Part shown: positions 1 through 64,000 of the stretch, in pieces | Layout of the letters: each line of letters opens with the position of its first letter | Numbering within the stretch: position 1 is the stretch's first letter | Assembly (NCBI GenBank): GCA_036504095.1 | Contig: DASXVS010000026.1 | Coordinates: 1 to 64,000 of the forward strand | Length of the DNA: 64,000 nt | Source: Armatimonadota bacterium | Lineage (GTDB): Bacteria > Armatimonadota > DTGP01 > JAKQQT01 | Direction: 5' to 3' | Notes under the pieces: model-generated | What the model was told of the DNA's origin: nothing | Databases searched by the model: none | Seen by the model: the letters and a program-made list of their open reading frames with translations, nothing else | Translations under genes and position numbers: made by a program

Positions 1-87
1 CAGTTCCCGTATTCTCTCCACGGTCCCTCCTCGTAGCATACGGCCACCTCCTTCCCTTACAGGAAAGGGTGGCGCTCTCGCCTACAG

Positions 88-139
88 GTGGGGAATTTTC
101 AACCGCGCCCTTTTGTCCATTTTACACCCGCCGCTGACA
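88..139. mobile_element. possible IS21-type insertion sequence terminus (remnant)
   Basis: The stretch starts GTGGGGAATTTTC and ends CCGCTGACA. The layout, with a GGGGAATTTTCA block followed by TTTTGTCCATTTTACACC, resembles the right ends I associate with IS21-family elements downstream of istB. No transposase gene lies in the window, so either only the tip is inside it or only the tip survives. Rhs coding sequence resumes directly after it, so an insertion would explain the missing Rhs 5' part. Family assignment is from memory of such ends. Confidence 0.4.
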
Positions 140-866
140 GCTGGAACGGGAAGAGCCGGTACCAGACGGATGCCAACAGCCTGATGCTGATGGGCAACCG
201 GCCCGTACGGGCGATCCCGCCATCGGCCGGTTCATCAGCCAGGACCCCGCGCAGGACGAGAGCAACTGGTACTCGTATTGCGGCAACAGCCCGTTGGTGG
301 CCGTGGATCCAAGCGGGCTGAGGCTGGTATCGCAGGGATCGCCAAAGGACGATAGTGATGGCGGATTCTTGGGTTATGACTCCTGGGGAGCTTACTTCAA
401 AGACGTAGGTGATTTCGCCAAGGGCGAGGCAAGTGCGCTGAATCCTGTTGAAGCAGTGAAGGGAGCGGTTGATACAGTCAGCTTCCTGAATCAGAGCCAT
501 TGGAGCTGGGGATCGTTCAAAGATGTCGGCAAATCCCTTGTCGATGGGCTTAACCCGTTCAACAAGACAGACGACATGGCGTCCGCCGGTCGCGCCACGA
601 TGAATTTGACGCTTGCACTTTCGCCCGCCATCAAGAGGATCCCTAACCCGACTTCGATTGCACTAGAGGGACCTTGGCGACTGCCCAACACAGGTGGGGT
701 TACGCTCATTAAGGTGTATCAACATGGTGAACAGCTAGGAAGACTTGACTGGCATCGCTTGCCTCGTAAGAACACCATTGTTCCAATTGCCCGCGGACGG
801 TCTCTGCCGCACTATCATCGCTTGCCTTCCCTTGGGCAGCATCATCCGTGGCAGGGAGGTTGGTGA
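140..866 (+). pseudogene. Rhs-repeat protein 3' fragment with variable C-terminal tip (frameshifted)
   Basis: This is the end of an Rhs/YD-repeat core plus its variable tip. Reading from 140, one frame gives S-W-N-G-K-S-R-Y-Q...L-M-G-N-R. The canonical continuation (D-P-A-I-G-R-F-I-S-Q-D-P) is in another frame, because eleven bases replace the six that encode His-Tyr in the intact copy near 1240. The second frame runs on to 866 as about 215 residues with the core end A-V-D-P-S-G-L. After that comes a tip of about 185 residues ending in a His-rich segment (P-H-Y-H-R, H-H-P-W). Such tips are usually toxins in this family, but I do not recognise the activity. The core is cut at 139 by a possible IS end. 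As it stands the gene is unlikely to make a full Rhs protein. Confidence 0.7.
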
Positions 867-1186
867 TGACACGTCCGGAACAAGCTGCTGTGATATCGCG
901 AGCTATTCGACTGACAATTTCAAGTCCGCGCCGAGCTGATGCAGACCAATTTGCGGAGTTGGTCAATGGCCTCGCTCCTAAGTGTTCCGAGGCTATCCTT
1001 GAGGACTCGGAACTCAGATCCGCCTGGAGATTCGCTGAGTCTTTTTCCCTCTCGTGGACTCACGAGGACAGGGATATGGACGGGCTCCGATGGGCAGAGG
1101 CCTGTCAAATGATGGAAGATCTGGCGAGGCAGCTCGATTCCGGATTTCCCGTTACCGACATGAGGATCTTGCGGTATGGCAGGTGA
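866..1186 (+). CDS. small hypothetical protein, candidate Rhs immunity protein
   Basis: A 106-residue soluble protein with no signal peptide and no family I recognise. It has acidic and aromatic patches (for example W-T-H-E-D-R-D-M-D-G-L-R-W). The ATG at 866 overlaps the stop of the Rhs tip (TGATG), and AGGGAGGT lies six bases upstream, so translation is coupled to the tip. A small cytosolic gene coupled to an Rhs tip is the usual arrangement of the cognate immunity protein; that role is inferred from position only. A GTG at 848 is a less likely start because it lies inside the tip and lacks a ribosome site. Confidence 0.6.
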   Translation: MTRPEQAAVISRAIRLTISSPRRADADQFAELVNGLAPKCSEAILEDSELRSAWRFAESFSLSWTHEDRDMDGLRWAEACQMMEDLARQLDSGFPVTDMRILRYGR

Positions 1187-1200
1187 TAAGCCTGCGAGCT

Positions 1201-1297
1201 GCGCAGAAGGCGGATTACGAAAGCGGCCTGATCCTGATGGGCAACCGGCACTACGATCCCGCCATCGGCCGGTTCATATGCCAGGACGCCGCGCGAA
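1201..1297 (+). pseudogene. orphan Rhs core scrap
   Basis: About 30 codons encode the Rhs core end (Y-E-S-G-L-I-L-M-G-N-R-H-Y-D-P-A-I-G-R-F), then C-Q-D-A, after which similarity stops. It has no start or ribosome site of its own. It is the intact version of the junction that is frameshifted near 200-215. A core scrap after a tip/immunity pair is typical of displaced Rhs tips, where recombination in the conserved core adds a new tip and strands the old one. Confidence 0.7.
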
Positions 1298-1376
1298 CCG
1301 GAAGACGGTTGCTGGAAGTTGGAGGTGAGACCAAGCGTCTTCCAACTTCCAACATCACACTTCTAACTTCAGATTT

Positions 1377-1408
1377 GGGGAAGCGGTCCGGAAACGGGCC
1401 GCTTCCCC
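1377..1408 (-). terminator. hairpin terminator of the 1.4-5.9 kb gene
   Basis: Arms GGGGAAGCGG (1377-1386) and CCGCTTCCCC (1399-1408) pair perfectly around a 12-base loop. It lies 24 bases past the stop of the leftward gene that ends at 1432. No long U run follows in that direction. Confidence 0.6.
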
Positions 1409-1431
1409 GACTTGCCCTTACTTAGCCCCGC

Positions 1432-4400
1432 TTACGGGTTGATGTCCTTGCCTTTCACCTTTCGCGCGATGCGCAGGGCGTCCCTGATATCAATAACCTC
1501 CGGAGTGTCGCCGGTGACAACGTTGAGGCGGCTGAACTGGGAGCCGGCCGGTTCGAGGCCCCCGGCAACCCGAAGGGCGCTCACCACGTCGGCCAGAACG
1601 TACAGGGATGGCGCGACGCTGAACGCGGCGCTGTCCAGTGTGAGGGCGCCCGCGGTGGCTGTGAGGATGTATCCGTTTCCGGCCAGGTCGATCGCCAGGT
1701 CCGTGAACGTGGCGACGCCGGCAACGGCGTTGACTGTGAGCGTGCCGCTGAGGATCGCGCCGGCTGTGCCTGTTCCGGGTTTGAGCGCGATGGTGACCGG
1801 TCCGGTGTAGCCGGAAAGTACGACGCCGGAGCTATCCTGTACCGTTACCACCGGCTGGACGGCGAACGGCAGCCCCGGCGAGGCCCCGCCCGGCTGAACT
1901 GTGAACGCGGCGGAGCCGAATGAACCGGTGGTGAGAGTGACGCTGGAGACGGCCGGCGTTCCGGTTCCATCGCCCTTGAGGACCAGCTCGTACTGGAACC
2001 ACCGGGCGCCTCCGCTGATGTCGGCGTCGAGGCTGCTGGGTGTGATCCAGTCCGTGAAGTTGCCTTCCGTGTTGGCGAATCGATATCGAGCCTCTACTGT
2101 GCCGGGCGACACGTTCGTTCCCGCCACTGTGAAGTGTTTGAGGTTGGTCAGTGAACCCAGATCGATCATCTGGGACTCAGCGGTCCCCGAGTAGACGCGG
2201 TTTGCGCCATCGTCCACCATCGGAATTCGGGCGGTGAGCGCCTGCGCACCGAGAGCGGTGGTGATGCGGCCTCCCGCGGTATACAGGCTGCCGTTCCACG
2301 CCTGGCCATCCAGGTCTATCACGGCCTGCGGGTACACGATGGAGAAGTCCTGGGCGGTGGCGTCAACCCACGCGCCCGGCATGCCGGAGGCATCGAGTTT
2401 GGTATAGGAAATGCCGGCGGACAGCGTCGCCGGGTTGTTGCGGTTGTTCGGATCGGTGTTCAGGCGCCCGGCAACCGAGAGAATCTTGCCGCGAACGAGG
2501 TCGGCGGCCATTCCCCAGTGCCCGCTGTATTCGGGGAGATCGCCGGGATTGTCCATCACGGATGCGGCGTAGGCGGGGTCATTCGTCAACCGAACCCAGG
2601 GGGTAAGGTCGCGGTCCGGCTGGACGGAAGTGATGTCTTCGGTGTTTGTGAGTTCCGTGCCGGGGTTTATCTGGCCACCGACCGAGTAGACGGTGTGGTT
2701 GTTGACGATGGTGCGCTGGTATGTATGGGTCGAGTTGATCGGCCGCGCAACGTACCACGTGCCGAGCGAGCCGTCCGGCTTGATTCGTGCCATGTAGTTC
2801 GCGTTGGAAGTTGGCGCGATCGTGCCGCCGCTCACCAGCACCCATCCATCCACCACGCGGGCGCTGCCCAGCGACTTGCTGGAGGGGAGAGGTGTTGCGG
2901 CCGCCCAAGGGAAGCCGGCCGCAACGGCGGTGGCGCCCGGAGGCAGCGAAAGCGACCCGTCCGCGTTCTGTTTCGCGTACCACACGGTGTTGATGGTCGC
3001 CACGGACACGTCCACGCCGGCGACGACGTAAATGAATCCGTTGTATCCGAAGCACATGTTGTTGATCTGCGCGCGCGGCGCGGGGAGGTCATTCGGACCG
3101 CCGGTGAAGGAGTTGGCGGAGGTTCCGCCGGTTACCCACGGGTTCGGCGTGTCGGTTCCGTTGCCGCCGATAGCGCCGGTGGAGTCGATGTTGTTGTACC
3201 AGACATTGCCGTAGTACGTTCCACCGCCGCTGCGTCCGCCGATCACGTACATGTATCCGTTGTAGACGACCACGCCCTCGTGATGGCGGGCCGCCGGCAG
3301 GTCAGGTCCGGCGACGGGCGCGGCGGGCACGCCCTGCATCGCCAATCTGAACAGGCTGCCGGTGGCCGGCGCTTCGAGATTCGCGCGCAGCGAAAGCGCA
3401 ACGTCACCCGGGCTGGCATGGGTTACGCTGGCCGCCGCGCCGCCGAGAACGTTGGTCACGAAGGCTGAAACCGGCAGTGTGCGGGCCGGCAGGCTGGCGT
3501 CGGCCGGGGCGAGCGTCGGGATGTAGTAGTAAGTCGTTCCGGGCGCCAGGCCGGTGATCAGATACGTGTGCGAAGTCGCGGTTCCGGTGTCATCGACCGG
3601 CGTAGTGGGCGTCGTGGTGACGCCCCAGACCATCGTCGCCGTGGCGGCGATATTGGTGTCGAAGGATATCGTGGCGGAATCGGCGCCCGCGTTGATCTTC
3701 AGGTTGGAGAAGATGACGCTGGCCGGAACCGTTACGTGGCCTTCAACGTCCAGAGTCGGGGACGGCGGCACGGAGAACAGCGGAGGCGTGAGATAGTATC
3801 CGGATTCGGGCCGGTAATACAGAACCGTGCCGGGTTTGTATCCGGCGACTGTGGCGGTATGGCTCGTGGTCAGCGCGGTGGATTCGATCTGTTTGGTCAG
3901 GCTGCCGCTCGCGGTTCCGTAGTGGAGAAGCGTGGTTGCCGGTTCGTTGGTGGTCCAAGTCACGTTTACGCCGTTGTCCGTTGCGGCGGCGGTTACATCC
4001 GAGATCGTTAACGGCGTTGTGGTGAACGTCTTTTCCGCGCTCACCGCCGGAGTCAGCGTCCCCGCATTGGACGTAACACGGTAGTAGTACAAGGTGTTCT
4101 GTTCGAGATTGTCAACCGTCACGGAGTGGTTGGTCACCGGATCCGGCATGGACACCATCGTGTACGCGCCGGACGTGGGGCCGTATTCCAGGATGGAGTC
4201 GGACTGGATATCCGTCGTCCACGTGACGGTCGCGCCATGGTATGTGACCGCGGCGGTTGGACCGGTGAGCAGCGTCACTTTGGTCGCGGTGACAACACTG
4301 AAGTCCGGGCCGCGGGTGATGTCGGTGCTGCCGTTATCCACGGGAGCGACGAGGCCAACCCGGCGCGCCGTGGTGCTGGTTGTGCCGGCATAGGTCGCGT

Positions 4401-5856
4401 AGGCGATGTTGCCGTTGTAATAGGTTGTTCCATCGAAGGTGCCCGTTGTGGCGATCGCTTCCGGCCAGTGATTCAGCGACGGTTTGGTTCCAGTGCCTGT
4501 CGTGGCGCTGGACGCTACCGATTGGCCGGCGATATCGGCGCCGGTGGACGGGTTTACACCCTTGATGACGCCATCGCCGGAGCCGGTATTGGCCCCCAGG
4601 TTATTGCAGGACACCCAGAGGATAGTTTCGTCCGGTGAAAGCGCCACCCAGGCGTTCGTGCCTGTATTGCCGGTGAATGTGGTGGGAGCGGAGACGCTGA
4701 ACCCGCCCGCTGAAGACCAGGATGCCGGGTCGCTGACCGGCTGCCCCGCCGCGCGGACGAACTTCTGGACGTAAAGCGCTGTCGTGCTGGACTGTCCACC
4801 GAGCCAGATCGTGTCCTCTGCCCGGTTGATCGCGATGGAGCGTATGAGGTTGCAGTTCGCGGCGAGGCTTGCCAGCGGGATGATTGTGACCGGCGCCACG
4901 GGCGTTGAACCGAACCGGACGTACATGATATCGGACCGGGCGTCTGGGCTTGTGGAGATGGAAAATCCGTTTCGAGGCGACGCGGAGACATAGAAGAATT
5001 CGGCATCGGTGCTGGTGCCGAATCCGATTGAGCCACGCGCGTATACGTTGTTGGTTGGAGCGCCGCCAAACTCCGCCGCCACGTTCTGGGCAATCGTATT
5101 CGCCTGGCTTGCGTTGCCGTTCAATACCTCGATGACACCTCCGGTCCCGGCCGCGCCGCTCTTCAGTCCGGAGCCTGCCACGGCGACCGTGCCATCGCGG
5201 AGGACAGATGTAGAGGTGGAGAATCCCTGGGTGGTGTTGTCAACGCCGGCGGCATAGATGTGCGACGAACCCACCAGAGCATTGGACATGTCCGGCTTAT
5301 ACACGTAAATGCCGTCACGAGCGTTCGTGCCGCTCGTGGCCATCGTTGGCCAGTAAATCAGGTTGTGGTACAAGCTGCTGCTGAGAATGTTGGCGGAGCC
5401 GTTGTATGACCAGCGCCCATCGGTGCTGGCGGAACCCACAACTGGGTCTACAATCTGCGCCATCGTGGTGACGGGATCGCCTTTGGTCGTGATCTGGGCG
5501 AAATACTGGCCGCCCGGAGCCGGTCCACCGGAGTCCTTGTCGCCGTTCCATATGACCTGATTGGCCAGGGCCACGCTGTGAGCGCCCGCGGTCCACTGAG
5601 CGGACGTGATCGCGGGGTTCGATGTGGCATTGAGGGTCTTGACAAGCACGGGCGTGGTTGCGGAAGTGTAAATGCGGACCGTCATGTCCGTCACGTCCGT
5701 CAACAGGTTGTAAGAAACGTCGTAGGTGGAACCGTTGAACGTCACGTTCACGTTCCACGTCATCACCGCAGCGCGTCCCGGCGAGACCACAGCCAGGAAG
5801 CCGAAGGCCGCGAAAGCCATCAGCGTCACGCGCAGACTCGTGAAAAGCTTCGACAT
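1432..5856 (-). CDS. secreted multidomain protein: FN3/PAP-N-like, Kelch-like, degenerate dockerin
   Basis: A 1474-residue exported protein. Residues 1-30 form a signal peptide (basic start, long hydrophobic stretch, A-A at the likely cut). The first ~500 residues look like a beta-propeller-type, WD/NHL-like region. Around 535-720 are repeated FN3 or purple-acid-phosphatase-N-like modules (W-T-T-D, Y-Y-Y-R-V). About 855-1070 hold Kelch-like blades (V-Y-N-G-Y-M-Y-V-I-G-G, G-F-I-Y-V-V-A-G, V-Y-S-V-G-G). About 1318-1418 is a beta-sandwich with T-F-T-D-L-A-I-D, also present near the end of the 2816-residue protein. The last ~52 residues (A-L-R-V-A-G-G-L ... I-D-I-R-D-A-L-R-I-A-R-K-V, ending I-N-P) are a degenerate dockerin-like domain. 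The ATG is preceded by AAAGGGAAC. No catalytic motif is seen; a surface-binding or structural role is likely. Transcribed alone. Confidence 0.85.
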   Translation of the reverse strand: MSKLFTSLRVTLMAFAAFGFLAVVSPGRAAVMTWNVNVTFNGSTYDVSYNLLTDVTDMTVRIYTSATTPVLVKTLNATSNPAITSAQWTAGAHSVALANQVIWNGDKDSGGPAPGGQYFAQITTKGDPVTTMAQIVDPVVGSASTDGRWSYNGSANILSSSLYHNLIYWPTMATSGTNARDGIYVYKPDMSNALVGSSHIYAAGVDNTTQGFSTSTSVLRDGTVAVAGSGLKSGAAGTGGVIEVLNGNASQANTIAQNVAAEFGGAPTNNVYARGSIGFGTSTDAEFFYVSASPRNGFSISTSPDARSDIMYVRFGSTPVAPVTIIPLASLAANCNLIRSIAINRAEDTIWLGGQSSTTALYVQKFVRAAGQPVSDPASWSSAGGFSVSAPTTFTGNTGTNAWVALSPDETILWVSCNNLGANTGSGDGVIKGVNPSTGADIAGQSVASSATTGTGTKPSLNHWPEAIATTGTFDGTTYYNGNIAYATYAGTTSTTARRVGLVAPVDNGSTDITRGPDFSVVTATKVTLLTGPTAAVTYHGATVTWTTDIQSDSILEYGPTSGAYTMVSMPDPVTNHSVTVDNLEQNTLYYYRVTSNAGTLTPAVSAEKTFTTTPLTISDVTAAATDNGVNVTWTTNEPATTLLHYGTASGSLTKQIESTALTTSHTATVAGYKPGTVLYYRPESGYYLTPPLFSVPPSPTLDVEGHVTVPASVIFSNLKINAGADSATISFDTNIAATATMVWGVTTTPTTPVDDTGTATSHTYLITGLAPGTTYYYIPTLAPADASLPARTLPVSAFVTNVLGGAAASVTHASPGDVALSLRANLEAPATGSLFRLAMQGVPAAPVAGPDLPAARHHEGVVVYNGYMYVIGGRSGGGTYYGNVWYNNIDSTGAIGGNGTDTPNPWVTGGTSANSFTGGPNDLPAPRAQINNMCFGYNGFIYVVAGVDVSVATINTVWYAKQNADGSLSLPPGATAVAAGFPWAAATPLPSSKSLGSARVVDGWVLVSGGTIAPTSNANYMARIKPDGSLGTWYVARPINSTHTYQRTIVNNHTVYSVGGQINPGTELTNTEDITSVQPDRDLTPWVRLTNDPAYAASVMDNPGDLPEYSGHWGMAADLVRGKILSVAGRLNTDPNNRNNPATLSAGISYTKLDASGMPGAWVDATAQDFSIVYPQAVIDLDGQAWNGSLYTAGGRITTALGAQALTARIPMVDDGANRVYSGTAESQMIDLGSLTNLKHFTVAGTNVSPGTVEARYRFANTEGNFTDWITPSSLDADISGGARWFQYELVLKGDGTGTPAVSSVTLTTGSFGSAAFTVQPGGASPGLPFAVQPVVTVQDSSGVVLSGYTGPVTIALKPGTGTAGAILSGTLTVNAVAGVATFTDLAIDLAGNGYILTATAGALTLDSAAFSVAPSLYVLADVVSALRVAGGLEPAGSQFSRLNVVTGDTPEVIDIRDALRIARKVKGKDINP

Positions 5857-6209
5857 GCGTGTTCCCTTTCGATAATGGGATGGGGAGTACTGCCGGACTT
5901 CGTCAGGCCAAACAGATGAATCGAGGCAAGTGCTGGTCCATAGGTGTCGTTACCCGGTACCCCGGAGATGAATGAGACCAATCAGGCATTGGTCTTGTTG
6001 AGAGTGCGCCCAACGGACGCGTCAGCCCTTTGAAGGATTCTACCATACAGGCAGATCGCGCGGCAACCCCCTGAAGCGGGAAATTGGCGCTAGCCCGGAA
6101 AGTGGGAAGCGCTTATGTGCGCGTGTGTCGAATGGAGCCCCGAGCACAACGTAGAAATGCACCGGAGAGGGGCGACGCGAATGGGCGCCGGGCGCGCCGG
6201 GGACCTGAA
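5857..6209. other. intergenic region with possible leftward promoter and a hairpin
   Basis: No gene is seen. On the minus strand TTGCCG (6061-6066) and TAGAAT (6037-6042) are 18 bases apart, a fair sigma70-type promoter for the 1474-residue protein. Between it and the gene is an inverted repeat, AGACCAAT (5975-5982) and ATTGGTCT (5988-5995) with a 5-base loop, which would lie in the 5' untranslated region. Neither element is proven. Confidence 0.4.
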
Positions 6210-6638
6210 CTACACCTCCACACCGCAGAGGGGATGCGATTCCGCGGGCTCGGCGAGGAGTTCGTGGATGGATGTTGAGCGGAACGCGCTTTCCATGGAC
6301 CCGATGGCATTATCGATTCGGCGATGGAGCGGGCAGAGTAGCTTGCCGTGATTCACCAGTCCCAGCGGACAGGATTGGATGCGCGCGATGGGGTCCACAG
6401 CCTGCACAACGTCGTAGACGCTGATCTCCGAAGCCGGACGGGCCAGCACGGATCCGCCCCCCATTCCCCGATGCGACGTGATGATGCCGGCCCGCCCGAG
6501 GCTCTGCAGCACTTTGGACAGGTAGTCTGCCGGCACCTTGGTCGCGGCCGCAATGCGATGCGTCGTCTGGGGCGCGCCATCGCTGTCCGCTAACATCACT
6601 ATCGCCCTCAGGGCGTACTCCGCGGTTTGTGAGATCAT
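6210..6638 (-). CDS. Rrf2-family transcriptional regulator, NsrR-like
   Basis: A 142-residue winged-helix regulator of the Rrf2 family (NsrR, IscR, RsrR). The N-terminal helix (Q-T-A-E-Y-A-L-R-A-I-V-M-L-A), the recognition region (V-P-A-D-Y-L-S-K-V-L-Q-S-L) and the wing (G-x-G-G-G) are typical. The Fe-S region keeps Cys90 and Cys102 (C-P-L-G ... C-P-L-H-R-R-I-D), the outer pair of the NsrR pattern with the same spacing as in E. coli, but the middle cysteine is absent; a further Cys138 is near the end. The start at 6638 is chosen because TTGGAGCC precedes it at normal spacing; an upstream in-frame start at 6671 has no such site. It is divergent from the NO reductase gene, so control of that operon in response to NO is likely. 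The cofactor is uncertain. Confidence 0.85.
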   Translation of the reverse strand: MISQTAEYALRAIVMLADSDGAPQTTHRIAAATKVPADYLSKVLQSLGRAGIITSHRGMGGGSVLARPASEISVYDVVQAVDPIARIQSCPLGLVNHGKLLCPLHRRIDNAIGSMESAFRSTSIHELLAEPAESHPLCGVEV

Positions 6639-6664
6639 TTGTTGGCTCCAATCAATTCTGGACC

Positions 6665-6694
6665 TTGACATCCACTTTATATCAAGCGTACAAT
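6665..6694 (+). promoter_or_regulatory. sigma70-type promoter of the NO reductase operon
   Basis: TTGACA (6665-6670) and TACAAT (6689-6694) are 18 bases apart, close to consensus. This places transcription start near 6701, leaving a 5' leader of about 110 bases before the ATG at 6811. Confidence 0.6.
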
Positions 6695-6703
6695 GGTTTT
6701 GTC

Positions 6704-6733
6704 GATAATTGGATATACTTATCCAGAATTATC
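6704..6733. promoter_or_regulatory. dyad operator candidate for the Rrf2 regulator
   Basis: The core is a perfect inverted repeat, TGGATA-TACT-TATCCA (6710-6725). It extends outward as GATAATT on the left and AATTATC on the right, with a two-base asymmetry. It lies just downstream of the predicted start of transcription of the NO reductase operon and upstream of the divergent regulator gene, a good place for a repressor of both. Confidence 0.55.
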
Positions 6734-6810
6734 CCACGTTATCGGGGTATCATCCATTGGACCGGGGCGTGCGCCCGGGTCCGGCCGGACGGTGAGTTGA
6801 GGAGGCAGCG

Positions 6811-9093
6811 ATGCAGTACAGACGGTTGTGGATCGGGATGGCCGTGGTCATTCTGGGGTCGTTCGCGGTGCTGGGCTGGTTTGGGCGCGAGATTTACCAG
6901 CAGGCGCCCCCTATCCCCTCTCGCGTGGTGACTACGGACGGCACGACGCTCTTCACGCAGCAGCAGATCGAGGATGGTCAAAATGTGTGGCAGTCCACCG
7001 GAGGTCAGGAGATCGGCACGGTGTGGGGACACGGTGCGTACGTGGCGCCGGACTGGACGGCGGATTTCGTTCATCGCGAAGCGACGTACATCCTGGACAA
7101 ATTGGCCGTGGCCCATTCCGGCAAGCCGTATGCGGATCTCGACATGCCCACGCAGGATATGCTGAAGGCGCAACTCCGCGAGGAAGTGCGCACCAACACG
7201 TTCAACCCGGCAACCGGCGTCATCACGGTATCCCCGATGCGCGCCGAGGCTATCCGGGCCGTCGGCGAGCACTACGCGGACCTCTGGGGTACGGCCCCCG
7301 ACCTCCAGAAACTGCGCGACGCCGACGCCCTGCCGCCCGGGATCATCAAGACGCCGGAGCGCATGGCGGCCATGAATGCATTCTTCTTCTGGGCCTCCTG
7401 GGCCTGCTCCACCAACCGGCCTGGCCAGGCGATCACCTACACCAACAACTGGCCGGGTGAACCCCTCATCGGCAACGGGCCCACCCCCGCGATCCTGGTA
7501 TGGTCCGTCGTCAGCGTTGTATTTCTTCTCGCCGGCATCGGTGTGCTGACGTGGTACTACGCCGCGCTCCGCCGGCGCGAAACGGGCGCAGAGACGGACG
7601 TACCGGCCACCGATCCGCTCACCGGCCTGAAGGCCACGCCCAGCATGAAAGCCACGCTATGGTATTTCTGGGTGGTGGCGGCGCTCATTCTGGTCCAGAT
7701 CGGCCTCGGCGTCGTCACGGCACATTATGGCGTGGAGGGCAATTCGTTCTACGGATTCCCGCTGTCCAAGTTCCTCCCCTACGCGGTGACGCGCTCCTGG
7801 CACCTCCAGCTTGGCATCTTCTGGATCGCCACGGCCTGGCTGGCCACGGGGTTGTTCGTCGCTCCCGCCGTCTCCGGGTATGAACCCAAGTTCCAGAAGG
7901 CAGGCGTTGTCTTCCTCCTGGTGGCGCTGGTCGCCATCGTTGTTGGCTCCATGGCGGGTGAGTGGCTCGGCGTGATGCAGAAACTCGGCTACACCGCCAA
8001 TTTCTGGTTCGGCCATCAGGGCTACGAATATATCGACCTTGGCAAATTCTGGCAGGCGTTCCTCCTTGTCGGGCTTTTCATCTGGCTCGCCCTGGTGACA
8101 CGTGCGCTGGCGCCGGCATTCAAGAAGAACCCGGAGGACCGATCGCTGCTGGGCCTCTTCCTCATCTCGTCCCTCGCCATCGCGGGCTTCTATGGCGCGG
8201 CTCTGATGATCGGCAAGCATACGAACCTGGCCATCGCGGAATACTGGCGCTGGTGGGTGGTCCACCTGTGGGTTGAAGGCTTCTTCGAGGTATTCGCCAC
8301 AGTGGTCATCGCCTTCCTCTTCACACGAATGGGCCTGCTTCGCACCCTCACGGCCACGTCTGCCGTCCTGTTCAGCACCATCGTCTATCTCGCCGGCGGC
8401 ATCATCGGCACGTTCCATCACCTGTATTTCACAGGCACGCCGACCGCCGTGCTCGCCCTGGGCGCCTCGTTCAGCGCTCTGGAAGTCGTTCCCCTCGCGC
8501 TGATCGGTATTGAGGGCTATGAGAACCTGACGATGAGCCGCGTGCGTCCGTGGGTGGCCAATTATAAGTGGCCGATCTACTTCTTCGTCGCGGTTGCGTT
8601 CTGGAACCTGGTCGGCGCGGGCCTGTTCGGCTTCCTCATCAACCCACCCATCGCGCTGTACTACATGCAGGGGCTCAACACCACACCCGTGCACGGCCAC
8701 ACGGCCCTGTTCGGGGTCTACGGAATGCTCGGCATAGGGCTGATGTTGTTCTGCCTGAGGGGGCTCACCAGCACGCGCCCCTGGAAGACCGGTGTGCTCT
8801 CCTTCGCGTTCTGGGCGATCAACATCGGGCTGGCCCTGATGGTTCTGCTCAGCCTGCTGCCGGTGGGCCTTCTGCAAACGTGGGCGAGTGTTGAACACGG
8901 GATGTGGTATGCGCGAAGCGCGGAATTCCTGCAGACGCCACTAATGGCGCATCTGCGTTGGATGCGCGTGTTCGGCGACGTAACCTTCAGCCTGGGGGCC
9001 GTTGCCCTCGGCTGGTTCGTCGCGGGTTTGAAAACGGGATGGTCGTTGGAGCCGGAAAATACTGAACGGGACCGCGAATTGGCGGTCCGCTAG
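6811..9093 (+). CDS. norB: quinol-dependent nitric oxide reductase (qNOR)
   Basis: A 760-residue integral membrane enzyme that reduces two NO to N2O with electrons from quinol. The size is that of the single-subunit qNOR family. After a first membrane helix, residues ~30-220 form the cytochrome-c-like extracellular domain (F-T-Q-Q-Q-I-E-D-G-Q-N-V-W-Q, G-S/T-x-W-G-H-G-A-Y) without a CxxCH haem c motif, as expected for qNOR rather than cNOR. The haem-copper oxidase core follows with about twelve more helices: H-L-W-V-E-G-F-F-E near 483 and G-T-F-H-H-L-Y near 535 (non-haem iron ligands), and V-H-G-H-T-A-L-F-G near 627 (haem ligands). GAGGAG precedes the ATG. It is first in an operon with a cupin, a RIC protein, a YwiC-like protein and a hemerythrin, pointing to NO detoxification or the NO step of denitrification. 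Confidence 0.95.
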   Translation: MQYRRLWIGMAVVILGSFAVLGWFGREIYQQAPPIPSRVVTTDGTTLFTQQQIEDGQNVWQSTGGQEIGTVWGHGAYVAPDWTADFVHREATYILDKLAVAHSGKPYADLDMPTQDMLKAQLREEVRTNTFNPATGVITVSPMRAEAIRAVGEHYADLWGTAPDLQKLRDADALPPGIIKTPERMAAMNAFFFWASWACSTNRPGQAITYTNNWPGEPLIGNGPTPAILVWSVVSVVFLLAGIGVLTWYYAALRRRETGAETDVPATDPLTGLKATPSMKATLWYFWVVAALILVQIGLGVVTAHYGVEGNSFYGFPLSKFLPYAVTRSWHLQLGIFWIATAWLATGLFVAPAVSGYEPKFQKAGVVFLLVALVAIVVGSMAGEWLGVMQKLGYTANFWFGHQGYEYIDLGKFWQAFLLVGLFIWLALVTRALAPAFKKNPEDRSLLGLFLISSLAIAGFYGAALMIGKHTNLAIAEYWRWWVVHLWVEGFFEVFATVVIAFLFTRMGLLRTLTATSAVLFSTIVYLAGGIIGTFHHLYFTGTPTAVLALGASFSALEVVPLALIGIEGYENLTMSRVRPWVANYKWPIYFFVAVAFWNLVGAGLFGFLINPPIALYYMQGLNTTPVHGHTALFGVYGMLGIGLMLFCLRGLTSTRPWKTGVLSFAFWAINIGLALMVLLSLLPVGLLQTWASVEHGMWYARSAEFLQTPLMAHLRWMRVFGDVTFSLGAVALGWFVAGLKTGWSLEPENTERDRELAVR

Positions 9094-9101
9094 GGTAGAA
9101 A

Positions 9102-9121
9102 GGGCTTCGGAGCCCGACCTA
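9102..9121 (-). repeat. short palindromic repeat, copy 1
   Basis: Read on the minus strand this is TAGGTCGGGCTCCGAAGCCC. It matches the elements at 11066 and 39574, in opposite orientation. It forms the small hairpin GGGCT-TCGG-AGCCC between the NO reductase and cupin genes. Confidence 0.5.
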
Positions 9122-9139
9122 CGAGTCGAAAGGAAAACA

Positions 9140-9454
9140 ATGGATTACACGTACATCAACGAACTGGCGGCAAGGGTGCAGATTCCCGAGAATGGCATCA
9201 TCAGCACCACGATCAGCGCGGACGACAAGTTCAAGGTCATGCTGTTCGGCTTCGATACCGGCCAGGAGCTCTCCGAGCACACGGCATCGGTGCCCGCCCT
9301 GATACAGATCGTCAGCGGCAACGCCGACCTCACGCTGGGCGGAGACCCCCACCCCGGCCCGGCCGGAAGCTGGGCGCACATGCCCGCCAATCTGGCGCAC
9401 AGTGTCCTCGCGAAGGAACCGACCGTAATGCTGCTGATCATGGCAGTGAAATAG
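9140..9454 (+). CDS. small cupin-domain protein
   Basis: A 104-residue single-domain cupin beta-barrel. The conserved parts are seen: G-F-D-T-G-Q-E-L-S-E-H-T (cupin motif 1, although the usual second metal His is not clearly placed), a glycine-rich turn, and P-A-N-L-A-H-S-V (motif 2 His). AAAGGAAAACA precedes the ATG. It lies 46 bases after the NO reductase gene and 37 before the RIC gene in the same direction, so it is probably co-transcribed. Small cupins often accompany nitrosative-stress genes, but the substrate or metal cannot be read here. The start is well supported and the function is open. Confidence 0.85.
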   Translation: MDYTYINELAARVQIPENGIISTTISADDKFKVMLFGFDTGQELSEHTASVPALIQIVSGNADLTLGGDPHPGPAGSWAHMPANLAHSVLAKEPTVMLLIMAVK

Positions 9455-9491
9455 CCGGAACCGGCGCACGTTTTCTAATGGAGTGAACGGA

Positions 9492-10196
9492 ATGAATGCA
9501 ACCCAAACACCCGGCGAATTGGTCCGGGAGCGGCCCGGACGCGCTCGCGTGCTGGACAGAATCGGAATCCTCTACAACTGTGAGGCCGAAGGCTCGCTCG
9601 CAGATGCGTGTCGCCAGAACGGCCTCATGCTGGACCATATATTGGGCCTGCTGGCCGCGTCCGACAAGGCTGAGCCGCTGGATGGAGGGCGCGACTGGAC
9701 AGGCGCCTCGATGGGTGAACTCGTGGACAACATCATCGCCGAGCACCACGATTATCTCCGCGAGGAACTGCCGCGGCTGAGCCGCCTCCTCGGCAAGCTG
9801 GCCGCCAACCACGCGGATCAGGACCCAAACCTGCCCGAGGTGGAGACGGTGTTCACGGGGCTTCGTCAGGAACTGGAACTCCATCTGGCGAAGGAGGAGC
9901 AGGTGTTGTTCCCGATCATCCGCCAGATTGAAGCGGGAAATGCTCGAGCCGCATCGCATTGTGGGAGCGTACGGAACCCGATCTTCGTGATGGAGCGCGA
10001 ACACGTCGGCGCCAAAGAGGCCCTCGCCAAATTGAGCCGGCTCACCAACGCCTACACTGCTCCGGAGTGGGCGTGCACTACACACGTCGCGGTGATCGAG
10101 AGCCTGGGGCACCTGGACAACGATCTGAACCGCCACATCTACAAGGAAGACGTGGTCCTCTTCCCGAAGGCCATCGCCACGGAGGCGGCAGCCTGA
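9492..10196 (+). CDS. RIC-family di-iron protein (ScdA/YtfE-like), Fe-S cluster repair
   Basis: A 234-residue protein of the repair-of-iron-centres family, which supplies iron to, or repairs, Fe-S clusters damaged by NO or oxidants. The N-terminal ~60 residues correspond to the ScdA_N (DUF542) domain, but the usual Y-C-C pair is Y-N-C (Asn29, Cys30). The rest is a hemerythrin-like four-helix bundle with H-H-D-Y near 82, H-L-A-K-E-E near 135, E-R-E-H near 170 and a C-terminal H-I-Y-K-E-D, the expected di-iron ligands. ATG at 9492 is preferred over GTG at 9483 because GGAG lies eight bases before it. The stop overlaps the next ATG (TGATG). Its place after qNOR fits nitrosative-stress repair. 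Confidence 0.9.
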   Translation: MNATQTPGELVRERPGRARVLDRIGILYNCEAEGSLADACRQNGLMLDHILGLLAASDKAEPLDGGRDWTGASMGELVDNIIAEHHDYLREELPRLSRLLGKLAANHADQDPNLPEVETVFTGLRQELELHLAKEEQVLFPIIRQIEAGNARAASHCGSVRNPIFVMEREHVGAKEALAKLSRLTNAYTAPEWACTTHVAVIESLGHLDNDLNRHIYKEDVVLFPKAIATEAAA

Positions 10197-11068
10197 TGAC
10201 CGGGGTCACCCGCCTGAAGTCCGCTCCGACGGAAGGGGTATCGGCGACGCTCACAGGGCGCATTGGTGCGCCGCCGATACCCCACGAACACGGCGCGTGG
10301 GTGATGCTGCTGCTGCCGATGCTTACCGCGTTCGCGGTCGCGCGCCCCTCGGGCTGGCCACAGGTGCTGCTTCTCACCGCGGCAGTGACGGCGGCCTATC
10401 TCGCCAGGCACCCCGCCGATCTGCTTCTACGCGGCAAGGGGCAACGCGGATCAGCATTCTGGATGACCGCCTACGGCGCGATTGCGGTGGCGACGGCGGT
10501 CCCGTTGATCGTTTTCTGGCACGGAGCGGCCCTGCTGGGCGTAATGTGCATCGCCGGGTTATTATTCGGCCTCCATGCTGTGCTCCTGGGCCTGCCCTCG
10601 AAGCGCCGATGGGACCGCTCGGTCTTCGGCGAAATGCTGGCCGTCGTCGGCCTCACCCTCAGCGCTCCCGCGGCACTCGTCGTCGCGCGCGGGACCTTCA
10701 CGCCCGAGGCCTGGGTCCTCTGGGCCGCGTTCGCGCTTTTCTTTGCGGGTGGCGTACTCCATGTGAAGACGCTGCTCGGCGGAGCCAGGCACAAAGGCGC
10801 GCTCGATTTGCCGGTTCGCTGGCGGCTGGGGCGGGCCAGCGCATTGTATCACGCGACGCTGCTGATCCTGGCGCCGGCAATGGCCGCCCAGGTTGGTTTG
10901 AGTATGGCGATGGTGACCATTGCTGTTGTGCCCGTATCGCTACGAGCGCTCTGGGCCGTTGGCCGGCTGAGTCGCCGCTTACCTCCCCTCAAGTGGGTGG
11001 GCGCTTTGGAGTCCGTTTACGCTCTGTGGTTCGCCGCCTGGTTTGGGGCAGCCATGCTCTCCCGGTAG
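10196..11068 (+). CDS. YwiC-like membrane protein
   Basis: A 290-residue integral membrane protein with about eight hydrophobic helices. The signature near the N-terminus, P-x-E-H-G-A-W (I-P-H-E-H-G-A-W-V-M-L-L), is that of the YwiC-like family, whose Bacillus namesake lies beside the nar/fnr nitrate-respiration genes. No biochemical function is established that I know of. The ATG overlaps the stop of the RIC gene, so it is translationally coupled and part of the NO operon. The basic loop after the third helix (R-H-P-A-D-L-L-L-R-G-K-G-Q-R) is also typical. Its stop codon TAG forms the first bases of a short palindromic repeat. Confidence 0.85.
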   Translation: MTGVTRLKSAPTEGVSATLTGRIGAPPIPHEHGAWVMLLLPMLTAFAVARPSGWPQVLLLTAAVTAAYLARHPADLLLRGKGQRGSAFWMTAYGAIAVATAVPLIVFWHGAALLGVMCIAGLLFGLHAVLLGLPSKRRWDRSVFGEMLAVVGLTLSAPAALVVARGTFTPEAWVLWAAFALFFAGGVLHVKTLLGGARHKGALDLPVRWRLGRASALYHATLLILAPAMAAQVGLSMAMVTIAVVPVSLRALWAVGRLSRRLPPLKWVGALESVYALWFAAWFGAAMLSR

Positions 11069-11090
11069 GTCGGGCCTCCGTGCCCGACTC
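11066..11090 (+). repeat. short palindromic repeat, copy 2
   Basis: TAGGTCGGGCCTCCGTGCCC and then GACTC. The arms GTCGGGC and GCCCGAC form a hairpin. The TAG is the stop codon of the YwiC-like gene. It sits between that gene and the hemerythrin gene. Confidence 0.6.
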
Positions 11091-11126
11091 ACGGCAGTTC
11101 CGGTGTCCTACCGGATGAGGTGAAAG

Positions 11127-11726
11127 ATGCAGATTGGTGAAGTGAAACCGATGGCCAATTTCGAGACGCCGCTGGCGCTGTTGAGCGACTGCCACCGTCG
11201 CGTAGAGAAGTTCCTCGGCGTGATAGAGACCGTTGCGACGGAAGGACGGGGTCGCGAACTGAGCGCCGAGTACCGCGCCGGCCTCGAAACCGCCCTCCGC
11301 TATTTCCAGCAGGCGGCGCCGCTCCATACCCAGGACGAGGAAGCCTCGCTGTTCCCGCGGATGCGGGAGGTCGGTGGTAACGACGTTGTGGAAGCCCTCG
11401 TCAAATTGGACGGCCTGGAGGCGGACCATCGCGCCGCGGAGCCACTGCACGAAGAGGTCGACGTGCTCGGCCGCAAATGGCTTGATGAGGGAACCCTGCC
11501 GCCGGAGGATACCGGACGCCTGGTGGAGGCCATCACACGTCTGCGCTCCATGTACGCGAGCCACATCGCCCTTGAGGACACGTTTGTATTCCCTCTGGCG
11601 GGCCGGGTCCTGGATGAGGAAAGCCTCTCCAGCGTCGGTCGCGAGATGGCGGACCGCCGCGGCATCCCGACAGTCGTTACGCCGGGCTTCAGCCGCTGCG
11701 CGGAAAGGCGAAACACCACTTCCTGA
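11127..11726 (+). CDS. hemerythrin-domain protein
   Basis: A 199-residue helical protein of the hemerythrin HHE family. The di-iron ligand motifs are visible in order: D-C-H-R-R-V near 24, H-T-Q-D-E-E near 72, L-E-A-D-H-R-A near 100, and S-H-I-A-L-E-D-T near 148. These bundles bind O2 or NO or act in iron and redox stress. GATGAGGTGAAAG precedes the ATG; a second in-frame ATG eight codons later is possible. It lies 58 bases after the YwiC-like gene and is probably the last member of the NO operon. It differs from the RIC protein in lacking the ScdA_N domain. The C-terminal tail is short and not conserved in appearance. Confidence 0.85.
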   Translation: MQIGEVKPMANFETPLALLSDCHRRVEKFLGVIETVATEGRGRELSAEYRAGLETALRYFQQAAPLHTQDEEASLFPRMREVGGNDVVEALVKLDGLEADHRAAEPLHEEVDVLGRKWLDEGTLPPEDTGRLVEAITRLRSMYASHIALEDTFVFPLAGRVLDEESLSSVGREMADRRGIPTVVTPGFSRCAERRNTTS

Positions 11727-11808
11727 TCCCGAACGACCACCAGAAGCAGACGAAATGACAAACGCGAAGCGATGAACGATGAATGTCCGGCAGGCTGCAT
11801 CCCTGACG

Positions 11809-11875
11809 TGCCATCTTGAGCGGAGCGAAGGATCTCAACGGTTTGTCGAGATCCTTCGCTTCGCTCAGGATGACA
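11809..11875. repeat. long imperfect inverted repeat at a convergent gene junction
   Basis: The left arm (TGCCATCTTGAGCGGAGCGA, then AGGATCTC) pairs with the right arm (GAGATCCTTCGCTTCGCTCA, then GGATGACA) with a few mismatches around a short loop. It lies between the hemerythrin gene and the leftward GH65 gene and can serve as a bidirectional terminator. It looks like the widespread TCCTGAGCGAAGCGAAGGATCT-type element I know from several phyla. The stop codon of the GH65 gene (TGA, 11865-11867) lies inside the right arm. Confidence 0.75.
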
Positions 11876-14150
11876 TCGTTTCGAACGTTTCTCCGCTCCT
11901 GAGCGTTGTTTTCTGCCCGAAGATTACGGCCGGCATCTCCAGCGACGCATCGTTGCCGACGGTTATGCGCAGCGTTGTCTGTGTGACCTCGAAGCGAAGC
12001 TTTTCGCCGCGCAGCCAGATATTGAAACGAAGCGCTTTCCAGTGCGCCGGCAGGGCTGGATTAATGGTCAGGCCTGCGTCGGTCAGCCGCACGCCGCCGA
12101 ATCCGAACACCGCCGCCATCCACGCGCCGCCCGTGGCGGTGCCGTGCAGGCCGTCCGCCGTGTCCCCCCGTCCCGTCAGGCTTTCGTCCAGATCCTCCCC
12201 CGCCGTGATGATGAACTGGCGGTACGCCTCGTCCATGTCGCCGACGTCCTTCGCCGCGAGGCAGTGAATGACGTGGCTCATGCTGGAGAAATCCATACTC
12301 CGCTCCCCGTAGAAATCGCGGTTGGCGGCATAAACATCGTCGGGATAGTCCTCCCGCAGCAGGGTCATCGCCATGACCACGTCCGGCTGGTGGATTGCCT
12401 GGTACGGGTGGACGGTGAACCACCACTCCTTCTGGTCCTCCCGGAAGCCCGGCGGGATCGGCTTCAGCGCGTGAAAACCGTCGTACTGTTCGTACACCTT
12501 TGTCGCCGGGTCGAAGATAAGGCGAAGGCCATTCGCCACACGGCGCCATGCATCCGGCTCTCCATCGCCGATGTGCAGACGCTTCTTCACCGCGGCAGCG
12601 CTTTCGGGGCTTTCCTGCGAGAGTTGGTCCAGTGTGCCGGCGGCCCATCTCAAGGTCTTCGCGGCCATGACGTTCGTGTAGAAGTTGTCCGTGCTCTCGC
12701 AGTGGCCCTCATCGGGACCGGAGACGTCCTTCAGGTGATATACTTCACCGTCCCGCACGGCGCGGGATGCGTAGAATCGCGCCGACTCAACCAGGATGTC
12801 GATCCGCTTCTCACGCATGAAACCAGAATCCGCGGTTGCGTTCTTATACAGGTTCAGCGCGTAGGCTACGTCCGAGTCGATGTGTATGTTCGTGTGAACG
12901 AAGCGGTACCACGGCCCGAGCACCTCTTCACCGCTCGGCCCCGACTGCCACGCGAACTTGGCGCCGGCGTAACCCAGGCGCTTCGCGATGGCGCGGCCGT
13001 TATCAAGACCGAGATAACGGTAGTTCAGGCACCTTTTTGCCACTTCGGGCATCACGAAGGTGTAGAACGGGAGGATGTAGAGGTCCGTGTCGTAAAACAC
13101 GCTGCCCTGGTACCACTCTCCCGTCAGCAGTTTGCAGGGGACGCTCAGCTTGTCCGTATGACGCGGAGCAGCGGAAATGAGCTGGAACAGGCAGAAACGG
13201 ATATAGCGCTGGGCCAGGTCATCGCCCTCGATCTCTACGTCCGCCCGTTCCCACGCCTTGTCCCACCAGGCCCAGTTTTCGGAAAGAGCATGGTCGTAAC
13301 CGGATTCGTGCAGCCCCATCTTATCGTGCCTCGGGACTATGGGGATTTCGAGGCGTTCATCCTCGGAAGTCGTGACCGTGGCAATTTGCTCCACCACCAC
13401 CTGCCGGCCGGTTCCGATGTCGAAGTCCCACTCCACGCCGAAAAACGCGTCTACCTCTACCGCTCGGTCCCTCGCCTTCACCCCGCTGATTCGGCTGTGC
13501 GTGCGCGTCTCAACCTCGGCGCCACTGCCGGCCAGGCGGACTCTGACCGACTCGGGCGAGGCTTGAATTATGTCGAACTGCTTCTCGCCGTGAAGATTGG
13601 AGCGAACCGAGGCGTCCACTCCCGCGCGGATAGCGACCGGGCCGGAGTAATCGATGGAGGTAACGGTGTATCTCATCGCCACCGTGTTTATACGCTCCAT
13701 GCACGCGATGCGCTCCATCAAGATGGCGAACGTCCGACCGTTCTTCGGGGTGATCTCGAACCTGTAGCGGTATTCCCCCGTGCGGAGATCGAGGAACTGC
13801 CTGAAGTCCGAGACTACACATGATTCGAGCGTCAATTCCTCCCCATCGACACGGACACTGATGTACAACGGGTTCGGCAGGTTGGCAACCGATGGGCGGA
13901 GTTTCGGTTCGTCGAACAGGCCAGCGTCAAGGTAGCGGCATTCAGCGCCGTTCGGCGGGATGGACGACGTCATGTCCGCTTCGCCGAAGATGCCGGCCAC
14001 GATGGTCGTTGGGCAGCGACCTTCGCGGCGCTCAAGCAGATTGCCTTTCACCGCCAGGTAGCCGTTCGAGATGGTGAAGACGCTGTTCGCCGCTTCCAGA
14101 GCGTGGGCCGTTGTATCCGTGTTCGTGATGATCCAATCGTTATAGTTCAC
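11865..14150 (-). CDS. glycoside hydrolase family 65 protein (disaccharide phosphorylase-like)
   Basis: A 761-residue cytoplasmic enzyme of GH65, the family of maltose, trehalose, kojibiose and nigerose phosphorylases. An N-terminal beta-sandwich of about 280 residues (F-x-I-S-N-G-Y-L-A-V-K-G-N) precedes an (alpha/alpha)6 barrel with G-S-V-F-Y-D-T-D-L-Y-I-L-P and W-Q-S-G-P-S-G-E-E. The catalytic acid is Glu481 in V-S-G-P-D-E-G-H. Family members usually have G-P-D-E-Y/W-H, so the neighbouring Gly is a variation and the substrate cannot be named. The start is GTG at 14150 with GGAGGAG just upstream, overlapping the HAD phosphatase gene by eleven bases. Last gene of a three-gene operon with HAD proteins, the expected partners for handling the released sugar 1-phosphate. 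Its final codons and stop come from an inverted repeat. Confidence 0.9.
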   Translation of the reverse strand: MNYNDWIITNTDTTAHALEAANSVFTISNGYLAVKGNLLERREGRCPTTIVAGIFGEADMTSSIPPNGAECRYLDAGLFDEPKLRPSVANLPNPLYISVRVDGEELTLESCVVSDFRQFLDLRTGEYRYRFEITPKNGRTFAILMERIACMERINTVAMRYTVTSIDYSGPVAIRAGVDASVRSNLHGEKQFDIIQASPESVRVRLAGSGAEVETRTHSRISGVKARDRAVEVDAFFGVEWDFDIGTGRQVVVEQIATVTTSEDERLEIPIVPRHDKMGLHESGYDHALSENWAWWDKAWERADVEIEGDDLAQRYIRFCLFQLISAAPRHTDKLSVPCKLLTGEWYQGSVFYDTDLYILPFYTFVMPEVAKRCLNYRYLGLDNGRAIAKRLGYAGAKFAWQSGPSGEEVLGPWYRFVHTNIHIDSDVAYALNLYKNATADSGFMREKRIDILVESARFYASRAVRDGEVYHLKDVSGPDEGHCESTDNFYTNVMAAKTLRWAAGTLDQLSQESPESAAAVKKRLHIGDGEPDAWRRVANGLRLIFDPATKVYEQYDGFHALKPIPPGFREDQKEWWFTVHPYQAIHQPDVVMAMTLLREDYPDDVYAANRDFYGERSMDFSSMSHVIHCLAAKDVGDMDEAYRQFIITAGEDLDESLTGRGDTADGLHGTATGGAWMAAVFGFGGVRLTDAGLTINPALPAHWKALRFNIWLRGEKLRFEVTQTTLRITVGNDASLEMPAVIFGQKTTLRSGETFETMSS

Positions 14151-14838
14151 CGTGCTCCTCCAGGTACATTACCACATCGTCCAGCGAGTGGATCGTCCAG
14201 GCGTCCCAGTCCGCGTGTTCGCTCCGCCGGTCCAGACGGAATGAAGTGAACCCGAGTTCACGCGCTGCGTCCGCGTTTTCGGCCAGATCGTCCACAAACA
14301 CCGATTCCTCGGCCGAGACGCCAATCGTCTCCAGCGCGATCCTGTAGATGGCAGGGTCGGGTTTCTCAACGCCCGCGAGAGCGCTTGAAACGAACGCAAC
14401 GAAATACTCGCCGAGGTCCATGGCTTCGATGGAGGCCTTCAGCGATGGGAACGTGTTGCTGATGATAGCGAGGCGGTATCCGCGCTTCCGCAAGGCCTCA
14501 AGCGTACGCGAAACGTCCGGGTACGCTTCGAGCATTGAGTAGTAGGGGTAGCGCGCGCAAAGCTCGCGAGCGGCATCCGCGCCATCGGCCATACCCTGCG
14601 CGGACAAGAGGAGTTCGCCCCAGCGCCACCAGAACGCGTCTTCCTGCTCCGGCGTGACGACCTGCGTCGCCGGCGTCTCTTTGTGCGCTTTCCAGAAGAT
14701 GCGGATCTCGTCTTCGGCGGTGATGTGAAGGTCCGGGCGGCCGAGCATCTCGGCGGCGGCGCGATTGCGCTCCTCTGAGCGCCGTTCGTGCCGGTGGCAG
14801 ATCACGCCATCGCGGTCCAGGAATACGGCCTTTATCAT
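14140..14838 (-). CDS. HAD-family hydrolase, phosphatase/phosphoglucomutase-like
   Basis: A 232-residue protein of the haloacid dehalogenase superfamily. Motif I is F-L-D-R-D-G-V at residues 6-12 (Asp8 nucleophile, Asp10). A helical cap of about 90 residues follows. Motif II is I-I-S-N-T near 130, motif III the Lys of V-E-K-P-D near 165, and motif IV V-F-V-D-D-L near 187. The pattern fits a small-molecule phosphatase or a beta-phosphoglucomutase-like enzyme. The ATG overlaps the stop of the upstream gene (ATGA), and its 3' end overlaps the GH65 start, so the three genes are tightly coupled. A role with the sugar phosphate made by the GH65 phosphorylase is likely but inferred. Confidence 0.9.
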   Translation of the reverse strand: MIKAVFLDRDGVICHRHERRSEERNRAAAEMLGRPDLHITAEDEIRIFWKAHKETPATQVVTPEQEDAFWWRWGELLLSAQGMADGADAARELCARYPYYSMLEAYPDVSRTLEALRKRGYRLAIISNTFPSLKASIEAMDLGEYFVAFVSSALAGVEKPDPAIYRIALETIGVSAEESVFVDDLAENADAARELGFTSFRLDRRSEHADWDAWTIHSLDDVVMYLEEHGEL

Positions 14839-16220
14839 CGCGCGCCCTTCACCAACAGCAGGTTGCGCAGCAGGATGAACTCCGGCAGGCCGCCGTGGAC
14901 GATGTGCGCGGCAGCCTGGTAATTCTGACGTCCGGTGTCGTGGTTCGGCAGCGCGACCGCGCAGCCGACGCCCGCCGCTCGCAGCGAGATGATTCCCGGC
15001 TCGGAGTCCTCGAGGCCGATGCAACGCGCGTAGTCCTCGCGCGGGATCGACATCTGGTACAATGCGATGGCGTAGAGGTCCCGATGGGGCTTCAACCGCG
15101 CTTCGCTGGCGTCCGTCGCGCACACGAAGCCGTCGTAGAACGCGGCGTAATCGGAGAACGCGCTGATGATGGAATCGCGCTTCGCTTCCGGAATCGGCCA
15201 GGCCACGACTTCCTCGCGCATCACGTCGAATATCGCCTTGATGGTCGCGTGCGTCTCGTAAGCGATGGACGCGGTCACAAGCCCCACCCGCGCGGGCTCC
15301 GCCTCAAAGCGCTTGCCGAGGACCGAAAGCACCACCCGCGCGTCCGCTTCCGAGATGGCCCCGGCGGGAAGGTGCTTCAGGAGTTCCGGCGCCATTGCGG
15401 GAGCATCGTCACCCAGCAGGCCCTTCACCAGTGCGAGAAATACCGCATAGCCCGGCATCGGCTCCACCAGATGCCTCCCCGGCTCACCGAGCAACTCCTC
15501 CGAGAGTCGATTCCCCTCCCCGCGCTCAACCAGGCGCAGGATGGAGTGGTAGCGGTAGTAATAGATGTCCAGCACTGCGCTGATGAGCGCCGACCGGTTC
15601 GGCGCATCGAAAAGGCGCCCGAACCGGCCCACAAACCGCTGGGAAATGCCCGCGGCGTTTTCGCTCGAAACTTCGCCCGATGAGGTGATCCTTTTGAATT
15701 CGCCATCGGCCAGAAGCGCTCCCAATCCACAGTTAGCGGCGTCCAGCTTGATGTCCTTTCGCCGGTGGCGGTCGTCCATGCAGCCGAGGGTCCAGGCCAG
15801 CGACTCGAAGAACGCGTCGCGCAGCGCGGCGGGATCAAGCAGCCCCTCATACCGCCCCACCAGGAACTCCGTATGCCGAAAGTTGCTGTTACCGATGATG
15901 TACGGGTAGTCCTTCTCGTGATCGAGGCCGGACCACTGCTCCTTCGTCATCCGGTTGGTGAATCGGCGGACCATGTACTCAAGCGAGTGAACGGCCAGCG
16001 GCTCCGTAGTCGTGGACGTGCCGTCCATATCTACGGCGAAGGCGGCGATGCCGTCCAACGGTTCAGTCACGCGCGGCGCGAGCGGGTAATACTCGACCGG
16101 CGTGAAAACGTATTCGAGGTTGCGGACGACGGCGACCTCGGTTGACCCTAGGTCGCTGGCATTCTGCTGCATGAGCGCGGCGGCGTCCGCCGGGCTCAGG
16201 TATCGGGCAAGTTTATCCAT
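14835..16220 (-). CDS. large HAD-like protein (461 residues)
   Basis: A cytoplasmic protein carrying HAD motif I near residue 60 (A-F-A-V-D-M-D-G-T-S-T-T-T-E-P). A very long insert of about 300 residues follows, and then a C-terminal half-domain with D-G-F-V-C-A-T-D-A, a conserved Lys-Pro-H region (R-L-K-P-H-R-D-L-Y) and motif IV-like G-L-E-D-S-E-P-G-I, resembling beta-phosphoglucomutase C-termini. Ordinary HAD phosphatases are about half this length. The start at 16220 (M-D-K-L-A-R-Y) is preferred because the 33 upstream residues of the longer frame are basic and low in complexity; no strong ribosome site is seen for either. First gene of the HAD-HAD-GH65 operon, so probably isomerises or dephosphorylates the sugar phosphate. 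Confidence 0.75.
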   Translation of the reverse strand: MDKLARYLSPADAAALMQQNASDLGSTEVAVVRNLEYVFTPVEYYPLAPRVTEPLDGIAAFAVDMDGTSTTTEPLAVHSLEYMVRRFTNRMTKEQWSGLDHEKDYPYIIGNSNFRHTEFLVGRYEGLLDPAALRDAFFESLAWTLGCMDDRHRRKDIKLDAANCGLGALLADGEFKRITSSGEVSSENAAGISQRFVGRFGRLFDAPNRSALISAVLDIYYYRYHSILRLVERGEGNRLSEELLGEPGRHLVEPMPGYAVFLALVKGLLGDDAPAMAPELLKHLPAGAISEADARVVLSVLGKRFEAEPARVGLVTASIAYETHATIKAIFDVMREEVVAWPIPEAKRDSIISAFSDYAAFYDGFVCATDASEARLKPHRDLYAIALYQMSIPREDYARCIGLEDSEPGIISLRAAGVGCAVALPNHDTGRQNYQAAAHIVHGGLPEFILLRNLLLVKGAR

Positions 16221-16450
16221 GCGTTGGGGAGTGCCTCTGTTTCCTTGTGAAATCCACTGTACTTTAGCACGGGGGCGGGTCTTGGCAGCCGCGGGTTTGG
16301 GGGCACCGACCAGCGGCACAGCGCGAATGGTTGGGTCTCTAGGAGAAGTGATACACTCGATCGGTGGAAGCCTGTCGACGGACTGGAGTAGCAGCGGCCA
16401 GGCTCGAAACTGGGCGGTGGACAGGAGCCTCCATTCGGAAGGAACAGACT

Positions 16451-17674
16451 ATGAGAGTTCGGATTGGATCCATAGCGCATTTTGGGGTCATCGCTACAGT
16501 GGTCTTTCTCCGCGCCCAGACAGCATACGCCCAGTCGTGGGTCACCTATAGCGCCGCTCTGGGTACGTTTCCCGAGGCACAGTGCTTCCAGAAGACTGTC
16601 GATGCCAATCCGCCACCGGGACCATACCCGCTCGAAATCGTAGGCGGAGACCTGCACCTGTCCACTTTGGGACTTCAATCCGACGGCGTGAACGGCGCCG
16701 CCGTCTACTGGCAACGTGGTGATGTTCCCATCGACTTCGGCAACGGGGTTGCCGTGGAAGCGCGCCTCCGGATCGCCAGCGCGCCGGACCGGGCGGTCAA
16801 CCCTGCCACGGGGTGGCCGCGCCCCGGTTACTCGGTAGCGGTGTATGACGCGCACGGTCATATGTTCTGGGTGGGCTTTGGCAGCGGCCGGGTATTCCTT
16901 TCAAACACATCCTACGGCCTCTACGATAGCCCAAACACCGTGGACATGCCCTTTGACACCACAGACTCACACCACACCTACCGGCTTGCGGTGTCTACGA
17001 CCGGCGCAACACTCGAGATCGATGGGGTCCAGCGCCTGGCCATGGCCGGACTTGGCCCGGTGGAGGGTACAGCGGGCGGTAACGGACAGGTCTGGTTTGG
17101 TGATGGGACCTACTGGGCGAACAGTGATTCATACACGTCCTGGGTCCGGTTCACCGGCGTGGGCAGCGGCCCGATCACCGGGGTGACAGGACCTGAGTCG
17201 GCGACGACATGTCCTGGGGGTGGCGCCTCATTCGCGGTCACGGCTTCCGGGTCCGGACCCTTCATGTATCTATGGCAGATCCAGACCGACCCGGGTGGAG
17301 GAGAAGCGGGCTGGCGCGGGCTTGGCAACGATCCGTTTCCCATGCCCTGCGGCGGCGGCGCGTTCGCCTACGCCTCACCCATCAATTCATCGGCGGTCAA
17401 CATCGGCATCCACCCGTGCGCGGGAGTGAGCCAGTACAGAATCCGCTGCGTGGTGTCCAACCCCTGCGGAAGCGTCGCCAGCAACGAGGCTACGTACACC
17501 ATCGAGACATACACCTTCGTGGATGCGCTGAAAGCGATGAGAATCGTGGGGGGCCTGAGCCAGGCGTCCGCGACGGACGTAGCGTGTCTGGGCCTCACCC
17601 ACACGGGTTCAGTAACCCTGCGCGACGTTGTAATGATCGCGCGAAAAGCAGCAGGCATTGACCCGAACCCGTAG
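16451..17674 (+). CDS. secreted protein with Ig-like region and degenerate dockerin
   Basis: A 407-residue exported protein. The N-terminus is a signal peptide (M-R-V-R-I-G... A-Y-A-Q at the likely cut). The following ~190 residues resemble a concanavalin/laminin-G-type beta-sandwich (G-N-G-V-A-V-E-A-R-L-R-I, H-H-T-Y-R-L-A-V, L-E-I-D-G-V). An Ig-like region around 235-345 has paired cysteines (T-T-C-P-G-G-G, Y-R-I-R-C-V-V-S-N-P-C-G-S). The last ~50 residues (A-M-R-I-V-G-G-L ... T-L-R-D-V-V-M-I-A-R-K-A, ending P-N-P) form a degenerate dockerin-like domain. AAGGAAC precedes the ATG. No catalytic residues recognised; likely a surface or matrix component. Confidence 0.85.
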   Translation: MRVRIGSIAHFGVIATVVFLRAQTAYAQSWVTYSAALGTFPEAQCFQKTVDANPPPGPYPLEIVGGDLHLSTLGLQSDGVNGAAVYWQRGDVPIDFGNGVAVEARLRIASAPDRAVNPATGWPRPGYSVAVYDAHGHMFWVGFGSGRVFLSNTSYGLYDSPNTVDMPFDTTDSHHTYRLAVSTTGATLEIDGVQRLAMAGLGPVEGTAGGNGQVWFGDGTYWANSDSYTSWVRFTGVGSGPITGVTGPESATTCPGGGASFAVTASGSGPFMYLWQIQTDPGGGEAGWRGLGNDPFPMPCGGGAFAYASPINSSAVNIGIHPCAGVSQYRIRCVVSNPCGSVASNEATYTIETYTFVDALKAMRIVGGLSQASATDVACLGLTHTGSVTLRDVVMIARKAAGIDPNP

Positions 17675-17710
17675 CACGTCTGGCATGCGTCGGTCGGCGC
17701 CAACAGCGCG

Positions 17711-17753
17711 GCCTGAGAACGGGCGAACCAGTAGTCGTCCGTTCTCAGGCTTT
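17711..17753. terminator. hairpin terminator between convergent genes
   Basis: GCCTGAGAACGG (17711-17722) pairs perfectly with CCGTTCTCAGGC (17739-17750), followed by TTT. It lies between the stops at 17674 and 17765 and can serve both genes. Confidence 0.75.
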
Positions 17754-17764
17754 GCTGAGATGGC

Positions 17765-20700
17765 CTACCGCAATCGAACCAACCTGTCGGCGTTATCGAG
17801 CGCGAAGAGTTGCAGCACCCCGTCCTTTTCCACGTACGCCACGTCGAGCGGCTTCTCAAGCGTCGGGTCGCCGGCGCAGACACCGATTGCCTTGACGAGT
17901 TTCGTTTGCAGGGTCAGGGCATTCGCTCCGGCGGTGTACTCCAATACCTGCTTGCCCTCGGCGTCCGAAATGGCAACCTGGAAGGGTTCACCCGGCATCT
18001 TCGCGATGGCGATGCCCAACGCGCCGTTCGTGCTCACGCTTGCGTCCGACAGCGGGACTTCCTTGACAAGATTCAGCCCCGCGCCGTCGAACGTCATCCT
18101 TCGCACGGAAGCAACGCCCGCACCGGTGCGTCCGACCACACCGAATGCGCTCGGTTCAATCGGGTCCGCTGCTATGGCCATCGGCGTGAATGCCGGATCA
18201 TCGTACTTTGCGACGTAGGCGGTGGTATCGCTCCAGACGACGACCCGGTGATTCCCGGTGTCGGCGATGGCGACGTATTCCTTCCCGGCCACGTTCAGGC
18301 ACGCCAGTCCGCCGGCGTGATCAAGTTCCCGCATCTCCGCGCGGCTTCCGGGCGAGCCCGCCGTCCGGTCCGCGGTGAAGGTGAGATTCGTCGCGCCATC
18401 GGCGAATACGCGCCCATCCGTGGTGAGGGCCAGGCCGTCCTTTGCGATAATCCGGACGTATTTGTCGCCAACGTAGATACTGTCCCCGGGGTTGAGGCGG
18501 TCCGCCATCTTCTGATCGGCCAACGTCAGCGTCTGAGTCGTTGAGCCTGTGAACGAACTGCACGAAAAGTCGTTCATCTCGCTTCGCACTTCGTAGGCTC
18601 CGGTCGCATTTGGTACGGCGATGTCGAACCCGTACGCCGGCTTCGTGTCCGATCCTGTAAGCGTCACGTAGAACCGCTTCGGGTCTTTTAGCGACTGTAC
18701 GACTTTCCGGGCCGTGTGACCGAATCGATAGTGATAGAAGAACTCCTCCGCAGGTGTCGTGCCGTCGAAGATGACCGCGAAGGGATTCGCGATTCCGGCA
18801 TTGGTTGCCACAACAAGCCGGCCATCATTCATGGCCGAAACCCCCTTGCCGTTCTTCAATCCGCAAACGGATATCCGGCGAGGGAGGCTCTCCTTCCCAT
18901 CTGCGAGACGTGTGACCTCGTAGATCGCCCGGAACCTCCCGGCGGAGTGGCCATCCGCTTCCGCCATGTCCTGGATCATAGGAGGCGTATCGCCTCCCGC
19001 CTCAAACTCGCCGAGTTTCTCCCGGATATAAGCCGGTTCCCAACTGCGGTAGAGCGCATACTTCGCTTTCGGCCCGTCTACGTCGATCGAGATACGCGCG
19101 CCGCGAACGGCGCTCACCAGTTTGAAATCGGGTTCGGGGGCGTCGGGGGCGTAGTTGGTCTTGATCGGCCAGGTCCATTCCTCGGGGTTCAACATCGCGT
19201 GGTGAAGCAGCGAGAGGCGGCTGTGAGCGTTAACGTCGCTGGCGCCGAGGATGGCCGCGTCCTGGTAGCTGCCGATCCTGACGGTGAAGATGTCAGCATT
19301 GAAGTCGGTGAGGCCGCCGTTCTGATCGCCGTAGAAATGCCGGACGCCGATCTTGTCCGGCTCACTGAGCTTGCCGAAAAAGGAACTGACGTCCCAGCAG
19401 CCAGTAGCGTCGGTCCTTCCGGCGCCAACCGCCCCGATGTGTGAATCGCTCCACCACGTGACTTCCGCGTTCGGAACAGGTTTCCCTGCGCGATCGAGTA
19501 TCTGAACCTTCACCGTCTTCGGCGCCACGGTCCACCACGCCTCTAGGCCGGCGCCGCGAGACCCCACCAGATACCGCTTCATCAGTTCGCAGGCGGCGGG
19601 GCCAATCAGCGCATGCCCGTCACCGAATAGATCGGGCCCCCAGAGGTTTGTGCGCATCTGCACGGGGGTTCCGTCCGCCATCTTGCATTCCCGCAGCCAG
19701 ACGGGCATCACGTAGTTGCCATAGAGGTCGCCGAGAGGATGGAAAAGGTGTTCAGTCTCGTGCAGTTCCGGGGAATAGCTCCAATCGTACTTCTCCCAGG
19801 TCTGGTTCTCACCCGTCCAGATATCAAGCTCTCGCCAGCCTTCCCACCACTCCTGAATCGCGTGCCAGGCGGCGAGGCGCTTAGCCTCGTCCGTTTCCGC
19901 GTCCGGAAAGCCGATCTTGTAACCATCAAAGAAGACGCGTTGGAGGACATCCTCGTTGTTTTGCGTCCGTGAACGCTCCCAAACGCATGTCTCCGCGTCT
20001 GCGAGTTTGCTCGAGAGATATTCCAGGCTGCACGGGTCGCCCAACACTGTCGGGACGCGGTCCGCCAGGGTGTTCTCACGGTGGATGGGGTGAAACGTGT
20101 GCGCGTGGAAGGCCGCCTCAACGCGGTTGTTGCGCAGCGTTCGATCCCCCGGGGCGTCGAGTTTCAGGACGAGCCAGCGTTCCCCCACCTGCTCTAGGTT
20201 GATCTTCATCCATGTGGCTTGCGGCGACATCTTGATCAGGCTGTACGGCCACTTCCCCTGGACTTTGATATGAATGTAGCTGGGATGCATCGGGTCGAAC
20301 GGCGGGATGGGCTTGCCAATTTTCACCACTCGATCGGGCTTCCGCATGGTTGCCTCGCTGGTGTCCGCATTTCGCTGTTTGGCGCCAAACCAGACGGTCA
20401 ATTTCGCACCTGCTGGGATCGGCGTCGCGCCGTTGTTCTTGATCGCAACGTCGTAGCCGAAGGTTTCACCCTTGAGGGGCCATCCGTAGTGCGGAGCCCC
20501 CTTGGTCAACGAGTAAAGCGGAAACCTCGAAGTGAAGGCGATCTCGGCATCCGGGCGTGGATCGATGCCGTGGCTCTTTCGGATGGCGGATATTGGCGTA
20601 TCTCTCACGTATCCGAACACACGGCCCACGCCGGCGCCGATGATGCCACCCCTGGTATCCAACCGGGCCGCCATCGCGAATGTCTGGTTCGCTCCACTGA

Positions 20701-21577
20701 ACCCCGGGAGCGGTTGGCCGGACATCGCCCTGCCTGTATATACCGGCCCCTGCTTCTTCTTCGTTCCGGGAAGCAAAGGAGCCGAGAAGATACTGTATGA
20801 GTCGGTTTCGGCTCCGGTCACAGCCAGCACGTCGAAGCCATCTTTCACGAAATCTGCGGAGACCGCCAGTCCGGGTTTTCCGCCACGCATCTTGGCGCTG
20901 ACCATCGGGCTAAGCTTGCCGTCGGTCAGCTTCAGGAAATCGATACGGTTCGCCGTTATCAGCCCGATCCGGTCCCTGCCCTCGCCCCAGAAGTCTCCAC
21001 AAACGAAACCGCCCGCGTTTCTGGCGACCGGGATCATTGCCTGCCGCCGCAAGATGGGGCTTCCCGGGGTACCGGTGACTCCCCAGACTTCGATCTGGCG
21101 GCCACGCGGGGACGAGGTGAGCACAAGCAACTGGTCCTTCTTCTGGCCAAGGAGGTCGCCCGCGGCTGATTGGAGCACCACCCCCTGGAGCTTTACAGAG
21201 CTTCCGCTCGACCACTTCCACGGCATCGTGCCGAACGCTTCGGGCGCCTCGGCGAAGAAGGCCCTGGTCCCGGAAGGGGCCTTTGTCAGTAGGACGGCGT
21301 ATTCCTTGCCTACGCCCCCCGGCCAGAAATCGCCTACCGACAGTCCGCCGGGAATGACGCTGTTGTATCGCGCGCCGGAATCGACCCACCGGCGAAGCCA
21401 TACCGCGTTCTTCGCCCGGAGGGGCGGCTCATACGCCGACAACCGGGCGCCCCGGGCGTCACGCTCGATGGTCACAAGATAGGGGTACCCGGAGCCCCAA
21501 TGCTGAGGGCCGGCCTGGGATGAGGCAGCGCCTGAAAGGAGGAGCAGTGCTGCCAGACTCGCTTGGGAATGCTTCAT
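17765..21577 (-). CDS. large secreted protein with M64-like zinc motif and NHL-like repeats
   Basis: A 1270-residue exported protein. Residues 1-22 are a signal peptide (M-K-H-S-Q... A-S-S-Q-A-G). About 60-330 resemble FG-GAP/VCBS-type propeller repeats (C-G-D-F-W-G-E-G-R-D-R-I-G-L). A CARDB-like beta-sandwich lies near 390-520 (A-I-K-N-N-G-A-T-P-I-P-A-G-A). Residues 606-619 read H-E-T-E-H-L-F-H-P-L-G-D-L-Y, matching the HExxHxxxxxxD-x-Y zinc pattern of M64 (IgA-peptidase-like) metalloproteases, with Glu607 as the catalytic candidate. The C-terminal ~250 residues look like NHL propeller repeats. No dockerin-like end. ATG at 21577 has GGAGAA eleven bases upstream; the open frame reaches further up but those residues look non-coding. 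Confidence 0.8.
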   Translation of the reverse strand: MKHSQASLAALLLLSGAASSQAGPQHWGSGYPYLVTIERDARGARLSAYEPPLRAKNAVWLRRWVDSGARYNSVIPGGLSVGDFWPGGVGKEYAVLLTKAPSGTRAFFAEAPEAFGTMPWKWSSGSSVKLQGVVLQSAAGDLLGQKKDQLLVLTSSPRGRQIEVWGVTGTPGSPILRRQAMIPVARNAGGFVCGDFWGEGRDRIGLITANRIDFLKLTDGKLSPMVSAKMRGGKPGLAVSADFVKDGFDVLAVTGAETDSYSIFSAPLLPGTKKKQGPVYTGRAMSGQPLPGFSGANQTFAMAARLDTRGGIIGAGVGRVFGYVRDTPISAIRKSHGIDPRPDAEIAFTSRFPLYSLTKGAPHYGWPLKGETFGYDVAIKNNGATPIPAGAKLTVWFGAKQRNADTSEATMRKPDRVVKIGKPIPPFDPMHPSYIHIKVQGKWPYSLIKMSPQATWMKINLEQVGERWLVLKLDAPGDRTLRNNRVEAAFHAHTFHPIHRENTLADRVPTVLGDPCSLEYLSSKLADAETCVWERSRTQNNEDVLQRVFFDGYKIGFPDAETDEAKRLAAWHAIQEWWEGWRELDIWTGENQTWEKYDWSYSPELHETEHLFHPLGDLYGNYVMPVWLRECKMADGTPVQMRTNLWGPDLFGDGHALIGPAACELMKRYLVGSRGAGLEAWWTVAPKTVKVQILDRAGKPVPNAEVTWWSDSHIGAVGAGRTDATGCWDVSSFFGKLSEPDKIGVRHFYGDQNGGLTDFNADIFTVRIGSYQDAAILGASDVNAHSRLSLLHHAMLNPEEWTWPIKTNYAPDAPEPDFKLVSAVRGARISIDVDGPKAKYALYRSWEPAYIREKLGEFEAGGDTPPMIQDMAEADGHSAGRFRAIYEVTRLADGKESLPRRISVCGLKNGKGVSAMNDGRLVVATNAGIANPFAVIFDGTTPAEEFFYHYRFGHTARKVVQSLKDPKRFYVTLTGSDTKPAYGFDIAVPNATGAYEVRSEMNDFSCSSFTGSTTQTLTLADQKMADRLNPGDSIYVGDKYVRIIAKDGLALTTDGRVFADGATNLTFTADRTAGSPGSRAEMRELDHAGGLACLNVAGKEYVAIADTGNHRVVVWSDTTAYVAKYDDPAFTPMAIAADPIEPSAFGVVGRTGAGVASVRRMTFDGAGLNLVKEVPLSDASVSTNGALGIAIAKMPGEPFQVAISDAEGKQVLEYTAGANALTLQTKLVKAIGVCAGDPTLEKPLDVAYVEKDGVLQLFALDNADRLVRLR

Positions 21578-21907
21578 TCGGCACATTTCTCCGTTTCTAC
21601 AACGGGCGCGGCCGCCCGTTTGCTGGATGTGGTCTACGCAGTATAATGTGAGCAGCGCTTCGGTGTTGTCGAATGGCGGCGCCGTCAGCCTCTCCCTGCC
21701 GCCAGCGGCTCCTTTGGCGATCGCTCCCGGCAGCGTTTCCCCGCGTCCCGTTCGCCCGAAGCGGGCGCGATTCCAGTCAGTATGAAAACGGCTGCGCCTT
21801 CTCCTGGCTACGTCCGGCACGCGCGCCAAAACTATCGTGATTCGGGCGACCCGTGTTGACGGTTTTGTCCAGCCGCCATACAATGCGGGGAGGAGACCGA
21901 ACCCAAA
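21578..21907. other. divergent intergenic region
   Basis: No gene is seen. It separates the leftward 1270-residue protein from the rightward GH2 gene. It contains a short palindrome (ACGGGCG-CGGC-CGCCCGT near 21602-21619), a rightward TTGCTG-16-TATAAT pair at 21620-21647, and the stronger GH2 promoter annotated separately. Confidence 0.5.
21856..21884 (+). promoter_or_regulatory. promoter of the GH2 gene
   Basis: TTGACG (21856-21861) and TACAAT (21879-21884) are exactly 17 bases apart. The expected start near 21891 leaves a short leader containing GGAGGAG before the ATG at 21908. Confidence 0.65.
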
Positions 21908-23686
21908 ATGATGACTCGAATGCTGCTGTTTCTCTGCCTGATGCTTATCGCCGGAATGGTGATGGCGCAGGTTGCCGCGGCCACATGGCACGCGGCAAAA
22001 GCTCCGCTGATGACACGCTGGGCCAAAGCCGTTTCACCGCGCAACGCTCTGCCCGAATATCCCCGTCCTCAGATGGTTCGCAAGGACTGGCTCAACCTGA
22101 ACGGCCTGTGGGAGCTTAGCATCCTCGCGGACGAACGCGGCACGGTCGCATCCAATCACCAGATACTGGTCCCCTACCCTGTGGAGTCCGCGCTGTCCGG
22201 GGTGATGGAGAGGGCGGAGCGCCTGAGGTATCATCGTACGTTTGAAATACCGCAGGCGTGGGCCGGTCAACGCGTAATCCTGCACTTCGGCGCGGTTGAT
22301 TGGCAGGCGAAGGTATCGATCAACGGTGCCATGGTGATGGAACACGAGGGCGGCTATGACGGGTTCAGCGTGGACATCACGGACCACCTTACTGCCAGCA
22401 AGCAGGACCTGGTTGTCGAGGTGTTCGATCCGTCGGATGGCGGCAATCAGCCGCGTGGCAAGCAGGTGAACAAGCCCGGCGGCATCTTCTACACCCCGTG
22501 TACCGGCATCTGGCAAACCGTATGGCTCGAACCGGTTCCGCAATCCAGCATCAGGCAGTTGATCATCACCCCGGACGTCGAAAACTCCTGCCTCCGTCTC
22601 CGTGTGCGCGTGGATGGCAGCGAAGGAGTCGTGGTTCGCGCCGTGGCGAGGGATGGCAATCGAAACGTGGGCGCCGCTGAGGGCGCTCCCGGCGAAGAGA
22701 TGAAGGTTCCCGTTCCTAACGCCAAGTTGTGGTCGCCGTCTTCGCCATTCCTGTACGGGCTTAACGTGTCCACGCGCCGGAATGGCAAGCCTGCGGACTC
22801 CGTTCGCAGTTACTTCGGCATGCGGTCGATTGATATCCGGAAGGTCAATGGCATCCCGCGTATGATGCTGAACGGCAAACCGGTATTCCAGGTAGGCCCG
22901 CTGGACCAGGGCTTCTGGCCGGACGGGATCTATACCGCTCCAACGGACGCAGCGCTGAAGTACGATATCGCGATCGCGAAGAAACTCGGATTCAATATGA
23001 TCCGCAAGCACGTCAAGGTCGAACCGGAGCGGTGGTACTACTGGTGCGACAAGATGGGCATGCTTGTCTGGCAGGACATGCCCTCAGGGGATAACAAATC
23101 GGAGGAATCCAGACGGCAGTTCGAACGGGAACTTCAGCGGATGGTTCGAGGGCGGCACAACAATCCGTGCATCATCATGTGGGTGCCCTTCAATGAAGGC
23201 TGGGGCCAGTATGATACGGAACGGATTGCGCCGTGGGTGAAATCGCTGGACCCGAGCCGCCTGGTGAACAACGCCAGCGGCTGGACCGACGCCGGTGTGG
23301 GCGATACCTTTGATACTCACAGTTACCCTGCTCCGAAATCGCCCGCGCCCGTTTGGCCGCGCGTGGCGGTTGTGGGGGAGTTCGGCGGATTGGGCCTCCC
23401 GGTGCGCAACCATACGTGGACGAAGAAGGCGTGGGGATACCAGACGCTGAAGGATCGCAACGCCCTCACGGCCGAGTACGTGGACCTCTTCCGCCAGGTT
23501 TGGGCGCTGAAGGACGATCCGGGCATCTGCGCCGTGGTGTACACTCAGACAACCGACGTCGAAACCGAGTGCAACGGCATCCTCACGTATGACCGCGCGA
23601 TCATCAAGATGGATAGCGCTGCCGTCCGCGCCGCCAACACAGGGCAGATTCCGCCGCCGCAGGTGAAGAACGAGGCGGCTCCGTAA
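21908..23686 (+). CDS. secreted glycoside hydrolase family 2 protein
   Basis: A 592-residue exported GH2 enzyme (beta-galactosidase/beta-glucuronidase/beta-mannosidase family). A signal peptide (M-M-T-R-M-L-L-F-L-C... V-M-A-Q) is followed by the sugar-binding jelly roll (W-E-L-S-I-L, H-F-G-A-V-D-W-Q-A-K-V-S-I-N-G), the Ig-like second domain, and a TIM barrel. The acid/base is Glu430 in F-N-E-G-W-G, and the nucleophile is probably Glu491 in V-V-G-E-F-G-G. Length and motifs match the short GH2 forms that lack C-terminal extra domains. Substrate unknown. The start is the first of several nearby Met codons; GGAGGAG lies somewhat far (13 bases), so Met at 21911 or 21920 cannot be excluded. It is transcribed alone. 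Confidence 0.9.
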   Translation: MMTRMLLFLCLMLIAGMVMAQVAAATWHAAKAPLMTRWAKAVSPRNALPEYPRPQMVRKDWLNLNGLWELSILADERGTVASNHQILVPYPVESALSGVMERAERLRYHRTFEIPQAWAGQRVILHFGAVDWQAKVSINGAMVMEHEGGYDGFSVDITDHLTASKQDLVVEVFDPSDGGNQPRGKQVNKPGGIFYTPCTGIWQTVWLEPVPQSSIRQLIITPDVENSCLRLRVRVDGSEGVVVRAVARDGNRNVGAAEGAPGEEMKVPVPNAKLWSPSSPFLYGLNVSTRRNGKPADSVRSYFGMRSIDIRKVNGIPRMMLNGKPVFQVGPLDQGFWPDGIYTAPTDAALKYDIAIAKKLGFNMIRKHVKVEPERWYYWCDKMGMLVWQDMPSGDNKSEESRRQFERELQRMVRGRHNNPCIIMWVPFNEGWGQYDTERIAPWVKSLDPSRLVNNASGWTDAGVGDTFDTHSYPAPKSPAPVWPRVAVVGEFGGLGLPVRNHTWTKKAWGYQTLKDRNALTAEYVDLFRQVWALKDDPGICAVVYTQTTDVETECNGILTYDRAIIKMDSAAVRAANTGQIPPPQVKNEAAP

Positions 23687-23866
23687 ACCGACAAGAAGCC
23701 GGCGGCCAAAGTCGGCGTCGTATGATCTGGCGCCGGCGGTCTAGAAGCTGTGCGGCGTGTTTGATCCAAGCCTGCGTATTATTGTCGGAAGCACCCCCGG
23801 ACGCAAAATATCTGGCAAATTTCGGAGGCGCCGGACGCCCAGTGCAACTATGCTCTCGCCATCGGC

Positions 23867-24184
23867 CTATCGCGGTGGGTATCGCCACAGGGACGTGAAT
23901 GGGCGTTCGCCGCGGGGGGTGCGAGATGCGGCCGAAAGGCCCGCCAGTGAAATTGCAGCACAGAAGGCCGTCCACGTCTGTCTGTACGGCGGTACCTGCG
24001 CCAGAACAACGAAGACACCTGCGGCAGCGAAGGTCGTAATGAATATCGAAATGGCAGCCACCACCCTGTGGGCAACTGCGGACAGCTTAAGCCACCTTAT
24101 TATGCATTGGAACTGCACTTCCTGAACGGCGCCGCCAACCAATAAGCTAACAAGCGCCGACATCACAAACCGAAGAATTGGCAT
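23867..24184 (-). CDS. small hypothetical membrane protein
   Basis: A 105-residue frame with two hydrophobic segments (F-V-M-S-A-L-V-S-L-L-V-G-G-A-V at 7-21; V-V-A-A-I-S-I-F-I-T-T-F-A-A-A-G-V-F-V-V-L at 41-61) and a basic tail. AAGGAG lies eleven bases before the ATG at 24184. It is downstream of the orphan Rhs gene in the same direction, but with a 450-base gap. Base composition here is lower in G+C than around it, as in many Rhs tip/immunity regions. A membrane immunity protein is one possibility; a chance frame is another. Confidence 0.4.
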   Translation of the reverse strand: MPILRFVMSALVSLLVGGAVQEVQFQCIIRWLKLSAVAHRVVAAISIFITTFAAAGVFVVLAQVPPYRQTWTAFCAAISLAGLSAASRTPRGERPFTSLWRYPPR

Positions 24185-24633
24185 GGCTCGGTATGCTCCT
24201 TGACTTTGTGTTTGGAATTCAGCGGAGTAGGGTGCTTCGCCACTCCTACTCGGGGACAACGGATACGCAACTAGTGCGTTATGCCCGGCGACATCCTCTA
24301 TGCCGCGAGCATTCGGGGTGTGCCCCCCGGATTTTCGGAGCCGACGGACAATCAGCAGATGCGCTAGAGATTCGGGCACGGCTTGCGCACTCCTCCAAAC
24401 ATCGCGACCTAAGTGTTCCGTCGTTGAACGATCGTATATCGTCGCAATAGGGCCGGCGTCCCCCGCCGACATCCAGCCAGAAGGACCGGCTGGCGATGGC
24501 GGGGGGGGCGACGAAGACGCCGGCGCTACCGCAGAAAACCACGAGGTTTATCCGATTGGCCACCTAGGTTCGCTAGATGGAAAGCTCTTTGGCTATTCGT
24601 AAAGGGCAATCCCACTGCGGGTTGCGCATTTGA
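24185..24633. other. low-coding stretch, no confident gene
   Basis: Several short frames exist on both strands, none with a family match I recognise. A G-run near 24500 could be a frameshift site in a decayed gene. Its place directly after an Rhs tip suggests remnants of an immunity or displaced-tip region. Confidence 0.4.
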
Positions 24634-26268
24634 TCAGTTTTCAGGAATCGTTTTCCCCTCCCGGCGCCAGATCTCGTCGTGCAAACGCGAGGGCTCGAAC
24701 GAACCTGGATCAACGAACCGTACTGGGCCTATGCTCACGCAGATTATCCAGCTAATGGGGCCACCGGCGTATTGGTTTGGACGGACAAGGCCGCCACCAC
24801 CCGCCAACACACCAACTGCAACAGCGCCAGCTCTTGCCCCACCGACAAAGCTGCCAAAATAAGCGCCTGTACCTAGATCAGATATCTGTAAGAATCGCCA
24901 CGCCGGATCATTATCAGGGTCCATTAGCCAATTCAGGCAGTCAAGAAAGCCCATGCGCTGCACCGTCGCAAGCCCCAGTGGGTCATCGTTCATTGCCGGG
25001 TTGGCATCGCAATAGAGGTACCGGTTGAAGGACAAGGGGTCAGACCTGATTCCCACAATCGGGTCTTCTTGAAGCCACCGGCCGGTTCCCGCGTCGTACG
25101 TTCTTGCGCCGGCGGTGTAGAAGGTGTGCTGCGTATTGGTTGTCGTGCCAGGAATCTCACCGAGGTAATGATAGCCCGGCATGCCGCGGTAGCGCAGCGG
25201 GTTGGAGATGGGCATTGCCGCCTGATTCTCGAACGAGCTTGGCAGTAGGTTGCCGAAGGCGTCGTAAATGTACTGGGCAACCGGTGTGTTGTTGTTCGCG
25301 CCGTCCACCAGCCCCACCACGTTGCCGTGAGTGTCTTCCAAGTACCAGTAGACATGGCTGCTGGTGGCGGTGGTTTGTTTTTGGGAGAGCAGCATGCCGC
25401 CCGCCCACTGGTAGGCTACGGCGTTGGAGGTGCCGGATCGGGTTTCGTACGCCAGATGCGAACCATCGTAGAACAGATGGTCAACGTGGCCGGCGGCATC
25501 CGTCTTTGTGACAAGGCGCCCAAGGCCATCATAGACGAAACTTCCTGTTGGGCCGTAGGTCCCTCCGTATTCATCGATAGCGGTTAGTTGGTTGGCCGGG
25601 GAATACGAGAACCAGTACAGGTTGCCCCCTGGAGATGGGTCATTGTACTGCATAATGTACTCCAGATTGCCGGCGGATTCGTAGGAGAATGCGTCGTCGA
25701 TCGTGCCGGTGTCCCAGACCTCGTAGAGTTGGTTCAGGCCGATCGTGTCGTAGGAGTACGTGAATGTGTTCGACGCGGTATCGACCTGTGTGCGGTTGCC
25801 TACATCGTCGAGCGTGTAAGCGTAGTCGTAGTTGTCACCGGAAGTTCCGGTCATCGATTCCCCAACTGTCCTGTAGAGCCCATCAGACGGGTAACCGGTA
25901 CCACTGTCGTCAAAGATGTGATTCCGTACTACCGCCTCGGAACCAACCTTATCGGGACCGGTCAATACCATGTCCGGCAGGGCGGTAAGGTCATTAGTCG
26001 CGGGCCAGTCTGCTTCATCCAGCAGCACATCGGTACCGCTTACGTACTGCCAACCGGCGGACGCATTGTTAGTCCCTAGTTGGTTGACGTGATTCATGTA
26101 CGGCATGGCTACCGTGTCCAACTCCCCGCAACTGCAAGCATAGTTGAAGGACACCTGCTGGTTTGTCAGCCAGGGGCCTTCCACGGTAACTGCCTTTCTC
26201 GACGACACACAAAAAGTGTGAATGACGCCAACAACGGTCTGGCTCGAACCGTAGCTCTTTCGCACCAA
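24634..26268 (-). CDS. orphan Rhs/YD-repeat protein, probably 5'-truncated
   Basis: A 544-residue frame with YD repeats from about 130 (Y-D-Y-A-Y-T-L-D-D-V-G-N-R-T, F-V-Y-D-G-L-G-R-L-V-T-K-T-D-A-A-G). The Rhs core end around 380-435 is G-A-R-T-Y-D-A-G-T-G-R-W-L-Q-E-D-P-I-V-G and D-P-L-G-L. The remaining ~110 residues are the variable tip, with a Gly/Ala-rich segment (G-A-R-A-G-A-V-A-V-G-V-L-A-G-G-G-G) that could cross a membrane. The effector activity is not recognised. The frame opens with TTG-GTG without a ribosome site, and full Rhs proteins are far longer, so the 5' part is probably lost. The break adjoins a truncated arsR copy. The tip lies in lower-G+C DNA, consistent with exchange. Confidence 0.75.
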   Translation of the reverse strand: MVRKSYGSSQTVVGVIHTFCVSSRKAVTVEGPWLTNQQVSFNYACSCGELDTVAMPYMNHVNQLGTNNASAGWQYVSGTDVLLDEADWPATNDLTALPDMVLTGPDKVGSEAVVRNHIFDDSGTGYPSDGLYRTVGESMTGTSGDNYDYAYTLDDVGNRTQVDTASNTFTYSYDTIGLNQLYEVWDTGTIDDAFSYESAGNLEYIMQYNDPSPGGNLYWFSYSPANQLTAIDEYGGTYGPTGSFVYDGLGRLVTKTDAAGHVDHLFYDGSHLAYETRSGTSNAVAYQWAGGMLLSQKQTTATSSHVYWYLEDTHGNVVGLVDGANNNTPVAQYIYDAFGNLLPSSFENQAAMPISNPLRYRGMPGYHYLGEIPGTTTNTQHTFYTAGARTYDAGTGRWLQEDPIVGIRSDPLSFNRYLYCDANPAMNDDPLGLATVQRMGFLDCLNWLMDPDNDPAWRFLQISDLGTGAYFGSFVGGARAGAVAVGVLAGGGGLVRPNQYAGGPISWIICVSIGPVRFVDPGSFEPSRLHDEIWRREGKTIPEN

Positions 26269-26406
26269 ATATAAACTACCACCGATTTATCAACCAGGTC
26301 AATGGACAATTGGATTTATTTCGAGTTGGACGGGGCGCCTTCGCCGCGAGAATCTTCCCATGTTTTCCCCATGGTTGACAGAAGCATGATTCAGATAACC
26401 CGGCCT

Positions 26407-26534
26407 TGATCCCCATGGACGCCCTGACCACGGTGACGTTGATGCTGCGGGCGGTGGGCCACCCCATCCGGCTGCGGATCCTCGATTATCTGCGTAATGA
26501 AGGCGAGGCGCGTACGGTGAGCCAGATAGAGGCA
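26407..26534 (+). pseudogene. truncated copy of the arsR gene 5' part
   Basis: 128 bases match 28063-28190 of the intact ArsR-family gene with only a handful of differences, encoding M-D-A-L-T-T-V-T through S-Q-I-E. Similarity stops abruptly inside the recognition region, so no complete winged helix is made. Just upstream, GGTTGACAGAA is shared with the intact promoter, but the -10 box and the first codons are not. Same orientation, about 1.66 kb apart, flanking the Rex-like gene: a partial segmental duplication. Confidence 0.85.
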
Positions 26535-26660
26535 GACGAGCGGCGGGCAGTACATCGACGTTGGAATCATCGGCATCGAGCCGCCGAAGTAGCGGCCGCG
26601 CATCTCGTCCGGCGTGAGGCAATGGGGTACGTCAGCGTGCCCCATTTACTTCGTTTGGCG

Positions 26661-27692
26661 TCACTGGCTCTGACGCGTTAACTCAGGCATCGCCGAGACT
26701 GCCGCGGGCGACTGCCGGCCGGCGGCACGGGCGCCGAACGGCCGGGCGGGCTGTCGAGTGCGCGGAAGCCGGGTATCGTCGCTGACCGTCATCGCCAGGG
26801 CCATCATCTCGCCTACGAGGTCAACCTGCCGCACGCTGACATGCGGGGGCAGTGACAGTGTAGATGGCGTCATGTTCAGGATGCCCCTCGCGCCCGCTTC
26901 AACCAATTCGTCGGCGACTCTGGAGGCGAACTCCGGCAGCGCCAGGACCGCGCCATCGACGTTGCCGTTTGAAAAGACCGCGCCGAGATCGGACAGAGGC
27001 AGCACTTCCCATTGCCCAACCTTCTTTCCGATCCACTCCGGCCGTGTGTCGAAAGCCGCGACGATCCGGAAGTTGAGGTCAACGGCGGGCGCGAATGTTG
27101 TTAGAAGGTTACTGAGCCATTCTGCCCCTACCCACGCCAGCAGGCACGTCTGGTGCTCCAGAAGCTGATGGAGGCGCTCCTGAAGATAAGAGACCTGATA
27201 CCCGAGCCCGGGCGTGCCCAGGTCGCCGACATAGGAAAGGTCCTTGCGAACCATCGGGGCGCCTACCCCCACCTTGTCCGCCAGTTCGCGTGACGAGATA
27301 ATGTCAATGTCGTGCTCCGCGAAGTCGCCGAGCGCCGTGACGTACCAGCGGAAGCGCATCAGCGTTTTGAGAGGAAGCCGTGGAAGCGTCGAGCCGCCGA
27401 CTTCCCTGTGCTCAATATGCCGGGCGACGCGCCAAACCCACTGGTCCCGCTCGTCGATGCCGGCGCGCAGGGGGCATACGTGTTCCAGCTTCCCCCGCTG
27501 CATGCACTCCGCGTTCGTGCACGCCTGGCAGTCGGTGATGCCCTGGGCGTGAACGCATGAGTAAATCGTGCAGGGGGTCCGTCCCCACGCCTCCAGGAAA
27601 GAATTGCCCTGACGGCACCCGAAGCAATTACCCTCATCACGGTATCGGCACTGCCCGCAATCGAACAGCCCGCAGCACGAGACGCAATCCAC
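26661..27692 (-). CDS. DUF3795-like Cys-rich domain fused to a Rex-family regulator
   Basis: A 343-residue protein. Residues 1-73 carry thirteen cysteines (positions 3, 6, 7, 12, 15, 23, 26, 41, 46, 55, 58, 63, 73) in a DUF3795-like pattern (C-C-G-L-F-D-C-G-Q-C; C-F-G-C), likely binding zinc or an Fe-S cluster. About 110-190 is the Rex winged helix (S-R-E-L-A-D-K-V-G-V, V-R-K-D-L-S-Y-V-G, G-L-G-Y). About 190-300 is the Rossmann-type domain (I-V-A-A-F-D, G-I-L-N-M-T-P), but the NAD(H) loop, normally G-A-G-N-L-G, reads G-A-E-W-L-S. The C-terminal ~40 residues are basic and disordered. The start is GTG at 27692: AAGGAGG lies six bases before it, while the upstream TTG/ATG have none. DNA binding seems intact; classical NADH sensing may not be. 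It neighbours arsR-DUF302. Confidence 0.85.
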   Translation of the reverse strand: MDCVSCCGLFDCGQCRYRDEGNCFGCRQGNSFLEAWGRTPCTIYSCVHAQGITDCQACTNAECMQRGKLEHVCPLRAGIDERDQWVWRVARHIEHREVGGSTLPRLPLKTLMRFRWYVTALGDFAEHDIDIISSRELADKVGVGAPMVRKDLSYVGDLGTPGLGYQVSYLQERLHQLLEHQTCLLAWVGAEWLSNLLTTFAPAVDLNFRIVAAFDTRPEWIGKKVGQWEVLPLSDLGAVFSNGNVDGAVLALPEFASRVADELVEAGARGILNMTPSTLSLPPHVSVRQVDLVGEMMALAMTVSDDTRLPRTRQPARPFGARAAGRQSPAAVSAMPELTRQSQ

Positions 27693-27990
27693 GCACGACC
27701 TCCTTGATCGTGCCGTCATGCACAAAGGACTGATAACCGGCCCACGATCTCCGCATTATAAGCATGAACGCATTGACCGGTGCCACATATAACTGAAGAT
27801 TATCTCCAGCCGCTCCGATTGCTCGCTGCAGGATACCCTTGCCCTCATCGGCTAAAGGCGTCACCTGGGATACGGTGCCTGTTGGTACCCGCTCCGTGGA
27901 ACGGCGCAGCGCTGACCGGCTTCAGGCGGTCTTCAGCTCCAGACGTCGGCATCCGCTCATGGACACGTGGAGCGCTGACTCAGTGCACGG

Positions 27991-28019
27991 TTGACAGAAT
28001 CTCGAAATTGCTATATAGT
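27991..28019 (+). promoter_or_regulatory. consensus promoter of the arsR operon
   Basis: TTGACA (27991-27996) and TATAGT (28014-28019) are exactly 17 bases apart. The start of transcription would fall at about 28026-28028, on the ATG of arsR, implying a leaderless message. Confidence 0.75.
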
Positions 28020-28029
28020 AGATGTATAT
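28013..28029. promoter_or_regulatory. ArsR-type operator candidate
   Basis: ATATA-GTAGATG-TATAT, an inverted repeat covering the -10 box and the start of transcription. A+T-rich dyads of this spacing are typical ArsR/SmtB-family sites, so autorepression is likely. It contains TGTATAT, also found near 32981, 33152 and 34724. Confidence 0.55.
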
Positions 28030-28360
28030 GAAAGACAGTACCGAATCGAACACTCAATCCCTGATCCCGATGGACGCCCTGACCACCGTGACGCCAATGC
28101 TGCGGGCGGTGGCCCACCCAATTCGGCTGCGGATCCTCGATTATCTGCGTAATGAAGGCGAGGCGCGTACGGTCAGCCAGATTGAGGAGGCATGCGGCGC
28201 GCAGCAGGCTGTTGTGAGCCAGCAATTGCGCATCCTCAAGGACCAGGGCGTCCTCGGTTCACAGCGCCAGGGCAATTTCGTCTTCTACAGCATCGCCACC
28301 CCCAGCGTCCTTCTCATCCTCGACTGCATCCGGCAACACAATGCCGGCGCTTCCTGCTAG
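28028..28360 (+). CDS. ArsR/SmtB-family transcriptional repressor
   Basis: A 110-residue winged-helix regulator. Helix 1-2 (L-R-A-V-A-H-P-I-R-L-R-I-L-D-Y-L), the recognition helix (A-V-V-S-Q-Q-L-R-I-L-K-D-Q-G-V-L) and the wing (R-Q-G-N-F-V-F-Y-S-I) are canonical. Cysteines are at 56 (before the recognition helix), 100 and 110 (C-terminal helix and tail). The classical ELCVCDL metal site is absent. The spacing does not place a pair exactly as in the persulfide sensors SqrR/BigR. The inducer is therefore open (thiol, sulfur species or metal). No ribosome site exists; the promoter puts transcription start at this ATG, so leaderless translation is likely. An ATG at 28022 would lie upstream of the start. 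First gene of an operon with two tiny ORFs and DUF302. Confidence 0.9.
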   Translation: MKDSTESNTQSLIPMDALTTVTPMLRAVAHPIRLRILDYLRNEGEARTVSQIEEACGAQQAVVSQQLRILKDQGVLGSQRQGNFVFYSIATPSVLLILDCIRQHNAGASC

Positions 28361-28422
28361 ACGCCCCCGGGGAATGGTTTCGTCCGCCCGGTTGTTGGGA
28401 ATAGAGGAAGGACGGTAAAGCA

Positions 28423-28512
28423 ATGCCAGACTATCTAGTGACGATCCTGTTCATCGTCGCCTACTTTGCGTTGATGAAATGGATCCTGCCCCGCGCCGGA
28501 GTCCCGACCTGA
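28423..28512 (+). CDS. 29-residue single-helix membrane microprotein
   Basis: M-P-D-Y, then a hydrophobic span (L-V-T-I-L-F-I-V-A-Y-F-A-L-M) followed by K-W-I-L-P-R-A-G-V-P-T. GAGGAAGGA lies ten or so bases before the ATG, a strong ribosome site for so short a frame. The one helix with Lys/Arg after it would insert with the C-terminus in the cytosol. It lies 62 bases after arsR and abuts the next short frame (TGA-ATG). Probably a small partner of a membrane complex or transporter; nothing in it names one. Confidence 0.65.
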   Translation: MPDYLVTILFIVAYFALMKWILPRAGVPT

Positions 28513-28605
28513 ATGTCCGATAGCTGCCGCGTCGAGTCTCGACGCGATCATCTGGACGAAGAGGCGCCTCCGTCCCCGGACGCCCCCGCTGAGCACAACA
28601 ACTGA
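28513..28605 (+). CDS. possible 30-residue microprotein
   Basis: The ATG follows the stop of the 29-residue frame with no gap (TGA-ATG), so translation could be re-initiated. The product is hydrophilic and acidic at the end (M-S-D-S-C-R-V-E-S, then H-L-D-E-E-A-P-P-S-P). It has no ribosome site except the coupling. It ends twelve bases before the DUF302 start, whose own ribosome site (GAGGAG) follows. It could instead be only the spacer. Confidence 0.35.
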   Translation: MSDSCRVESRRDHLDEEAPPSPDAPAEHNN

Positions 28606-28617
28606 AGAGGAGTGCGA

Positions 28618-29034
28618 ATGGAACCGCTTGAAGCCGCGTATGGGAAAATGGGAATTACGACCTCCGTGGTCGATTCGATCGAGAACACATCCTCCCGGGT
28701 GAAGGCCGCGCTGAAAGAAGAGGGGTTCGGCGTGCTGACAGAAATCAATGTGGCCCAGACGCTTAAGGATAAGCTGGGCGTCGACTTCCGTCCGTACGTT
28801 ATCCTCGGCGCATGCAATCCCAGTCTCGCCTATCGGTCGCTCACAACGAACCCGGCGATGGGACTGATGCTGCCGTGCAACGTGGTGATCGAACAGCGGG
28901 AGGGAATGTGCATCGTTTCCGCGATGGACCCCGAAGCTGGCATCGCCGCGTTCGGCGCTGAAGAGCTCAAGCCGGTCGCCGATGAGGCGAAAGAGCGCCT
29001 CACGAGGGTTATCGCCGCGGTCGCCGGCCACTAG
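28618..29034 (+). CDS. DUF302-family protein
   Basis: A 138-residue soluble protein of the DUF302 family (signature G-F-G-V-L-T-E-I-N near 34, Y-V-I-L-G-A-C-N-P near 61, L-L/M-P-C-N-V near 84). Members are small cytosolic alpha/beta proteins whose job is unknown, often beside ArsR regulators and sulfur or metal genes. The two conserved cysteines (A-C-N-P and P-C-N-V) could bind a thiol-reactive ligand. ATG at 28618 is chosen over GTG at 28612, since GAGGAG ends six bases before it. Last gene of the arsR operon; a strong terminator follows. Confidence 0.9.
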   Translation: MEPLEAAYGKMGITTSVVDSIENTSSRVKAALKEEGFGVLTEINVAQTLKDKLGVDFRPYVILGACNPSLAYRSLTTNPAMGLMLPCNVVIEQREGMCIVSAMDPEAGIAAFGAEELKPVADEAKERLTRVIAAVAGH

Positions 29035-29059
29035 CCATCTACTATTATTCAGCACACGC

Positions 29060-29100
29060 AACAATGGGGCCCGGGCAATTTCTGCCCGGGCCCCATTGTT
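29060..29100. terminator. bidirectional terminator hairpin
   Basis: A perfect 18-base-pair stem (29060-29077 with 29083-29100) around the loop ATTTC, ending in ATTGTT on one side and, read leftward, also ATTGTT. It lies between the convergent DUF302 and octahaem cytochrome genes. Confidence 0.85.
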
Positions 29101-29117
29101 ACGTCGCTTTGCGGTGA

Positions 29118-31349
29118 CTACCTCGCCGCCATCTGTTTCTTCGCCTGGTCAATCCACTTGAGTTCGCGCAGATGGGTCAAATCCTGGACCTTGGCGGGGC
29201 TGTATCCGAGCGCCTTGAAGTCCATGATCCCGTTCGGGCTGTGGCATTCCTGGCACGCGCGGCCTTCCTTCTGGATGCCATGATTCACCATCAGTGTGCC
29301 CATCTGGCGCATCCAGTGCGGCTGCAGGTTCTTCCGGTATCGCGGATCCAGCGGGTAGTTCGGGTTCCACACGCCCACGCCGAAGTACTTCATGAACTCG
29401 TCCATCATGTAGTACTTGAACGGCGCCTGGTACATCCGCTTCACCATGGGGTTGCTCACGGCCACCTCCATTGCTTTGCGGGAATCTCCCGTTTCGTAGT
29501 AGGTGGCGTAGTCAAACGGCATGATCATCGCCCCGAACGGTCCCTGGTTGCCCATGTCTTCGTACATGTAGGCGTTGAACATCTTGAACGGGTAGATTTT
29601 GCTCGGGAACCTGTCCATAGTTGGGCGAAGGTTCTGTTCGACCACGGATGCCCGCGTCGCACGCATCTCCGGGCTCAACTGTGTCAACGTGTCCAGCGGC
29701 GCTGTCAGATACGTGGATGGATCCAGTTTGTTCGCCACGAAAAACGCGCGGTTGGACGCCAGTACTTCCTTGCGGATCGCCGGGTTGGACAGCCGGGTAA
29801 TCTGGTTCATCAGGGGATTGTACGCCGTGCCACCCAACGGATTGTCGCCCAGCGCGTTGGCAAGGAACGTTCCATAGCCGTTGAACCACAGGAACTGGAG
29901 GCCCTTGCCGGCCTGTCCGTTCCGGTAGATGTCGGTGGGAACGTACACACCCTCCCGCTTGTCGAACGTCGGGTGCACCCAATCCCGCAGCACAACGCTC
30001 CTGGCCTGGAGACTCTTGATGTGGCAGGTCTCGCAGGCTACGCGCGCACTGTGCCCATTCAGGATCACTCGGGTGAGCGGGTTCTTCGTGTGGGGCGCCG
30101 TCGTGTGACATGATTCGCACGACACGGCCTTGCCCGGCAGGTCGTTCGACACCAGATCGGTGCCCAGGCTGCCGCGCGGGATCTTGTGACCCTGCGGCCG
30201 GTGGCAGTCGAGGCAGTTCATGTTCGCCTTCGCGTGCACGTCGTCCTCGGCCGCGAACGGATTTCCGCGTTTCGCCCCGTCGTGGAGGAGACGAGAGTTG
30301 GTGAATCCCAACGACCGCGAGGCCACGTTGTGGGCATAGACATCGCCGCCCATGTTATGCTGGTGGCACCGCAGGCACGATTTGGCGGTCGGCCGCCCCA
30401 CCGTCAGCGCCGCTCTCATCGTCCGGTCCTGATCCCAGCGCATCCCCACGTTGTCCTTGATCACGTGGCGATAGTTCATATCGTAAGTGTCCGAGTGGCA
30501 GATGAGGCAGTCCAGTCCGTGCTTCGTAGCCGTCGGAATCTTGAACGCCGGAAGCATCAGTTCCGTCGCCGGGTGGTAGTTGCCGCCGATGTGGCACTGG
30601 CCGCAACCCTCACTCCGCATCACGACTTTGCCGCCGGCCGATGCCGGCTTGCTCTTCACCAGGGACGCCCAGCCGGTCCACGAGAAACTCCCAGGGATGC
30701 CGCATGCCCGGTCGATTTTGCCGACCGGCACGGGCCGGGTTCCAGCCCCGTCCACAACGCGGCCGTCGTAACCAACGGTCGAGAAACCGGCGACCATTCT
30801 CTGGAACTGGAAGTGGGAGGTGTCCATCACGTCGTCCATCGTGTCTACCTGATGGACGTTGCCGTCCGGCCCGTTGACCTTCATCGTCTGATGGCACTTC
30901 AGGCAGGTTTCCGGCCCGGTGTAGGAGCGGATGCCGGCCCGTCGGAAGTACTCGATATGCGGGTAGCGATTGCCCGCAGAACGGAAGGACGCCGTTTGGA
31001 GCAACAGGCGCTCACGTTCCTGGCGCACGACGGGGTCTTTCGAATTCTCCGATAGCTTGGCGGCATCGGCCTCGCGGGCGCCGCGCACAAGGCTGTCCGC
31101 CAGCGCATCGAACTCATCCGGCGTAAGCGTTTGCACGCTGCTGTACTTCAGCGGACCGTTCCTGATCCCTGTGTACCATTCCAGCCCGCCCTCTGCGAAG
31201 ACGTAAAATGCCAGCCACAGCGCCAGCGGGATGGAGACGTAAATCAACGGCCGCTTTCGCTTTGCCATAAACGTCCGAAGGGGCGGCGCGACCTTGCCAA
31301 ATGGTTTCGCCCCCGCCTTCAGAGCGTCCTTAATCCGTTTCCAGAACAT
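29118..31349 (-). CDS. membrane-anchored octahaem cytochrome c
   Basis: A 743-residue periplasmic electron carrier or reductase. Residues ~35-55 form one membrane anchor (P-L-I-Y-V-S-I-P-L-A-L-W-L-A-F-Y-V-F). Eight CxxCH haem sites follow: C-L-K-C-H near 147, then C-G-Q-C-H, C-L-I-C-H, C-L-R-C-H, C-L-D-C-H, C-E-S-C-H, C-E-T-C-H, and a distant C-Q-E-C-H near 702. The ~230 residues between haems 7 and 8 carry none and may form a catalytic or docking domain. I do not match it to a named octahaem enzyme (hydroxylamine oxidoreductase and OTR are shorter). ATG at 31349 has GGAG nine bases upstream and overlaps the end of the cytochrome b gene. Third gene of the cytochrome operon. Confidence 0.9.
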   Translation of the reverse strand: MFWKRIKDALKAGAKPFGKVAPPLRTFMAKRKRPLIYVSIPLALWLAFYVFAEGGLEWYTGIRNGPLKYSSVQTLTPDEFDALADSLVRGAREADAAKLSENSKDPVVRQERERLLLQTASFRSAGNRYPHIEYFRRAGIRSYTGPETCLKCHQTMKVNGPDGNVHQVDTMDDVMDTSHFQFQRMVAGFSTVGYDGRVVDGAGTRPVPVGKIDRACGIPGSFSWTGWASLVKSKPASAGGKVVMRSEGCGQCHIGGNYHPATELMLPAFKIPTATKHGLDCLICHSDTYDMNYRHVIKDNVGMRWDQDRTMRAALTVGRPTAKSCLRCHQHNMGGDVYAHNVASRSLGFTNSRLLHDGAKRGNPFAAEDDVHAKANMNCLDCHRPQGHKIPRGSLGTDLVSNDLPGKAVSCESCHTTAPHTKNPLTRVILNGHSARVACETCHIKSLQARSVVLRDWVHPTFDKREGVYVPTDIYRNGQAGKGLQFLWFNGYGTFLANALGDNPLGGTAYNPLMNQITRLSNPAIRKEVLASNRAFFVANKLDPSTYLTAPLDTLTQLSPEMRATRASVVEQNLRPTMDRFPSKIYPFKMFNAYMYEDMGNQGPFGAMIMPFDYATYYETGDSRKAMEVAVSNPMVKRMYQAPFKYYMMDEFMKYFGVGVWNPNYPLDPRYRKNLQPHWMRQMGTLMVNHGIQKEGRACQECHSPNGIMDFKALGYSPAKVQDLTHLRELKWIDQAKKQMAAR

Positions 31350-32004
31350 GGTTGTCAATCTCCGGGACCCGCGTCGGTCCCACGTTCGGCTCGGCGATAG
31401 CGCCGCCGGTGATCATTGCGCGCAGCCCCGAATGCGGTTCGGAGCACGTGAGCGCGAGGTAAACGTGCATGGCAAGAAACGCCACGAAGCAGTAAGCCAA
31501 CAGCGTGTGGAGGACGGCCATCGGCCACACTCCTCCGATGCCGGCAACCCGTTCCGGCGCCGTCTCGGGAAATAGCATGAAGAGGCCGGTAATGGCCAGC
31601 ACTGGGAACCCGACGAACATCGTCGCGGCATATGTCAATTGCTGCAGCGGGTTGAACCGGCGCTCCGGCGTGGCATGGAAAGGGTGCGGCTCACCGCGGG
31701 CGATCCCGCCGAGGTAGTACGCCGCCTGGACCCGCAGCCGCCCGACGATGCCGTGCAAGCGGACGGCATACTGGCGCCATTCCCCGGTGAAAATGAGGAT
31801 TGCCACATAGACGAAGTAATTCAGAGCCAGCAGCGCGCCGGCCAGGTTATGTGTGAGGACGGCGAGCCTGAAGGACACGGGCGCCGCGCCAGCGCCGGCG
31901 AAATGGAGGCTGAAGCCGGTCACGGCCAGCGTGACAAAGAGCGCGGCGTTCATCCAGTGCCATCCGCGGACCCATCCCGGGAACATCGGGCGCGTGGTCA
32001 TCAT
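31330..32004 (-). CDS. cytochrome b (b561/FdnI-like), quinone-linked membrane subunit
   Basis: A 224-residue integral membrane protein with four helices and four well-placed histidines: G-W-H-W-M-N in helix 1, L-T-H-N-L-A-G in helix 2, V-L-H-T-L-L-A-Y and A-M-H-V-Y-L-A in the last helices. This is the layout of the dihaem cytochrome b of formate dehydrogenases and hydrogenases, which passes electrons between quinones and periplasmic subunits. The ATG overlaps the stop of the hexahaem gene (ATGA), and GGGGAGGACAA precedes it. The 3' end overlaps the octahaem gene by 20 bases. It probably links the quinol pool to the two multihaem proteins made from the same message. Confidence 0.9.
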   Translation of the reverse strand: MMTTRPMFPGWVRGWHWMNAALFVTLAVTGFSLHFAGAGAAPVSFRLAVLTHNLAGALLALNYFVYVAILIFTGEWRQYAVRLHGIVGRLRVQAAYYLGGIARGEPHPFHATPERRFNPLQQLTYAATMFVGFPVLAITGLFMLFPETAPERVAGIGGVWPMAVLHTLLAYCFVAFLAMHVYLALTCSEPHSGLRAMITGGAIAEPNVGPTRVPEIDNHVLETD

Positions 32005-32957
32005 TTGTCCTCCCCGGCGTGGCCGGATGGGCCTCGTCCGCGCGTCCTCAAGACCGTATGGCCACCCATGCCCGCCAGCGTTCCGAGGACGATGAGGGCG
32101 CCCAGCGTGTCCAGAATCCTGTTGCGCGTTGCGCCGATAACGTAGGTGTTGTTGACGATGAGCGCGTTCGCAAACCCCAGCCGCGCCATCTCCTGTCCGC
32201 GTTCGTGTTTGTAGAGCTTGTCGCGCAGCACCGTGTTGGCCGAATGACATTTCACACAGTCGCGGACGGCCTGGCTCTTCGGCATAATGAGGTGGCTGTG
32301 GGACGGTGCGACGGCGCTGGCGTGGCAGTCCAGGCAGCGGACCTGCGCCATGTGTATCTCAGCGTGCGGCAGCCAGGCGTGCACCACGGATAGATCGGGC
32401 ACGCGACGCCCGGCGATGCGCGAGTAGTTCTCCTGCGATGCATGGCAGCGAAGACAAATCGCGTTCCTTTCGGCCACGCTCTGCCGCGTAACTTCGCGCC
32501 AGCGCCGGAAGGAGTGCGGATCGTGGCATCGGAAGCACGTAAACAAGGTAGGGTGCTTTTGGAAGTGAACGCTCTGCTTGAACTCGTTCTGAATCTCCGC
32601 GAGGGGCGCCCCCGCGAGATCCGGTTTGTTCTTTCCTAAAACGGCCGCAAACTGAAGCGGAGGCCGCTTCGGGTGCGGAAATCGCTTGAACCCCGCATCG
32701 TGGCACCGCGTACATGGGAGGGCCCCGATCTCGCTGGCGCTGAAGGTTTTCGGGTTCACGGAGAGGTTTTCAACCTCACCGGTTGGGGCGCGTCGCGCGA
32801 AAGTGCCCATGGAGTGGCACCGGAGACAGGAGCCGTTCACGGTGGCATCCGGCCCAACCGCGGCGGCCGGCGCCGAAAGGATACACGCCAGCGCCGCAAA
32901 CAGGGCGGTCGCCAGGCCGGCGTGCGTGCGTCGTCTTGTTGTCATACCGCCAATCAC
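32001..32957 (-). CDS. hexahaem cytochrome c
   Basis: A 318-residue exported cytochrome. A signal or anchor segment (L-A-T-A-L-F-A-A-L-A-C-I-L-S-A-P-A-A-A) is followed by six CxxCH sites: C-L-R-C-H, C-T-R-C-H, C-F-R-C-H, C-L-R-C-H, C-L-D-C-H, C-V-K-C-H. A C-terminal helix (I-L-D-T-L-G-A-L-I-V-L-G-T-L-A-G-M-G-G) probably anchors it in the membrane. The start is GTG at 32957, since GGGAGG lies eight bases before it; the ATG at 32945 is too far from any site. First gene of the operon hexahaem - cytochrome b - octahaem, overlapping the second by four bases. Expressed from the divergent region shared with the OmpP1 gene. Confidence 0.9.
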   Translation of the reverse strand: MIGGMTTRRRTHAGLATALFAALACILSAPAAAVGPDATVNGSCLRCHSMGTFARRAPTGEVENLSVNPKTFSASEIGALPCTRCHDAGFKRFPHPKRPPLQFAAVLGKNKPDLAGAPLAEIQNEFKQSVHFQKHPTLFTCFRCHDPHSFRRWREVTRQSVAERNAICLRCHASQENYSRIAGRRVPDLSVVHAWLPHAEIHMAQVRCLDCHASAVAPSHSHLIMPKSQAVRDCVKCHSANTVLRDKLYKHERGQEMARLGFANALIVNNTYVIGATRNRILDTLGALIVLGTLAGMGGHTVLRTRGRGPSGHAGEDK

Positions 32958-32980
32958 AACAGGTGCCTCCCGAGATGGGG

Positions 32981-33001
32981 TGTATATAGGTATATACCTA
33001 T
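32981..33001. promoter_or_regulatory. palindrome before the cytochrome operon
   Basis: A perfect 16-base palindrome, ATAGGTATATACCTAT (32986-33001), overlaps the heptamer TGTATAT (32981-32987). It lies about 30 bases upstream of the hexahaem start in a G+C-rich genome. Likely operator; the cognate protein is inferred to be ArsR-like. Confidence 0.55.
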
Positions 33002-33145
33002 CTATCCACGTTCAGGAAGAATTATAACCGATTTCGCAAAAAATGCATAGCCCCATACCCGGTATTTATCAATTGCCGACCATTTTGGTCGGAAATAGGC
33101 GGAACGCACGCGTCGGCTCCGCGATTCATTAACCTTCGCATAAAT

Positions 33146-33177
33146 TTGATATGTATATATTGCTGTGTCTATATAAT
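33146..33177 (+). promoter_or_regulatory. A+T-rich promoter region of the OmpP1 gene
   Basis: A perfect -10 box TATAAT (33172-33177) has only TTGATA (33146-33151) upstream, 20 bases away, so an activator or relief of repression may be needed. TGTATAT occurs at 33152-33158 between them. The 97-base leader runs to the ATG at 33275. Confidence 0.5.
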
Positions 33178-33274
33178 GCCCTGAAGTTCGCGGGCCCGCA
33201 CCATTTCGATGCGCTCACCGGCAGCACCGCGCCTTACATCGCCCCCCACGGGCACTTCTTTAGGAGACAAAAGC

Positions 33275-34576
33275 ATGAAAAGGATCGCTTTGTTCGCCAG
33301 TCCGGTCGTTGCTTTGGCCGCCTGCCTCGCCTGCGCCGGCCCGGGCCTCGCCACCAACGGCTATTTCACGCACGGGTTCGGCACCAAATCCAAAGGGATG
33401 GCGGGCGCGGGAGTTGCGCTTCCACAGGACGCGATGATCGGCGCCACGAATCCCGCCGGTATGGCCTTCGTCGGCAAGCGCCTGGACCTTGGCTTGTCGC
33501 TGTTCAATCCGGTGCGCCAGTACACCGTCAAGGGTGCGCCGTCCGGTCTCCCCGCCACGTTCGGGCTGACCCCGGGGACCGTCAAGAGCGGGCGCGATTG
33601 GTTTGCCATACCGCACGTTGCCTACAACAACCCGCTCGGTCCGAACAGCAGCGTCGGCATCTGTGTCTACGGAAATGGTGGGATGAACACGAGCTATCCC
33701 GGTTCCGCGGGCGGCGGAGCAGGAACGTTCTATGGCGGCCCCGCCGGGGTGAACCTGGAGCAGCTTTTCATTGCACCGACCTACGCCAGCAAATTCGGCG
33801 AGACCGCCTCGTGGGGCGTAGCGCCCATCTTCGCCTACCAGCGCTTCGAAGCCAAGGGCCTTAAGAACTTCGGCGCGTTTGCCGCCGATGGTGATGCGGA
33901 CAACCTTTCCGACAAGGGGACCGATACATCCACCGGAATGGGTTTCAGAGTCGGTGTCCAGGGGCAGGTGCAGCCGGACCTCACCCTCGCGGCGTCTTAC
34001 CAGTCGAAGATGAAAATGAGCCGCTTCAAGAAATACGACGACCTTTTCGCCGGCCGGGGTCGATTCGACATCCCCCCCACGGCAACCATCGGCCTCGCGT
34101 ACAAGACCGACCCGAAGTCCGTGCTAGCCTTCGATATTCAAAGCATCTGGTACAGCAAGGTCGCCGCGATCCACAATCCCCTCAGCAACCTGTTTGAAGG
34201 CCCGGACACAACCGGGCTCTTGGGTGACGATAAGGGTGCAGGGTTCGGATGGCGCGACGTAACGGTTGCCAAACTCGGCTACCAGCGCGAAGTCTGCCCG
34301 GCGTGGACCGTTCGCGGCGGTGTCAGCTACGGCCGCCAGCCCATCCCGTCGTCCGAAGTCCTCTTTAACATCCTGGCCCCGGGTGTCGAGCAGTGGCACT
34401 TCACGGGCGGGTTTACGCACGCCACCGGTCCGAAGGACGAGTTCACGATGTCCGTGATGTTTGCCCCAAACGTGAATGTGAAGGGCCCGAACCCGATGGA
34501 AGCCCCCGGTCAGCAGACCATAAGCCTCAGGATGCACGAGTTTGAGGCCGAAGCCAGCTGGGGAATCAAGTTCTAG
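33275..34576 (+). CDS. OmpP1/FadL-family outer-membrane channel
   Basis: A 433-residue beta-barrel of the FadL/OmpP1/TodX family, which moves hydrophobic molecules across the outer membrane. The signal peptide (M-K-R-I-A-L-F... G-L-A) is followed at once by the family's N-terminal hatch motif: N-G-Y-F-T-H-G-F-G, then K-G-M-A-G-A-G-V-A, and N-P-A-G-M. Alternating strands continue to the C-terminus, which ends W-G-I-K-F with the terminal Phe expected of outer-membrane barrels. TAGGAG precedes the ATG; the longer frame from 33209 lacks such a site. Its position between the cytochrome operon (divergent) and the RND genes suggests a shared substrate or stimulus. Transcription ends at the hairpin that follows. 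Confidence 0.92.
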   Translation: MKRIALFASPVVALAACLACAGPGLATNGYFTHGFGTKSKGMAGAGVALPQDAMIGATNPAGMAFVGKRLDLGLSLFNPVRQYTVKGAPSGLPATFGLTPGTVKSGRDWFAIPHVAYNNPLGPNSSVGICVYGNGGMNTSYPGSAGGGAGTFYGGPAGVNLEQLFIAPTYASKFGETASWGVAPIFAYQRFEAKGLKNFGAFAADGDADNLSDKGTDTSTGMGFRVGVQGQVQPDLTLAASYQSKMKMSRFKKYDDLFAGRGRFDIPPTATIGLAYKTDPKSVLAFDIQSIWYSKVAAIHNPLSNLFEGPDTTGLLGDDKGAGFGWRDVTVAKLGYQREVCPAWTVRGGVSYGRQPIPSSEVLFNILAPGVEQWHFTGGFTHATGPKDEFTMSVMFAPNVNVKGPNPMEAPGQQTISLRMHEFEAEASWGIKF

Positions 34577-34613
34577 CGCGGACGCTTCTATTCCGCCCTG
34601 ACAGGGCATTCGA

Positions 34614-34653
34614 AATGCGGGAGGCTCCTTGCTGCGGCAGGGCCTCCCGCATT
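34614..34653 (+). terminator. terminator after the OmpP1 gene
   Basis: AATGCGGGAGGC (34614-34625) pairs with GCCTCCCGCATT (34642-34653), followed by CTACTTTT. A typical rho-independent terminator, which makes the RND genes a separate transcription unit. Confidence 0.8.
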
Positions 34654-34717
34654 CTACTTTTGGGACGCAAACGGGCCGGGCCTGTCGGGAACCGACTACA
34701 CGTCCTTCGCTGTTGAG

Positions 34718-34730
34718 TACATATGTATAT
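34718..34730. promoter_or_regulatory. palindrome before the RND operon
   Basis: TACATATGTA (34718-34727) is a perfect palindrome and runs into TGTATAT (34724-34730). It lies about 50 bases before the adaptor start, in an A+T-rich stretch. Candidate site for the same regulator as at 28013 and 32981. Confidence 0.5.
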
Positions 34731-34775
34731 TACTATGTTACTATGCCCCGTGTGTATTTCAGTGGAGGTTAGCCT

Positions 34776-36248
34776 TTGAAACCCAGAAACAAACGGATCT
34801 TTGCAGGAGTGGCTGTGCTTGTTTTGGCGCTGAGCGCGTTGGTGCTAAGGGCCCGCAATTCGCCGATCCGAGCCGACGAGGCGCCCGCGCCGGCACGCGC
34901 CCCCGCCCACGTGGTGCTCAGCACCGCGAATCTGACCACCGTTCCCCAGTATCTCGACGCGACCGGCCTGACCCGCGCTGAACTGGAAGCCGTGATCGCC
35001 ACCAAGATCCAGGGCCGGGTATTGCGGGTCTTCGTTCGCGAAGGCGAGCGCGTCCGGCGCGGCCAGCCCCTCGTACAGATGGATGCGCGCGATCTAAGCG
35101 CCGCAGTGGCACAGGCCTCGGCCGGGGTTCGAAGCGCATCGGTGGGCTATGGGAACGCGCAGGTCGCCGCGTCGATGGAGCAGAGCATGTCCGCCGCGCG
35201 CATCGCCCAGGCGGAAGCGTCCCTCGCGAACGCACAGGCCGCGCTGGAAGCCGCGCGGGCCAAGGCCGAAATGGTCGTATCGGGCCCCCGCCGCCAGGAG
35301 CGCACCCAATCAGGGCTGGCCGTCGCGCAGGCGCAATCCGGTGTGAATCTGGCCCAGGCCAACCTCGGGCGCATGAAATCGCTTTTCGAGCAGGGCGCCA
35401 TCTCCAGACAGCAACTCGACACCTATCAGAGCCAGTACGAAGTGGCGAAGGCGCAGTACGATACCGCCCGTGAATCGCAAAGCATCTCCGATGAAGGCAG
35501 CCGCTCGGAGGACATTCGCGCTGCCCGGGAAGGCGTTCGCCAGGCCGAAGCGGGAATTGCGTTGGCGAAGGCCGGCGTGAAACAGGCGCGGGCCGCAGCC
35601 AAGCAGGCCGACGTTCGCCGCGCCGAGATACTGGGCGCGAAGGCACAGGTCGGACAAGGCCAGGCAGCCCTTCAGATGGCGAGGGTAACCCTCGACTACG
35701 CGACCATCGTGGCGCCGTTCGATGGGGTTGTCACCCGACGTTCCGTTGACCCCGGCTCCCTTGCGACCCCCGGGACGCCGCTCCTGACGCTTCAGGGTGG
35801 AGATCTAAGGCTGGAAGCAACCGTGCCCGAGAGCAGCCTCTCCTCGGTCCGTCCGGGATCAACCGTGCCGGTGGACCTGGATGCGTTCGCCGGCCGCCCC
35901 GTGACCGGCAGAGTGGTGGAGATCTCCCCTCAAGGCGATCCGGCAAGTCACACGTTCACCGTGAAGGTGCGGCTCCCCGCTGACAGCGGTGTCCGATCCG
36001 GTATGTTCGGCAGAGCGCGATTCCGCACCGGCACGGGGCGCCAGATTCTGGTTCCCACCACGGCCATCCTGCCTCGCGAGGGGCTCACGTACGTGTACGC
36101 CGTGGGTGAAGGCCGCCGAGCGAGTCTTCGACTGGTGACCACGGCAGCCGCGGGCGGACACCGCACGGCCGTTCTCTCGGGGTTGCAGCCTGGTGAACGG
36201 GTGGTGACGTCCGGAGCGGTGAGCGACGGGCAGTCCGTGGAAGAGTAG
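34776..36248 (+). CDS. RND efflux periplasmic adaptor (HlyD/membrane fusion protein)
   Basis: A 490-residue membrane fusion protein. An N-terminal helix (I-F-A-G-V-A-V-L-V-L-A-L-S-A-L-V-L) anchors or exports it. A lipoyl/biotinyl-like half is at ~70-105 (G-R-V-L-R-V-F-V-R-E-G-E-R-V-R-R-G-Q-P-L). A long coiled-coil hairpin spans ~110-300, rich in Ala/Gln/Glu and longer than in AcrA-type adaptors. The second lipoyl half is I-V-A-P-F-D-G-V-V-T-R-R, and the barrel and membrane-proximal parts follow (G-M-F-G-R-A-R-F, V-P-T-T-A-I-L). The start is TTG at 34776, with GGAGG seven bases upstream. The RND pump follows after 51 bases. No TolC-type gene is in the window. Confidence 0.92.
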   Translation: MKPRNKRIFAGVAVLVLALSALVLRARNSPIRADEAPAPARAPAHVVLSTANLTTVPQYLDATGLTRAELEAVIATKIQGRVLRVFVREGERVRRGQPLVQMDARDLSAAVAQASAGVRSASVGYGNAQVAASMEQSMSAARIAQAEASLANAQAALEAARAKAEMVVSGPRRQERTQSGLAVAQAQSGVNLAQANLGRMKSLFEQGAISRQQLDTYQSQYEVAKAQYDTARESQSISDEGSRSEDIRAAREGVRQAEAGIALAKAGVKQARAAAKQADVRRAEILGAKAQVGQGQAALQMARVTLDYATIVAPFDGVVTRRSVDPGSLATPGTPLLTLQGGDLRLEATVPESSLSSVRPGSTVPVDLDAFAGRPVTGRVVEISPQGDPASHTFTVKVRLPADSGVRSGMFGRARFRTGTGRQILVPTTAILPREGLTYVYAVGEGRRASLRLVTTAAAGGHRTAVLSGLQPGERVVTSGAVSDGQSVEE

Positions 36249-36299
36249 ATCAGCGCTACGGCGCCGAGTTTTCGCGCGCCCGCCGACAGGGACATGACT

Positions 36300-39200
36300 A
36301 TGAAATTGGGAATCGCAGGGCGGATGGCCTCCGCATTTATAAACAGCAAGCTTACGCCGCTCGTTATCATCGCGTCGCTCGCATTGGGCGCCTTCGCGGT
36401 ATGGAAGACACCCCGCGAGGAAGAACCGCAGATCATCGTTCCGATGATGGACGTCATCGTTCAGATGCCGGGCGCGACTGCGAAAGAGGTGGAGCAGCGC
36501 GTCACCGTACCGATGGAGAAGCTGATCTGGGAGATTCCCGGCGTCGAATACGTTTACTCGACTTCCAGCCCGGGGCAATCCATGGCCATCGTCCGCTTCC
36601 TCGTGGGCCAGGACCAGGAAGCCAGCCAGGTTCGGCTCCGCGAGAAACTCCAGGGCCACTATGACCTGGTCCCGCCGGGCGCATCGGCCCCGATACTGAA
36701 GGCACACTCGATCGACGACGTTCCAATCCTCGCGCTCACGCTGCACAGCACGAAGTACGATGCGCCGGCGCTCCGGCAGATCGCAGCCCGCATCGACGAT
36801 GCGGTGAAGCAGGTGGAAAACGTCTCCGAGACGACCATCATCGGCGGGCCGCGCCGCGAGGTGCGAGTGGTCCTGGACAAGGGCCGGCTCGCCGGGTTCG
36901 GTCTTTCGCCCGATGGCGTTGCCGAAGCCCTCGGCGCATCGAACCAGCGCTCTCAGGCCGGTGATTTCGCCGGAGGAAATTCGCAGCTGTCGATCAAGAC
37001 GGGGCAGTTTCTCCGGAACGCGAAAGATGTTGAAAGCGTTGTCGTCGGAGCTGCCGGCGGACGGGCGATTTTCCTTCGCGACATTGCTTCCGTCATTGAC
37101 GGCCCGGGGGAGCCCCACAACTACGTCCAGTTCGGGTACGGCCCCGCCGGCCGCGAGGCTGCGGCTGGCGCGGTCTCGCGCGGGGTCGAGAGGTCGGCCG
37201 TTGAGCCGGCGGTCACCATCTCCATAGCCAAGCGCCAGGGTAAGAACGCGATCGAGATCGCAGACGCGGTTCTTCGCAAGGTTGACACGCTGAAGGGAAC
37301 GATCATCCCCTCGGATGTGCAGATAGCAGTCACGCGCAACTACGGCGAATCGGCCAACGAAAAATCCGGCGAACTTCTCCTCCACATGCTGATCGCGGTT
37401 GTGAGCGTGACGCTTCTCATCGCGTTCGCTCTCGGCCGCAGGGAGTCTCTGGTGGTGGCGGTTGCGATCCCTGTGACGCTGGCGCTCACCCTTCTCGTAT
37501 TCTATCTGTACGGCTATACCCTGAACCGAATCACGTTGTTCGCGTTGATCTTCAGCATCGGTATCCTCGTCGATGACGCCATCGTGGTCGTAGAGAACAT
37601 CGTTCGGCACTATCGGATGCCCCAGGACGAGCCCGTGCCTCCCCTGGTACTTGCGATACGGGCCGTCGACGAAGTTGGCAACCCGACGATCCTGGCCACG
37701 TTCGCCGTTATCGCGGCTATCCTGCCGATGGCATTCGTCGGCGGGTTAATGGGCCCATATATGAGGCCCATTCCGGTCGGGGCAACAGCCGCTATGCTGT
37801 TCTCGCTCCTCATCGCGTTCATCGTGACGCCATGGGCGGCGTTTCGCGTGCTCAAGGGTGAACACTCGAAAGCCTTCCACGACAAGCACTCTCACGAGGG
37901 CAAGGATGATTTCCTAACGCGCCTCTACCGGGGAGTGATGACGCCGATGCTGCGCTCCGGCAAACTGCGCGCCGTGTTTTTCGGCGGAGTCATCGTACTG
38001 CTTCTCGCATCGATGGGCCTGGTGGCGCTCAAGGCCGTCACGGTGAAGATGCTGCCGTTCGACAACAAGAATGAGTTCCAGGTGATTGTCGATATGCCGA
38101 CGAATTCCACTCTGGAACAAACGGCCGCGGCAACACGCGCATTGGCGGATTACGTTGCCACCATCCCCGAAGTTGAGAACTACCAGACGTATGTGGGAAC
38201 GGCCGCGCCGTTCAACTTCAACGGGCTCGTGCGGCACTATTTCATGCGCCAGGCCCCCTACCAGGCGGACATTCAGGTAAACCTGCTCGGAAAGAACGAT
38301 CGCAAGGCGCAAAGCCACGGTATCGTCAAACGGATCCGCCCCCAGATCGCCGCGATCGCCGCAAAATGGGGCGTCCGTGTGAAAGTGGCCGAGGTGCCGC
38401 CGGGTCCTCCGGTTCTCCAGACGCTGGTTGCCGAGGTCTACGGTCCAACGCCCGAGAGCCGCCAGGCCGTCGCCGCCCACGTGAAGCGCGTCTTCGAAAC
38501 GACGTCCGGCGTGGCGGATGTGGACTGGTATTCGGATGACGAACAGGAAACCTACCGGTTTGAGGTAGACAAGGAGAAGGCCGCGCTGGTCGGCGTCGAC
38601 ACCTCCGCCATCAACCGCACCCTCGCCACGGCCCTGAGCGGAGCGCAGGTGGGGCTGTTACACGACGAGGGCGCCCGCGAGGACATCCCCCTAACGATGC
38701 GGCTCGCGCGTTCCGAACGGAGCAGCCTGAACGATCTTGAGCAACTCTCGGTAAGCGCGCGTGACGGCCACCTGGTGCCCCTCAGCTCTCTGGTCAGGGC
38801 GGTGGCGATTCCCACCGACAAGTCCATCTACCACAAGAACCTGTTGCCAGTTGTGTACGTTACGGGTGATGTCGTAGGGCGGCAGGAAAGCCCGGTCTAC
38901 GCGATCATGGCGATGAACCATGCTCTGCGCAAGGCATCATTCCCCGGGAATTCAAAGCTGGAGATCCTCAGCACTCGGATGCCGTTCACAACTCAGAAAC
39001 CGGTCATGAAATGGGATGGTGAGTGGCAGATAACCTACGAGGTTTTCCGCGACCTGGGCATCGCGTTCGCGGCGGTTCTGGCGATCATCTATATCCTGGT
39101 TGTGGCCTGGTTCCAGTCCTTCAAGACACCGCTGGTGATCATGGCGCCGATCCCGCTCACGCTGGTCGGCATCCTGCCGGCCCACGCTTTGATGGGCGCG

Positions 39201-39563
39201 TTCTTCACGGCCACAAGCATGATCGGATTCATCGCCGGCGCCGGCATCATCGTGCGCAACTCCATCATCCTTGTGGACTTCATCGAACTGCGCCTCAAGC
39301 AGGGAATGCCGCTCGAAGAGGCCGTAATCGACGCCGGCGCGACCCGCTTCCGGCCAATGCTGTTGACGGCCGCCGCCGTCATCGTCGGGTCGTTCATCAT
39401 CCTGTTCGACCCGATCTTCCAGGGTCTGGCGATCAGCCTGATGGCAGGCGAGATCGCCTCTACGCTTCTTTCCCGGCTGGCCGTGCCGATCCTCTACTTC
39501 GTGATGAAGCAGCGTGAAGGGATCGCCGCGGTCGCACACGCCATTCCCGCGCCTTTGCCCTGA
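36300..39563 (+). CDS. RND-family efflux transporter
   Basis: A 1087-residue inner-membrane pump of the resistance-nodulation-division superfamily. Helix 1 ([17 protein letters not shown]) leads into the first large periplasmic domain ([12 protein letters not shown]). Helices 2-6 follow with the proton-relay Asp pair in [13 protein letters not shown] near 425. A second periplasmic domain and helices 8-12 complete the duplicated fold. The start sequence P-R-E-E-E-P-Q-I and the sequence type place it near the HAE1-like/unassigned branch rather than clearly heavy-metal CusA. ATG at 36300 has AGGGA seven bases upstream; the ATG at 36294 has almost no spacing. Downstream are a short palindrome and DUF2892. 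The substrate is unknown. Confidence 0.92.
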
Positions 39564-39573
39564 TGCCAATCGA

Positions 39574-39600
39574 CAGGTCGGGCTTCCGTGCCCGACTCGG
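39574..39600 (+). repeat. short palindromic repeat, copy 3
   Basis: CAGGTCGGGCTTCCGTGCCC then GACTCGG. Hairpin arms are GTCGGGC and GCCCGAC. It lies between the RND gene and the DUF2892 gene and matches the copies at 9102 (inverted) and 11066. Confidence 0.6.
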
Positions 39601-39631
39601 GGCTGAACAACTCTTGTGAAAGGATACAGAA

Positions 39632-39820
39632 ATGACAACAGAACGGTATTTGCGGTTGATCGGTGGAGCGTTTGTGGTGGCCTCAGTCGCCCTCGGCACA
39701 TATGTGAGCCCGTGGTTCTACGCTTTCACGGCCTTTGTTGGGTTGAACCTGTTTCAGAGCGCCTTTACGAACTGGTGCCCAATGAAGGCCTTGTTGGAAA
39801 AGATCGAGCCGCGTTCGTGA
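39632..39820 (+). CDS. DUF2892-family small membrane protein
   Basis: A 62-residue inner-membrane protein with two hydrophobic segments (L-I-G-G-A-F-V-V-A-S-V-A-L-G; F-Y-A-F-T-A-F-V-G-L-N-L-F-Q-S-A-F) and the family end T-N-W-C-P-M. DUF2892 also forms the membrane tail of YgaP-type rhodaneses, linking it loosely to sulfur handling. GAAAGGATACAGAA precedes the ATG. It lies 68 bases after the RND pump gene in the same direction and probably belongs to that unit. The single Cys (N-W-C-P-M) is conserved in members I know. Confidence 0.88.
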   Translation: MTTERYLRLIGGAFVVASVALGTYVSPWFYAFTAFVGLNLFQSAFTNWCPMKALLEKIEPRS

Positions 39821-39845
39821 CGGTTGAGGCGGCTGGTTGACAATC

Positions 39846-42140
39846 TCATAATCCCCTCACCGCCAGCGCCAGCGCGTCGGCGAGGTCGATCCGGTTGGCG
39901 GACGATCCCGTTGCGACAGTATCCAGATCTGCAATATCGGCCGCTGTTCCCACGGAGAATCCGCCGGCGATGCGCATGGCTCGCGCGGAGAGAGCGAGAG
40001 GTTGAAACGCGTCGTTCGCGGCCAGGCGCGATGCCGTCGCGCCGAGGTTGGCTGCGCGGACCGCGGACACGAGGTCCCATTTGGGGCGGTCATTCATATC
40101 GACCAGACCGAACGCATAGTGTTCGCCGTAGACGAGTGCTGTTCCCCGTCCTGGGCCCCGGCCCGTGATCGCCTGGTCGCGGTATTCGAACCAGTTTCCG
40201 CCGATGCAGAATGGGTTCGCCGTGGCATCCCGCATCCAATGCGCGTAGGCCGCGCCGGCATCCGCGTCGTCAGCGGTAGAAACGGCCTCATAGCGTCCGA
40301 ACGCGCGGAGTCCGGAGTAAAACGGCGGGAACGAGAATTCGCCGGCGAACACCGGCTTGTTCGTGTCGCGGATCAGCCGCGCCATCGTGGCGTCGGCAAA
40401 CAAGGGGGCATAGCGGTCGTAGCCGATCACGTCGCAGTTGGCCGCGATCAGGCGCCAGTCTTCCTCGTTCTGCCACCAACCCGGCACAATGTAGTTGCCG
40501 AAGTACAGGTGGTTGGGATCCAGCGACTTGATGGTGCGATAGATGAACCCGTAGTATTCGGTGGCAAAGTACCGCCGAAGGGCTTCCACATCGCCCGCGG
40601 GCGGCGTCGGTTTGGCGGCGTACAGGTCCTGCGCGGACGCTGCTGTAACCTTCCAAGAGGATGCCATCGCGGCCACGCTGCCGGCATAAATCGTGGAAAG
40701 CGCGTAGTCCACGAGCGCTCGCTTGGCGGGAACCGAGGATCCCAGATTAAGCATCGAAGCGGTTTCGTCGGTCGTGACGATCTCATCGATCTCGCTGCCC
40801 ACCGTCCACCCGACCACGAGAGGGCTGAAACGGCGCGGGGTGACCTGCGCGCTGAGAACGCTTCGGAACGTCGCCTGGACCGAAGTATCGAAGATGTCCG
40901 GATGGCGCACCAGGTTGGGAATACCATTCCGGTTCAGAACCGGGGTATCGGCTAACTGCGGCGTCTCGTCCGACCATTTCCCCAACCCCGCGAACCCCCA
41001 TATCCGCGCCCGGGTCTTCGTTGACTGGGTAGCACTGTTCTGCCACCCGGCGCCGTACTTGCGGATCATGTTCGCCGTATGGAATGCCACATATGACGTC
41101 CCCTGCCCCTCGCCCCAAACGTCTGCGCCCCAGCACGACGAGTACGGCGCGGCGGTGGACGGCAGTTCGGCGAAAATGCTCTGCCGGTCCGATACCGGCG
41201 TCATCTCCCACGAAAGCGATGGCGCCGTGCAGATTCCGCGGTAGAAGCATGGATTGCCATCCGGCGAGATGAGCCACCAGAAACCGTTTCGCTTCACAAC
41301 GTTGAAATAGCCGGTAGCGGCTTCGCGCCAGCCTGAAGTTGTGGACCCGCCGTAGGCGTCAAAGCCCGATGGAATTCCCCACGCCGCATTGCGCGCGGTC
41401 TCATCGCTCATTGCCGCCAGCAGGTCGGCGTCGGAAGCGATCTTGCCGGGCCACGTGGCTTGAATACTCTGACCGTAACGATCGACGTATGGGCTGAAAA
41501 CCGAGGGATCCTGCAACGGGATGATTCTGAAGGTGGCCGTGAACGTTTGCGTCTCGTTGGCCGCCGGGTTCCAGGGAGCGTATTTCGGTACATACGGCGC
41601 GAAGAGCATGAGCGGAACCGGCCGAGACGATTCCTCGACGAACGAAAGGTCTGCGAGCCCGCCCGCGCTGGATGTCGCGGTCATATCGGACTGTATGACC
41701 CAGTACTCCGCGGGACCCGCGGCCCAGTCCGGCTGGTAATCCGCCGAAAGGCTCCCGTCGGCCCGGGCGATGCCGCCGCTGTTCTGGCCGACCTTCGCTC
41801 CGTCCAGCCACAACTCCGAGCCGGTCGGCGTAATCACCGCCTTGGCCGTGTAGTCGTGGTTCAACTGCCACGTAGGCTTATGGAAGATGAACCGCCAGTT
41901 CGTGCCATTCGCCACACCCAGAATGAGTTGAAGATTCACGAGTTTGCACGGTCCGGTGGACGCGTCATTCTCGAAATCCAGGTAGAAACCCCTGTTGGCG
42001 CCCCAGTCGTACTGCTGCGCGAGGTAGAGCCGGCACGGCGTGGCGCGGGCCGGGCCGGACACAGCGAAGAGCGCCGCGGCCGCGATGACCGCAGGTATCC
42101 TGAACAAAGCGAGGAACAAGCGGAGTCGAAGGACAGTCAT
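39846..42140 (-). CDS. secreted agarase-like glycoside hydrolase with degenerate dockerin
   Basis: A 764-residue exported protein. A long signal peptide (I-P-A-V-I-A-A-A-A-L-F-A... A-R-A) precedes a ~230-residue beta-sandwich and a TIM-barrel enzyme domain. The barrel has clan-A residues: acid/base Glu450 in V-G-S-E-I-D, and a probable nucleophile Glu601 in V-F-A-G-E-F-S-F. The context (N-G-F-W-W-L-I-S-P-D-G-N-P-C-F, G-Y-D-R-Y-A-P-L-F) resembles beta-agarase-type and related GH proteins, so the substrate is likely a complex polysaccharide, but the family number is uncertain. The last ~50 residues (A-M-R-I-A-G-G-F ... I-D-L-A-D-A-L-A-L-A-V-R-G-L) are a shortened dockerin-like end without the usual N-P. 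AGGAG lies about ten bases before the ATG. Confidence 0.82.
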   Translation of the reverse strand: MTVLRLRLFLALFRIPAVIAAAALFAVSGPARATPCRLYLAQQYDWGANRGFYLDFENDASTGPCKLVNLQLILGVANGTNWRFIFHKPTWQLNHDYTAKAVITPTGSELWLDGAKVGQNSGGIARADGSLSADYQPDWAAGPAEYWVIQSDMTATSSAGGLADLSFVEESSRPVPLMLFAPYVPKYAPWNPAANETQTFTATFRIIPLQDPSVFSPYVDRYGQSIQATWPGKIASDADLLAAMSDETARNAAWGIPSGFDAYGGSTTSGWREAATGYFNVVKRNGFWWLISPDGNPCFYRGICTAPSLSWEMTPVSDRQSIFAELPSTAAPYSSCWGADVWGEGQGTSYVAFHTANMIRKYGAGWQNSATQSTKTRARIWGFAGLGKWSDETPQLADTPVLNRNGIPNLVRHPDIFDTSVQATFRSVLSAQVTPRRFSPLVVGWTVGSEIDEIVTTDETASMLNLGSSVPAKRALVDYALSTIYAGSVAAMASSWKVTAASAQDLYAAKPTPPAGDVEALRRYFATEYYGFIYRTIKSLDPNHLYFGNYIVPGWWQNEEDWRLIAANCDVIGYDRYAPLFADATMARLIRDTNKPVFAGEFSFPPFYSGLRAFGRYEAVSTADDADAGAAYAHWMRDATANPFCIGGNWFEYRDQAITGRGPGRGTALVYGEHYAFGLVDMNDRPKWDLVSAVRAANLGATASRLAANDAFQPLALSARAMRIAGGFSVGTAADIADLDTVATGSSANRIDLADALALAVRGL

Positions 42141-42228
42141 TATCTACTCTCTCCTGATGCGCTGCGCTCGCCGCGCAGGCTCAGCGCTAACAGGTGAACG
42201 GTTTCGGTAACGCCGCACTGCAAGGGAC

Positions 42229-43302
42229 CTAGCGGTACCGCCCGTAGCGGTCGATCAGTTCCATCAGGTACTCATACGTCTGCCAGGTGACGCCGGGCGG
42301 GATGCTGTGATCGCTGTGGTAGATATACCCGCCGCCCTTCATCGCGAGCGGTACTTTGGCGGCAACCTCCTCCTCAACCTTCTCCCGGTCGTTCGTGATG
42401 AGGACCATGATGTCGATGTTCCCCATAAACGCCACGCGATCACCGTAGAGCGGCTTCAGTTCTCTGACGTCGATGTGCGCTTTCGCCTCCAGCGGCTGGA
42501 AACAGTTGATGCCCACGTCAAGGAAACTGGGTATCAGCGGACGGAAGTCGCCGTCGGTGTGGTAGATCACCTTCATCCCGCGGTCTTTGAACCAACCGAT
42601 CTGCTTCTGGTGCGCGGGCATAACCAGGCGGCGATACATGCGCGGCGAGCAAAACGGCCCGTGGTTGTATGCGATATCTCCGTAGACCCAGGCGCCGTCA
42701 TACCGGACGCCGTTTGTTTCCAGATAGTCGAGGGCGCTGACCGCCAGAGTGGCAAGGGTCATGTACACATCCGCGGCCCAATCCGGATCCTCCGCCATCG
42801 CGCAGCAGAGTATCTCGTGACCCAGGATGTCCTTCGCCATCTCGAAACACTCAACTCCGCCCCAGCAGAACCACCGGTTGTTGCGTCGAGCCTCTTCCTG
42901 AAGCCAGAGCACCTGCTGGAGATTCACCCTCTGGTGGATGGGCACCTTAAGGAGTTCCTTCTTGTGCGCGGCCCAGGCGTCCGGCGTATTGACAGTAAAC
43001 TCCACATGCTCCGGCGTCCCGCTCTTGTTCTTCCAATAGCGCAAGACCGCGCCGTGACCGTCTCTCCGGGTGTGCCATTCGTCGCTCTCGGCGATTAGCT
43101 CCACCAGACCCGGGCGCGCCTCGTGATTCACCCAGCCCGCGGAAACGATGTCGTAATCGAACAATTCGTTGATCGGCGTATCGTCGCGCATGCCCTGCTG
43201 CCGCCAGAGCGGCAGCGTTTCAGGCCAGAACGATTCGCATCGTGGTATGCGGTCGGCTTCCTTCAGATCCAACGCCAGTTCCATCCGTTCACGGGAGGTC
43301 AT
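42229..43302 (-). CDS. uroporphyrinogen decarboxylase-like (URO-D/MtaA) family protein
   Basis: A 357-residue cytoplasmic TIM-barrel protein of the URO-D/methyltransferase superfamily (M-T-S-R-E-R-M-E-L-A-L at the N-terminus; V-I-Y-H-T-D-G-D-F-R near 250; I-N-C-F-Q-P-L-E; G-N-I-D near 300). The haem-pathway HemE motif at the N-terminus is not present, so it is probably not the decarboxylase. Relatives of this kind occur beside carbohydrate genes and methylamine/methanol methyltransferases, and the H-T-D-G segment keeps the zinc/catalytic region. AAAGGAAGC precedes the ATG. Divergent from the threonine aldolase gene. Substrate unknown. Confidence 0.88.
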   Translation of the reverse strand: MTSRERMELALDLKEADRIPRCESFWPETLPLWRQQGMRDDTPINELFDYDIVSAGWVNHEARPGLVELIAESDEWHTRRDGHGAVLRYWKNKSGTPEHVEFTVNTPDAWAAHKKELLKVPIHQRVNLQQVLWLQEEARRNNRWFCWGGVECFEMAKDILGHEILCCAMAEDPDWAADVYMTLATLAVSALDYLETNGVRYDGAWVYGDIAYNHGPFCSPRMYRRLVMPAHQKQIGWFKDRGMKVIYHTDGDFRPLIPSFLDVGINCFQPLEAKAHIDVRELKPLYGDRVAFMGNIDIMVLITNDREKVEEEVAAKVPLAMKGGGYIYHSDHSIPPGVTWQTYEYLMELIDRYGRYR

Positions 43303-43340
43303 GCATGCTTCCTTTCGCGAGGTTACATCGCATTGTAGGC

Positions 43341-43357
43341 CGCTCGTGCCACGAGCG
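43341..43357. repeat. palindrome in a divergent intergenic region
   Basis: CGCTCGTG-C-CACGAGCG, a perfect 8-base-pair inverted repeat directly after TGTAGGC. It lies between the URO-D-like gene and threonine aldolase. It could be an operator or a further small repeat family; only one copy was noticed. Confidence 0.35.
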
Positions 43358-43420
43358 CGCCAGTACGGTTTCCATGCGGCGCCTCAGGGCGATTATCCTC
43401 ACTATCGGGAGGAAACCGTG

Positions 43421-44452
43421 ATGCACACCGTTTCGGATTTCAGAAGCGACACCGTAACCAGGCCGTCCGCAGAAATGCGCCGGGCCATAGCGGACGCGGA
43501 AGTGGGCGATGACGTTTTCGGGGACGACCCGACCATCAACCGGCTTCAGGAGGTTGCCGCCGCGCGAATGGGCAAGGAAGCGGCGCTGTTCGTCGCCTCG
43601 GGGACGATGGGCAACTCCATCGCCATGAAGGTCCACACCAAGCCGGGCGACGAGGTGCTGATGGATGGTGACGCTCACTCAATGCTCTACGAAGTGGGCC
43701 TGCCGGCGGTCATCGCCAACGTCATGACGCGGCAGTTCCACAGCGAACGCGGCGTACCCGACATATCGCAAATTGCCGATGCGATACAACATGAATCGCT
43801 GCACGGGCCCGGGACGGCCCTCATCATCCTCGAGAACACCCACAACCGGGCCGGCGGAGCCGTCATCCCGCTCGAAGTGATGGACGCGGTCCGGGCCGTT
43901 GCGGACGAGCACCGCGTGGCCGTCCACGTAGATGGCGCGCGGATCTTCAACGCTTCCGTGGCATCCGGCATCCCGGTTCGTGAGTACGCCGCCCGCGCCG
44001 ACTCCATCACGTTCTGCCTCTCCAAGGGCCTCGGATGTCCAATCGGTTCCGTCCTGTGCGGCACAAACGATTTCGTGAACCGTGCGCGGCGCGTACGCAA
44101 AATGCTGGGCGGCGGGATGCGACAGGCGGGCATACTCGCGGCGGCCGGCCTCTATGCGCTGGAGCACAACATCGACCGCCTGGTCGAAGACCATGCGAAC
44201 GCGATACGGCTCGCCGTAGCCATCGTGGACGCTCCAGGCGTGCTCCCCGACCCGTACGCGCCGCCGACCAACATGGTCTACTTCAACACCACGGGCCCCG
44301 CGGACGCCTTTGTCGATGCACTGACCGTGCGCGGAGTACTTGCCAATGCGACGGCGAAGAACCGAATCCGGATGGTAACACACCTGGACGTGGATGAAGA
44401 AGACGTCGATCGCGCGGCGGAAGCCATATGGGCCGTCGGCCGCGAACAGTGA
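43421..44452 (+). CDS. ltaE: low-specificity L-threonine aldolase
   Basis: A 343-residue PLP enzyme that cleaves L-threonine or L-allo-threonine to glycine and acetaldehyde. The start (D-F-R-S-D-T-V-T-R-P-S, V-G-D-D-V-F-G-D-D-P) and the glycine-rich V-A-S-G-T-M-G-N-S are classical. H-V-D-G-A-R is the Asp that holds PLP, and Lys202 in C-L-S-K-G-L-G-C-P is the Schiff-base lysine. GGGAGG lies eight bases before the ATG. The in-frame opening further upstream (from 43169) is non-coding in appearance and overlaps the divergent gene. Followed after 13 bases by a ChrB-like gene. Confidence 0.95.
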   Translation: MHTVSDFRSDTVTRPSAEMRRAIADAEVGDDVFGDDPTINRLQEVAAARMGKEAALFVASGTMGNSIAMKVHTKPGDEVLMDGDAHSMLYEVGLPAVIANVMTRQFHSERGVPDISQIADAIQHESLHGPGTALIILENTHNRAGGAVIPLEVMDAVRAVADEHRVAVHVDGARIFNASVASGIPVREYAARADSITFCLSKGLGCPIGSVLCGTNDFVNRARRVRKMLGGGMRQAGILAAAGLYALEHNIDRLVEDHANAIRLAVAIVDAPGVLPDPYAPPTNMVYFNTTGPADAFVDALTVRGVLANATAKNRIRMVTHLDVDEEDVDRAAEAIWAVGREQ

Positions 44453-44465
44453 GAGGGATTATGAA

Positions 44466-44906
44466 ATGAAATGGATAACCCGTGAGAACGCGAATGTGGA
44501 TCGTATCGCATGTCCGTGGCTGATTCGACGGTTTATCGACCCTGCCGCCGAGTTCCTCTTTGTCCCCAAGGACGAGGTCCTGCCGGCGGCGGAGCGCGAG
44601 GGCGCTATCCCGTACGACGTTCCGGGCGTGGAACTGGGACACGTGGACGGCCGGTGCTCGTTCGAGAGCATCGTTCAGAAGTATGGCCTCACCGGCGATC
44701 CGGGGTTGGTCGGTCTCGCCCGAATCGTGCACGCGGCCGACGTTTCCGCGGATGTGGCGTCGTCGCCGGAGGGCGCCGGGCTCAAGGCCATCGCATCCGG
44801 TTTCGCCCTCGTCCATGGGCTGGACGACCATCGCAAGATCGCACTGGAGTCGCCGATGTACGATGCGCTGTATGCATGGTGCTGCCGGCAAGCGGAAGGC
44901 GTGTAG
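44466..44906 (+). CDS. chromate resistance protein ChrB-domain protein
   Basis: A 146-residue protein matching the C-terminal domain of ChrB (start M-K-W-I-T-R-E, then V-D-R-I-A-C-P-W-L-I-R-R-F-I-D; E-G-A-I-P-Y-D-V-P-G-V-E-L-G-H; Y-D-A-L-Y-A-W-C at the end). In ChrB this domain follows a regulatory part; here it stands alone, as in many genomes, and no ChrA chromate transporter is nearby. The Cys and His residues suggest metal or oxyanion binding. The true start is the second ATG in the run ATGAAATGAAATGG; the first opens a two-codon frame. GAGGGA is close upstream. Probably co-transcribed with threonine aldolase. Confidence 0.88.
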   Translation: MKWITRENANVDRIACPWLIRRFIDPAAEFLFVPKDEVLPAAEREGAIPYDVPGVELGHVDGRCSFESIVQKYGLTGDPGLVGLARIVHAADVSADVASSPEGAGLKAIASGFALVHGLDDHRKIALESPMYDALYAWCCRQAEGV

Positions 44907-44933
44907 GACCGAAGACGCGCCGCTGGGGTCAGG

Positions 44934-45323
44934 CTAGGAGACCTTCACCAGCAGCAGTGCAGCGGTGCGCCCGATCGTGTGGCGCATGTGCGGCGTGCCG
45001 CGCGGGATCAGCATGACATCTCCCTTCGATACCTGCTGTTCCATACCGCCGGATATGCCGGATCCCCTCCATTCGCCCTCCGCTGTCTGAACCGCATCAT
45101 TGAGCGTTCCGCCAAGCGTCACCACCGCCGATCCATCCAGCACATAAAAGATATCGTCGGCCTGTTCATGCGTCTCCGCCGTGGCGCCGGCCTTGCCGCA
45201 TTCGTGCAAGATGGCCACGCGGGTCGGCGGTCCATCCATCAACTCGCGCTCGGCGTTCGTGCCCGCTGCCGAGCGGATGATGGCATCCAGCGCCTGTGAT
45301 GTGATGATGCGTGCCGTGTTCAT
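44934..45323 (-). CDS. cupin-domain protein
   Basis: A 129-residue single cupin. Motif 1 reads E-T-H-E-Q-A-D-D-I-F-Y-V-L-D-G (metal-type His and Glu present), motif 2 G-D-V-M-L-I-P-R-G-T-P-H. It is likely a metal-bound dioxygenase, isomerase or sensor; the substrate is not evident. The start at 45323 is preferred because AGAGGAA lies nine bases upstream; the longer frame to 45371 adds sixteen residues with no ribosome site. It converges on the ChrB-like gene and has its own strong promoter 165 bases upstream. Confidence 0.85.
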   Translation of the reverse strand: MNTARIITSQALDAIIRSAAGTNAERELMDGPPTRVAILHECGKAGATAETHEQADDIFYVLDGSAVVTLGGTLNDAVQTAEGEWRGSGISGGMEQQVSKGDVMLIPRGTPHMRHTIGRTAALLLVKVS

Positions 45324-45712
45324 TCCGTTGGTTCCTCTTCCCCTGATGGTGATTTCATCCCCAAGCTCCATCGCCGCGCGTACGGCGGCTTTCGCCGGCG
45401 CGCTGAGCGAGCCCGGCGCTCATCGCCCCGATCCATTCGACGACCGCAGGCGTCCGTGGGCGAGTCCAGGCCACGGATGAACCACGGTCTCGATTATACG
45501 GCCCGCTTGCCGCCATGTCAATGGACCTCTTCGCGGGCGTCCCTCCGACAGATATGTCCAAAAGAATATCGCACCGACGGGATAGATTGTGACTGAACTC
45601 GGGTATAGACGTTTGTTATCGCACCCAGTAGCCCATCCTATGAATCAGCGACGCTCCGAGTGCGGTAGCTGAGCACCCGTGTTATATGCCTGTTCATATA
45701 GAGGAGTCAGTC
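45324..45712. other. divergent intergenic region
   Basis: No gene is recognised in these 389 bases. It holds the cupin promoter (listed separately). For the rightward protease gene only a TTATAT box close to the ribosome site was seen, without a clear -35. Confidence 0.5.
45493..45521 (-). promoter_or_regulatory. perfect consensus sigma70 promoter of the cupin gene
   Basis: On the minus strand TTGACA (45516-45521) and TATAAT (45493-45498) are exactly 17 bases apart, a full consensus match. The start would be near 45486, giving a leader of about 160 bases before the cupin ATG. Confidence 0.7.
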
Positions 45713-48700
45713 ATGAAATGGCGAAACGGGCTGTTATTGACGGCCCTGGGCTTTTTAATCGGCGCGCCGATCATTGCCGCGCCGCTTGATGTTCCGGTCA
45801 TCGCCGATTTCGGAGGCGCGCCTCCAGATACCCCGGTGGCCGGACTGGACCAGTTCCAGAACGGATTCCGCGCCCGCTCCGGACCCAAGGCGGACGTTCT
45901 GGGCACCAAGCGCATTGTCGTGATGCGTGTTTACTTCCACGATTACCCCAACACCTCCCGCTTCACGCAGGCCCAGGTCCAGGGATTCTTCGACAATCAG
46001 CTGAACACTCTCTGGCAGCACTCATCCTACGGCAAGATCAGCATCAGCGCCCAGACAACAGCGCTCTACCAGCTTCCCCAGAATCGCAGCTACTACATCA
46101 CGGATCACAGTGACGGCGACACTTCCGACGGTGACCAGTACGGCCACGTCCTCCTGGATGCGATCGCCGCTTCACCGAATACGATCGACTGGACCAACAT
46201 CGATGCGGTGATGGTCGTGATGGCGGAGACGGATCCTACCCAGTTTCACCGGGGCCAGGGCGGCACGTGTGACCTGCCGATGGGCCCGGGCGGAGGGAGC
46301 AAACACGTAGGCTGCGCCATCTTCAGCGAAAACCCGTCCGACAGTGAAGCGGCGGTCTACGGCCGTTGGTCGCACGAGATGGGCCACGCGTTCCAGCAGG
46401 GCGGTCCCGCCCACCCGAGCAACTACGACAGCCCGTTCGAACAGATGGACGCAAACTACCCCGGACAAACGGGCGTCTTCGAAAAGCAGGACAGCATCGC
46501 CTTCCCGGGCTGGATGCCGGCGGCCAAGTACCAGGTGTTCAACCCCCCTGGTGGTGGAGGCATCGGCAATATCTGGGCGGAGGAGTATGACCCCACCGGA
46601 AGGCCCAACATTCAGGCGATCAGGGCTAACATCACGGGCAGCCTCTATTACCTCATCAGCGTGCGGCGCAAAATACTCGGCGACGATCTCAATGCCTTCT
46701 ACAGCCCCGCGGGCATCCCGGACGAGGGCGTCTTGATTGAACGGGTTACCGAGGGGGCCAGCAAATGGGTCACCATCGTGGGAAACGGCAGCCGAGACAC
46801 TCTTTGGCACGACGGAGGGCAGTACAGCAACCCCGCGGACGGGATCTACATCGTCATCAGAAAGATCGACGACGACGACTACGCCGTGACGGTTCGCTAC
46901 AACGGCGACTTCTCACACCAGCCGGACATCATGATCAACCCGTGGACATCACCTCCGGGGAACACCTGGGAGACCACGGATATCTGGATCGACAGCCCCG
47001 TTAACGGCTATGGAACCTACCGGTACGGCACATGGAGCGACCTGGCCGGTGGAACGGTCCCGGTTGGCAACGGAGACGACCCCGCCATCGGGCAGATCAA
47101 CCGATTCTATGTCCGCGTGCGCAACGTGGGATATGCCACCGCTACCAACATCGTTGTCCATATCGAACGAACGGACCCGCCCGGCCTCGGTATAAATGGC
47201 GCCTCAGGCTGGGTGCCGATCAACGGCACCGTAGCGAACAGCCAGATCACTTCCGCCGATTTTCCTTCACTTGCCAGCCTTGCTCCGGGCGCTACAACAG
47301 ATGTCTACCTGAACTGGAAGCCCAATTTCACCCTTACTCCGGAACAGCAGGCGGCCGGCGTGTTCGGATTCCACACTTGCGTGCGTGTCAAGATGGACCA
47401 CGTACCCGGCGAGACCGTGTTCGACAACCAGGATGGCGATCGCGAACAGGAAAACATCGATTACTTCCAGGCCGTCCCGGCCGGTACGCCGGTATCGAAG
47501 AACATCATTCGCCTCCACAACGACGACAAGGTCAACAAGAAGTGGTTCTACCTCAATTACGTCAGCGGGCTGCCGCCCGCGTGGGGCCTGGACGTCAATG
47601 GGGGCAATCTTGCCCTTCTCCTGAATCCGGACGAAGTGCGTGAGGTGCCGGTTACGATTGTGCCGATGGGTCCCGCGGTGGTCGGCAGCTCATTCGGGGT
47701 CGATGTTTCAGCGTCGTGGTTCAAGAATCTCGTGAGTTCCAACCCCGCCGAGGGGCAGCACCTGGAGTTCAGGCCGCTTGGCGGTATTCGCGTGGAATCG
47801 CACGTGATGGCGCCGTCAAGTATCGTATGCCAGGCGGTCCAGCAGCAGCCTCGCCTCGTGTTTGTCAGCGGGAAACTGACGGGAATCCAAGGGTTCTACG
47901 ACCCCGCAAATCCGCCTGTTGTGATGGTGGAAGCGATGGACGTTGACCGCCACTACCTCACTGACACCGCCCGCTTGCTGACGGTGAACGCGGACGGCAC
48001 GTTCAGTGGCTACATCAACGGCGACGTCAATGTCTGGTGCCCGTATGAGGCCGTCTGCCTCTTCGCGGGTACGGACAAAGTGGCCTCGTGCTACCACATC
48101 GATGTCATCCAGAACGTCTCGCCCCCCACCCCCGGCGACATGGATGGCGACTGCCAGCTCACGATGAACGACATCTATATGATGATGCGCATCGTCGGTG
48201 GCCTCGAAGTCGGCTATCCGGGCCAGGTGGCCGCCGGTGATGTCGACCGTGACGGACGTCTCGACATCGTTGACGTGGCGTACTTCCTCCGGGCGATGCG
48301 CGTGCGGAGAAGCGGCACCGTCACCCTCAACGCCAGCAACATCTATTATCCCGGCAGCCCCTATGGGACGTACGGAGTTGTCATCGACGATCCGCTCCTG
48401 AACGGGCACCCGGACGCCCGGTTCCTCGCGTGCCACCAGTTCATCCGCGCATACAACGGCCCCCTCGGCGTCTACTACTGGGCCGGCCACTGGGTCATCT
48501 TCAACGAGGATAACTCGGTGATGCAGCTCGGCGAGAAGTTCAACTACTACTTCGGCGAGAAGGTGCATCAGGTGGACAAGACCGCCGCAACGAGCACGGC
48601 GGCGTGGCGCGTCACCCTCAGCGACCCCGGCCTGAACGCCAACTATGGAGCGGATCCGCTGGCGATTCACGACTGGCTGGCGGCCTACAACAATTCGCCT

Positions 48701-49060
48701 CTCTCGGTGTGGCAGAACCCCACCACCACGAACTGGGAAGCCTATAACGACAGCTTCAGCACGATCGCGGACGGAGAGCGCTTCTTCTTCACAGACGCGA
48801 GCGGGTCGGGCGGCCGCGTCTATCACAGTACCAGCAACGACTATTTCAACTACGGCGTTTATCTCGACGACAGCCGTCTCAACGGAAACCCGAATGCGCT
48901 GGTGCTTGCGCAGCACAGTTACCAGTCGTCCACCAACCCCGCCCCGATGGGGGTCTGGTACGATGTCTTCAATGCCAAATGGGTGGCGTACAATGAAGGC
49001 CCTAACCACCCGGTGCTCCCGATGAACGAGGTGGTTAACTATCTGATTGCCCAGCCTTAG
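45713..49060 (+). CDS. secreted zinc metalloprotease-like protein with dockerin, paralogue 1
   Basis: A 1115-residue exported protein. After a signal peptide (M-K-W-R-N-G-L-L-L... I-A-A), a zincin domain carries H-E-M-G-H-A-F-Q-Q-G-G with His221, Glu222 and His225. It resembles M6 (immune inhibitor A-like) proteases. Residues ~430-790 are beta-sandwich domains (V-R-V-R-N-V-G, T-D-V-Y-L-N-W). A genuine dockerin lies at ~806-870: D-M-D-G-D-C-Q-L-T-M-N-D and D-V-D-R-D-G-R-L-D are the two calcium loops. From ~876 to the end a ~75-residue module is repeated three times (Y-G-V-V-I-D-D-P-L-L-N-G-H-P, W-x-x-Y/F-N-E). GAGGAG precedes the ATG; the longer frame from 45686 is rejected. A close paralogue follows. 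Confidence 0.88.
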   Translation: MKWRNGLLLTALGFLIGAPIIAAPLDVPVIADFGGAPPDTPVAGLDQFQNGFRARSGPKADVLGTKRIVVMRVYFHDYPNTSRFTQAQVQGFFDNQLNTLWQHSSYGKISISAQTTALYQLPQNRSYYITDHSDGDTSDGDQYGHVLLDAIAASPNTIDWTNIDAVMVVMAETDPTQFHRGQGGTCDLPMGPGGGSKHVGCAIFSENPSDSEAAVYGRWSHEMGHAFQQGGPAHPSNYDSPFEQMDANYPGQTGVFEKQDSIAFPGWMPAAKYQVFNPPGGGGIGNIWAEEYDPTGRPNIQAIRANITGSLYYLISVRRKILGDDLNAFYSPAGIPDEGVLIERVTEGASKWVTIVGNGSRDTLWHDGGQYSNPADGIYIVIRKIDDDDYAVTVRYNGDFSHQPDIMINPWTSPPGNTWETTDIWIDSPVNGYGTYRYGTWSDLAGGTVPVGNGDDPAIGQINRFYVRVRNVGYATATNIVVHIERTDPPGLGINGASGWVPINGTVANSQITSADFPSLASLAPGATTDVYLNWKPNFTLTPEQQAAGVFGFHTCVRVKMDHVPGETVFDNQDGDREQENIDYFQAVPAGTPVSKNIIRLHNDDKVNKKWFYLNYVSGLPPAWGLDVNGGNLALLLNPDEVREVPVTIVPMGPAVVGSSFGVDVSASWFKNLVSSNPAEGQHLEFRPLGGIRVESHVMAPSSIVCQAVQQQPRLVFVSGKLTGIQGFYDPANPPVVMVEAMDVDRHYLTDTARLLTVNADGTFSGYINGDVNVWCPYEAVCLFAGTDKVASCYHIDVIQNVSPPTPGDMDGDCQLTMNDIYMMMRIVGGLEVGYPGQVAAGDVDRDGRLDIVDVAYFLRAMRVRRSGTVTLNASNIYYPGSPYGTYGVVIDDPLLNGHPDARFLACHQFIRAYNGPLGVYYWAGHWVIFNEDNSVMQLGEKFNYYFGEKVHQVDKTAATSTAAWRVTLSDPGLNANYGADPLAIHDWLAAYNNSPLSVWQNPTTTNWEAYNDSFSTIADGERFFFTDASGSGGRVYHSTSNDYFNYGVYLDDSRLNGNPNALVLAQHSYQSSTNPAPMGVWYDVFNAKWVAYNEGPNHPVLPMNEVVNYLIAQP

Positions 49061-49079
49061 GGCTGTTATACATACGCGG

Positions 49080-49110
49080 GTCCGGGCGGAGAGAGTCTCT
49101 CCGCCCGGAC
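49080..49110. terminator. hairpin between the two paralogous protease genes
   Basis: GTCCGGGCGGAGAG (49080-49093) pairs perfectly with CTCTCCGCCCGGAC (49097-49110) around three bases. No U run follows at once. It should end or attenuate transcription from the first gene into the second. Confidence 0.7.
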
Positions 49111-49132
49111 TCTGCATTGGAGTCATGCATAC

Positions 49133-52100
49133 ATGAAACGGGGATCGCTCTTAATCTATCTCCTGGGGGTCGCCTTTACCGGCTTCGCCTGTCGGGAATC
49201 TGTCGCCGCACCGCAACCGCCCACGCTTGGGCCGATGGTAGTCGACTTCGGGGGCGCGCCCCTGGATACTCCGGTTGCCGGCCTTGACCAGTACCGGGAT
49301 GGCTTCCGCGCGCGGTCGGGCCCCAAGGCGGACGTTCTGGGGACCAAAAACATCGTTGTGTTGCGCGTCTATTTCAAGGACTACGCGAACACGTCCCGGT
49401 ACACCAAAGCGCAAGTCGACGGCTTTTTCAACACAAACCTGAACACCCTCTGGCAGCACAGTTCCTACGGCAAAATGAACATCAACGCCCGCGTCACGGA
49501 CCTGTACCAACTGCCGCAAAACCGAAGCAATTACATCACCGACCACCCGGATGGAGATACTTCGGACGGCAACCAGTATGGCAACGTGCTGAACGACGCC
49601 ATCGCCAATTCCCCCGCCGGACTGGACTGGACGAATGTAGACGCTGTGGTTGTGATCATGGCGGAAACGGACGCCACTCAGTTTCATCGCGGGCAGGGTA
49701 ACAAGGCCAACCTGCCGATGGGGCCGGGCGGCGCCACCAAGAACGTTGGCGCCGCCATCTTCAGCGAAAACCCGTCCGATGTCGATGCGGCCGTCTGGGG
49801 CCGCTGGTCCCACGAGATGGGGCACGCCTTCCAACAGGGCGGTCCCGCACACCCGAGCAACTACAACAGCTCGTTCGAGCAAATGGACGCCAACTATCCC
49901 GGGCAGACCGGAGTCTTCGAGAAGCAGTCTACCATTGCGTTTCCCGGCTGGCTGCCAACGACGAAATACATCAACATGAGTTCGGCAGCGGGCGGAAGCG
50001 TTGTAAGCATCTGGGCGGAGGAGTACGATCCCAACGGGAAACCCAATGCGCAGGCGCTCAAGATATCACTTTCCGCGACATCTTACTATCTGGTGAGCGT
50101 GCGGCGCAGACTACTCGGAGATGATCTGAACCCCGGGTTCTCCCCCGCTGGCATCCCGGATGAAGGCGTACTCATTGAGAAAGTGGTGGAGGGCGCCAGC
50201 CAATGGGTCACCATCGTCGGCAACGCAGGCGACCGGGACAAACTCTGGCACGACGGCGACCAGTACAGTAATCAGCCCGAAGGAATCTACATCGGCATCC
50301 ACAAGCAGACAGACGACGACTACTCGATATCGGTCGACTTCAACGAGAACTCCAACAAACCGGAAGTCATCATCAACCCCTGGCTCTCGCCGCCCGGCAA
50401 CACGTACGAGTCCACCGACATCTGGGTGGACAGCCCCGTCAACGGCTATGGCACGTTCCGATATGGCACCTGGAGCGACCTCGCCGGCGGAACAGTGCCT
50501 GTGGGCAACGGCGACGATCCGGCCATCGGCCAGGTGAATCGGGTCTATGTGCGCGTGCGCAACGTTGGACACTCCGCCGCCAACAACGTGGTCGTGCACA
50601 TTGACCGCACCGACCCTCCGGGGCTCGGAATGAACGGCGCAAGCGGGTGGGTGCCGATCAACGGAACGGACGCCGCCAGCACGATCGACTCAACCCAGTT
50701 CGCCGCGCTGGCCAGCATCTCGGCCGGCTCCTCCACGGATGTCTACCTCAATTGGACGCCCAACTTCGCGATCACGCCCCAGCAGCAGGCGGCCGGAGTG
50801 TTCGGATTCCACACCTGCCTTCGCGTCCGTATCGACCCGGTTTCCAACGCCCTCAGCAACACCAGCGCATCGGGCGACCGGCAGCAGGAGAATATCGACT
50901 ACTTCCAGGCCGTTCCGGCGGGACCAGGGGCGTCGCTCACGCCCGTCCATCTGCGCAACGACGACAAAGTGAACCCGAAGTGGTTCTACCTCGCGTATGA
51001 CAGCCAGCTTCCGCCGGCCTGGGGGCTCGACGTGAATGGCGGAATGATGCAGGTGCTTCTTCAGCCGAATGAGGTCCGCGATATACCGGTTACGATCACG
51101 CCATTGGGACCGGCCGTTGTGGGCAGCTCGTTTGGCGTAAACGTGTCCGCCTCCTGGTACAAGACGCTCGTGAGTGACAAGAACCCCTTGAACACGCATG
51201 TGGAGTCCAAGCCGCTGTCGGGAGCCCGCGTAGAGACGCATGTCATGTCGCCCACGTCCATCACGTGCACGGCCGTTCAACAGGGGCCGCGAAACATCGT
51301 CGTGACGGGTACTCTCAGCGGTATCGGCCCCTACTACAACGCCGCCGACCCGCCAAAGGTCATGATCGAGGCCCTGAACGTAGCGCGGGGATTCCAGACG
51401 CAGACGGCGTCCGTTCTGACGGTGAATCCGGACGGCACTTTCACCGGCTCCCTGTTCAGCGACGTGAGTGTCTGGTGCCCGTTCGAGGTCGTCTGCATGT
51501 TCGCCGGGACGAACACCCTGGCGTCGTGCTGGCACGTCGATTCGATATCCGCCGTCTCGCCGCCGCTGCCCGGCGATGTGACGGGCGACTGCATGCTCGG
51601 GATGGACGATGTCGTCGAGATGCTCCGCATCGTGGGCGGGCTGGAAACGGCGTTCCCGGGGCAGGTTGCCGCGGCGGACACCAATGGCAACGGAGTGATT
51701 GACATTGCCGATGCAACGTACTGGCTGCAGCGTATGCGCGTTCGCCGGAGCGGCTACGTCATCCGCAACGCGGGGAACCACTATAACGGGTACGGGGTGT
51801 ACATCGACGACCCGATCCTGAACGGGCACCCTGAGGTGCACATCCTGGCCTGCCACCGCTTCATCGGCGCTTACAATGGTCCCATCGGCGTTTGGTACGA
51901 CCCGAACTACCTTGGCGGGCGCTGGCTCGTGTATAACGAGGACGTTTCGAATATGGCGGACGGCGAGGTGTTCAACTACTACCTGGGCGAACTGGTTAAG
52001 ACGGTGGTTCGCTCGCCCGCAACAACAACCGCGCCGTGGCGTGTGACCCTTGACGACCCGGCCTTCAACGGCGCGTACCCCCTGCCCCTCGCGATTCACG

Positions 52101-52492
52101 ACTACGTCGCCATCGACGACTACATGCCGCTGGGTGTGTGGCGCAATGCGAACACCGGGAACTGGGAGGCCTACAACGAAGACGGCAGCAGCATGAGCAA
52201 CGGCGAGCGCTATTTCTTCGCCGACGCCTGGCAGGTTGGCGGCGGGGCCGTGACGCACTTCCCCAGTAATGCATACAGCACCTACGGCGTGTACATTGAT
52301 GATGCTCGTGTCAACGGCAACCCGAATGCGATCTTGCTCGCCCAGCACCAACAAATCAGCACGAACAATGTGTCGCCCGTCGGCGTCTGGTACGATTATT
52401 ACGCCGGCAAGTGGGTGATCTACAACGAGAACTTCTACGCGCTTCCGGCGACGAACTACGAACAGTTCAACTATCTCATCGCACAACCGTGA
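49133..52492 (+). CDS. secreted zinc metalloprotease-like protein with dockerin, paralogue 2
   Basis: A 1119-residue exported protein, alike over its whole length to the preceding one and clearly a tandem duplicate. It has its own signal peptide (L-L-I-Y-L-L-G-V-A-F-T-G-F-A-C). The zincin site is H-E-M-G-H with His227, Glu228 and His231. The beta-sandwich region is conserved. The dockerin at ~812-875 has D-T-N-G-N-G-V-I-D as the second loop, but the first is weaker (D-V-T-G-D-C-M-L-G-M-D-D). Three C-terminal modules follow (Y-G-V-Y-I-D-D, G-V-W-Y-D, W-x-x-Y-N-E). GGAG lies eleven bases before the ATG. It is separated from the first by a hairpin, so levels may differ. Lacks several Cys of paralogue 1 (for example in the G-T-C-D-L and V-G-C-A segments). 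Confidence 0.88.
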   Translation: MKRGSLLIYLLGVAFTGFACRESVAAPQPPTLGPMVVDFGGAPLDTPVAGLDQYRDGFRARSGPKADVLGTKNIVVLRVYFKDYANTSRYTKAQVDGFFNTNLNTLWQHSSYGKMNINARVTDLYQLPQNRSNYITDHPDGDTSDGNQYGNVLNDAIANSPAGLDWTNVDAVVVIMAETDATQFHRGQGNKANLPMGPGGATKNVGAAIFSENPSDVDAAVWGRWSHEMGHAFQQGGPAHPSNYNSSFEQMDANYPGQTGVFEKQSTIAFPGWLPTTKYINMSSAAGGSVVSIWAEEYDPNGKPNAQALKISLSATSYYLVSVRRRLLGDDLNPGFSPAGIPDEGVLIEKVVEGASQWVTIVGNAGDRDKLWHDGDQYSNQPEGIYIGIHKQTDDDYSISVDFNENSNKPEVIINPWLSPPGNTYESTDIWVDSPVNGYGTFRYGTWSDLAGGTVPVGNGDDPAIGQVNRVYVRVRNVGHSAANNVVVHIDRTDPPGLGMNGASGWVPINGTDAASTIDSTQFAALASISAGSSTDVYLNWTPNFAITPQQQAAGVFGFHTCLRVRIDPVSNALSNTSASGDRQQENIDYFQAVPAGPGASLTPVHLRNDDKVNPKWFYLAYDSQLPPAWGLDVNGGMMQVLLQPNEVRDIPVTITPLGPAVVGSSFGVNVSASWYKTLVSDKNPLNTHVESKPLSGARVETHVMSPTSITCTAVQQGPRNIVVTGTLSGIGPYYNAADPPKVMIEALNVARGFQTQTASVLTVNPDGTFTGSLFSDVSVWCPFEVVCMFAGTNTLASCWHVDSISAVSPPLPGDVTGDCMLGMDDVVEMLRIVGGLETAFPGQVAAADTNGNGVIDIADATYWLQRMRVRRSGYVIRNAGNHYNGYGVYIDDPILNGHPEVHILACHRFIGAYNGPIGVWYDPNYLGGRWLVYNEDVSNMADGEVFNYYLGELVKTVVRSPATTTAPWRVTLDDPAFNGAYPLPLAIHDYVAIDDYMPLGVWRNANTGNWEAYNEDGSSMSNGERYFFADAWQVGGGAVTHFPSNAYSTYGVYIDDARVNGNPNAILLAQHQQISTNNVSPVGVWYDYYAGKWVIYNENFYALPATNYEQFNYLIAQP

Positions 52493-52498
52493 ATGCAG

Positions 52499-52542
52499 CC
52501 CGCGCCGGGTTCCGGGTCACTCGACTCGGAACCAGGCGCGGG
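52499..52542 (+). terminator. hairpin after the second protease gene
   Basis: CCCGCGCC-GGGTTCCG pairs with CGGAACC-A-GGCGCGGG (arms 52499-52514 and 52527-52542 with one mismatch). It is followed by CCCCC rather than T, so it may attenuate rather than stop. Confidence 0.6.
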
Positions 52543-52561
52543 CCCCCATGGAGGAATCACT

Positions 52562-53725
52562 ATGCGCAACGTAATCGTCGGCGCCGGCTCGCTTCTGGCC
52601 GTCCTATCCCTCTCCTGCGGTTCCGCCGTCCAGTGCCAACCGGCGGCCCCCGCGCCGGTTCCCGGTCCAACCGGCGCTCTTTCGGCCACTCCGATGGCGA
52701 TGGGACGGATCTGGGCCGGAGCGGACCTGGACGTCCACTTCTTCCTGGCCGGACGCGATCGGCCGGGGAATATCTACACGCTTATACCGGTCGAGGGCGT
52801 TACCGTGACGGCAGAGGTAACTATGCCGTCGATGCCGGGGATGGCTCCGATGACGCCGACGGTGCATGAGGAGGGCGCCCCGGGTTACTACGGGCTCAGC
52901 GCGCTCTTCCCTCACGGCGGCAAGTACCACATCGCGCTTACGGTGAAGCCGAGAAGCGGCGCGCTTCAGTCGGCTGCCTTCAATCTCAGCGTGGAAGATG
53001 CACCGGAAGGCACACCATTGTTCACACCCCTTTTCTCCGCGACGGTTGAGCCGGACCCGAACCCTCCCGCGGCTCAGAAGCCCGATAAGCTCAAGTTCAA
53101 GGTCTTCGCCAGGGGGAGTCAGGAGATATGGTCGGATTTCGTCGTTGTCCACACGAAACCGTGGCATCTCCTGGTCATGAGCAACGATCTCCGGTGGTTT
53201 GATCACATCCATCCACAGCAGAACGAGGACGGGTCGTTCACCGTCGAGGAAACGTTTCCGGCCGGAGGCGATTACCTGCTTCTATCCGACGTTTCCCCGC
53301 GTGGGTATGGCCAGCAGTTTCTGCCTGTCCCGCTGAAGGTGGACGGTGCGCCATTTGCTACCCCGTATCACCTCGCGCCGACCCTCCTCACGGGATCCTT
53401 CGGAGGCGTGACCGTGCGCCTGGACGCTCCGTCACCGCTGAAGCCTCACCAGGACATACCGCTGCTGTTCCATCTATCGACCCCGGACGGAAAGCCCGTC
53501 GCGGACCTGGAGCCCTATCTCGGCGCCATGGGCCATCTCATCATCGTGAGCGAGGATCGAACACGCTTCGTGCATTCCCACCCGTTGAGTACGGAACGGA
53601 CCCCTGATGGCGTGGTGCGCTTCGTTGCGCGCTTCCCCAAGGCAGGCTTGTACAAGGCCTGGGCCCAATTTCAGCGCGCCGGTAAAGTGATCACATCCGA
53701 CTTTGTGATCAGCGTAGCCAACTGA
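52562..53725 (+). CDS. exported protein with YtkA-like domains
   Basis: A 387-residue protein with an N-terminal export signal (V-G-A-G-S-L-L-A-V-L-S-L-S-C-G); the Cys could be a lipidation site, but the lipobox is imperfect. Residues ~30-145 form a YtkA/FixH-like beta-sandwich (V-T-V-T-A-E-V-T-M-P-S-M-P-G-M, G-Y-Y-G-L-S-A-L-F-P-H-G-G-K-Y). Residues ~175-387 hold two more sandwich segments with H-I-H-P, M-G-H-L-I-I-V-S-E-D and F-V-H-S-H-P. The His/Met clusters suggest copper or another metal in the periplasm. GGAGGA precedes the ATG. It lies 69 bases after the second protease gene. Metal binding is inferred; no enzyme motif is seen. Confidence 0.8.
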   Translation: MRNVIVGAGSLLAVLSLSCGSAVQCQPAAPAPVPGPTGALSATPMAMGRIWAGADLDVHFFLAGRDRPGNIYTLIPVEGVTVTAEVTMPSMPGMAPMTPTVHEEGAPGYYGLSALFPHGGKYHIALTVKPRSGALQSAAFNLSVEDAPEGTPLFTPLFSATVEPDPNPPAAQKPDKLKFKVFARGSQEIWSDFVVVHTKPWHLLVMSNDLRWFDHIHPQQNEDGSFTVEETFPAGGDYLLLSDVSPRGYGQQFLPVPLKVDGAPFATPYHLAPTLLTGSFGGVTVRLDAPSPLKPHQDIPLLFHLSTPDGKPVADLEPYLGAMGHLIIVSEDRTRFVHSHPLSTERTPDGVVRFVARFPKAGLYKAWAQFQRAGKVITSDFVISVAN

Positions 53726-53937
53726 TGTCATAGACAACGACGCCGGTTATCGAACTCATATTATTCCGCCGTCCCAGCAAGTGGACGGAACCTGCGGTTG
53801 GGTGATACAATCCTGCCATACATTCTGATCGCGGCTGGTCGCCACGGTTTGGCTCCAGACGTGCTAATCGCGCCCCTGCAAAGTGACTCGGTCGGCCCGC
53901 CATGGGTTTTCACGACCGATGTCAGGAGAAATGCCCC

Positions 53938-56900
53938 ATGAAACTGAGGAGTATTCGTTCATCACTGATGAGGCCGGTCGCACTTGTCCTGCTCGTCGCC
54001 GCGTTCGGAGCGGCGGCATCTGTATCGTCCGCGGCCATTCTGCGGGTGAATCCCGCGGCCACTGTCACACCCGCGACCGGTGCCACGTGGGACGCCGCGT
54101 ACAAAACTATCGGACCCGCCGCGGCGGCCGCAGCAGCGAACGATGAAATCTGGGTAGCCGCCGGCACATACAACGAACACATCACGTTGAACAGCGGCGT
54201 CGCCCTTTACGGTGGATTTGCGGCCACTGAAACCCTACGCACTCAGCGCGCGCCCGCCGTCAACGTGACCGTCATAGATGGCACGAATAATGGAGACTGC
54301 GTCGTCATCGTCAACGGCGCGGTCGCCGCCACAATCATCGACGGTTTCACGATCCAGCACGGCAACAATGGCGTCAACGCAAATGCCGGAGCGGCGACCA
54401 TTTCCTCCAACACCATTCAACTCAACAATACCGACATTACGTTCAACGGCGGCTCCCCCGTTCTTAACGGAAACAAGATTCTGACGAGCGCCGGACACGG
54501 CATCAACTTCTCCGGAGGATCCCCGGTTATCACCGCCAACACAATCCAGGGCAACCGCAACAGCGGCGTATTGGGGACCGGCGGCAGCGCCACCGTGAAC
54601 AACAATACGGTTGCGGACAACCGCGACTATGGAATTCGCTGCGACGGTACTCCATTGTCCATCAGTGGCAACGCCATCTCCGGCAGCGGTTCCGGGGCGG
54701 CAGCCGGGATCGCCGCGGTATACTGCGTGCTCAGCGCCGGCGCCGTACCCGCCATCAATGGCAACACCATCACCAACAACAACGGCAGCGGCATTTCGGT
54801 GACCTCCGGCAGCGCAACCATCGCAAACAACATCATCAAAGGCTGCACAGGCACGCAGGGCGGGGCGGTCTTCTGCTCCGGCGGCACGCACGTTATCAAG
54901 GATAACGTGATGGCGATCAACTCCTCGTTCAACGAAGGCGGCGCTATCTACAGCAAGAGCGCCACAGTGAACGTGCTCAATAATACCGTCGTCGCAAACT
55001 CGGCGGGCGGCAATGGCGGCGCGCTCTTCGTGGACGGCGGTGTCGTAACCGCCGTGAACAACATTTTCGGCTACAACGCGCCGGGCATCTGCCGCATCAA
55101 CGGTACCCTGGTACTCCGCAAGAACGACGTATACGGCAACCTGGTCTACGCGTATTCCGGGGTCAGCGCGGGCGCCGGGGACATCAGCACCGATCCCCAG
55201 CTCGCCGGCCCGGTCTCCCGTGACCTCCACATACAGCCGTCCTCGCCCTGCAAGGATGCGGGCGACAATACCGTTGTCGCCCCCGGCGACACGGACATGG
55301 ACACCCAGGCCCGCATCCAGAACGGAATAGTCGACATCGGAGCCGACGAATCCGATGGAACGGTGTACACGATTCCCACCCCGGTCATCTATGTGGAGCC
55401 GGCGGCGGACGGCGGCGATGACACAAACAGCGGCGCGTCCTGGGCGCTGGCCAAGGCGACCGTCCAGGCGGGAATCAATGCGGCGGCCGGCGGCGGCGAA
55501 GTGTGGGTCAAGACCGGCCAGTACGTCGAGCAATTGACGCTGAAGAACGGCGTCTCGATGTACGGCGGGTTCAAGGGCATTGAAACCGATAAGAGCCAGC
55601 GGGACGGCAAGTTCATAACCGTCCTCGACGGAGGGAACAGCAATGCCGTCCTCACGATACCCGTCGGCGTGGGCTCGCCGGAAACCATCGACGGCTTCAC
55701 CATCACCAACGGCAAGTCGTACGGAATCAACGCCACCCTTGCCGGCCTGGCCGTGACGAACAACGTGTTTTTCGCGAACGGATCCGGCATCACGGCGGCG
55801 AACAGCGGTCTGTTCCTGGACCGCAACACGATCCGGGACAACTCCGGCCCTGGCGTGAAGGCCACGTCGTGCACCGTTACCGCGACGAACAACACGATCA
55901 AGACCAATAGTGGCGGCTCCGGCGGGTACGCATTCCTGTGCTATACGGGAACGAATCTGACGGCCGCAAACAATTCGATGCAGGGCAACCAGTACGATGC
56001 GGCGAACGGCGACTCCGGAACGCTGAACCTCAGCGGCAACCAGATTGTCGGCAACGGCCGTGGAGTCGCCTGGACAGGCTTTGCCACCATCGCGAACAAT
56101 ACGTTAACCTCAAACGGCAGTTATGCGATCGGCGTCACCGGTACGCTTGTCTCCACAAATAACACGGTAACCGGAAACTCAGGCGGTATTTCCTGTAACG
56201 GGTCGATCACGGCCACGGGCAATACGGTTACGGGTTCAGGCTCTGCGTATAACGTCGGGGCCATTGACTCATATGGGAACGCCGTCATCACAGGCAACAC
56301 CGTAGACGGTAACGGCACCATCGGAGTCGTGTGGGTCGCCAAGGACGCCTCGTCCACCGGCGTCATCACGGGAAATACCATCACGCACAACACCGGTGGC
56401 CCGCGGAGTGGAAACGGCGGCGGCATGTACATCTCCGGCAACGCGCCCAACGTTCAGAACAACGTCATCGCCCGCAACAGCGCCAATAACGGCGGAGGTA
56501 TCTTCCTCGATAACACCAGCGCTACGATCGCCAACAACCTGATCTACGCCAACGGAACGCCGTACGGCGGCGGGGGCATGTATGTCAGCCAGGGTCAGCC
56601 GTCAATCGTCAACAACACGATCTCCGGAAACTCGTGCTCGGCGAACGGTGGCGGTGTCGTGTTCGACAACACGAAACCGCTCGTGGCCAACAACATCGTG
56701 GCATACAACACATCCGGCATCTTCCGAACCGCCAACAGCACTTTGAACCTGAGCCACAACGACGTTTGGGGCAACTCGGGCGCCGACTATCAGGGATTTC
56801 CCGTCGCCCCAACCGGAACCAACGGCAACCTGAGCGTGGACCCGATCCTGAGCGGTCCGCCGTCCCGCGATCTGCACATTGAGCCAGCCTCGACGCTCCG

Positions 56901-59900
56901 GAATGCCGGGGACGCGACAGTGGTGCAGGTGTCCTGGGTCGATATGGACGGCCAGCCTCGCACGACGGCCGGCAAAGTCGATATCGGCGCAGACCAGTCG
57001 GACAACGTGTCGCACGCAGTTACGCCGACGGTCGTTCGCGTCAACCTTCTCACCGGCAACGATGCCAACGACGGCACCGACTGGACGAAGGCGAAGGCTA
57101 CCGTACAGGGCGGCATCGCCGCGGTGGCCGGTGGCGGGGAGGTCTGGGTGGCGCAGGGCACCTACCACGAGCGCATCACCCTGCTCTCAGGCGTTGCCGT
57201 ATATGGCGGCTTCGTCGGCAATGAAACCAACCGGGCTCAGCGCGACTTCGTCGCGAACCTCACAGTCCTCGACGCTGACCGAGCGGGCGACGTCGTCACG
57301 GTGCCTTCCAGCCAGGGCGCAACGCAAACCATCGATGGCTTCCGCATCGGCAACATCACAAACGGCAGTACCTTCACGGGCGTTGTCGTTTATGATTCGG
57401 CGATTGTCCTCAATAACGATGAGATTACCCTCAACCAGAGAGGAATCTACGGGTCCGGCGCGGTGATCACGCTCACGAACAGCACCGTCACAAACAACCA
57501 GATCCACGGAATGCAATGTGACACAAACTCCTCTGTTACCATCGACCACACCGCCATCCTGGGTAATGGCCAGTGGGCCATCGACTCGGATTCCGGGACG
57601 GTCAACGCCAACGCGTACACGCAGATGAGTAATGGTTACGGATTCTATTGGAACAGCGGATCCATCACCGTGACGAACAGCACCTTCGATTCGAACGGAA
57701 TCGGCCTGTATGCGAACGGAACGGTGCGCCTGCTGGGCAATCTCTTCCAGAACAACGGCAGGGCGGCGGGCTACAACGTTGTGACCGCAAATGGTTTCGT
57801 CACGATAGATCACAACACCATCATCAACAACGGCAGCACCGGCCTTTCGGTCAGTGCATCCCAGCCGGTTCTGAGCGGTTACACGGCCACCATCACGAAC
57901 AATCAGGTCTCCGGGAATTTCGTCAACAACTCCGTCGGAGGAGTCTACTGTGGTATCTCGGGAACGGCCACCGCACTGATCCAATCAAACCAGATCACCG
58001 GAAACAGCAACACGTACTCAAATGGCTCCGGCGGCGGGCTCTACCTGGATGGGTCACCGGAAGTTCAGGACAATCTCATCGCGGACAACAGCGCGGGCTA
58101 CGGCGGCGGAATCTTCGTTAACAAGGGATCGCCCCTCATCGCCAATAACGCGGTGTCCAGCAACGTTGTATCCGCCAACGGCGGCGGCATCTACCTCTAC
58201 CAGGGTGTTCCTACCCTCATCAACAACACGGTCGCTTCCAACAGCGGAGGCACAAGCGGCAACGGTGGCGGAATCTATGCGGATAGCACGACGGCTACCA
58301 TCGCGAACACCATCATCGCGTTCAACACCTCCGGCGGGCTGTTCAAGTCTACAAACAGCGCCATCAACCTCAGCCACAATGATGTGTACGGCAGCCTGCC
58401 TTACGACTATGGCAACTACGCCACTCCACCGACAGGCTCCAACGGCAACATCGCAATCGATCCGCAGCTCGTGCAGCCGACGGCGAGAAACCTTCACATT
58501 CAAGAGACTTCGCCCTGCCGAGACGCCGGTGACAACACCGTCCTGGTTGCCGGGTGGGTGGATATCGACGGACAACCGCGCGTTCAACCCGTTGGCGGGA
58601 TTGTAGACATCGGGTGTGACGAATCGGACGGCACGCACTACGTCGTCGTTCCAATCATCATCCGGGTCAATGGCCTGACGGGCAACGATACGAACGACGG
58701 TTCCACGTGGGCGCTGGCGAAGCGCACTATTCAGGCCGGCATCAACGCCGCCGGCGGCGGGGGCGAGATCTGGGTGGCGGGGAACCGTACTATCCCGGTG
58801 ACGGCATACACGGAACGCATCACGGTGAGAAGCGGCGTGGCTCTCTACGGCGGCTTCCTCGGTAATGAGACCGCCCGCCCGCAGCGCGACCCGGTGAACA
58901 ACCCCACTGTCATCGATGGACAGAGCGGCGGCAACGTGGTCACGGTCCCCTCCAGCGCCGGCGCAACGGAAATCGTGGACGGTTTCACGATCGGCAATAA
59001 GACCAGTGGCAGCCAGTATGTCGGCATCGCCTGCGCGAACGCGGCGCTCACGCTGAACAACGATGTCCTTACTCTCAACACACACGGGCTGTACGGCGAC
59101 GGCGCCGTTCTGGTCGTGACCAATTCCACACTCAAGAACAATTCCCAGCAGGGCATCTACTGCGTCAACAACTGCTCGCTCACGCTCTCCGACTCGCTGC
59201 TCAGCGGGAACGGTGGGCACGGGATTTACTCCACAACCGGCACGCTGAACGCCGACAGGGTCGTGTCCCAGGACAATACATACAGCGGCATCCAGTGGGA
59301 AAACGGCGTTTCAAACGTTGCTGACAGTACCATTCAGCGCGACGGCTACGGCCTGTACCTAAGCGGCACAACGATCGTCGTTCACAATACGGTCCAGAAC
59401 AACGTGGGACGGTCAAGCGTGCCTGGGGTCTACGTCAACGGGTTCGCCACCGTGGACAACAACCGCATCCTGAACAACGGAGGGGGCGGCCTGCAGGCGA
59501 CGGGCGGGCAGCCCGTTCTCACCGGCTACACGATCAACATCACCAACAACACCGTCACCGGAAACAACCAGAACAACGGCACCGCCGGAGTGTTCTGCGA
59601 GCTGGACAACACCGCCACAGGCCTGATTCAGAGCAACACGATCAGGAACAACTACAACACGTATTCGCAGGGGTCCGGCGGAGGCGTGTTCCTTCGGTAC
59701 GGCGCGCCTGTCGTGCTCAATAACAATATCTCGAACAACAGCGCGGGATATGGTGGAGGCGTATTCTTCGACCGGACGAACGCGCTCTTCGCGAACAACA
59801 TCGTTTCGGCCAACGGCGTCTCATACAGCGGCGGCGCATTCTACTGCAGCCAGGGTGCTCCGGTTATCGTCAACAACACGGTCACGGCGAACAGTGCCAG

Positions 59901-62388
59901 CCTCGACGGCGGCGCACTCTACTGCGACAACTCCACCGTCACGCTCAAGAACACCATCATGGCGTTCAACTCGCCCGGCATCTACAAGAACACCGCCGGC
60001 GTATTGACGATGGGGAATAATGACGTGTTCGGCAACGCGGACTACGATGCGAGCGGATTCGTGCTCACCGGCAGCATTAACCAGAATCCGATGCTCGCCG
60101 GCCCTCCGGCCCGCGATTTCCACATCCAGGCCAACTCCCCGTGCCGCAACGCTGGTGACATAGCCGCTGTGCAGACCGGATGGAAGGACCTGGACGGTCA
60201 AGCGCGTGTCCAGGGAACAACCGTAGACATCGGCGTGGACGAATCATACGGTGAGAACTACTCCACTGTGCCGGTAATCATCAGGGTCAAACCGTCCGGC
60301 AGTGATGCAAACGATGGGCTGTCCTGGGCAACGGCCAAGCAGACCATACAGGGAGGGGTTGAAGCTGCCGCCGGCGGCGGCGAAGTGTGGGTTGCGGGTG
60401 GTACGTACAACGAACTGGTTAACGTAAAAACCGCCGTGTCGTTGTACGGCGGGTTCGGCGGAACGGAAACTAACCGCACTCAGCGCAGCATTACATTCTT
60501 CTCGACGATCATCGATGGCGGCTCGGCCGGAAACGTGGTCACGGTTTCACTGGGAGCCGGCGCCACGGAAACCGTGGACGGTTTCACGATTCAAAAATCC
60601 GGCACCGGCGCCTCCGGGGTGGTCTGCTCCAACGCGGCCGTTGTTCTCGCCAACGACACGATCCAGCTCTGTGGATACGGTATGAGCGCGAGCGGATCGG
60701 TCGTTCAGGTGACCAATTCGTCGTTCAGCAACAACAACAATGGCGGCGGCGGCAATGGACGTGGCATAAGTTGCTCCTCCAACTGCTCGCTCTCGCTGAC
60801 AAACGTGACGGTCAATAACAACCAGCAGGAGGCGATCTTTTCGGATAGCGGAATACTCACGGCCTCCAATCTCACCGCCAACTCGAACTACTACGGAGCC
60901 GTCAACTGGACCGGTTCAGCCACGATCAACGGAGGGACGTTCATCGGAAATGGCTACGGAGTCTATTCCAACGGAACCCTGATGCTGACGAACTCCGTCA
61001 TCTCCAATTCCGTGAATCGGGGCGGAAACTACGGTGTGAATGCGATCGGATTCGTGACGATCGACCATACACGAGTGCTCAACAACTCCGGCACCGGCAT
61101 CAGCGTATCAGGCGACCATCCGGTACTCACCGGCTACACGGTAAACGTGACGAACTGCACCGTCACCGGCAACTACCTGTACAACGGGACGGCGGGCGTG
61201 TACTGCAACGTAACAGGCACCGCTACCTCGCTCATCCAGGGCAACCTGATCTCGGGCAACAGCAACACATACGGCCCGGGCACCGGAGGGGCGCTCTACC
61301 TGGACGGGGCCGCCCAGCAAATGGTGCTGAACAACGCCATCGTGGGCAACACGTCAGGGAACGGCGCCGGGTTGTATTCCAATCAATCGAACTTCACCGC
61401 CGCCAGCAACCTGATAGCCAACAACTCCGTCACCCAGAACGGATCGGGGATCGGCGCCGGCGTCTACCTGAACAGGGGCACGGCTTACCTCATCAACAAC
61501 ACGATTGCCTCCAATGTCACGGCAGCGGGCGGTGATGCGGGCGGCATCTATGCGTACGAGTGTACCGCCACCCTCGCGAACAACATCGTCGCCTACAACC
61601 AGATCGGCGGAATCAGCAAGACCGCCGGTTCGGTGTTGACGCTCCGCTACAACGATGTGTTCAGCAACACAACCTACGCCTACAAGGGGCTTCCCGACCC
61701 GTTGGGCACCAACATCAAAGTGGATCCCCAGTTATTCAACGTGCCGGCAGGCAACTACCACCTCAAGTCCACTTCTCCGTGCATCGACGCCGGAGACAAC
61801 GGGTCCATCCAGCCGGGCTGGGTGGACATTGACGGCAACCCGCGGCTCGGCGGAAGTGTTGTAGACATCGGCGCCGACGAATACACGGTTGGCTCCGCGA
61901 TCACACTCAACGTCAGCACCCAGCCTGCCGGCGCTCGAGCCGGCGCGCTGTTCGTCACACAGCCGATCATCAAGGCCACCGACGCTATCCTCACGACAGA
62001 CCCGACCTTCAACGGGCCGGTTACCGTTTCCATCAAGTCTGGAACCGGCGCGAGCGGTGCAACCCTGCTCGGGACGACCACCGTGATGGCCGTGAACGGC
62101 GTGGCCGTGTTCACCGACCTCGCCATCGACAAGATCGGGACAGGGTACGTCCTGACGTTCTCCAACCCGGTAATGGGAAGCGTGGACAGCAGCGCGTTTG
62201 ACGTGCTGGTGGCAGGCTTCAACGCGGGCGACGTGGCGAAGGCTCTCCGGATTGCCGGAGGCTTGATCAACGCCAGCTCGGCCGATGCGGCGCGCCTCAA
62301 TATCGAGGGCGCCAACCCCGGCAAGATCGATCTACTGGATGCGGTGCGCCTCGCGCGCAAGGTAGCGAACAAGGATCCGAACCCGTAG
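53938..62388 (+). CDS. giant secreted beta-helix repeat protein with degenerate dockerin
   Basis: A 2816-residue exported protein. After a signal peptide (M-K-L-R-S-I-R... V-S-S-A-A), five units of about 450-550 residues follow, starting at residues ~33, 481, 1029, 1571 and 2111. Each opens with a conserved leader (N-D-x-N-D-G-x-x-W, A-K-x-T-I-Q-x-G, G-G-E-V/I-W-V-A, Y-G-G-F). It then runs into a right-handed parallel beta-helix rich in N-N-x-I-x-x-N rungs, and closes with a D-I-G-A/V-D-E segment. Leader plus helix matches the pectate-lyase-like/NosD type of surface proteins. A beta-sandwich (T-F/V-F-T-D-L-A-I-D) and a degenerate dockerin (A-L-R-I-A-G-G-L ... A-V-R-L-A-R-K-V, ending P-N-P) finish the protein. 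CAGGAG lies ~11 bases before ATG 53938. No catalytic residues identified; polysaccharide binding or adhesion is plausible. Confidence 0.88.
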   Translation: MKLRSIRSSLMRPVALVLLVAAFGAAASVSSAAILRVNPAATVTPATGATWDAAYKTIGPAAAAAAANDEIWVAAGTYNEHITLNSGVALYGGFAATETLRTQRAPAVNVTVIDGTNNGDCVVIVNGAVAATIIDGFTIQHGNNGVNANAGAATISSNTIQLNNTDITFNGGSPVLNGNKILTSAGHGINFSGGSPVITANTIQGNRNSGVLGTGGSATVNNNTVADNRDYGIRCDGTPLSISGNAISGSGSGAAAGIAAVYCVLSAGAVPAINGNTITNNNGSGISVTSGSATIANNIIKGCTGTQGGAVFCSGGTHVIKDNVMAINSSFNEGGAIYSKSATVNVLNNTVVANSAGGNGGALFVDGGVVTAVNNIFGYNAPGICRINGTLVLRKNDVYGNLVYAYSGVSAGAGDISTDPQLAGPVSRDLHIQPSSPCKDAGDNTVVAPGDTDMDTQARIQNGIVDIGADESDGTVYTIPTPVIYVEPAADGGDDTNSGASWALAKATVQAGINAAAGGGEVWVKTGQYVEQLTLKNGVSMYGGFKGIETDKSQRDGKFITVLDGGNSNAVLTIPVGVGSPETIDGFTITNGKSYGINATLAGLAVTNNVFFANGSGITAANSGLFLDRNTIRDNSGPGVKATSCTVTATNNTIKTNSGGSGGYAFLCYTGTNLTAANNSMQGNQYDAANGDSGTLNLSGNQIVGNGRGVAWTGFATIANNTLTSNGSYAIGVTGTLVSTNNTVTGNSGGISCNGSITATGNTVTGSGSAYNVGAIDSYGNAVITGNTVDGNGTIGVVWVAKDASSTGVITGNTITHNTGGPRSGNGGGMYISGNAPNVQNNVIARNSANNGGGIFLDNTSATIANNLIYANGTPYGGGGMYVSQGQPSIVNNTISGNSCSANGGGVVFDNTKPLVANNIVAYNTSGIFRTANSTLNLSHNDVWGNSGADYQGFPVAPTGTNGNLSVDPILSGPPSRDLHIEPASTLRNAGDATVVQVSWVDMDGQPRTTAGKVDIGADQSDNVSHAVTPTVVRVNLLTGNDANDGTDWTKAKATVQGGIAAVAGGGEVWVAQGTYHERITLLSGVAVYGGFVGNETNRAQRDFVANLTVLDADRAGDVVTVPSSQGATQTIDGFRIGNITNGSTFTGVVVYDSAIVLNNDEITLNQRGIYGSGAVITLTNSTVTNNQIHGMQCDTNSSVTIDHTAILGNGQWAIDSDSGTVNANAYTQMSNGYGFYWNSGSITVTNSTFDSNGIGLYANGTVRLLGNLFQNNGRAAGYNVVTANGFVTIDHNTIINNGSTGLSVSASQPVLSGYTATITNNQVSGNFVNNSVGGVYCGISGTATALIQSNQITGNSNTYSNGSGGGLYLDGSPEVQDNLIADNSAGYGGGIFVNKGSPLIANNAVSSNVVSANGGGIYLYQGVPTLINNTVASNSGGTSGNGGGIYADSTTATIANTIIAFNTSGGLFKSTNSAINLSHNDVYGSLPYDYGNYATPPTGSNGNIAIDPQLVQPTARNLHIQETSPCRDAGDNTVLVAGWVDIDGQPRVQPVGGIVDIGCDESDGTHYVVVPIIIRVNGLTGNDTNDGSTWALAKRTIQAGINAAGGGGEIWVAGNRTIPVTAYTERITVRSGVALYGGFLGNETARPQRDPVNNPTVIDGQSGGNVVTVPSSAGATEIVDGFTIGNKTSGSQYVGIACANAALTLNNDVLTLNTHGLYGDGAVLVVTNSTLKNNSQQGIYCVNNCSLTLSDSLLSGNGGHGIYSTTGTLNADRVVSQDNTYSGIQWENGVSNVADSTIQRDGYGLYLSGTTIVVHNTVQNNVGRSSVPGVYVNGFATVDNNRILNNGGGGLQATGGQPVLTGYTINITNNTVTGNNQNNGTAGVFCELDNTATGLIQSNTIRNNYNTYSQGSGGGVFLRYGAPVVLNNNISNNSAGYGGGVFFDRTNALFANNIVSANGVSYSGGAFYCSQGAPVIVNNTVTANSASLDGGALYCDNSTVTLKNTIMAFNSPGIYKNTAGVLTMGNNDVFGNADYDASGFVLTGSINQNPMLAGPPARDFHIQANSPCRNAGDIAAVQTGWKDLDGQARVQGTTVDIGVDESYGENYSTVPVIIRVKPSGSDANDGLSWATAKQTIQGGVEAAAGGGEVWVAGGTYNELVNVKTAVSLYGGFGGTETNRTQRSITFFSTIIDGGSAGNVVTVSLGAGATETVDGFTIQKSGTGASGVVCSNAAVVLANDTIQLCGYGMSASGSVVQVTNSSFSNNNNGGGGNGRGISCSSNCSLSLTNVTVNNNQQEAIFSDSGILTASNLTANSNYYGAVNWTGSATINGGTFIGNGYGVYSNGTLMLTNSVISNSVNRGGNYGVNAIGFVTIDHTRVLNNSGTGISVSGDHPVLTGYTVNVTNCTVTGNYLYNGTAGVYCNVTGTATSLIQGNLISGNSNTYGPGTGGALYLDGAAQQMVLNNAIVGNTSGNGAGLYSNQSNFTAASNLIANNSVTQNGSGIGAGVYLNRGTAYLINNTIASNVTAAGGDAGGIYAYECTATLANNIVAYNQIGGISKTAGSVLTLRYNDVFSNTTYAYKGLPDPLGTNIKVDPQLFNVPAGNYHLKSTSPCIDAGDNGSIQPGWVDIDGNPRLGGSVVDIGADEYTVGSAITLNVSTQPAGARAGALFVTQPIIKATDAILTTDPTFNGPVTVSIKSGTGASGATLLGTTTVMAVNGVAVFTDLAIDKIGTGYVLTFSNPVMGSVDSSAFDVLVAGFNAGDVAKALRIAGGLINASSADAARLNIEGANPGKIDLLDAVRLARKVANKDPNP
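54034..61890 (+). repeat. five tandem coding repeats of about 1.3-1.65 kb
   Basis: Units begin at 54034, 55378, 57022, 58648 and 60268. The last four are near-equal in length (about 1644, 1626, 1620, 1617 bases); the first is about 1344. They are diverged in sequence but keep the leader and closing motifs in register. Within units, shorter rungs of about 60-75 bases recur. All five stay in frame, so expansion occurred by whole-unit duplication. Confidence 0.85.
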
Positions 62389-62402
62389 ACCGGACCAAGG
62401 CT

Positions 62403-62440
62403 GCGGGAGGCAGGTGGCGTACGCGCCACCTGCCTCCCGC
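62403..62440. terminator. terminator after the giant gene
   Basis: GCGGGAGGCAGGTGGCG (62403-62419) pairs perfectly with CGCCACCTGCCTCCCGC (62424-62440), followed by GCTTTTT. It also ends leftward transcription from the gene stopping at 62467. Confidence 0.88.
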
Positions 62441-62466
62441 GCTTTTTGGTGTCACACTTCCCGCGA

Positions 62467-63120
62467 CTAACGGACGTTTCGTACCCTTGACAACGCCCGT
62501 GTGAGAAGGGCTAACGGTATCAGCGCGATAACCCCCGCAGCCGGAATTGCCAGCAGAAGACGCACATCCCATATCCAGACGAGCACCGTCTGATCGCGCA
62601 GCACCGGTGACCACCAGACAACCGCGCCCGCGCCAATGCATGCCCCGGCGACGGTCGCGATCACCGCGGCGAAGCCCCACCGGAACCCCAGAACGCATCC
62701 GAGCGCGACGAGAGCGAAAACCACAATAACGCCGTAGAGCGCCGCCGAAATGGTGCCGACAACATCATGGTTGGATCCAAGCATCCAGCCCACTGCGCCG
62801 GCCCCGAGCATCACGAGCGCTACCTGGCCCATCCATTTCCAGACCTGGCGCATATGCGGCTGCTCGCGCCCTACCGGCGCAAACGCAGCGATCCAGCGCA
62901 CGGCATAAGACAGGACTCTGGTGATCCGGACGCTCCGCTCCAGGATGTATGGCGGCTTGTCCGCGCCGCCGGCGAGCAAACTGACGGTCGTGCCGAACAG
63001 GTAGTTGACGTTGTTCGAGAAGGCTGGCTCATCGGCGTCCAGAATCGTCTCTTTGCCGAAACCGATCAATGAGGCGTTCGCCTGCTGAATTGCTTTCATC
63101 TCGGGGGTCACCGGTCTCAT
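62467..63120 (-). CDS. hypothetical membrane protein coupled to the DUF3376 gene
   Basis: A 217-residue protein with a soluble N-terminal ~90 residues and about four membrane helices (V-A-L-V-M-L-G-A-G-A-V-G-W-M-L; A-L-Y-G-V-I-V-V-F-A-L-V-A-L; W-G-F-A-A-V-I-A-T-V-A-G-A; L-L-L-A-I-P-A-A-G-V-I-A-L-I). No family recognised. AAGGAGG lies six bases before the ATG at 63120, which overlaps the stop of the upstream gene (ATGA). The pairing suggests it works with, or anchors, the DUF3376/patatin-type protein at the membrane. The longer frame to 63243 lies inside that gene and is rejected. Confidence 0.8.
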   Translation of the reverse strand: MRPVTPEMKAIQQANASLIGFGKETILDADEPAFSNNVNYLFGTTVSLLAGGADKPPYILERSVRITRVLSYAVRWIAAFAPVGREQPHMRQVWKWMGQVALVMLGAGAVGWMLGSNHDVVGTISAALYGVIVVFALVALGCVLGFRWGFAAVIATVAGACIGAGAVVWWSPVLRDQTVLVWIWDVRLLLAIPAAGVIALIPLALLTRALSRVRNVR

Positions 63121-64000
63121 TGGTTGCCTCCTTCCTCGGTCTCCAACGGTCTTGAACGATGGATGGCTCCGATATGGGGTTCGTACGCCGGCGCCGGCCC
63201 CGAACGATCGCCCACCCCGCTTCGTGCATTGCCCACCGCCCATTGTCGCGCGGCCCTTTTTCCCATCCGGCCGAGCCGTTCGTGGTACAGATCGGCTTCC
63301 TGTTTCAGAATCGCGTTCTGAGCGTCATAGAGCGCATCTTCGTAGTCCTGTTCGGACCAGCCAGTCCCCTCCCGCTCGGAATAAAGGCGCATGGTGCGCA
63401 GGAGAATCTCACAGGCGTCAAGGCGTCCCCAGATGTAATCATTTCTGCGCCATCGCTCCTCCAGAAAACCCTGCAGGTGGCCAAGGCCTTCGCCGGCCAG
63501 TTTTCGCGCGGCGGGAGTCTCGTCAACCAACTCATCGCAGGTTATCAGATACAGGTTATTGGTATCGTTTGGGCTGACGCGGACGAGGTCGATGGGCCTC
63601 TTCCCGCCGAGATCCGATATCGCACCCAACACGTACCTGACCGCGTCCACCTTGGTGAACCGGGTCTGTGAGGCCCATCGAATGACGGGCTCCAAGCCAC
63701 CGTCATCGTTGGAGCTCACGCCAAGCGGGCGGGTGTAGTTCAGGAGCGCCGTAACCTGGGCCGCGAACCCGTTGACTCCCGGTGCGGCCCCGCCGGCCAC
63801 ATCCAGACCGGACTCTCTGCGACCCCTCTCCGCCTCTTGAGCGATGGCCTCGAGCCAGCGGGCGAGCGCCGTCATTGGATTCGTGGTGGAGTCCGACATC
63901 AGGCGGGCTATAGCGCTGTTCTGGTCCGCTGCGGAGGTTGCGGTTGCCGGAACCTGTAAGAGAAGGCGGAACGCGAATTCCAGATCGTTCAGCATTTGAA
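63117..64000 (-). CDS. patatin-associated DUF3376 protein, C-terminal part (runs off the window)
   Basis: Visible are 293 codons to the stop at 63117. The segment K-L-A-G-E-G-L-G-H-L-Q-G-F-L-E-E-R-W-R, then N-D-Y-I-W-G-R-L-D-A-C-E, is the signature of the DUF3376 region found at the C-terminus of large patatin-like acyl hydrolases. The catalytic patatin domain would lie beyond 64000. A Met codon at 63995 exists, but the frame is still open at the edge and the family is normally much longer, so the annotation is partial. The C-terminal ~40 residues (R-S-G-V-G-D-R-S-G-P-A-P) look disordered. Coupled to the membrane protein by an ATGA overlap. Acyl-hydrolase function is inferred from the family only. 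Confidence 0.75.
   Translation of the reverse strand, partial: QMLNDLEFAFRLLLQVPATATSAADQNSAIARLMSDSTTNPMTALARWLEAIAQEAERGRRESGLDVAGGAAPGVNGFAAQVTALLNYTRPLGVSSNDDGGLEPVIRWASQTRFTKVDAVRYVLGAISDLGGKRPIDLVRVSPNDTNNLYLITCDELVDETPAARKLAGEGLGHLQGFLEERWRRNDYIWGRLDACEILLRTMRLYSEREGTGWSEQDYEDALYDAQNAILKQEADLYHERLGRMGKRAARQWAVGNARSGVGDRSGPAPAYEPHIGAIHRSRPLETEEGGNQ

Follow-up and report, generated by a model that had tools for sequence, protein, structure and literature searches.

Sulfane-sulfur repressors of the ArsR family (SqrR, BigR, YgaV, SoxR and sHdrR) have two conserved cysteines and A+T-rich promoter operators, and sulfur-transfer genes, RND pumps, TauE and YeeE are found near them (PMC12423496). 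We analysed a window of 64,000 nucleotides from an uncultured Armatimonadota bacterium, in which an arsR gene (28028-28360, forward strand) lies close to genes for multihaem cytochromes, an outer-membrane channel and an RND pump. Its product resembles these repressors in its fold, in its A+T-rich candidate operators and in the kinds of genes nearby, but differs from them in having one invariant cysteine (Cys102, numbered from the ATG at 28022). The start codon is most likely the ATG at 28028, with the ATG at 28022 as an alternative; the former lies at about +2 of the predicted transcript, whose start is placed from the -10 box. This ArsR is also distinct from BigR, scoring 37 bits against an equivalog cut-off of 155. 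TsoR-type ArsR proteins (NF045707), which we take from the model names and from PMC13188914 to be linked to tso selenoprotein neighbourhoods, are likewise ArsR regulators in a selenoprotein setting, but the match to them is weak (E=5.6e-11; 42 bits, cut-off 115).

The ArsR regulator and its neighbours

The protein belongs to the ArsR/SmtB winged-helix family (PF01022, 41.9 bits, cut-off 22; NF033788, 71.5 bits, cut-off 55). There is no other close ArsR in this genome, the best other full-length match being 40% identical. In an alignment with 11 relatives, the helix QAxxSQQLRILKDQG is conserved, Cys102 is the only invariant cysteine, His106 is nearly invariant, and a cysteine at the 'EAC' position is present in just five of the 11. 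The two conserved sulfur-bridge cysteines of SqrR, BigR and SoxR are thus not a feature of this ArsR and its 11 relatives. With a single invariant cysteine, the known two-cysteine mechanism of sulfane-sulfur sensing cannot apply unchanged, and this regulator poses a clear mechanistic question because the characterised sulfane-sulfur ArsR sensors use two.

The first-pass annotation, made from the sequence alone, had tied ArsR to the pump, the channel and the cytochromes. Gene order in relatives supports this regulatory link well. In at least eight other genomes of Armatimonadota, HlyD-RND-DUF2892 follows immediately after arsR, the same genes are also together in Gemmatimonadota, and an arsR-QmoABC-DsrE2-OmpP1 order is found in relatives (51-53% identical), which bears out the ties to the RND pump and to OmpP1. 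For the octahaem protein, arsR precedes an octahaem tetrathionate reductase gene with YeeE at one relative locus (L092); the link therefore stands for that enzyme, and the cytochrome there differs from the one in the window. The gene set does not stay together as a block, as had been supposed: the cytochrome operon is found in only two of 291 Armatimonadota genomes, and its copy in the second genome (G030) has no operator. Nor is the combination wholly undescribed, given the RND pumps, TauE and YeeE already noted near sulfane-sulfur ArsR repressors.

In the relatives' neighbourhoods, ArsR is accompanied by genes for sulfur oxidation, sulfur transfer or sulfur export. One locus carries a CoA-disulfide reductase-rhodanese and TauE (L060). 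Others involve sel, the small putative selenoprotein gene described below: persulfide-dioxygenase-like and CoA-disulfide reductase genes stand ahead of it (L157), or it occurs in the orders SQR-like-sel-DUF302 (L169) and HlyD-RND-x-sel-DUF2892 (L166). Counting against a sulfur reading, the sel genes in other families are mostly solitary, without sulfur neighbours. These neighbours (CoA-disulfide reductase, rhodanese, DsrE, SQR-like, TauE and YeeE) point to sulfane sulfur, not arsenic, and no ars genes were seen among the neighbours read. The ArsR regulon probably serves the handling of reactive sulfur; the earlier guess of a 'thiol-type compound' fits this setting.

Candidate target genes and the inducer

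A cytochrome operon lies on the reverse strand and encodes a hexahaem c-type cytochrome with six CXXCH motifs (32001-32957), a cytochrome b561-type quinol-side subunit whose closest resemblance is to thiosulfate reductase cytochrome b (31330-32025) and an octahaem c-type cytochrome with eight CXXCH motifs (29118-31358). The last is a remote relative of the octahaem tetrathionate reductase family (TIGR04315; PDB 1SP3), to which it shows local similarity over the haem core, scoring 77.5 bits where the curated cut-off is 375. Unlike 1SP3, it is about 300 residues longer and is paired with the cytochrome b and hexahaem proteins. On plasmids, it has only partial matches of 27-30%.

The forward strand carries an OmpP1/FadL/TodX-type outer-membrane channel (33275-34576; PF03349), an RND periplasmic adaptor of the HlyD/MFP type (34776-36248; TIGR01730 above cut-off), an RND permease of the AcrB superfamily whose closest solved sequence is MexK (36294-39563) and a DUF2892-like small membrane protein (39632-39820). 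The last was named in the first-pass annotation, and homologues 57-79% identical to it follow the RND gene in relatives. As in MexK/MdtB-type systems, permease and adaptor are full length. Unlike those systems, this one falls below the multidrug permease cut-offs and has no outer-membrane factor gene in its operon, OmpP1 being of the FadL type; the operon ends in DUF2892 and is controlled by ArsR in relatives.

Membership of the ArsR/SmtB family, with the NF033788 metalloregulator model above its cut-off, would also suit a metal or metalloid sensor that uses the C-x3-H in helix alpha5 as ligands, Cys102 being invariant and His106 nearly so. The RND pump would then export a thiophilic metal or metalloid; soft metals are bound by thiols and Sec, and the adaptor matches CzcB/NccB-type models, below their cut-off. 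The permease, however, is nearer to MexK/MdtB than to CzcA/CusA, the ArsR alignment shows no CXC arsenic motif, and the neighbours in other genomes are sulfur-transfer rather than metal-resistance genes, all of which makes a metal sensor unlikely. The usual cargo of RND pumps and FadL channels is hydrophobic, so pump, channel and cytochromes might instead export or reduce a hydrophobic organic toxicant, the sulfur genes elsewhere being a coincidence. This we consider quite unlikely, since the link to sulfur turns up repeatedly and independently for the regulator, OmpP1 and the selenoprotein.

A putative 22-bp operator shared by four promoters

The heptamer TGTATAT had been proposed as the motif common to the promoters of arsR, the cytochrome operon, OmpP1 and HlyD-RND-DUF2892. 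It is located exactly where claimed (28023, 32981, 33152 and 34724), and the inverted repeats ATAGGTATATACCTAT (32986-33001) and TACATATGTA (34718-34727) are exact. A further copy, the fifth, is at 20735 and was absent from that list. Against an expected 1.31 copies there are five, a number reached in two of 100 shuffles; thus, the heptamer alone is weak evidence. We rejected it as the motif: its copy at 28023 coincides in part with the arsR start codons (ATGTATATG, 28022-28030), and the copy at 20735 scores -2.4 bits. What the promoters in fact share is a 22-bp A+T palindrome with the consensus ATATAGnnATATnnCTATAT, the putative ArsR operator, and the better operator at the arsR promoter is at 27996-28017.

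A weight matrix (PWM) for this palindrome was obtained by EM on 30 arsR promoters of relatives, none of them from this genome, with a log-likelihood of 217.7 versus 35-45 for shuffled input. The background for the scan was 873,565 bases of this genome, and two whole-genome searches were added. Scores were 32.1 bits at 32983, 28.1 at 34718, 19.9 at 33154 and 14.8 at 27996, so that the four promoters rank 1, 2, 3 and 6 among distinct places. Few promoters elsewhere reach 15 bits, and three runs of Markov-1 controls gave no site above that value. For a sequence-only model, the sites at 32983 (E=0.2) and 34719 (E=2.4) are the sole matches at E<=10 in the 4.68-Mb whole genome. The exact pattern ATANNNNTATNNNNTATNT had no match and is thus too strict. 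The palindrome is found again at arsR promoters of other phyla, with 25.9-34.2 bits at those of other groups (L084, L085, L093, L096 and L126). In the nearest relative (G001), the arsR-sel-DUF302 operon lacks an operator (L055 scores -0.1). The remaining good PWM sites of this genome, C26:90331 (18.0 bits) and C43:12721 (16.7 bits), have no obvious sulfur gene nearby.

In the arsR promoter (27991-28019, forward strand), the operator fills the 17-nt spacer between TTGACA (27991) and TATAGT (28014). The operator of the cytochrome operon (32983-33004) is the genome's best site. That of OmpP1 (33154-33175) is accompanied by TTGATA at 33146 and TATAAT at 33172, and that of HlyD-RND-DUF2892 (34718-34739) by TTGAGT at 34713 and TGTTAC at 34736. 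Of the four sites, those of arsR and OmpP1 are the weaker pair. These low scores, the overlap with -10 boxes and the modest TGTATAT enrichment could also be expected of unrelated A+T-rich promoter cores whose resemblance stems from TATA-like -10 boxes, with ArsR controlling only its own gene or the pump. Such a resemblance is very unlikely, because the matrix was trained elsewhere and its top three places in 873 kb are nevertheless these promoters, 15 bits are attained at few others, and shuffled training data yield no comparable motif. Operator sharing among the four promoters is real and well beyond chance, and the earlier proposal of one ArsR-type operator at all of them is upheld with a different element.

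We consider it likely that the four promoters form the regulon of this one ArsR, with reactive sulfane sulfur as the inducer. An ArsR dimer would bind the palindrome, and RNA polymerase would be blocked by its overlap with, or closeness to, the -35 and -10 boxes. A persulfide, a polysulfide or a thiosulfate-derived species would most likely release ArsR through a site that includes Cys102. The first unit to be expressed would comprise ArsR, the small membrane-anchored selenoprotein and DUF302, and the second the cytochrome b/hexahaem/octahaem chain, which may carry electrons from quinol to a sulfur compound in the periplasm. The FadL-type channel would be the third, and the RND pump with DUF2892, which we infer to work in export, the fourth. 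For a phylum that is largely uncultured, this supplies an operator that can be tested and the gene list of a sulfur-responsive regulon, and it offers a likely role for several orphan parts together (DUF302, DUF2892, the RND pump and the FadL channel).

A putative selenoprotein between arsR and DUF302

Between arsR and the gene of the DUF302 protein (28618-29034, forward strand; PF03625, 84.8 bits), we found a small gene that the first-pass annotation had missed. This gene, sel (28423-28605, forward strand), would encode a membrane selenoprotein of about 60 residues, MPDYLVTILFIVAYFALMKWILPRAGVPT-U-MSDSCRVESRRDHLDEEAPPSPDAPAEHNN, with an in-frame UGA for Sec at 28510-28512 and a TGA stop at 28603-28605. 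A SECIS-like hairpin, CGCGTCG-AGTCT-CGACGCG (28528-28546), lies 15 nt downstream of the UGA. When Armatimonadota were searched again with the sel alignment, the set grew from 23 to 31 genomes. The UGA form is present in 27 Armatimonadota genomes and in seven of the 37 genomes reached from other groups.

The UGA is conserved, and its occurrence matches that of the Sec machinery. SelB is found in 23 of the 27 carriers (p=6e-5) and tRNA-Sec in two of the four that lack SelB, so that 25 of 27 have one or the other; this genome has both tRNA-Sec (74.2 bits) and SelB (367 bits). Two Cys forms exist in Armatimonadota, in genomes without SelB and tRNA-Sec. Past the UGA, almost every one of the 21 UGA members in the alignment keeps M-S-x-x-C-x-V-E-x-R. 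As the hairpins occur in two registers, with centres about 3 nt apart, a covariation test was dropped and a synonymous-codon test was used. Family-wide, the hairpin exceeds synonymous shuffles in stability (Stouffer p=4e-9, the members not being independent), and that of this genome alone is not exceptional (p=0.22). That unremarkable hairpin, and the loss of the downstream Cys in some distant members, would suit an ordinary stop at 28510 that ends a 29-residue peptide in LPRAGVPT and leaves the downstream conservation incidental, but the residues kept past the UGA and the two Cys members that read through in genomes without SelB or tRNA-Sec make this highly improbable.

With the UGA read as Sec, the Sec and Cys (UxxxxC) would follow closely after the transmembrane helix, on the side predicted to be cytoplasmic, an arrangement suited to accepting or passing on sulfane sulfur at the membrane. 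This would put selenium chemistry at the membrane, inside sulfane-sulfur handling. More tentatively, cross-phylum single-helix selenoproteins (LPxLGVPT-U-MSxxC) may form a cytoplasmic-face sulfane-sulfur relay with DUF302, under a one-Cys ArsR that uses one 22-bp operator across phyla and would also switch on sulfur export (RND-DUF2892), the outer-membrane channel and a periplasmic multihaem reductase.

Like known prokaryotic selenoproteins, the sel family has an in-frame UGA, a hairpin behind it, Cys homologues and a match with the Sec machinery; unlike them, it has the single-helix LPxLGVPT-U-MSxxC form, which is not in the 2026 list of 119 selenoprotein families (PMC13188914). It has no match in Pfam or in NCBIfam, which includes the Tso families. 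On plasmids, only one chance match of 20 residues was seen, and Rfam gave nothing relevant near the sel operon. The selenoprotein is a result separate from the regulon, and the family is apparently new to Pfam, NCBIfam and the list of 119. Since the gene is short and ordinary annotation cuts it at the UGA, it has probably gone unnoticed in many genomes.

A predicted ArsR operator at four promoters

We ran a palindromic EM search on the 190 bases upstream of arsR in 30 relatives, none of them from the genome of the window (G000, an Armatimonadota genome of 4.68 Mb; the window is on contig C26). The resulting palindrome, tATATAGtgATATcaCTATATa, is clear in most of the 30 relatives, reaches a log-likelihood of 217.7 versus 35-45 with shuffled input, and was unchanged after near-duplicate loci were dropped. 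Over 873,565 bases of G000, the matrix scores highest at 32983 (32.1 bits), 34718 (28.1 bits) and 33154 (19.9 bits), followed by C26:90331 (18.0 bits), C43:12721 (16.7 bits) and 27996 (14.8 bits); three Markov-1 control runs gave zero sites above 15 bits. With a sequence-only operator model at E ≤ 10 over the whole genome, only 32983 (E = 0.2) and 34719 (E = 2.4) were found among the 150 of 252 candidates scored, and these E-values are not significant unless location is counted. The matrix trained without G000 supports the proposal of the first-pass annotation that one ArsR operator would join the promoters of arsR, a cytochrome operon, OmpP1 and HlyD-RND-DUF2892.

That annotation relied on the heptamer TGTATAT, which is indeed present at 28023, 32981, 33152 and 34724. 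Counting a further copy at 20735, the heptamer is found five times where 1.31 occurrences are expected. At least as many copies arise in 2 of 100 shuffles, and this enrichment is weak evidence by itself. The motif derived independently from relatives is tATATAGtgATATcaCTATATa instead, and the arsR promoter matches it at 27996-28017 rather than at 28023. The palindrome ATAGGTATATACCTAT, allowing three mismatches at most, has three matches genome-wide, of which two are in the window (32986 and 34721). Its reversed control matches just as often across the genome, and what stands out is thus the clustering alone.

In most of these promoters the operator occupies the -35/-10 spacer, as in TTGACA-(27996-28017)-TATAGT before arsR and TTGAGT-(34718-34739)-TGTTAC before HlyD. 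The arsR -10 box ends 8 nt 5' of ATG 28028 and the predicted transcription start adjoins that ATG (28013-28030), so the arsR message may be leaderless. The arsR starts of loci L059, L060 and L064 look similar. Outside Armatimonadota, the operator precedes arsR in Gemmatimonadota (L084, 29.1 bits), Latescibacterota (L085, 27.9 bits), Deltaproteobacteria (L093, 27.6 bits), Oligoflexia (L096, 25.9 bits) and Myxococcota (L126, 34.2 bits). The good matches at C26:90331 (L177:6331) and C43:12721 (L205:12721) have no adjoining sulfur-related gene. A separate dyad, GATAATTGGATATACTTATCCA (6704-6725), lies between a divergent Rrf2-type regulator gene and a nitric-oxide-reductase-like gene and is probably the site of a different regulator.

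Target genes and their partners in other genomes

The genes for HlyD (34776-36248, +), an RND permease (36294-39563, +) and DUF2892 (39632-39820, +) recur as an arsR-HlyD-RND-DUF2892 operon in Armatimonadota (L043/L056, L044, L045/L062, L046, L060, L065, L071, L073 and L088), and accompany arsR in Gemmatimonadota (L082 and L084). In L077 and L078, the genes after arsR encode two HdrA/Qmo-type flavoproteins, then a QmoC-like protein, a DsrE-family protein (checked in L077) and an OmpP1 with 51-53% identity to the window OmpP1/FadL (33275-34576, +). L092 has, behind arsR, a true TIGR04315 octahaem cytochrome (557 bits), which differs from the window protein and matches the model better, and two proteins reading as YeeE/YedE. 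Elsewhere, the same regulator is therefore tied to three of the four target types: the pump, OmpP1 and the octahaem type. The data do not support a gene set that travels as one block, as the window cytochrome operon is present in just 2 of 291 Armatimonadota genomes.

This operon encodes hexahaem (32001-32957, -; six CXXCH motifs), cytochrome b (31330-32025, -) and octahaem (29118-31358, -; eight CXXCH motifs) proteins. The other copy (L221, G030:C92) is 54-69% identical, and neither the operator nor arsR was found there. Being rare and operator-less in G030, the operon looks like a local addition, and the single other copy suggests horizontal transfer. Two of its products also hint at sulfur: the cytochrome b is closest to thiosulfate reductase cytochrome b (153 bits, below cut-off), and the octahaem protein is distantly related to tetrathionate reductase.

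A small membrane protein with an in-frame UGA

Between arsR (28022/28028-28360, +) and DUF302 (28618-29034, +) lies a 60-codon frame, here called sel (28423-28605, +), which is invisible to ordinary ORF calling. It encodes one transmembrane helix followed by LPRAGVPT-U-MSDSC, and relatives keep LPxLGVPT-U-M-S-x-x-C. In these relatives, the stretch right behind the helix carries positive charges and the one ahead of it almost none; by the positive-inside rule, this would put the Sec-Cys pair on the cytoplasmic side. Among 291 Armatimonadota genomes, sel is present in 31, and in 27 of these the UGA is reported within the match; among 37 genomes reached from other groups, the corresponding numbers are 10 and 7. 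Inspection by eye covered part of the weakest members. SelB is present in 23 of the 27 UGA-sel carriers versus 118 of 264 other Armatimonadota genomes (Fisher p = 6e-5); of the four that lack SelB, two have tRNA-Sec, and the assemblies of the remaining pair are 78% and 88% complete. In the two genomes with Cys forms (G120 and G226), neither SelB nor tRNA-Sec was found. Across the family, whose members are not independent, RNA folding 3' of the UGA is stronger than in synonymous-codon shuffles (Stouffer p = 4e-9); by itself, the window copy does not stand out (p = 0.22). A hairpin lies behind the UGA, and the UGA-containing small membrane protein is conserved across phyla.

No Pfam or NCBIfam model matched the protein and no entry of a 119-family selenoprotein list (PMC13188914) fits it; by these resources the family is likely novel, and sel is a probable new selenoprotein family. 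Since sel lies within an HlyD-RND-DUF2892 operon in L166 and behind an arsR in L093 and L170, it belongs to the same theme. The distant relatives L250, L251, L258 and L259 retain the UGA but either have no downstream Cys or soon run out of frame; these UGAs may be true stops or mark a divergent subfamily.

The regulator and its probable signal

The sole close family member of this ArsR in the genome is a truncated copy (26388-26534), 84% identical to the arsR start over 49 residues and then unrelated; the next best full-length match has 40% identity. A Rex-type redox repressor gene with a long cysteine-rich N-terminal extension (26661-27725, -) adjoins the arsR copies. A putative recognition segment, QA[IV][VA]SQQLRILKDQG, is kept in the ArsR relatives. 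Two-cysteine sulfane-sulfur ArsR regulators are reported to lie close to sqr, pdo and rhodanese genes and to RND, TauE and YeeE transporters; the cysteine pair is missing from some of the ArsR proteins found near sulfur genes (PMC12423496). Unlike the two-cysteine SqrR/BigR, the window ArsR has Cys102 as its only invariant cysteine, and for this reason we do not file it with them; it probably answers a related signal.

Gene neighborhoods suggest that this signal is probably reactive sulfur. TauE, DUF302 and a CoA-disulfide reductase-rhodanese surround arsR-HlyD-RND-DUF2892 in L060, an MBL-rhodanese protein and a CoA-disulfide reductase are encoded upstream of sel in L157, and L169 combines DUF2892, an SQR-like protein, sel and DUF302. 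The SQR-like gene (L169:4042-5322), directly before sel and DUF302, resembles the selenoprotein subtype of type III sulfide:quinone reductase (127 bits, below cut-off).
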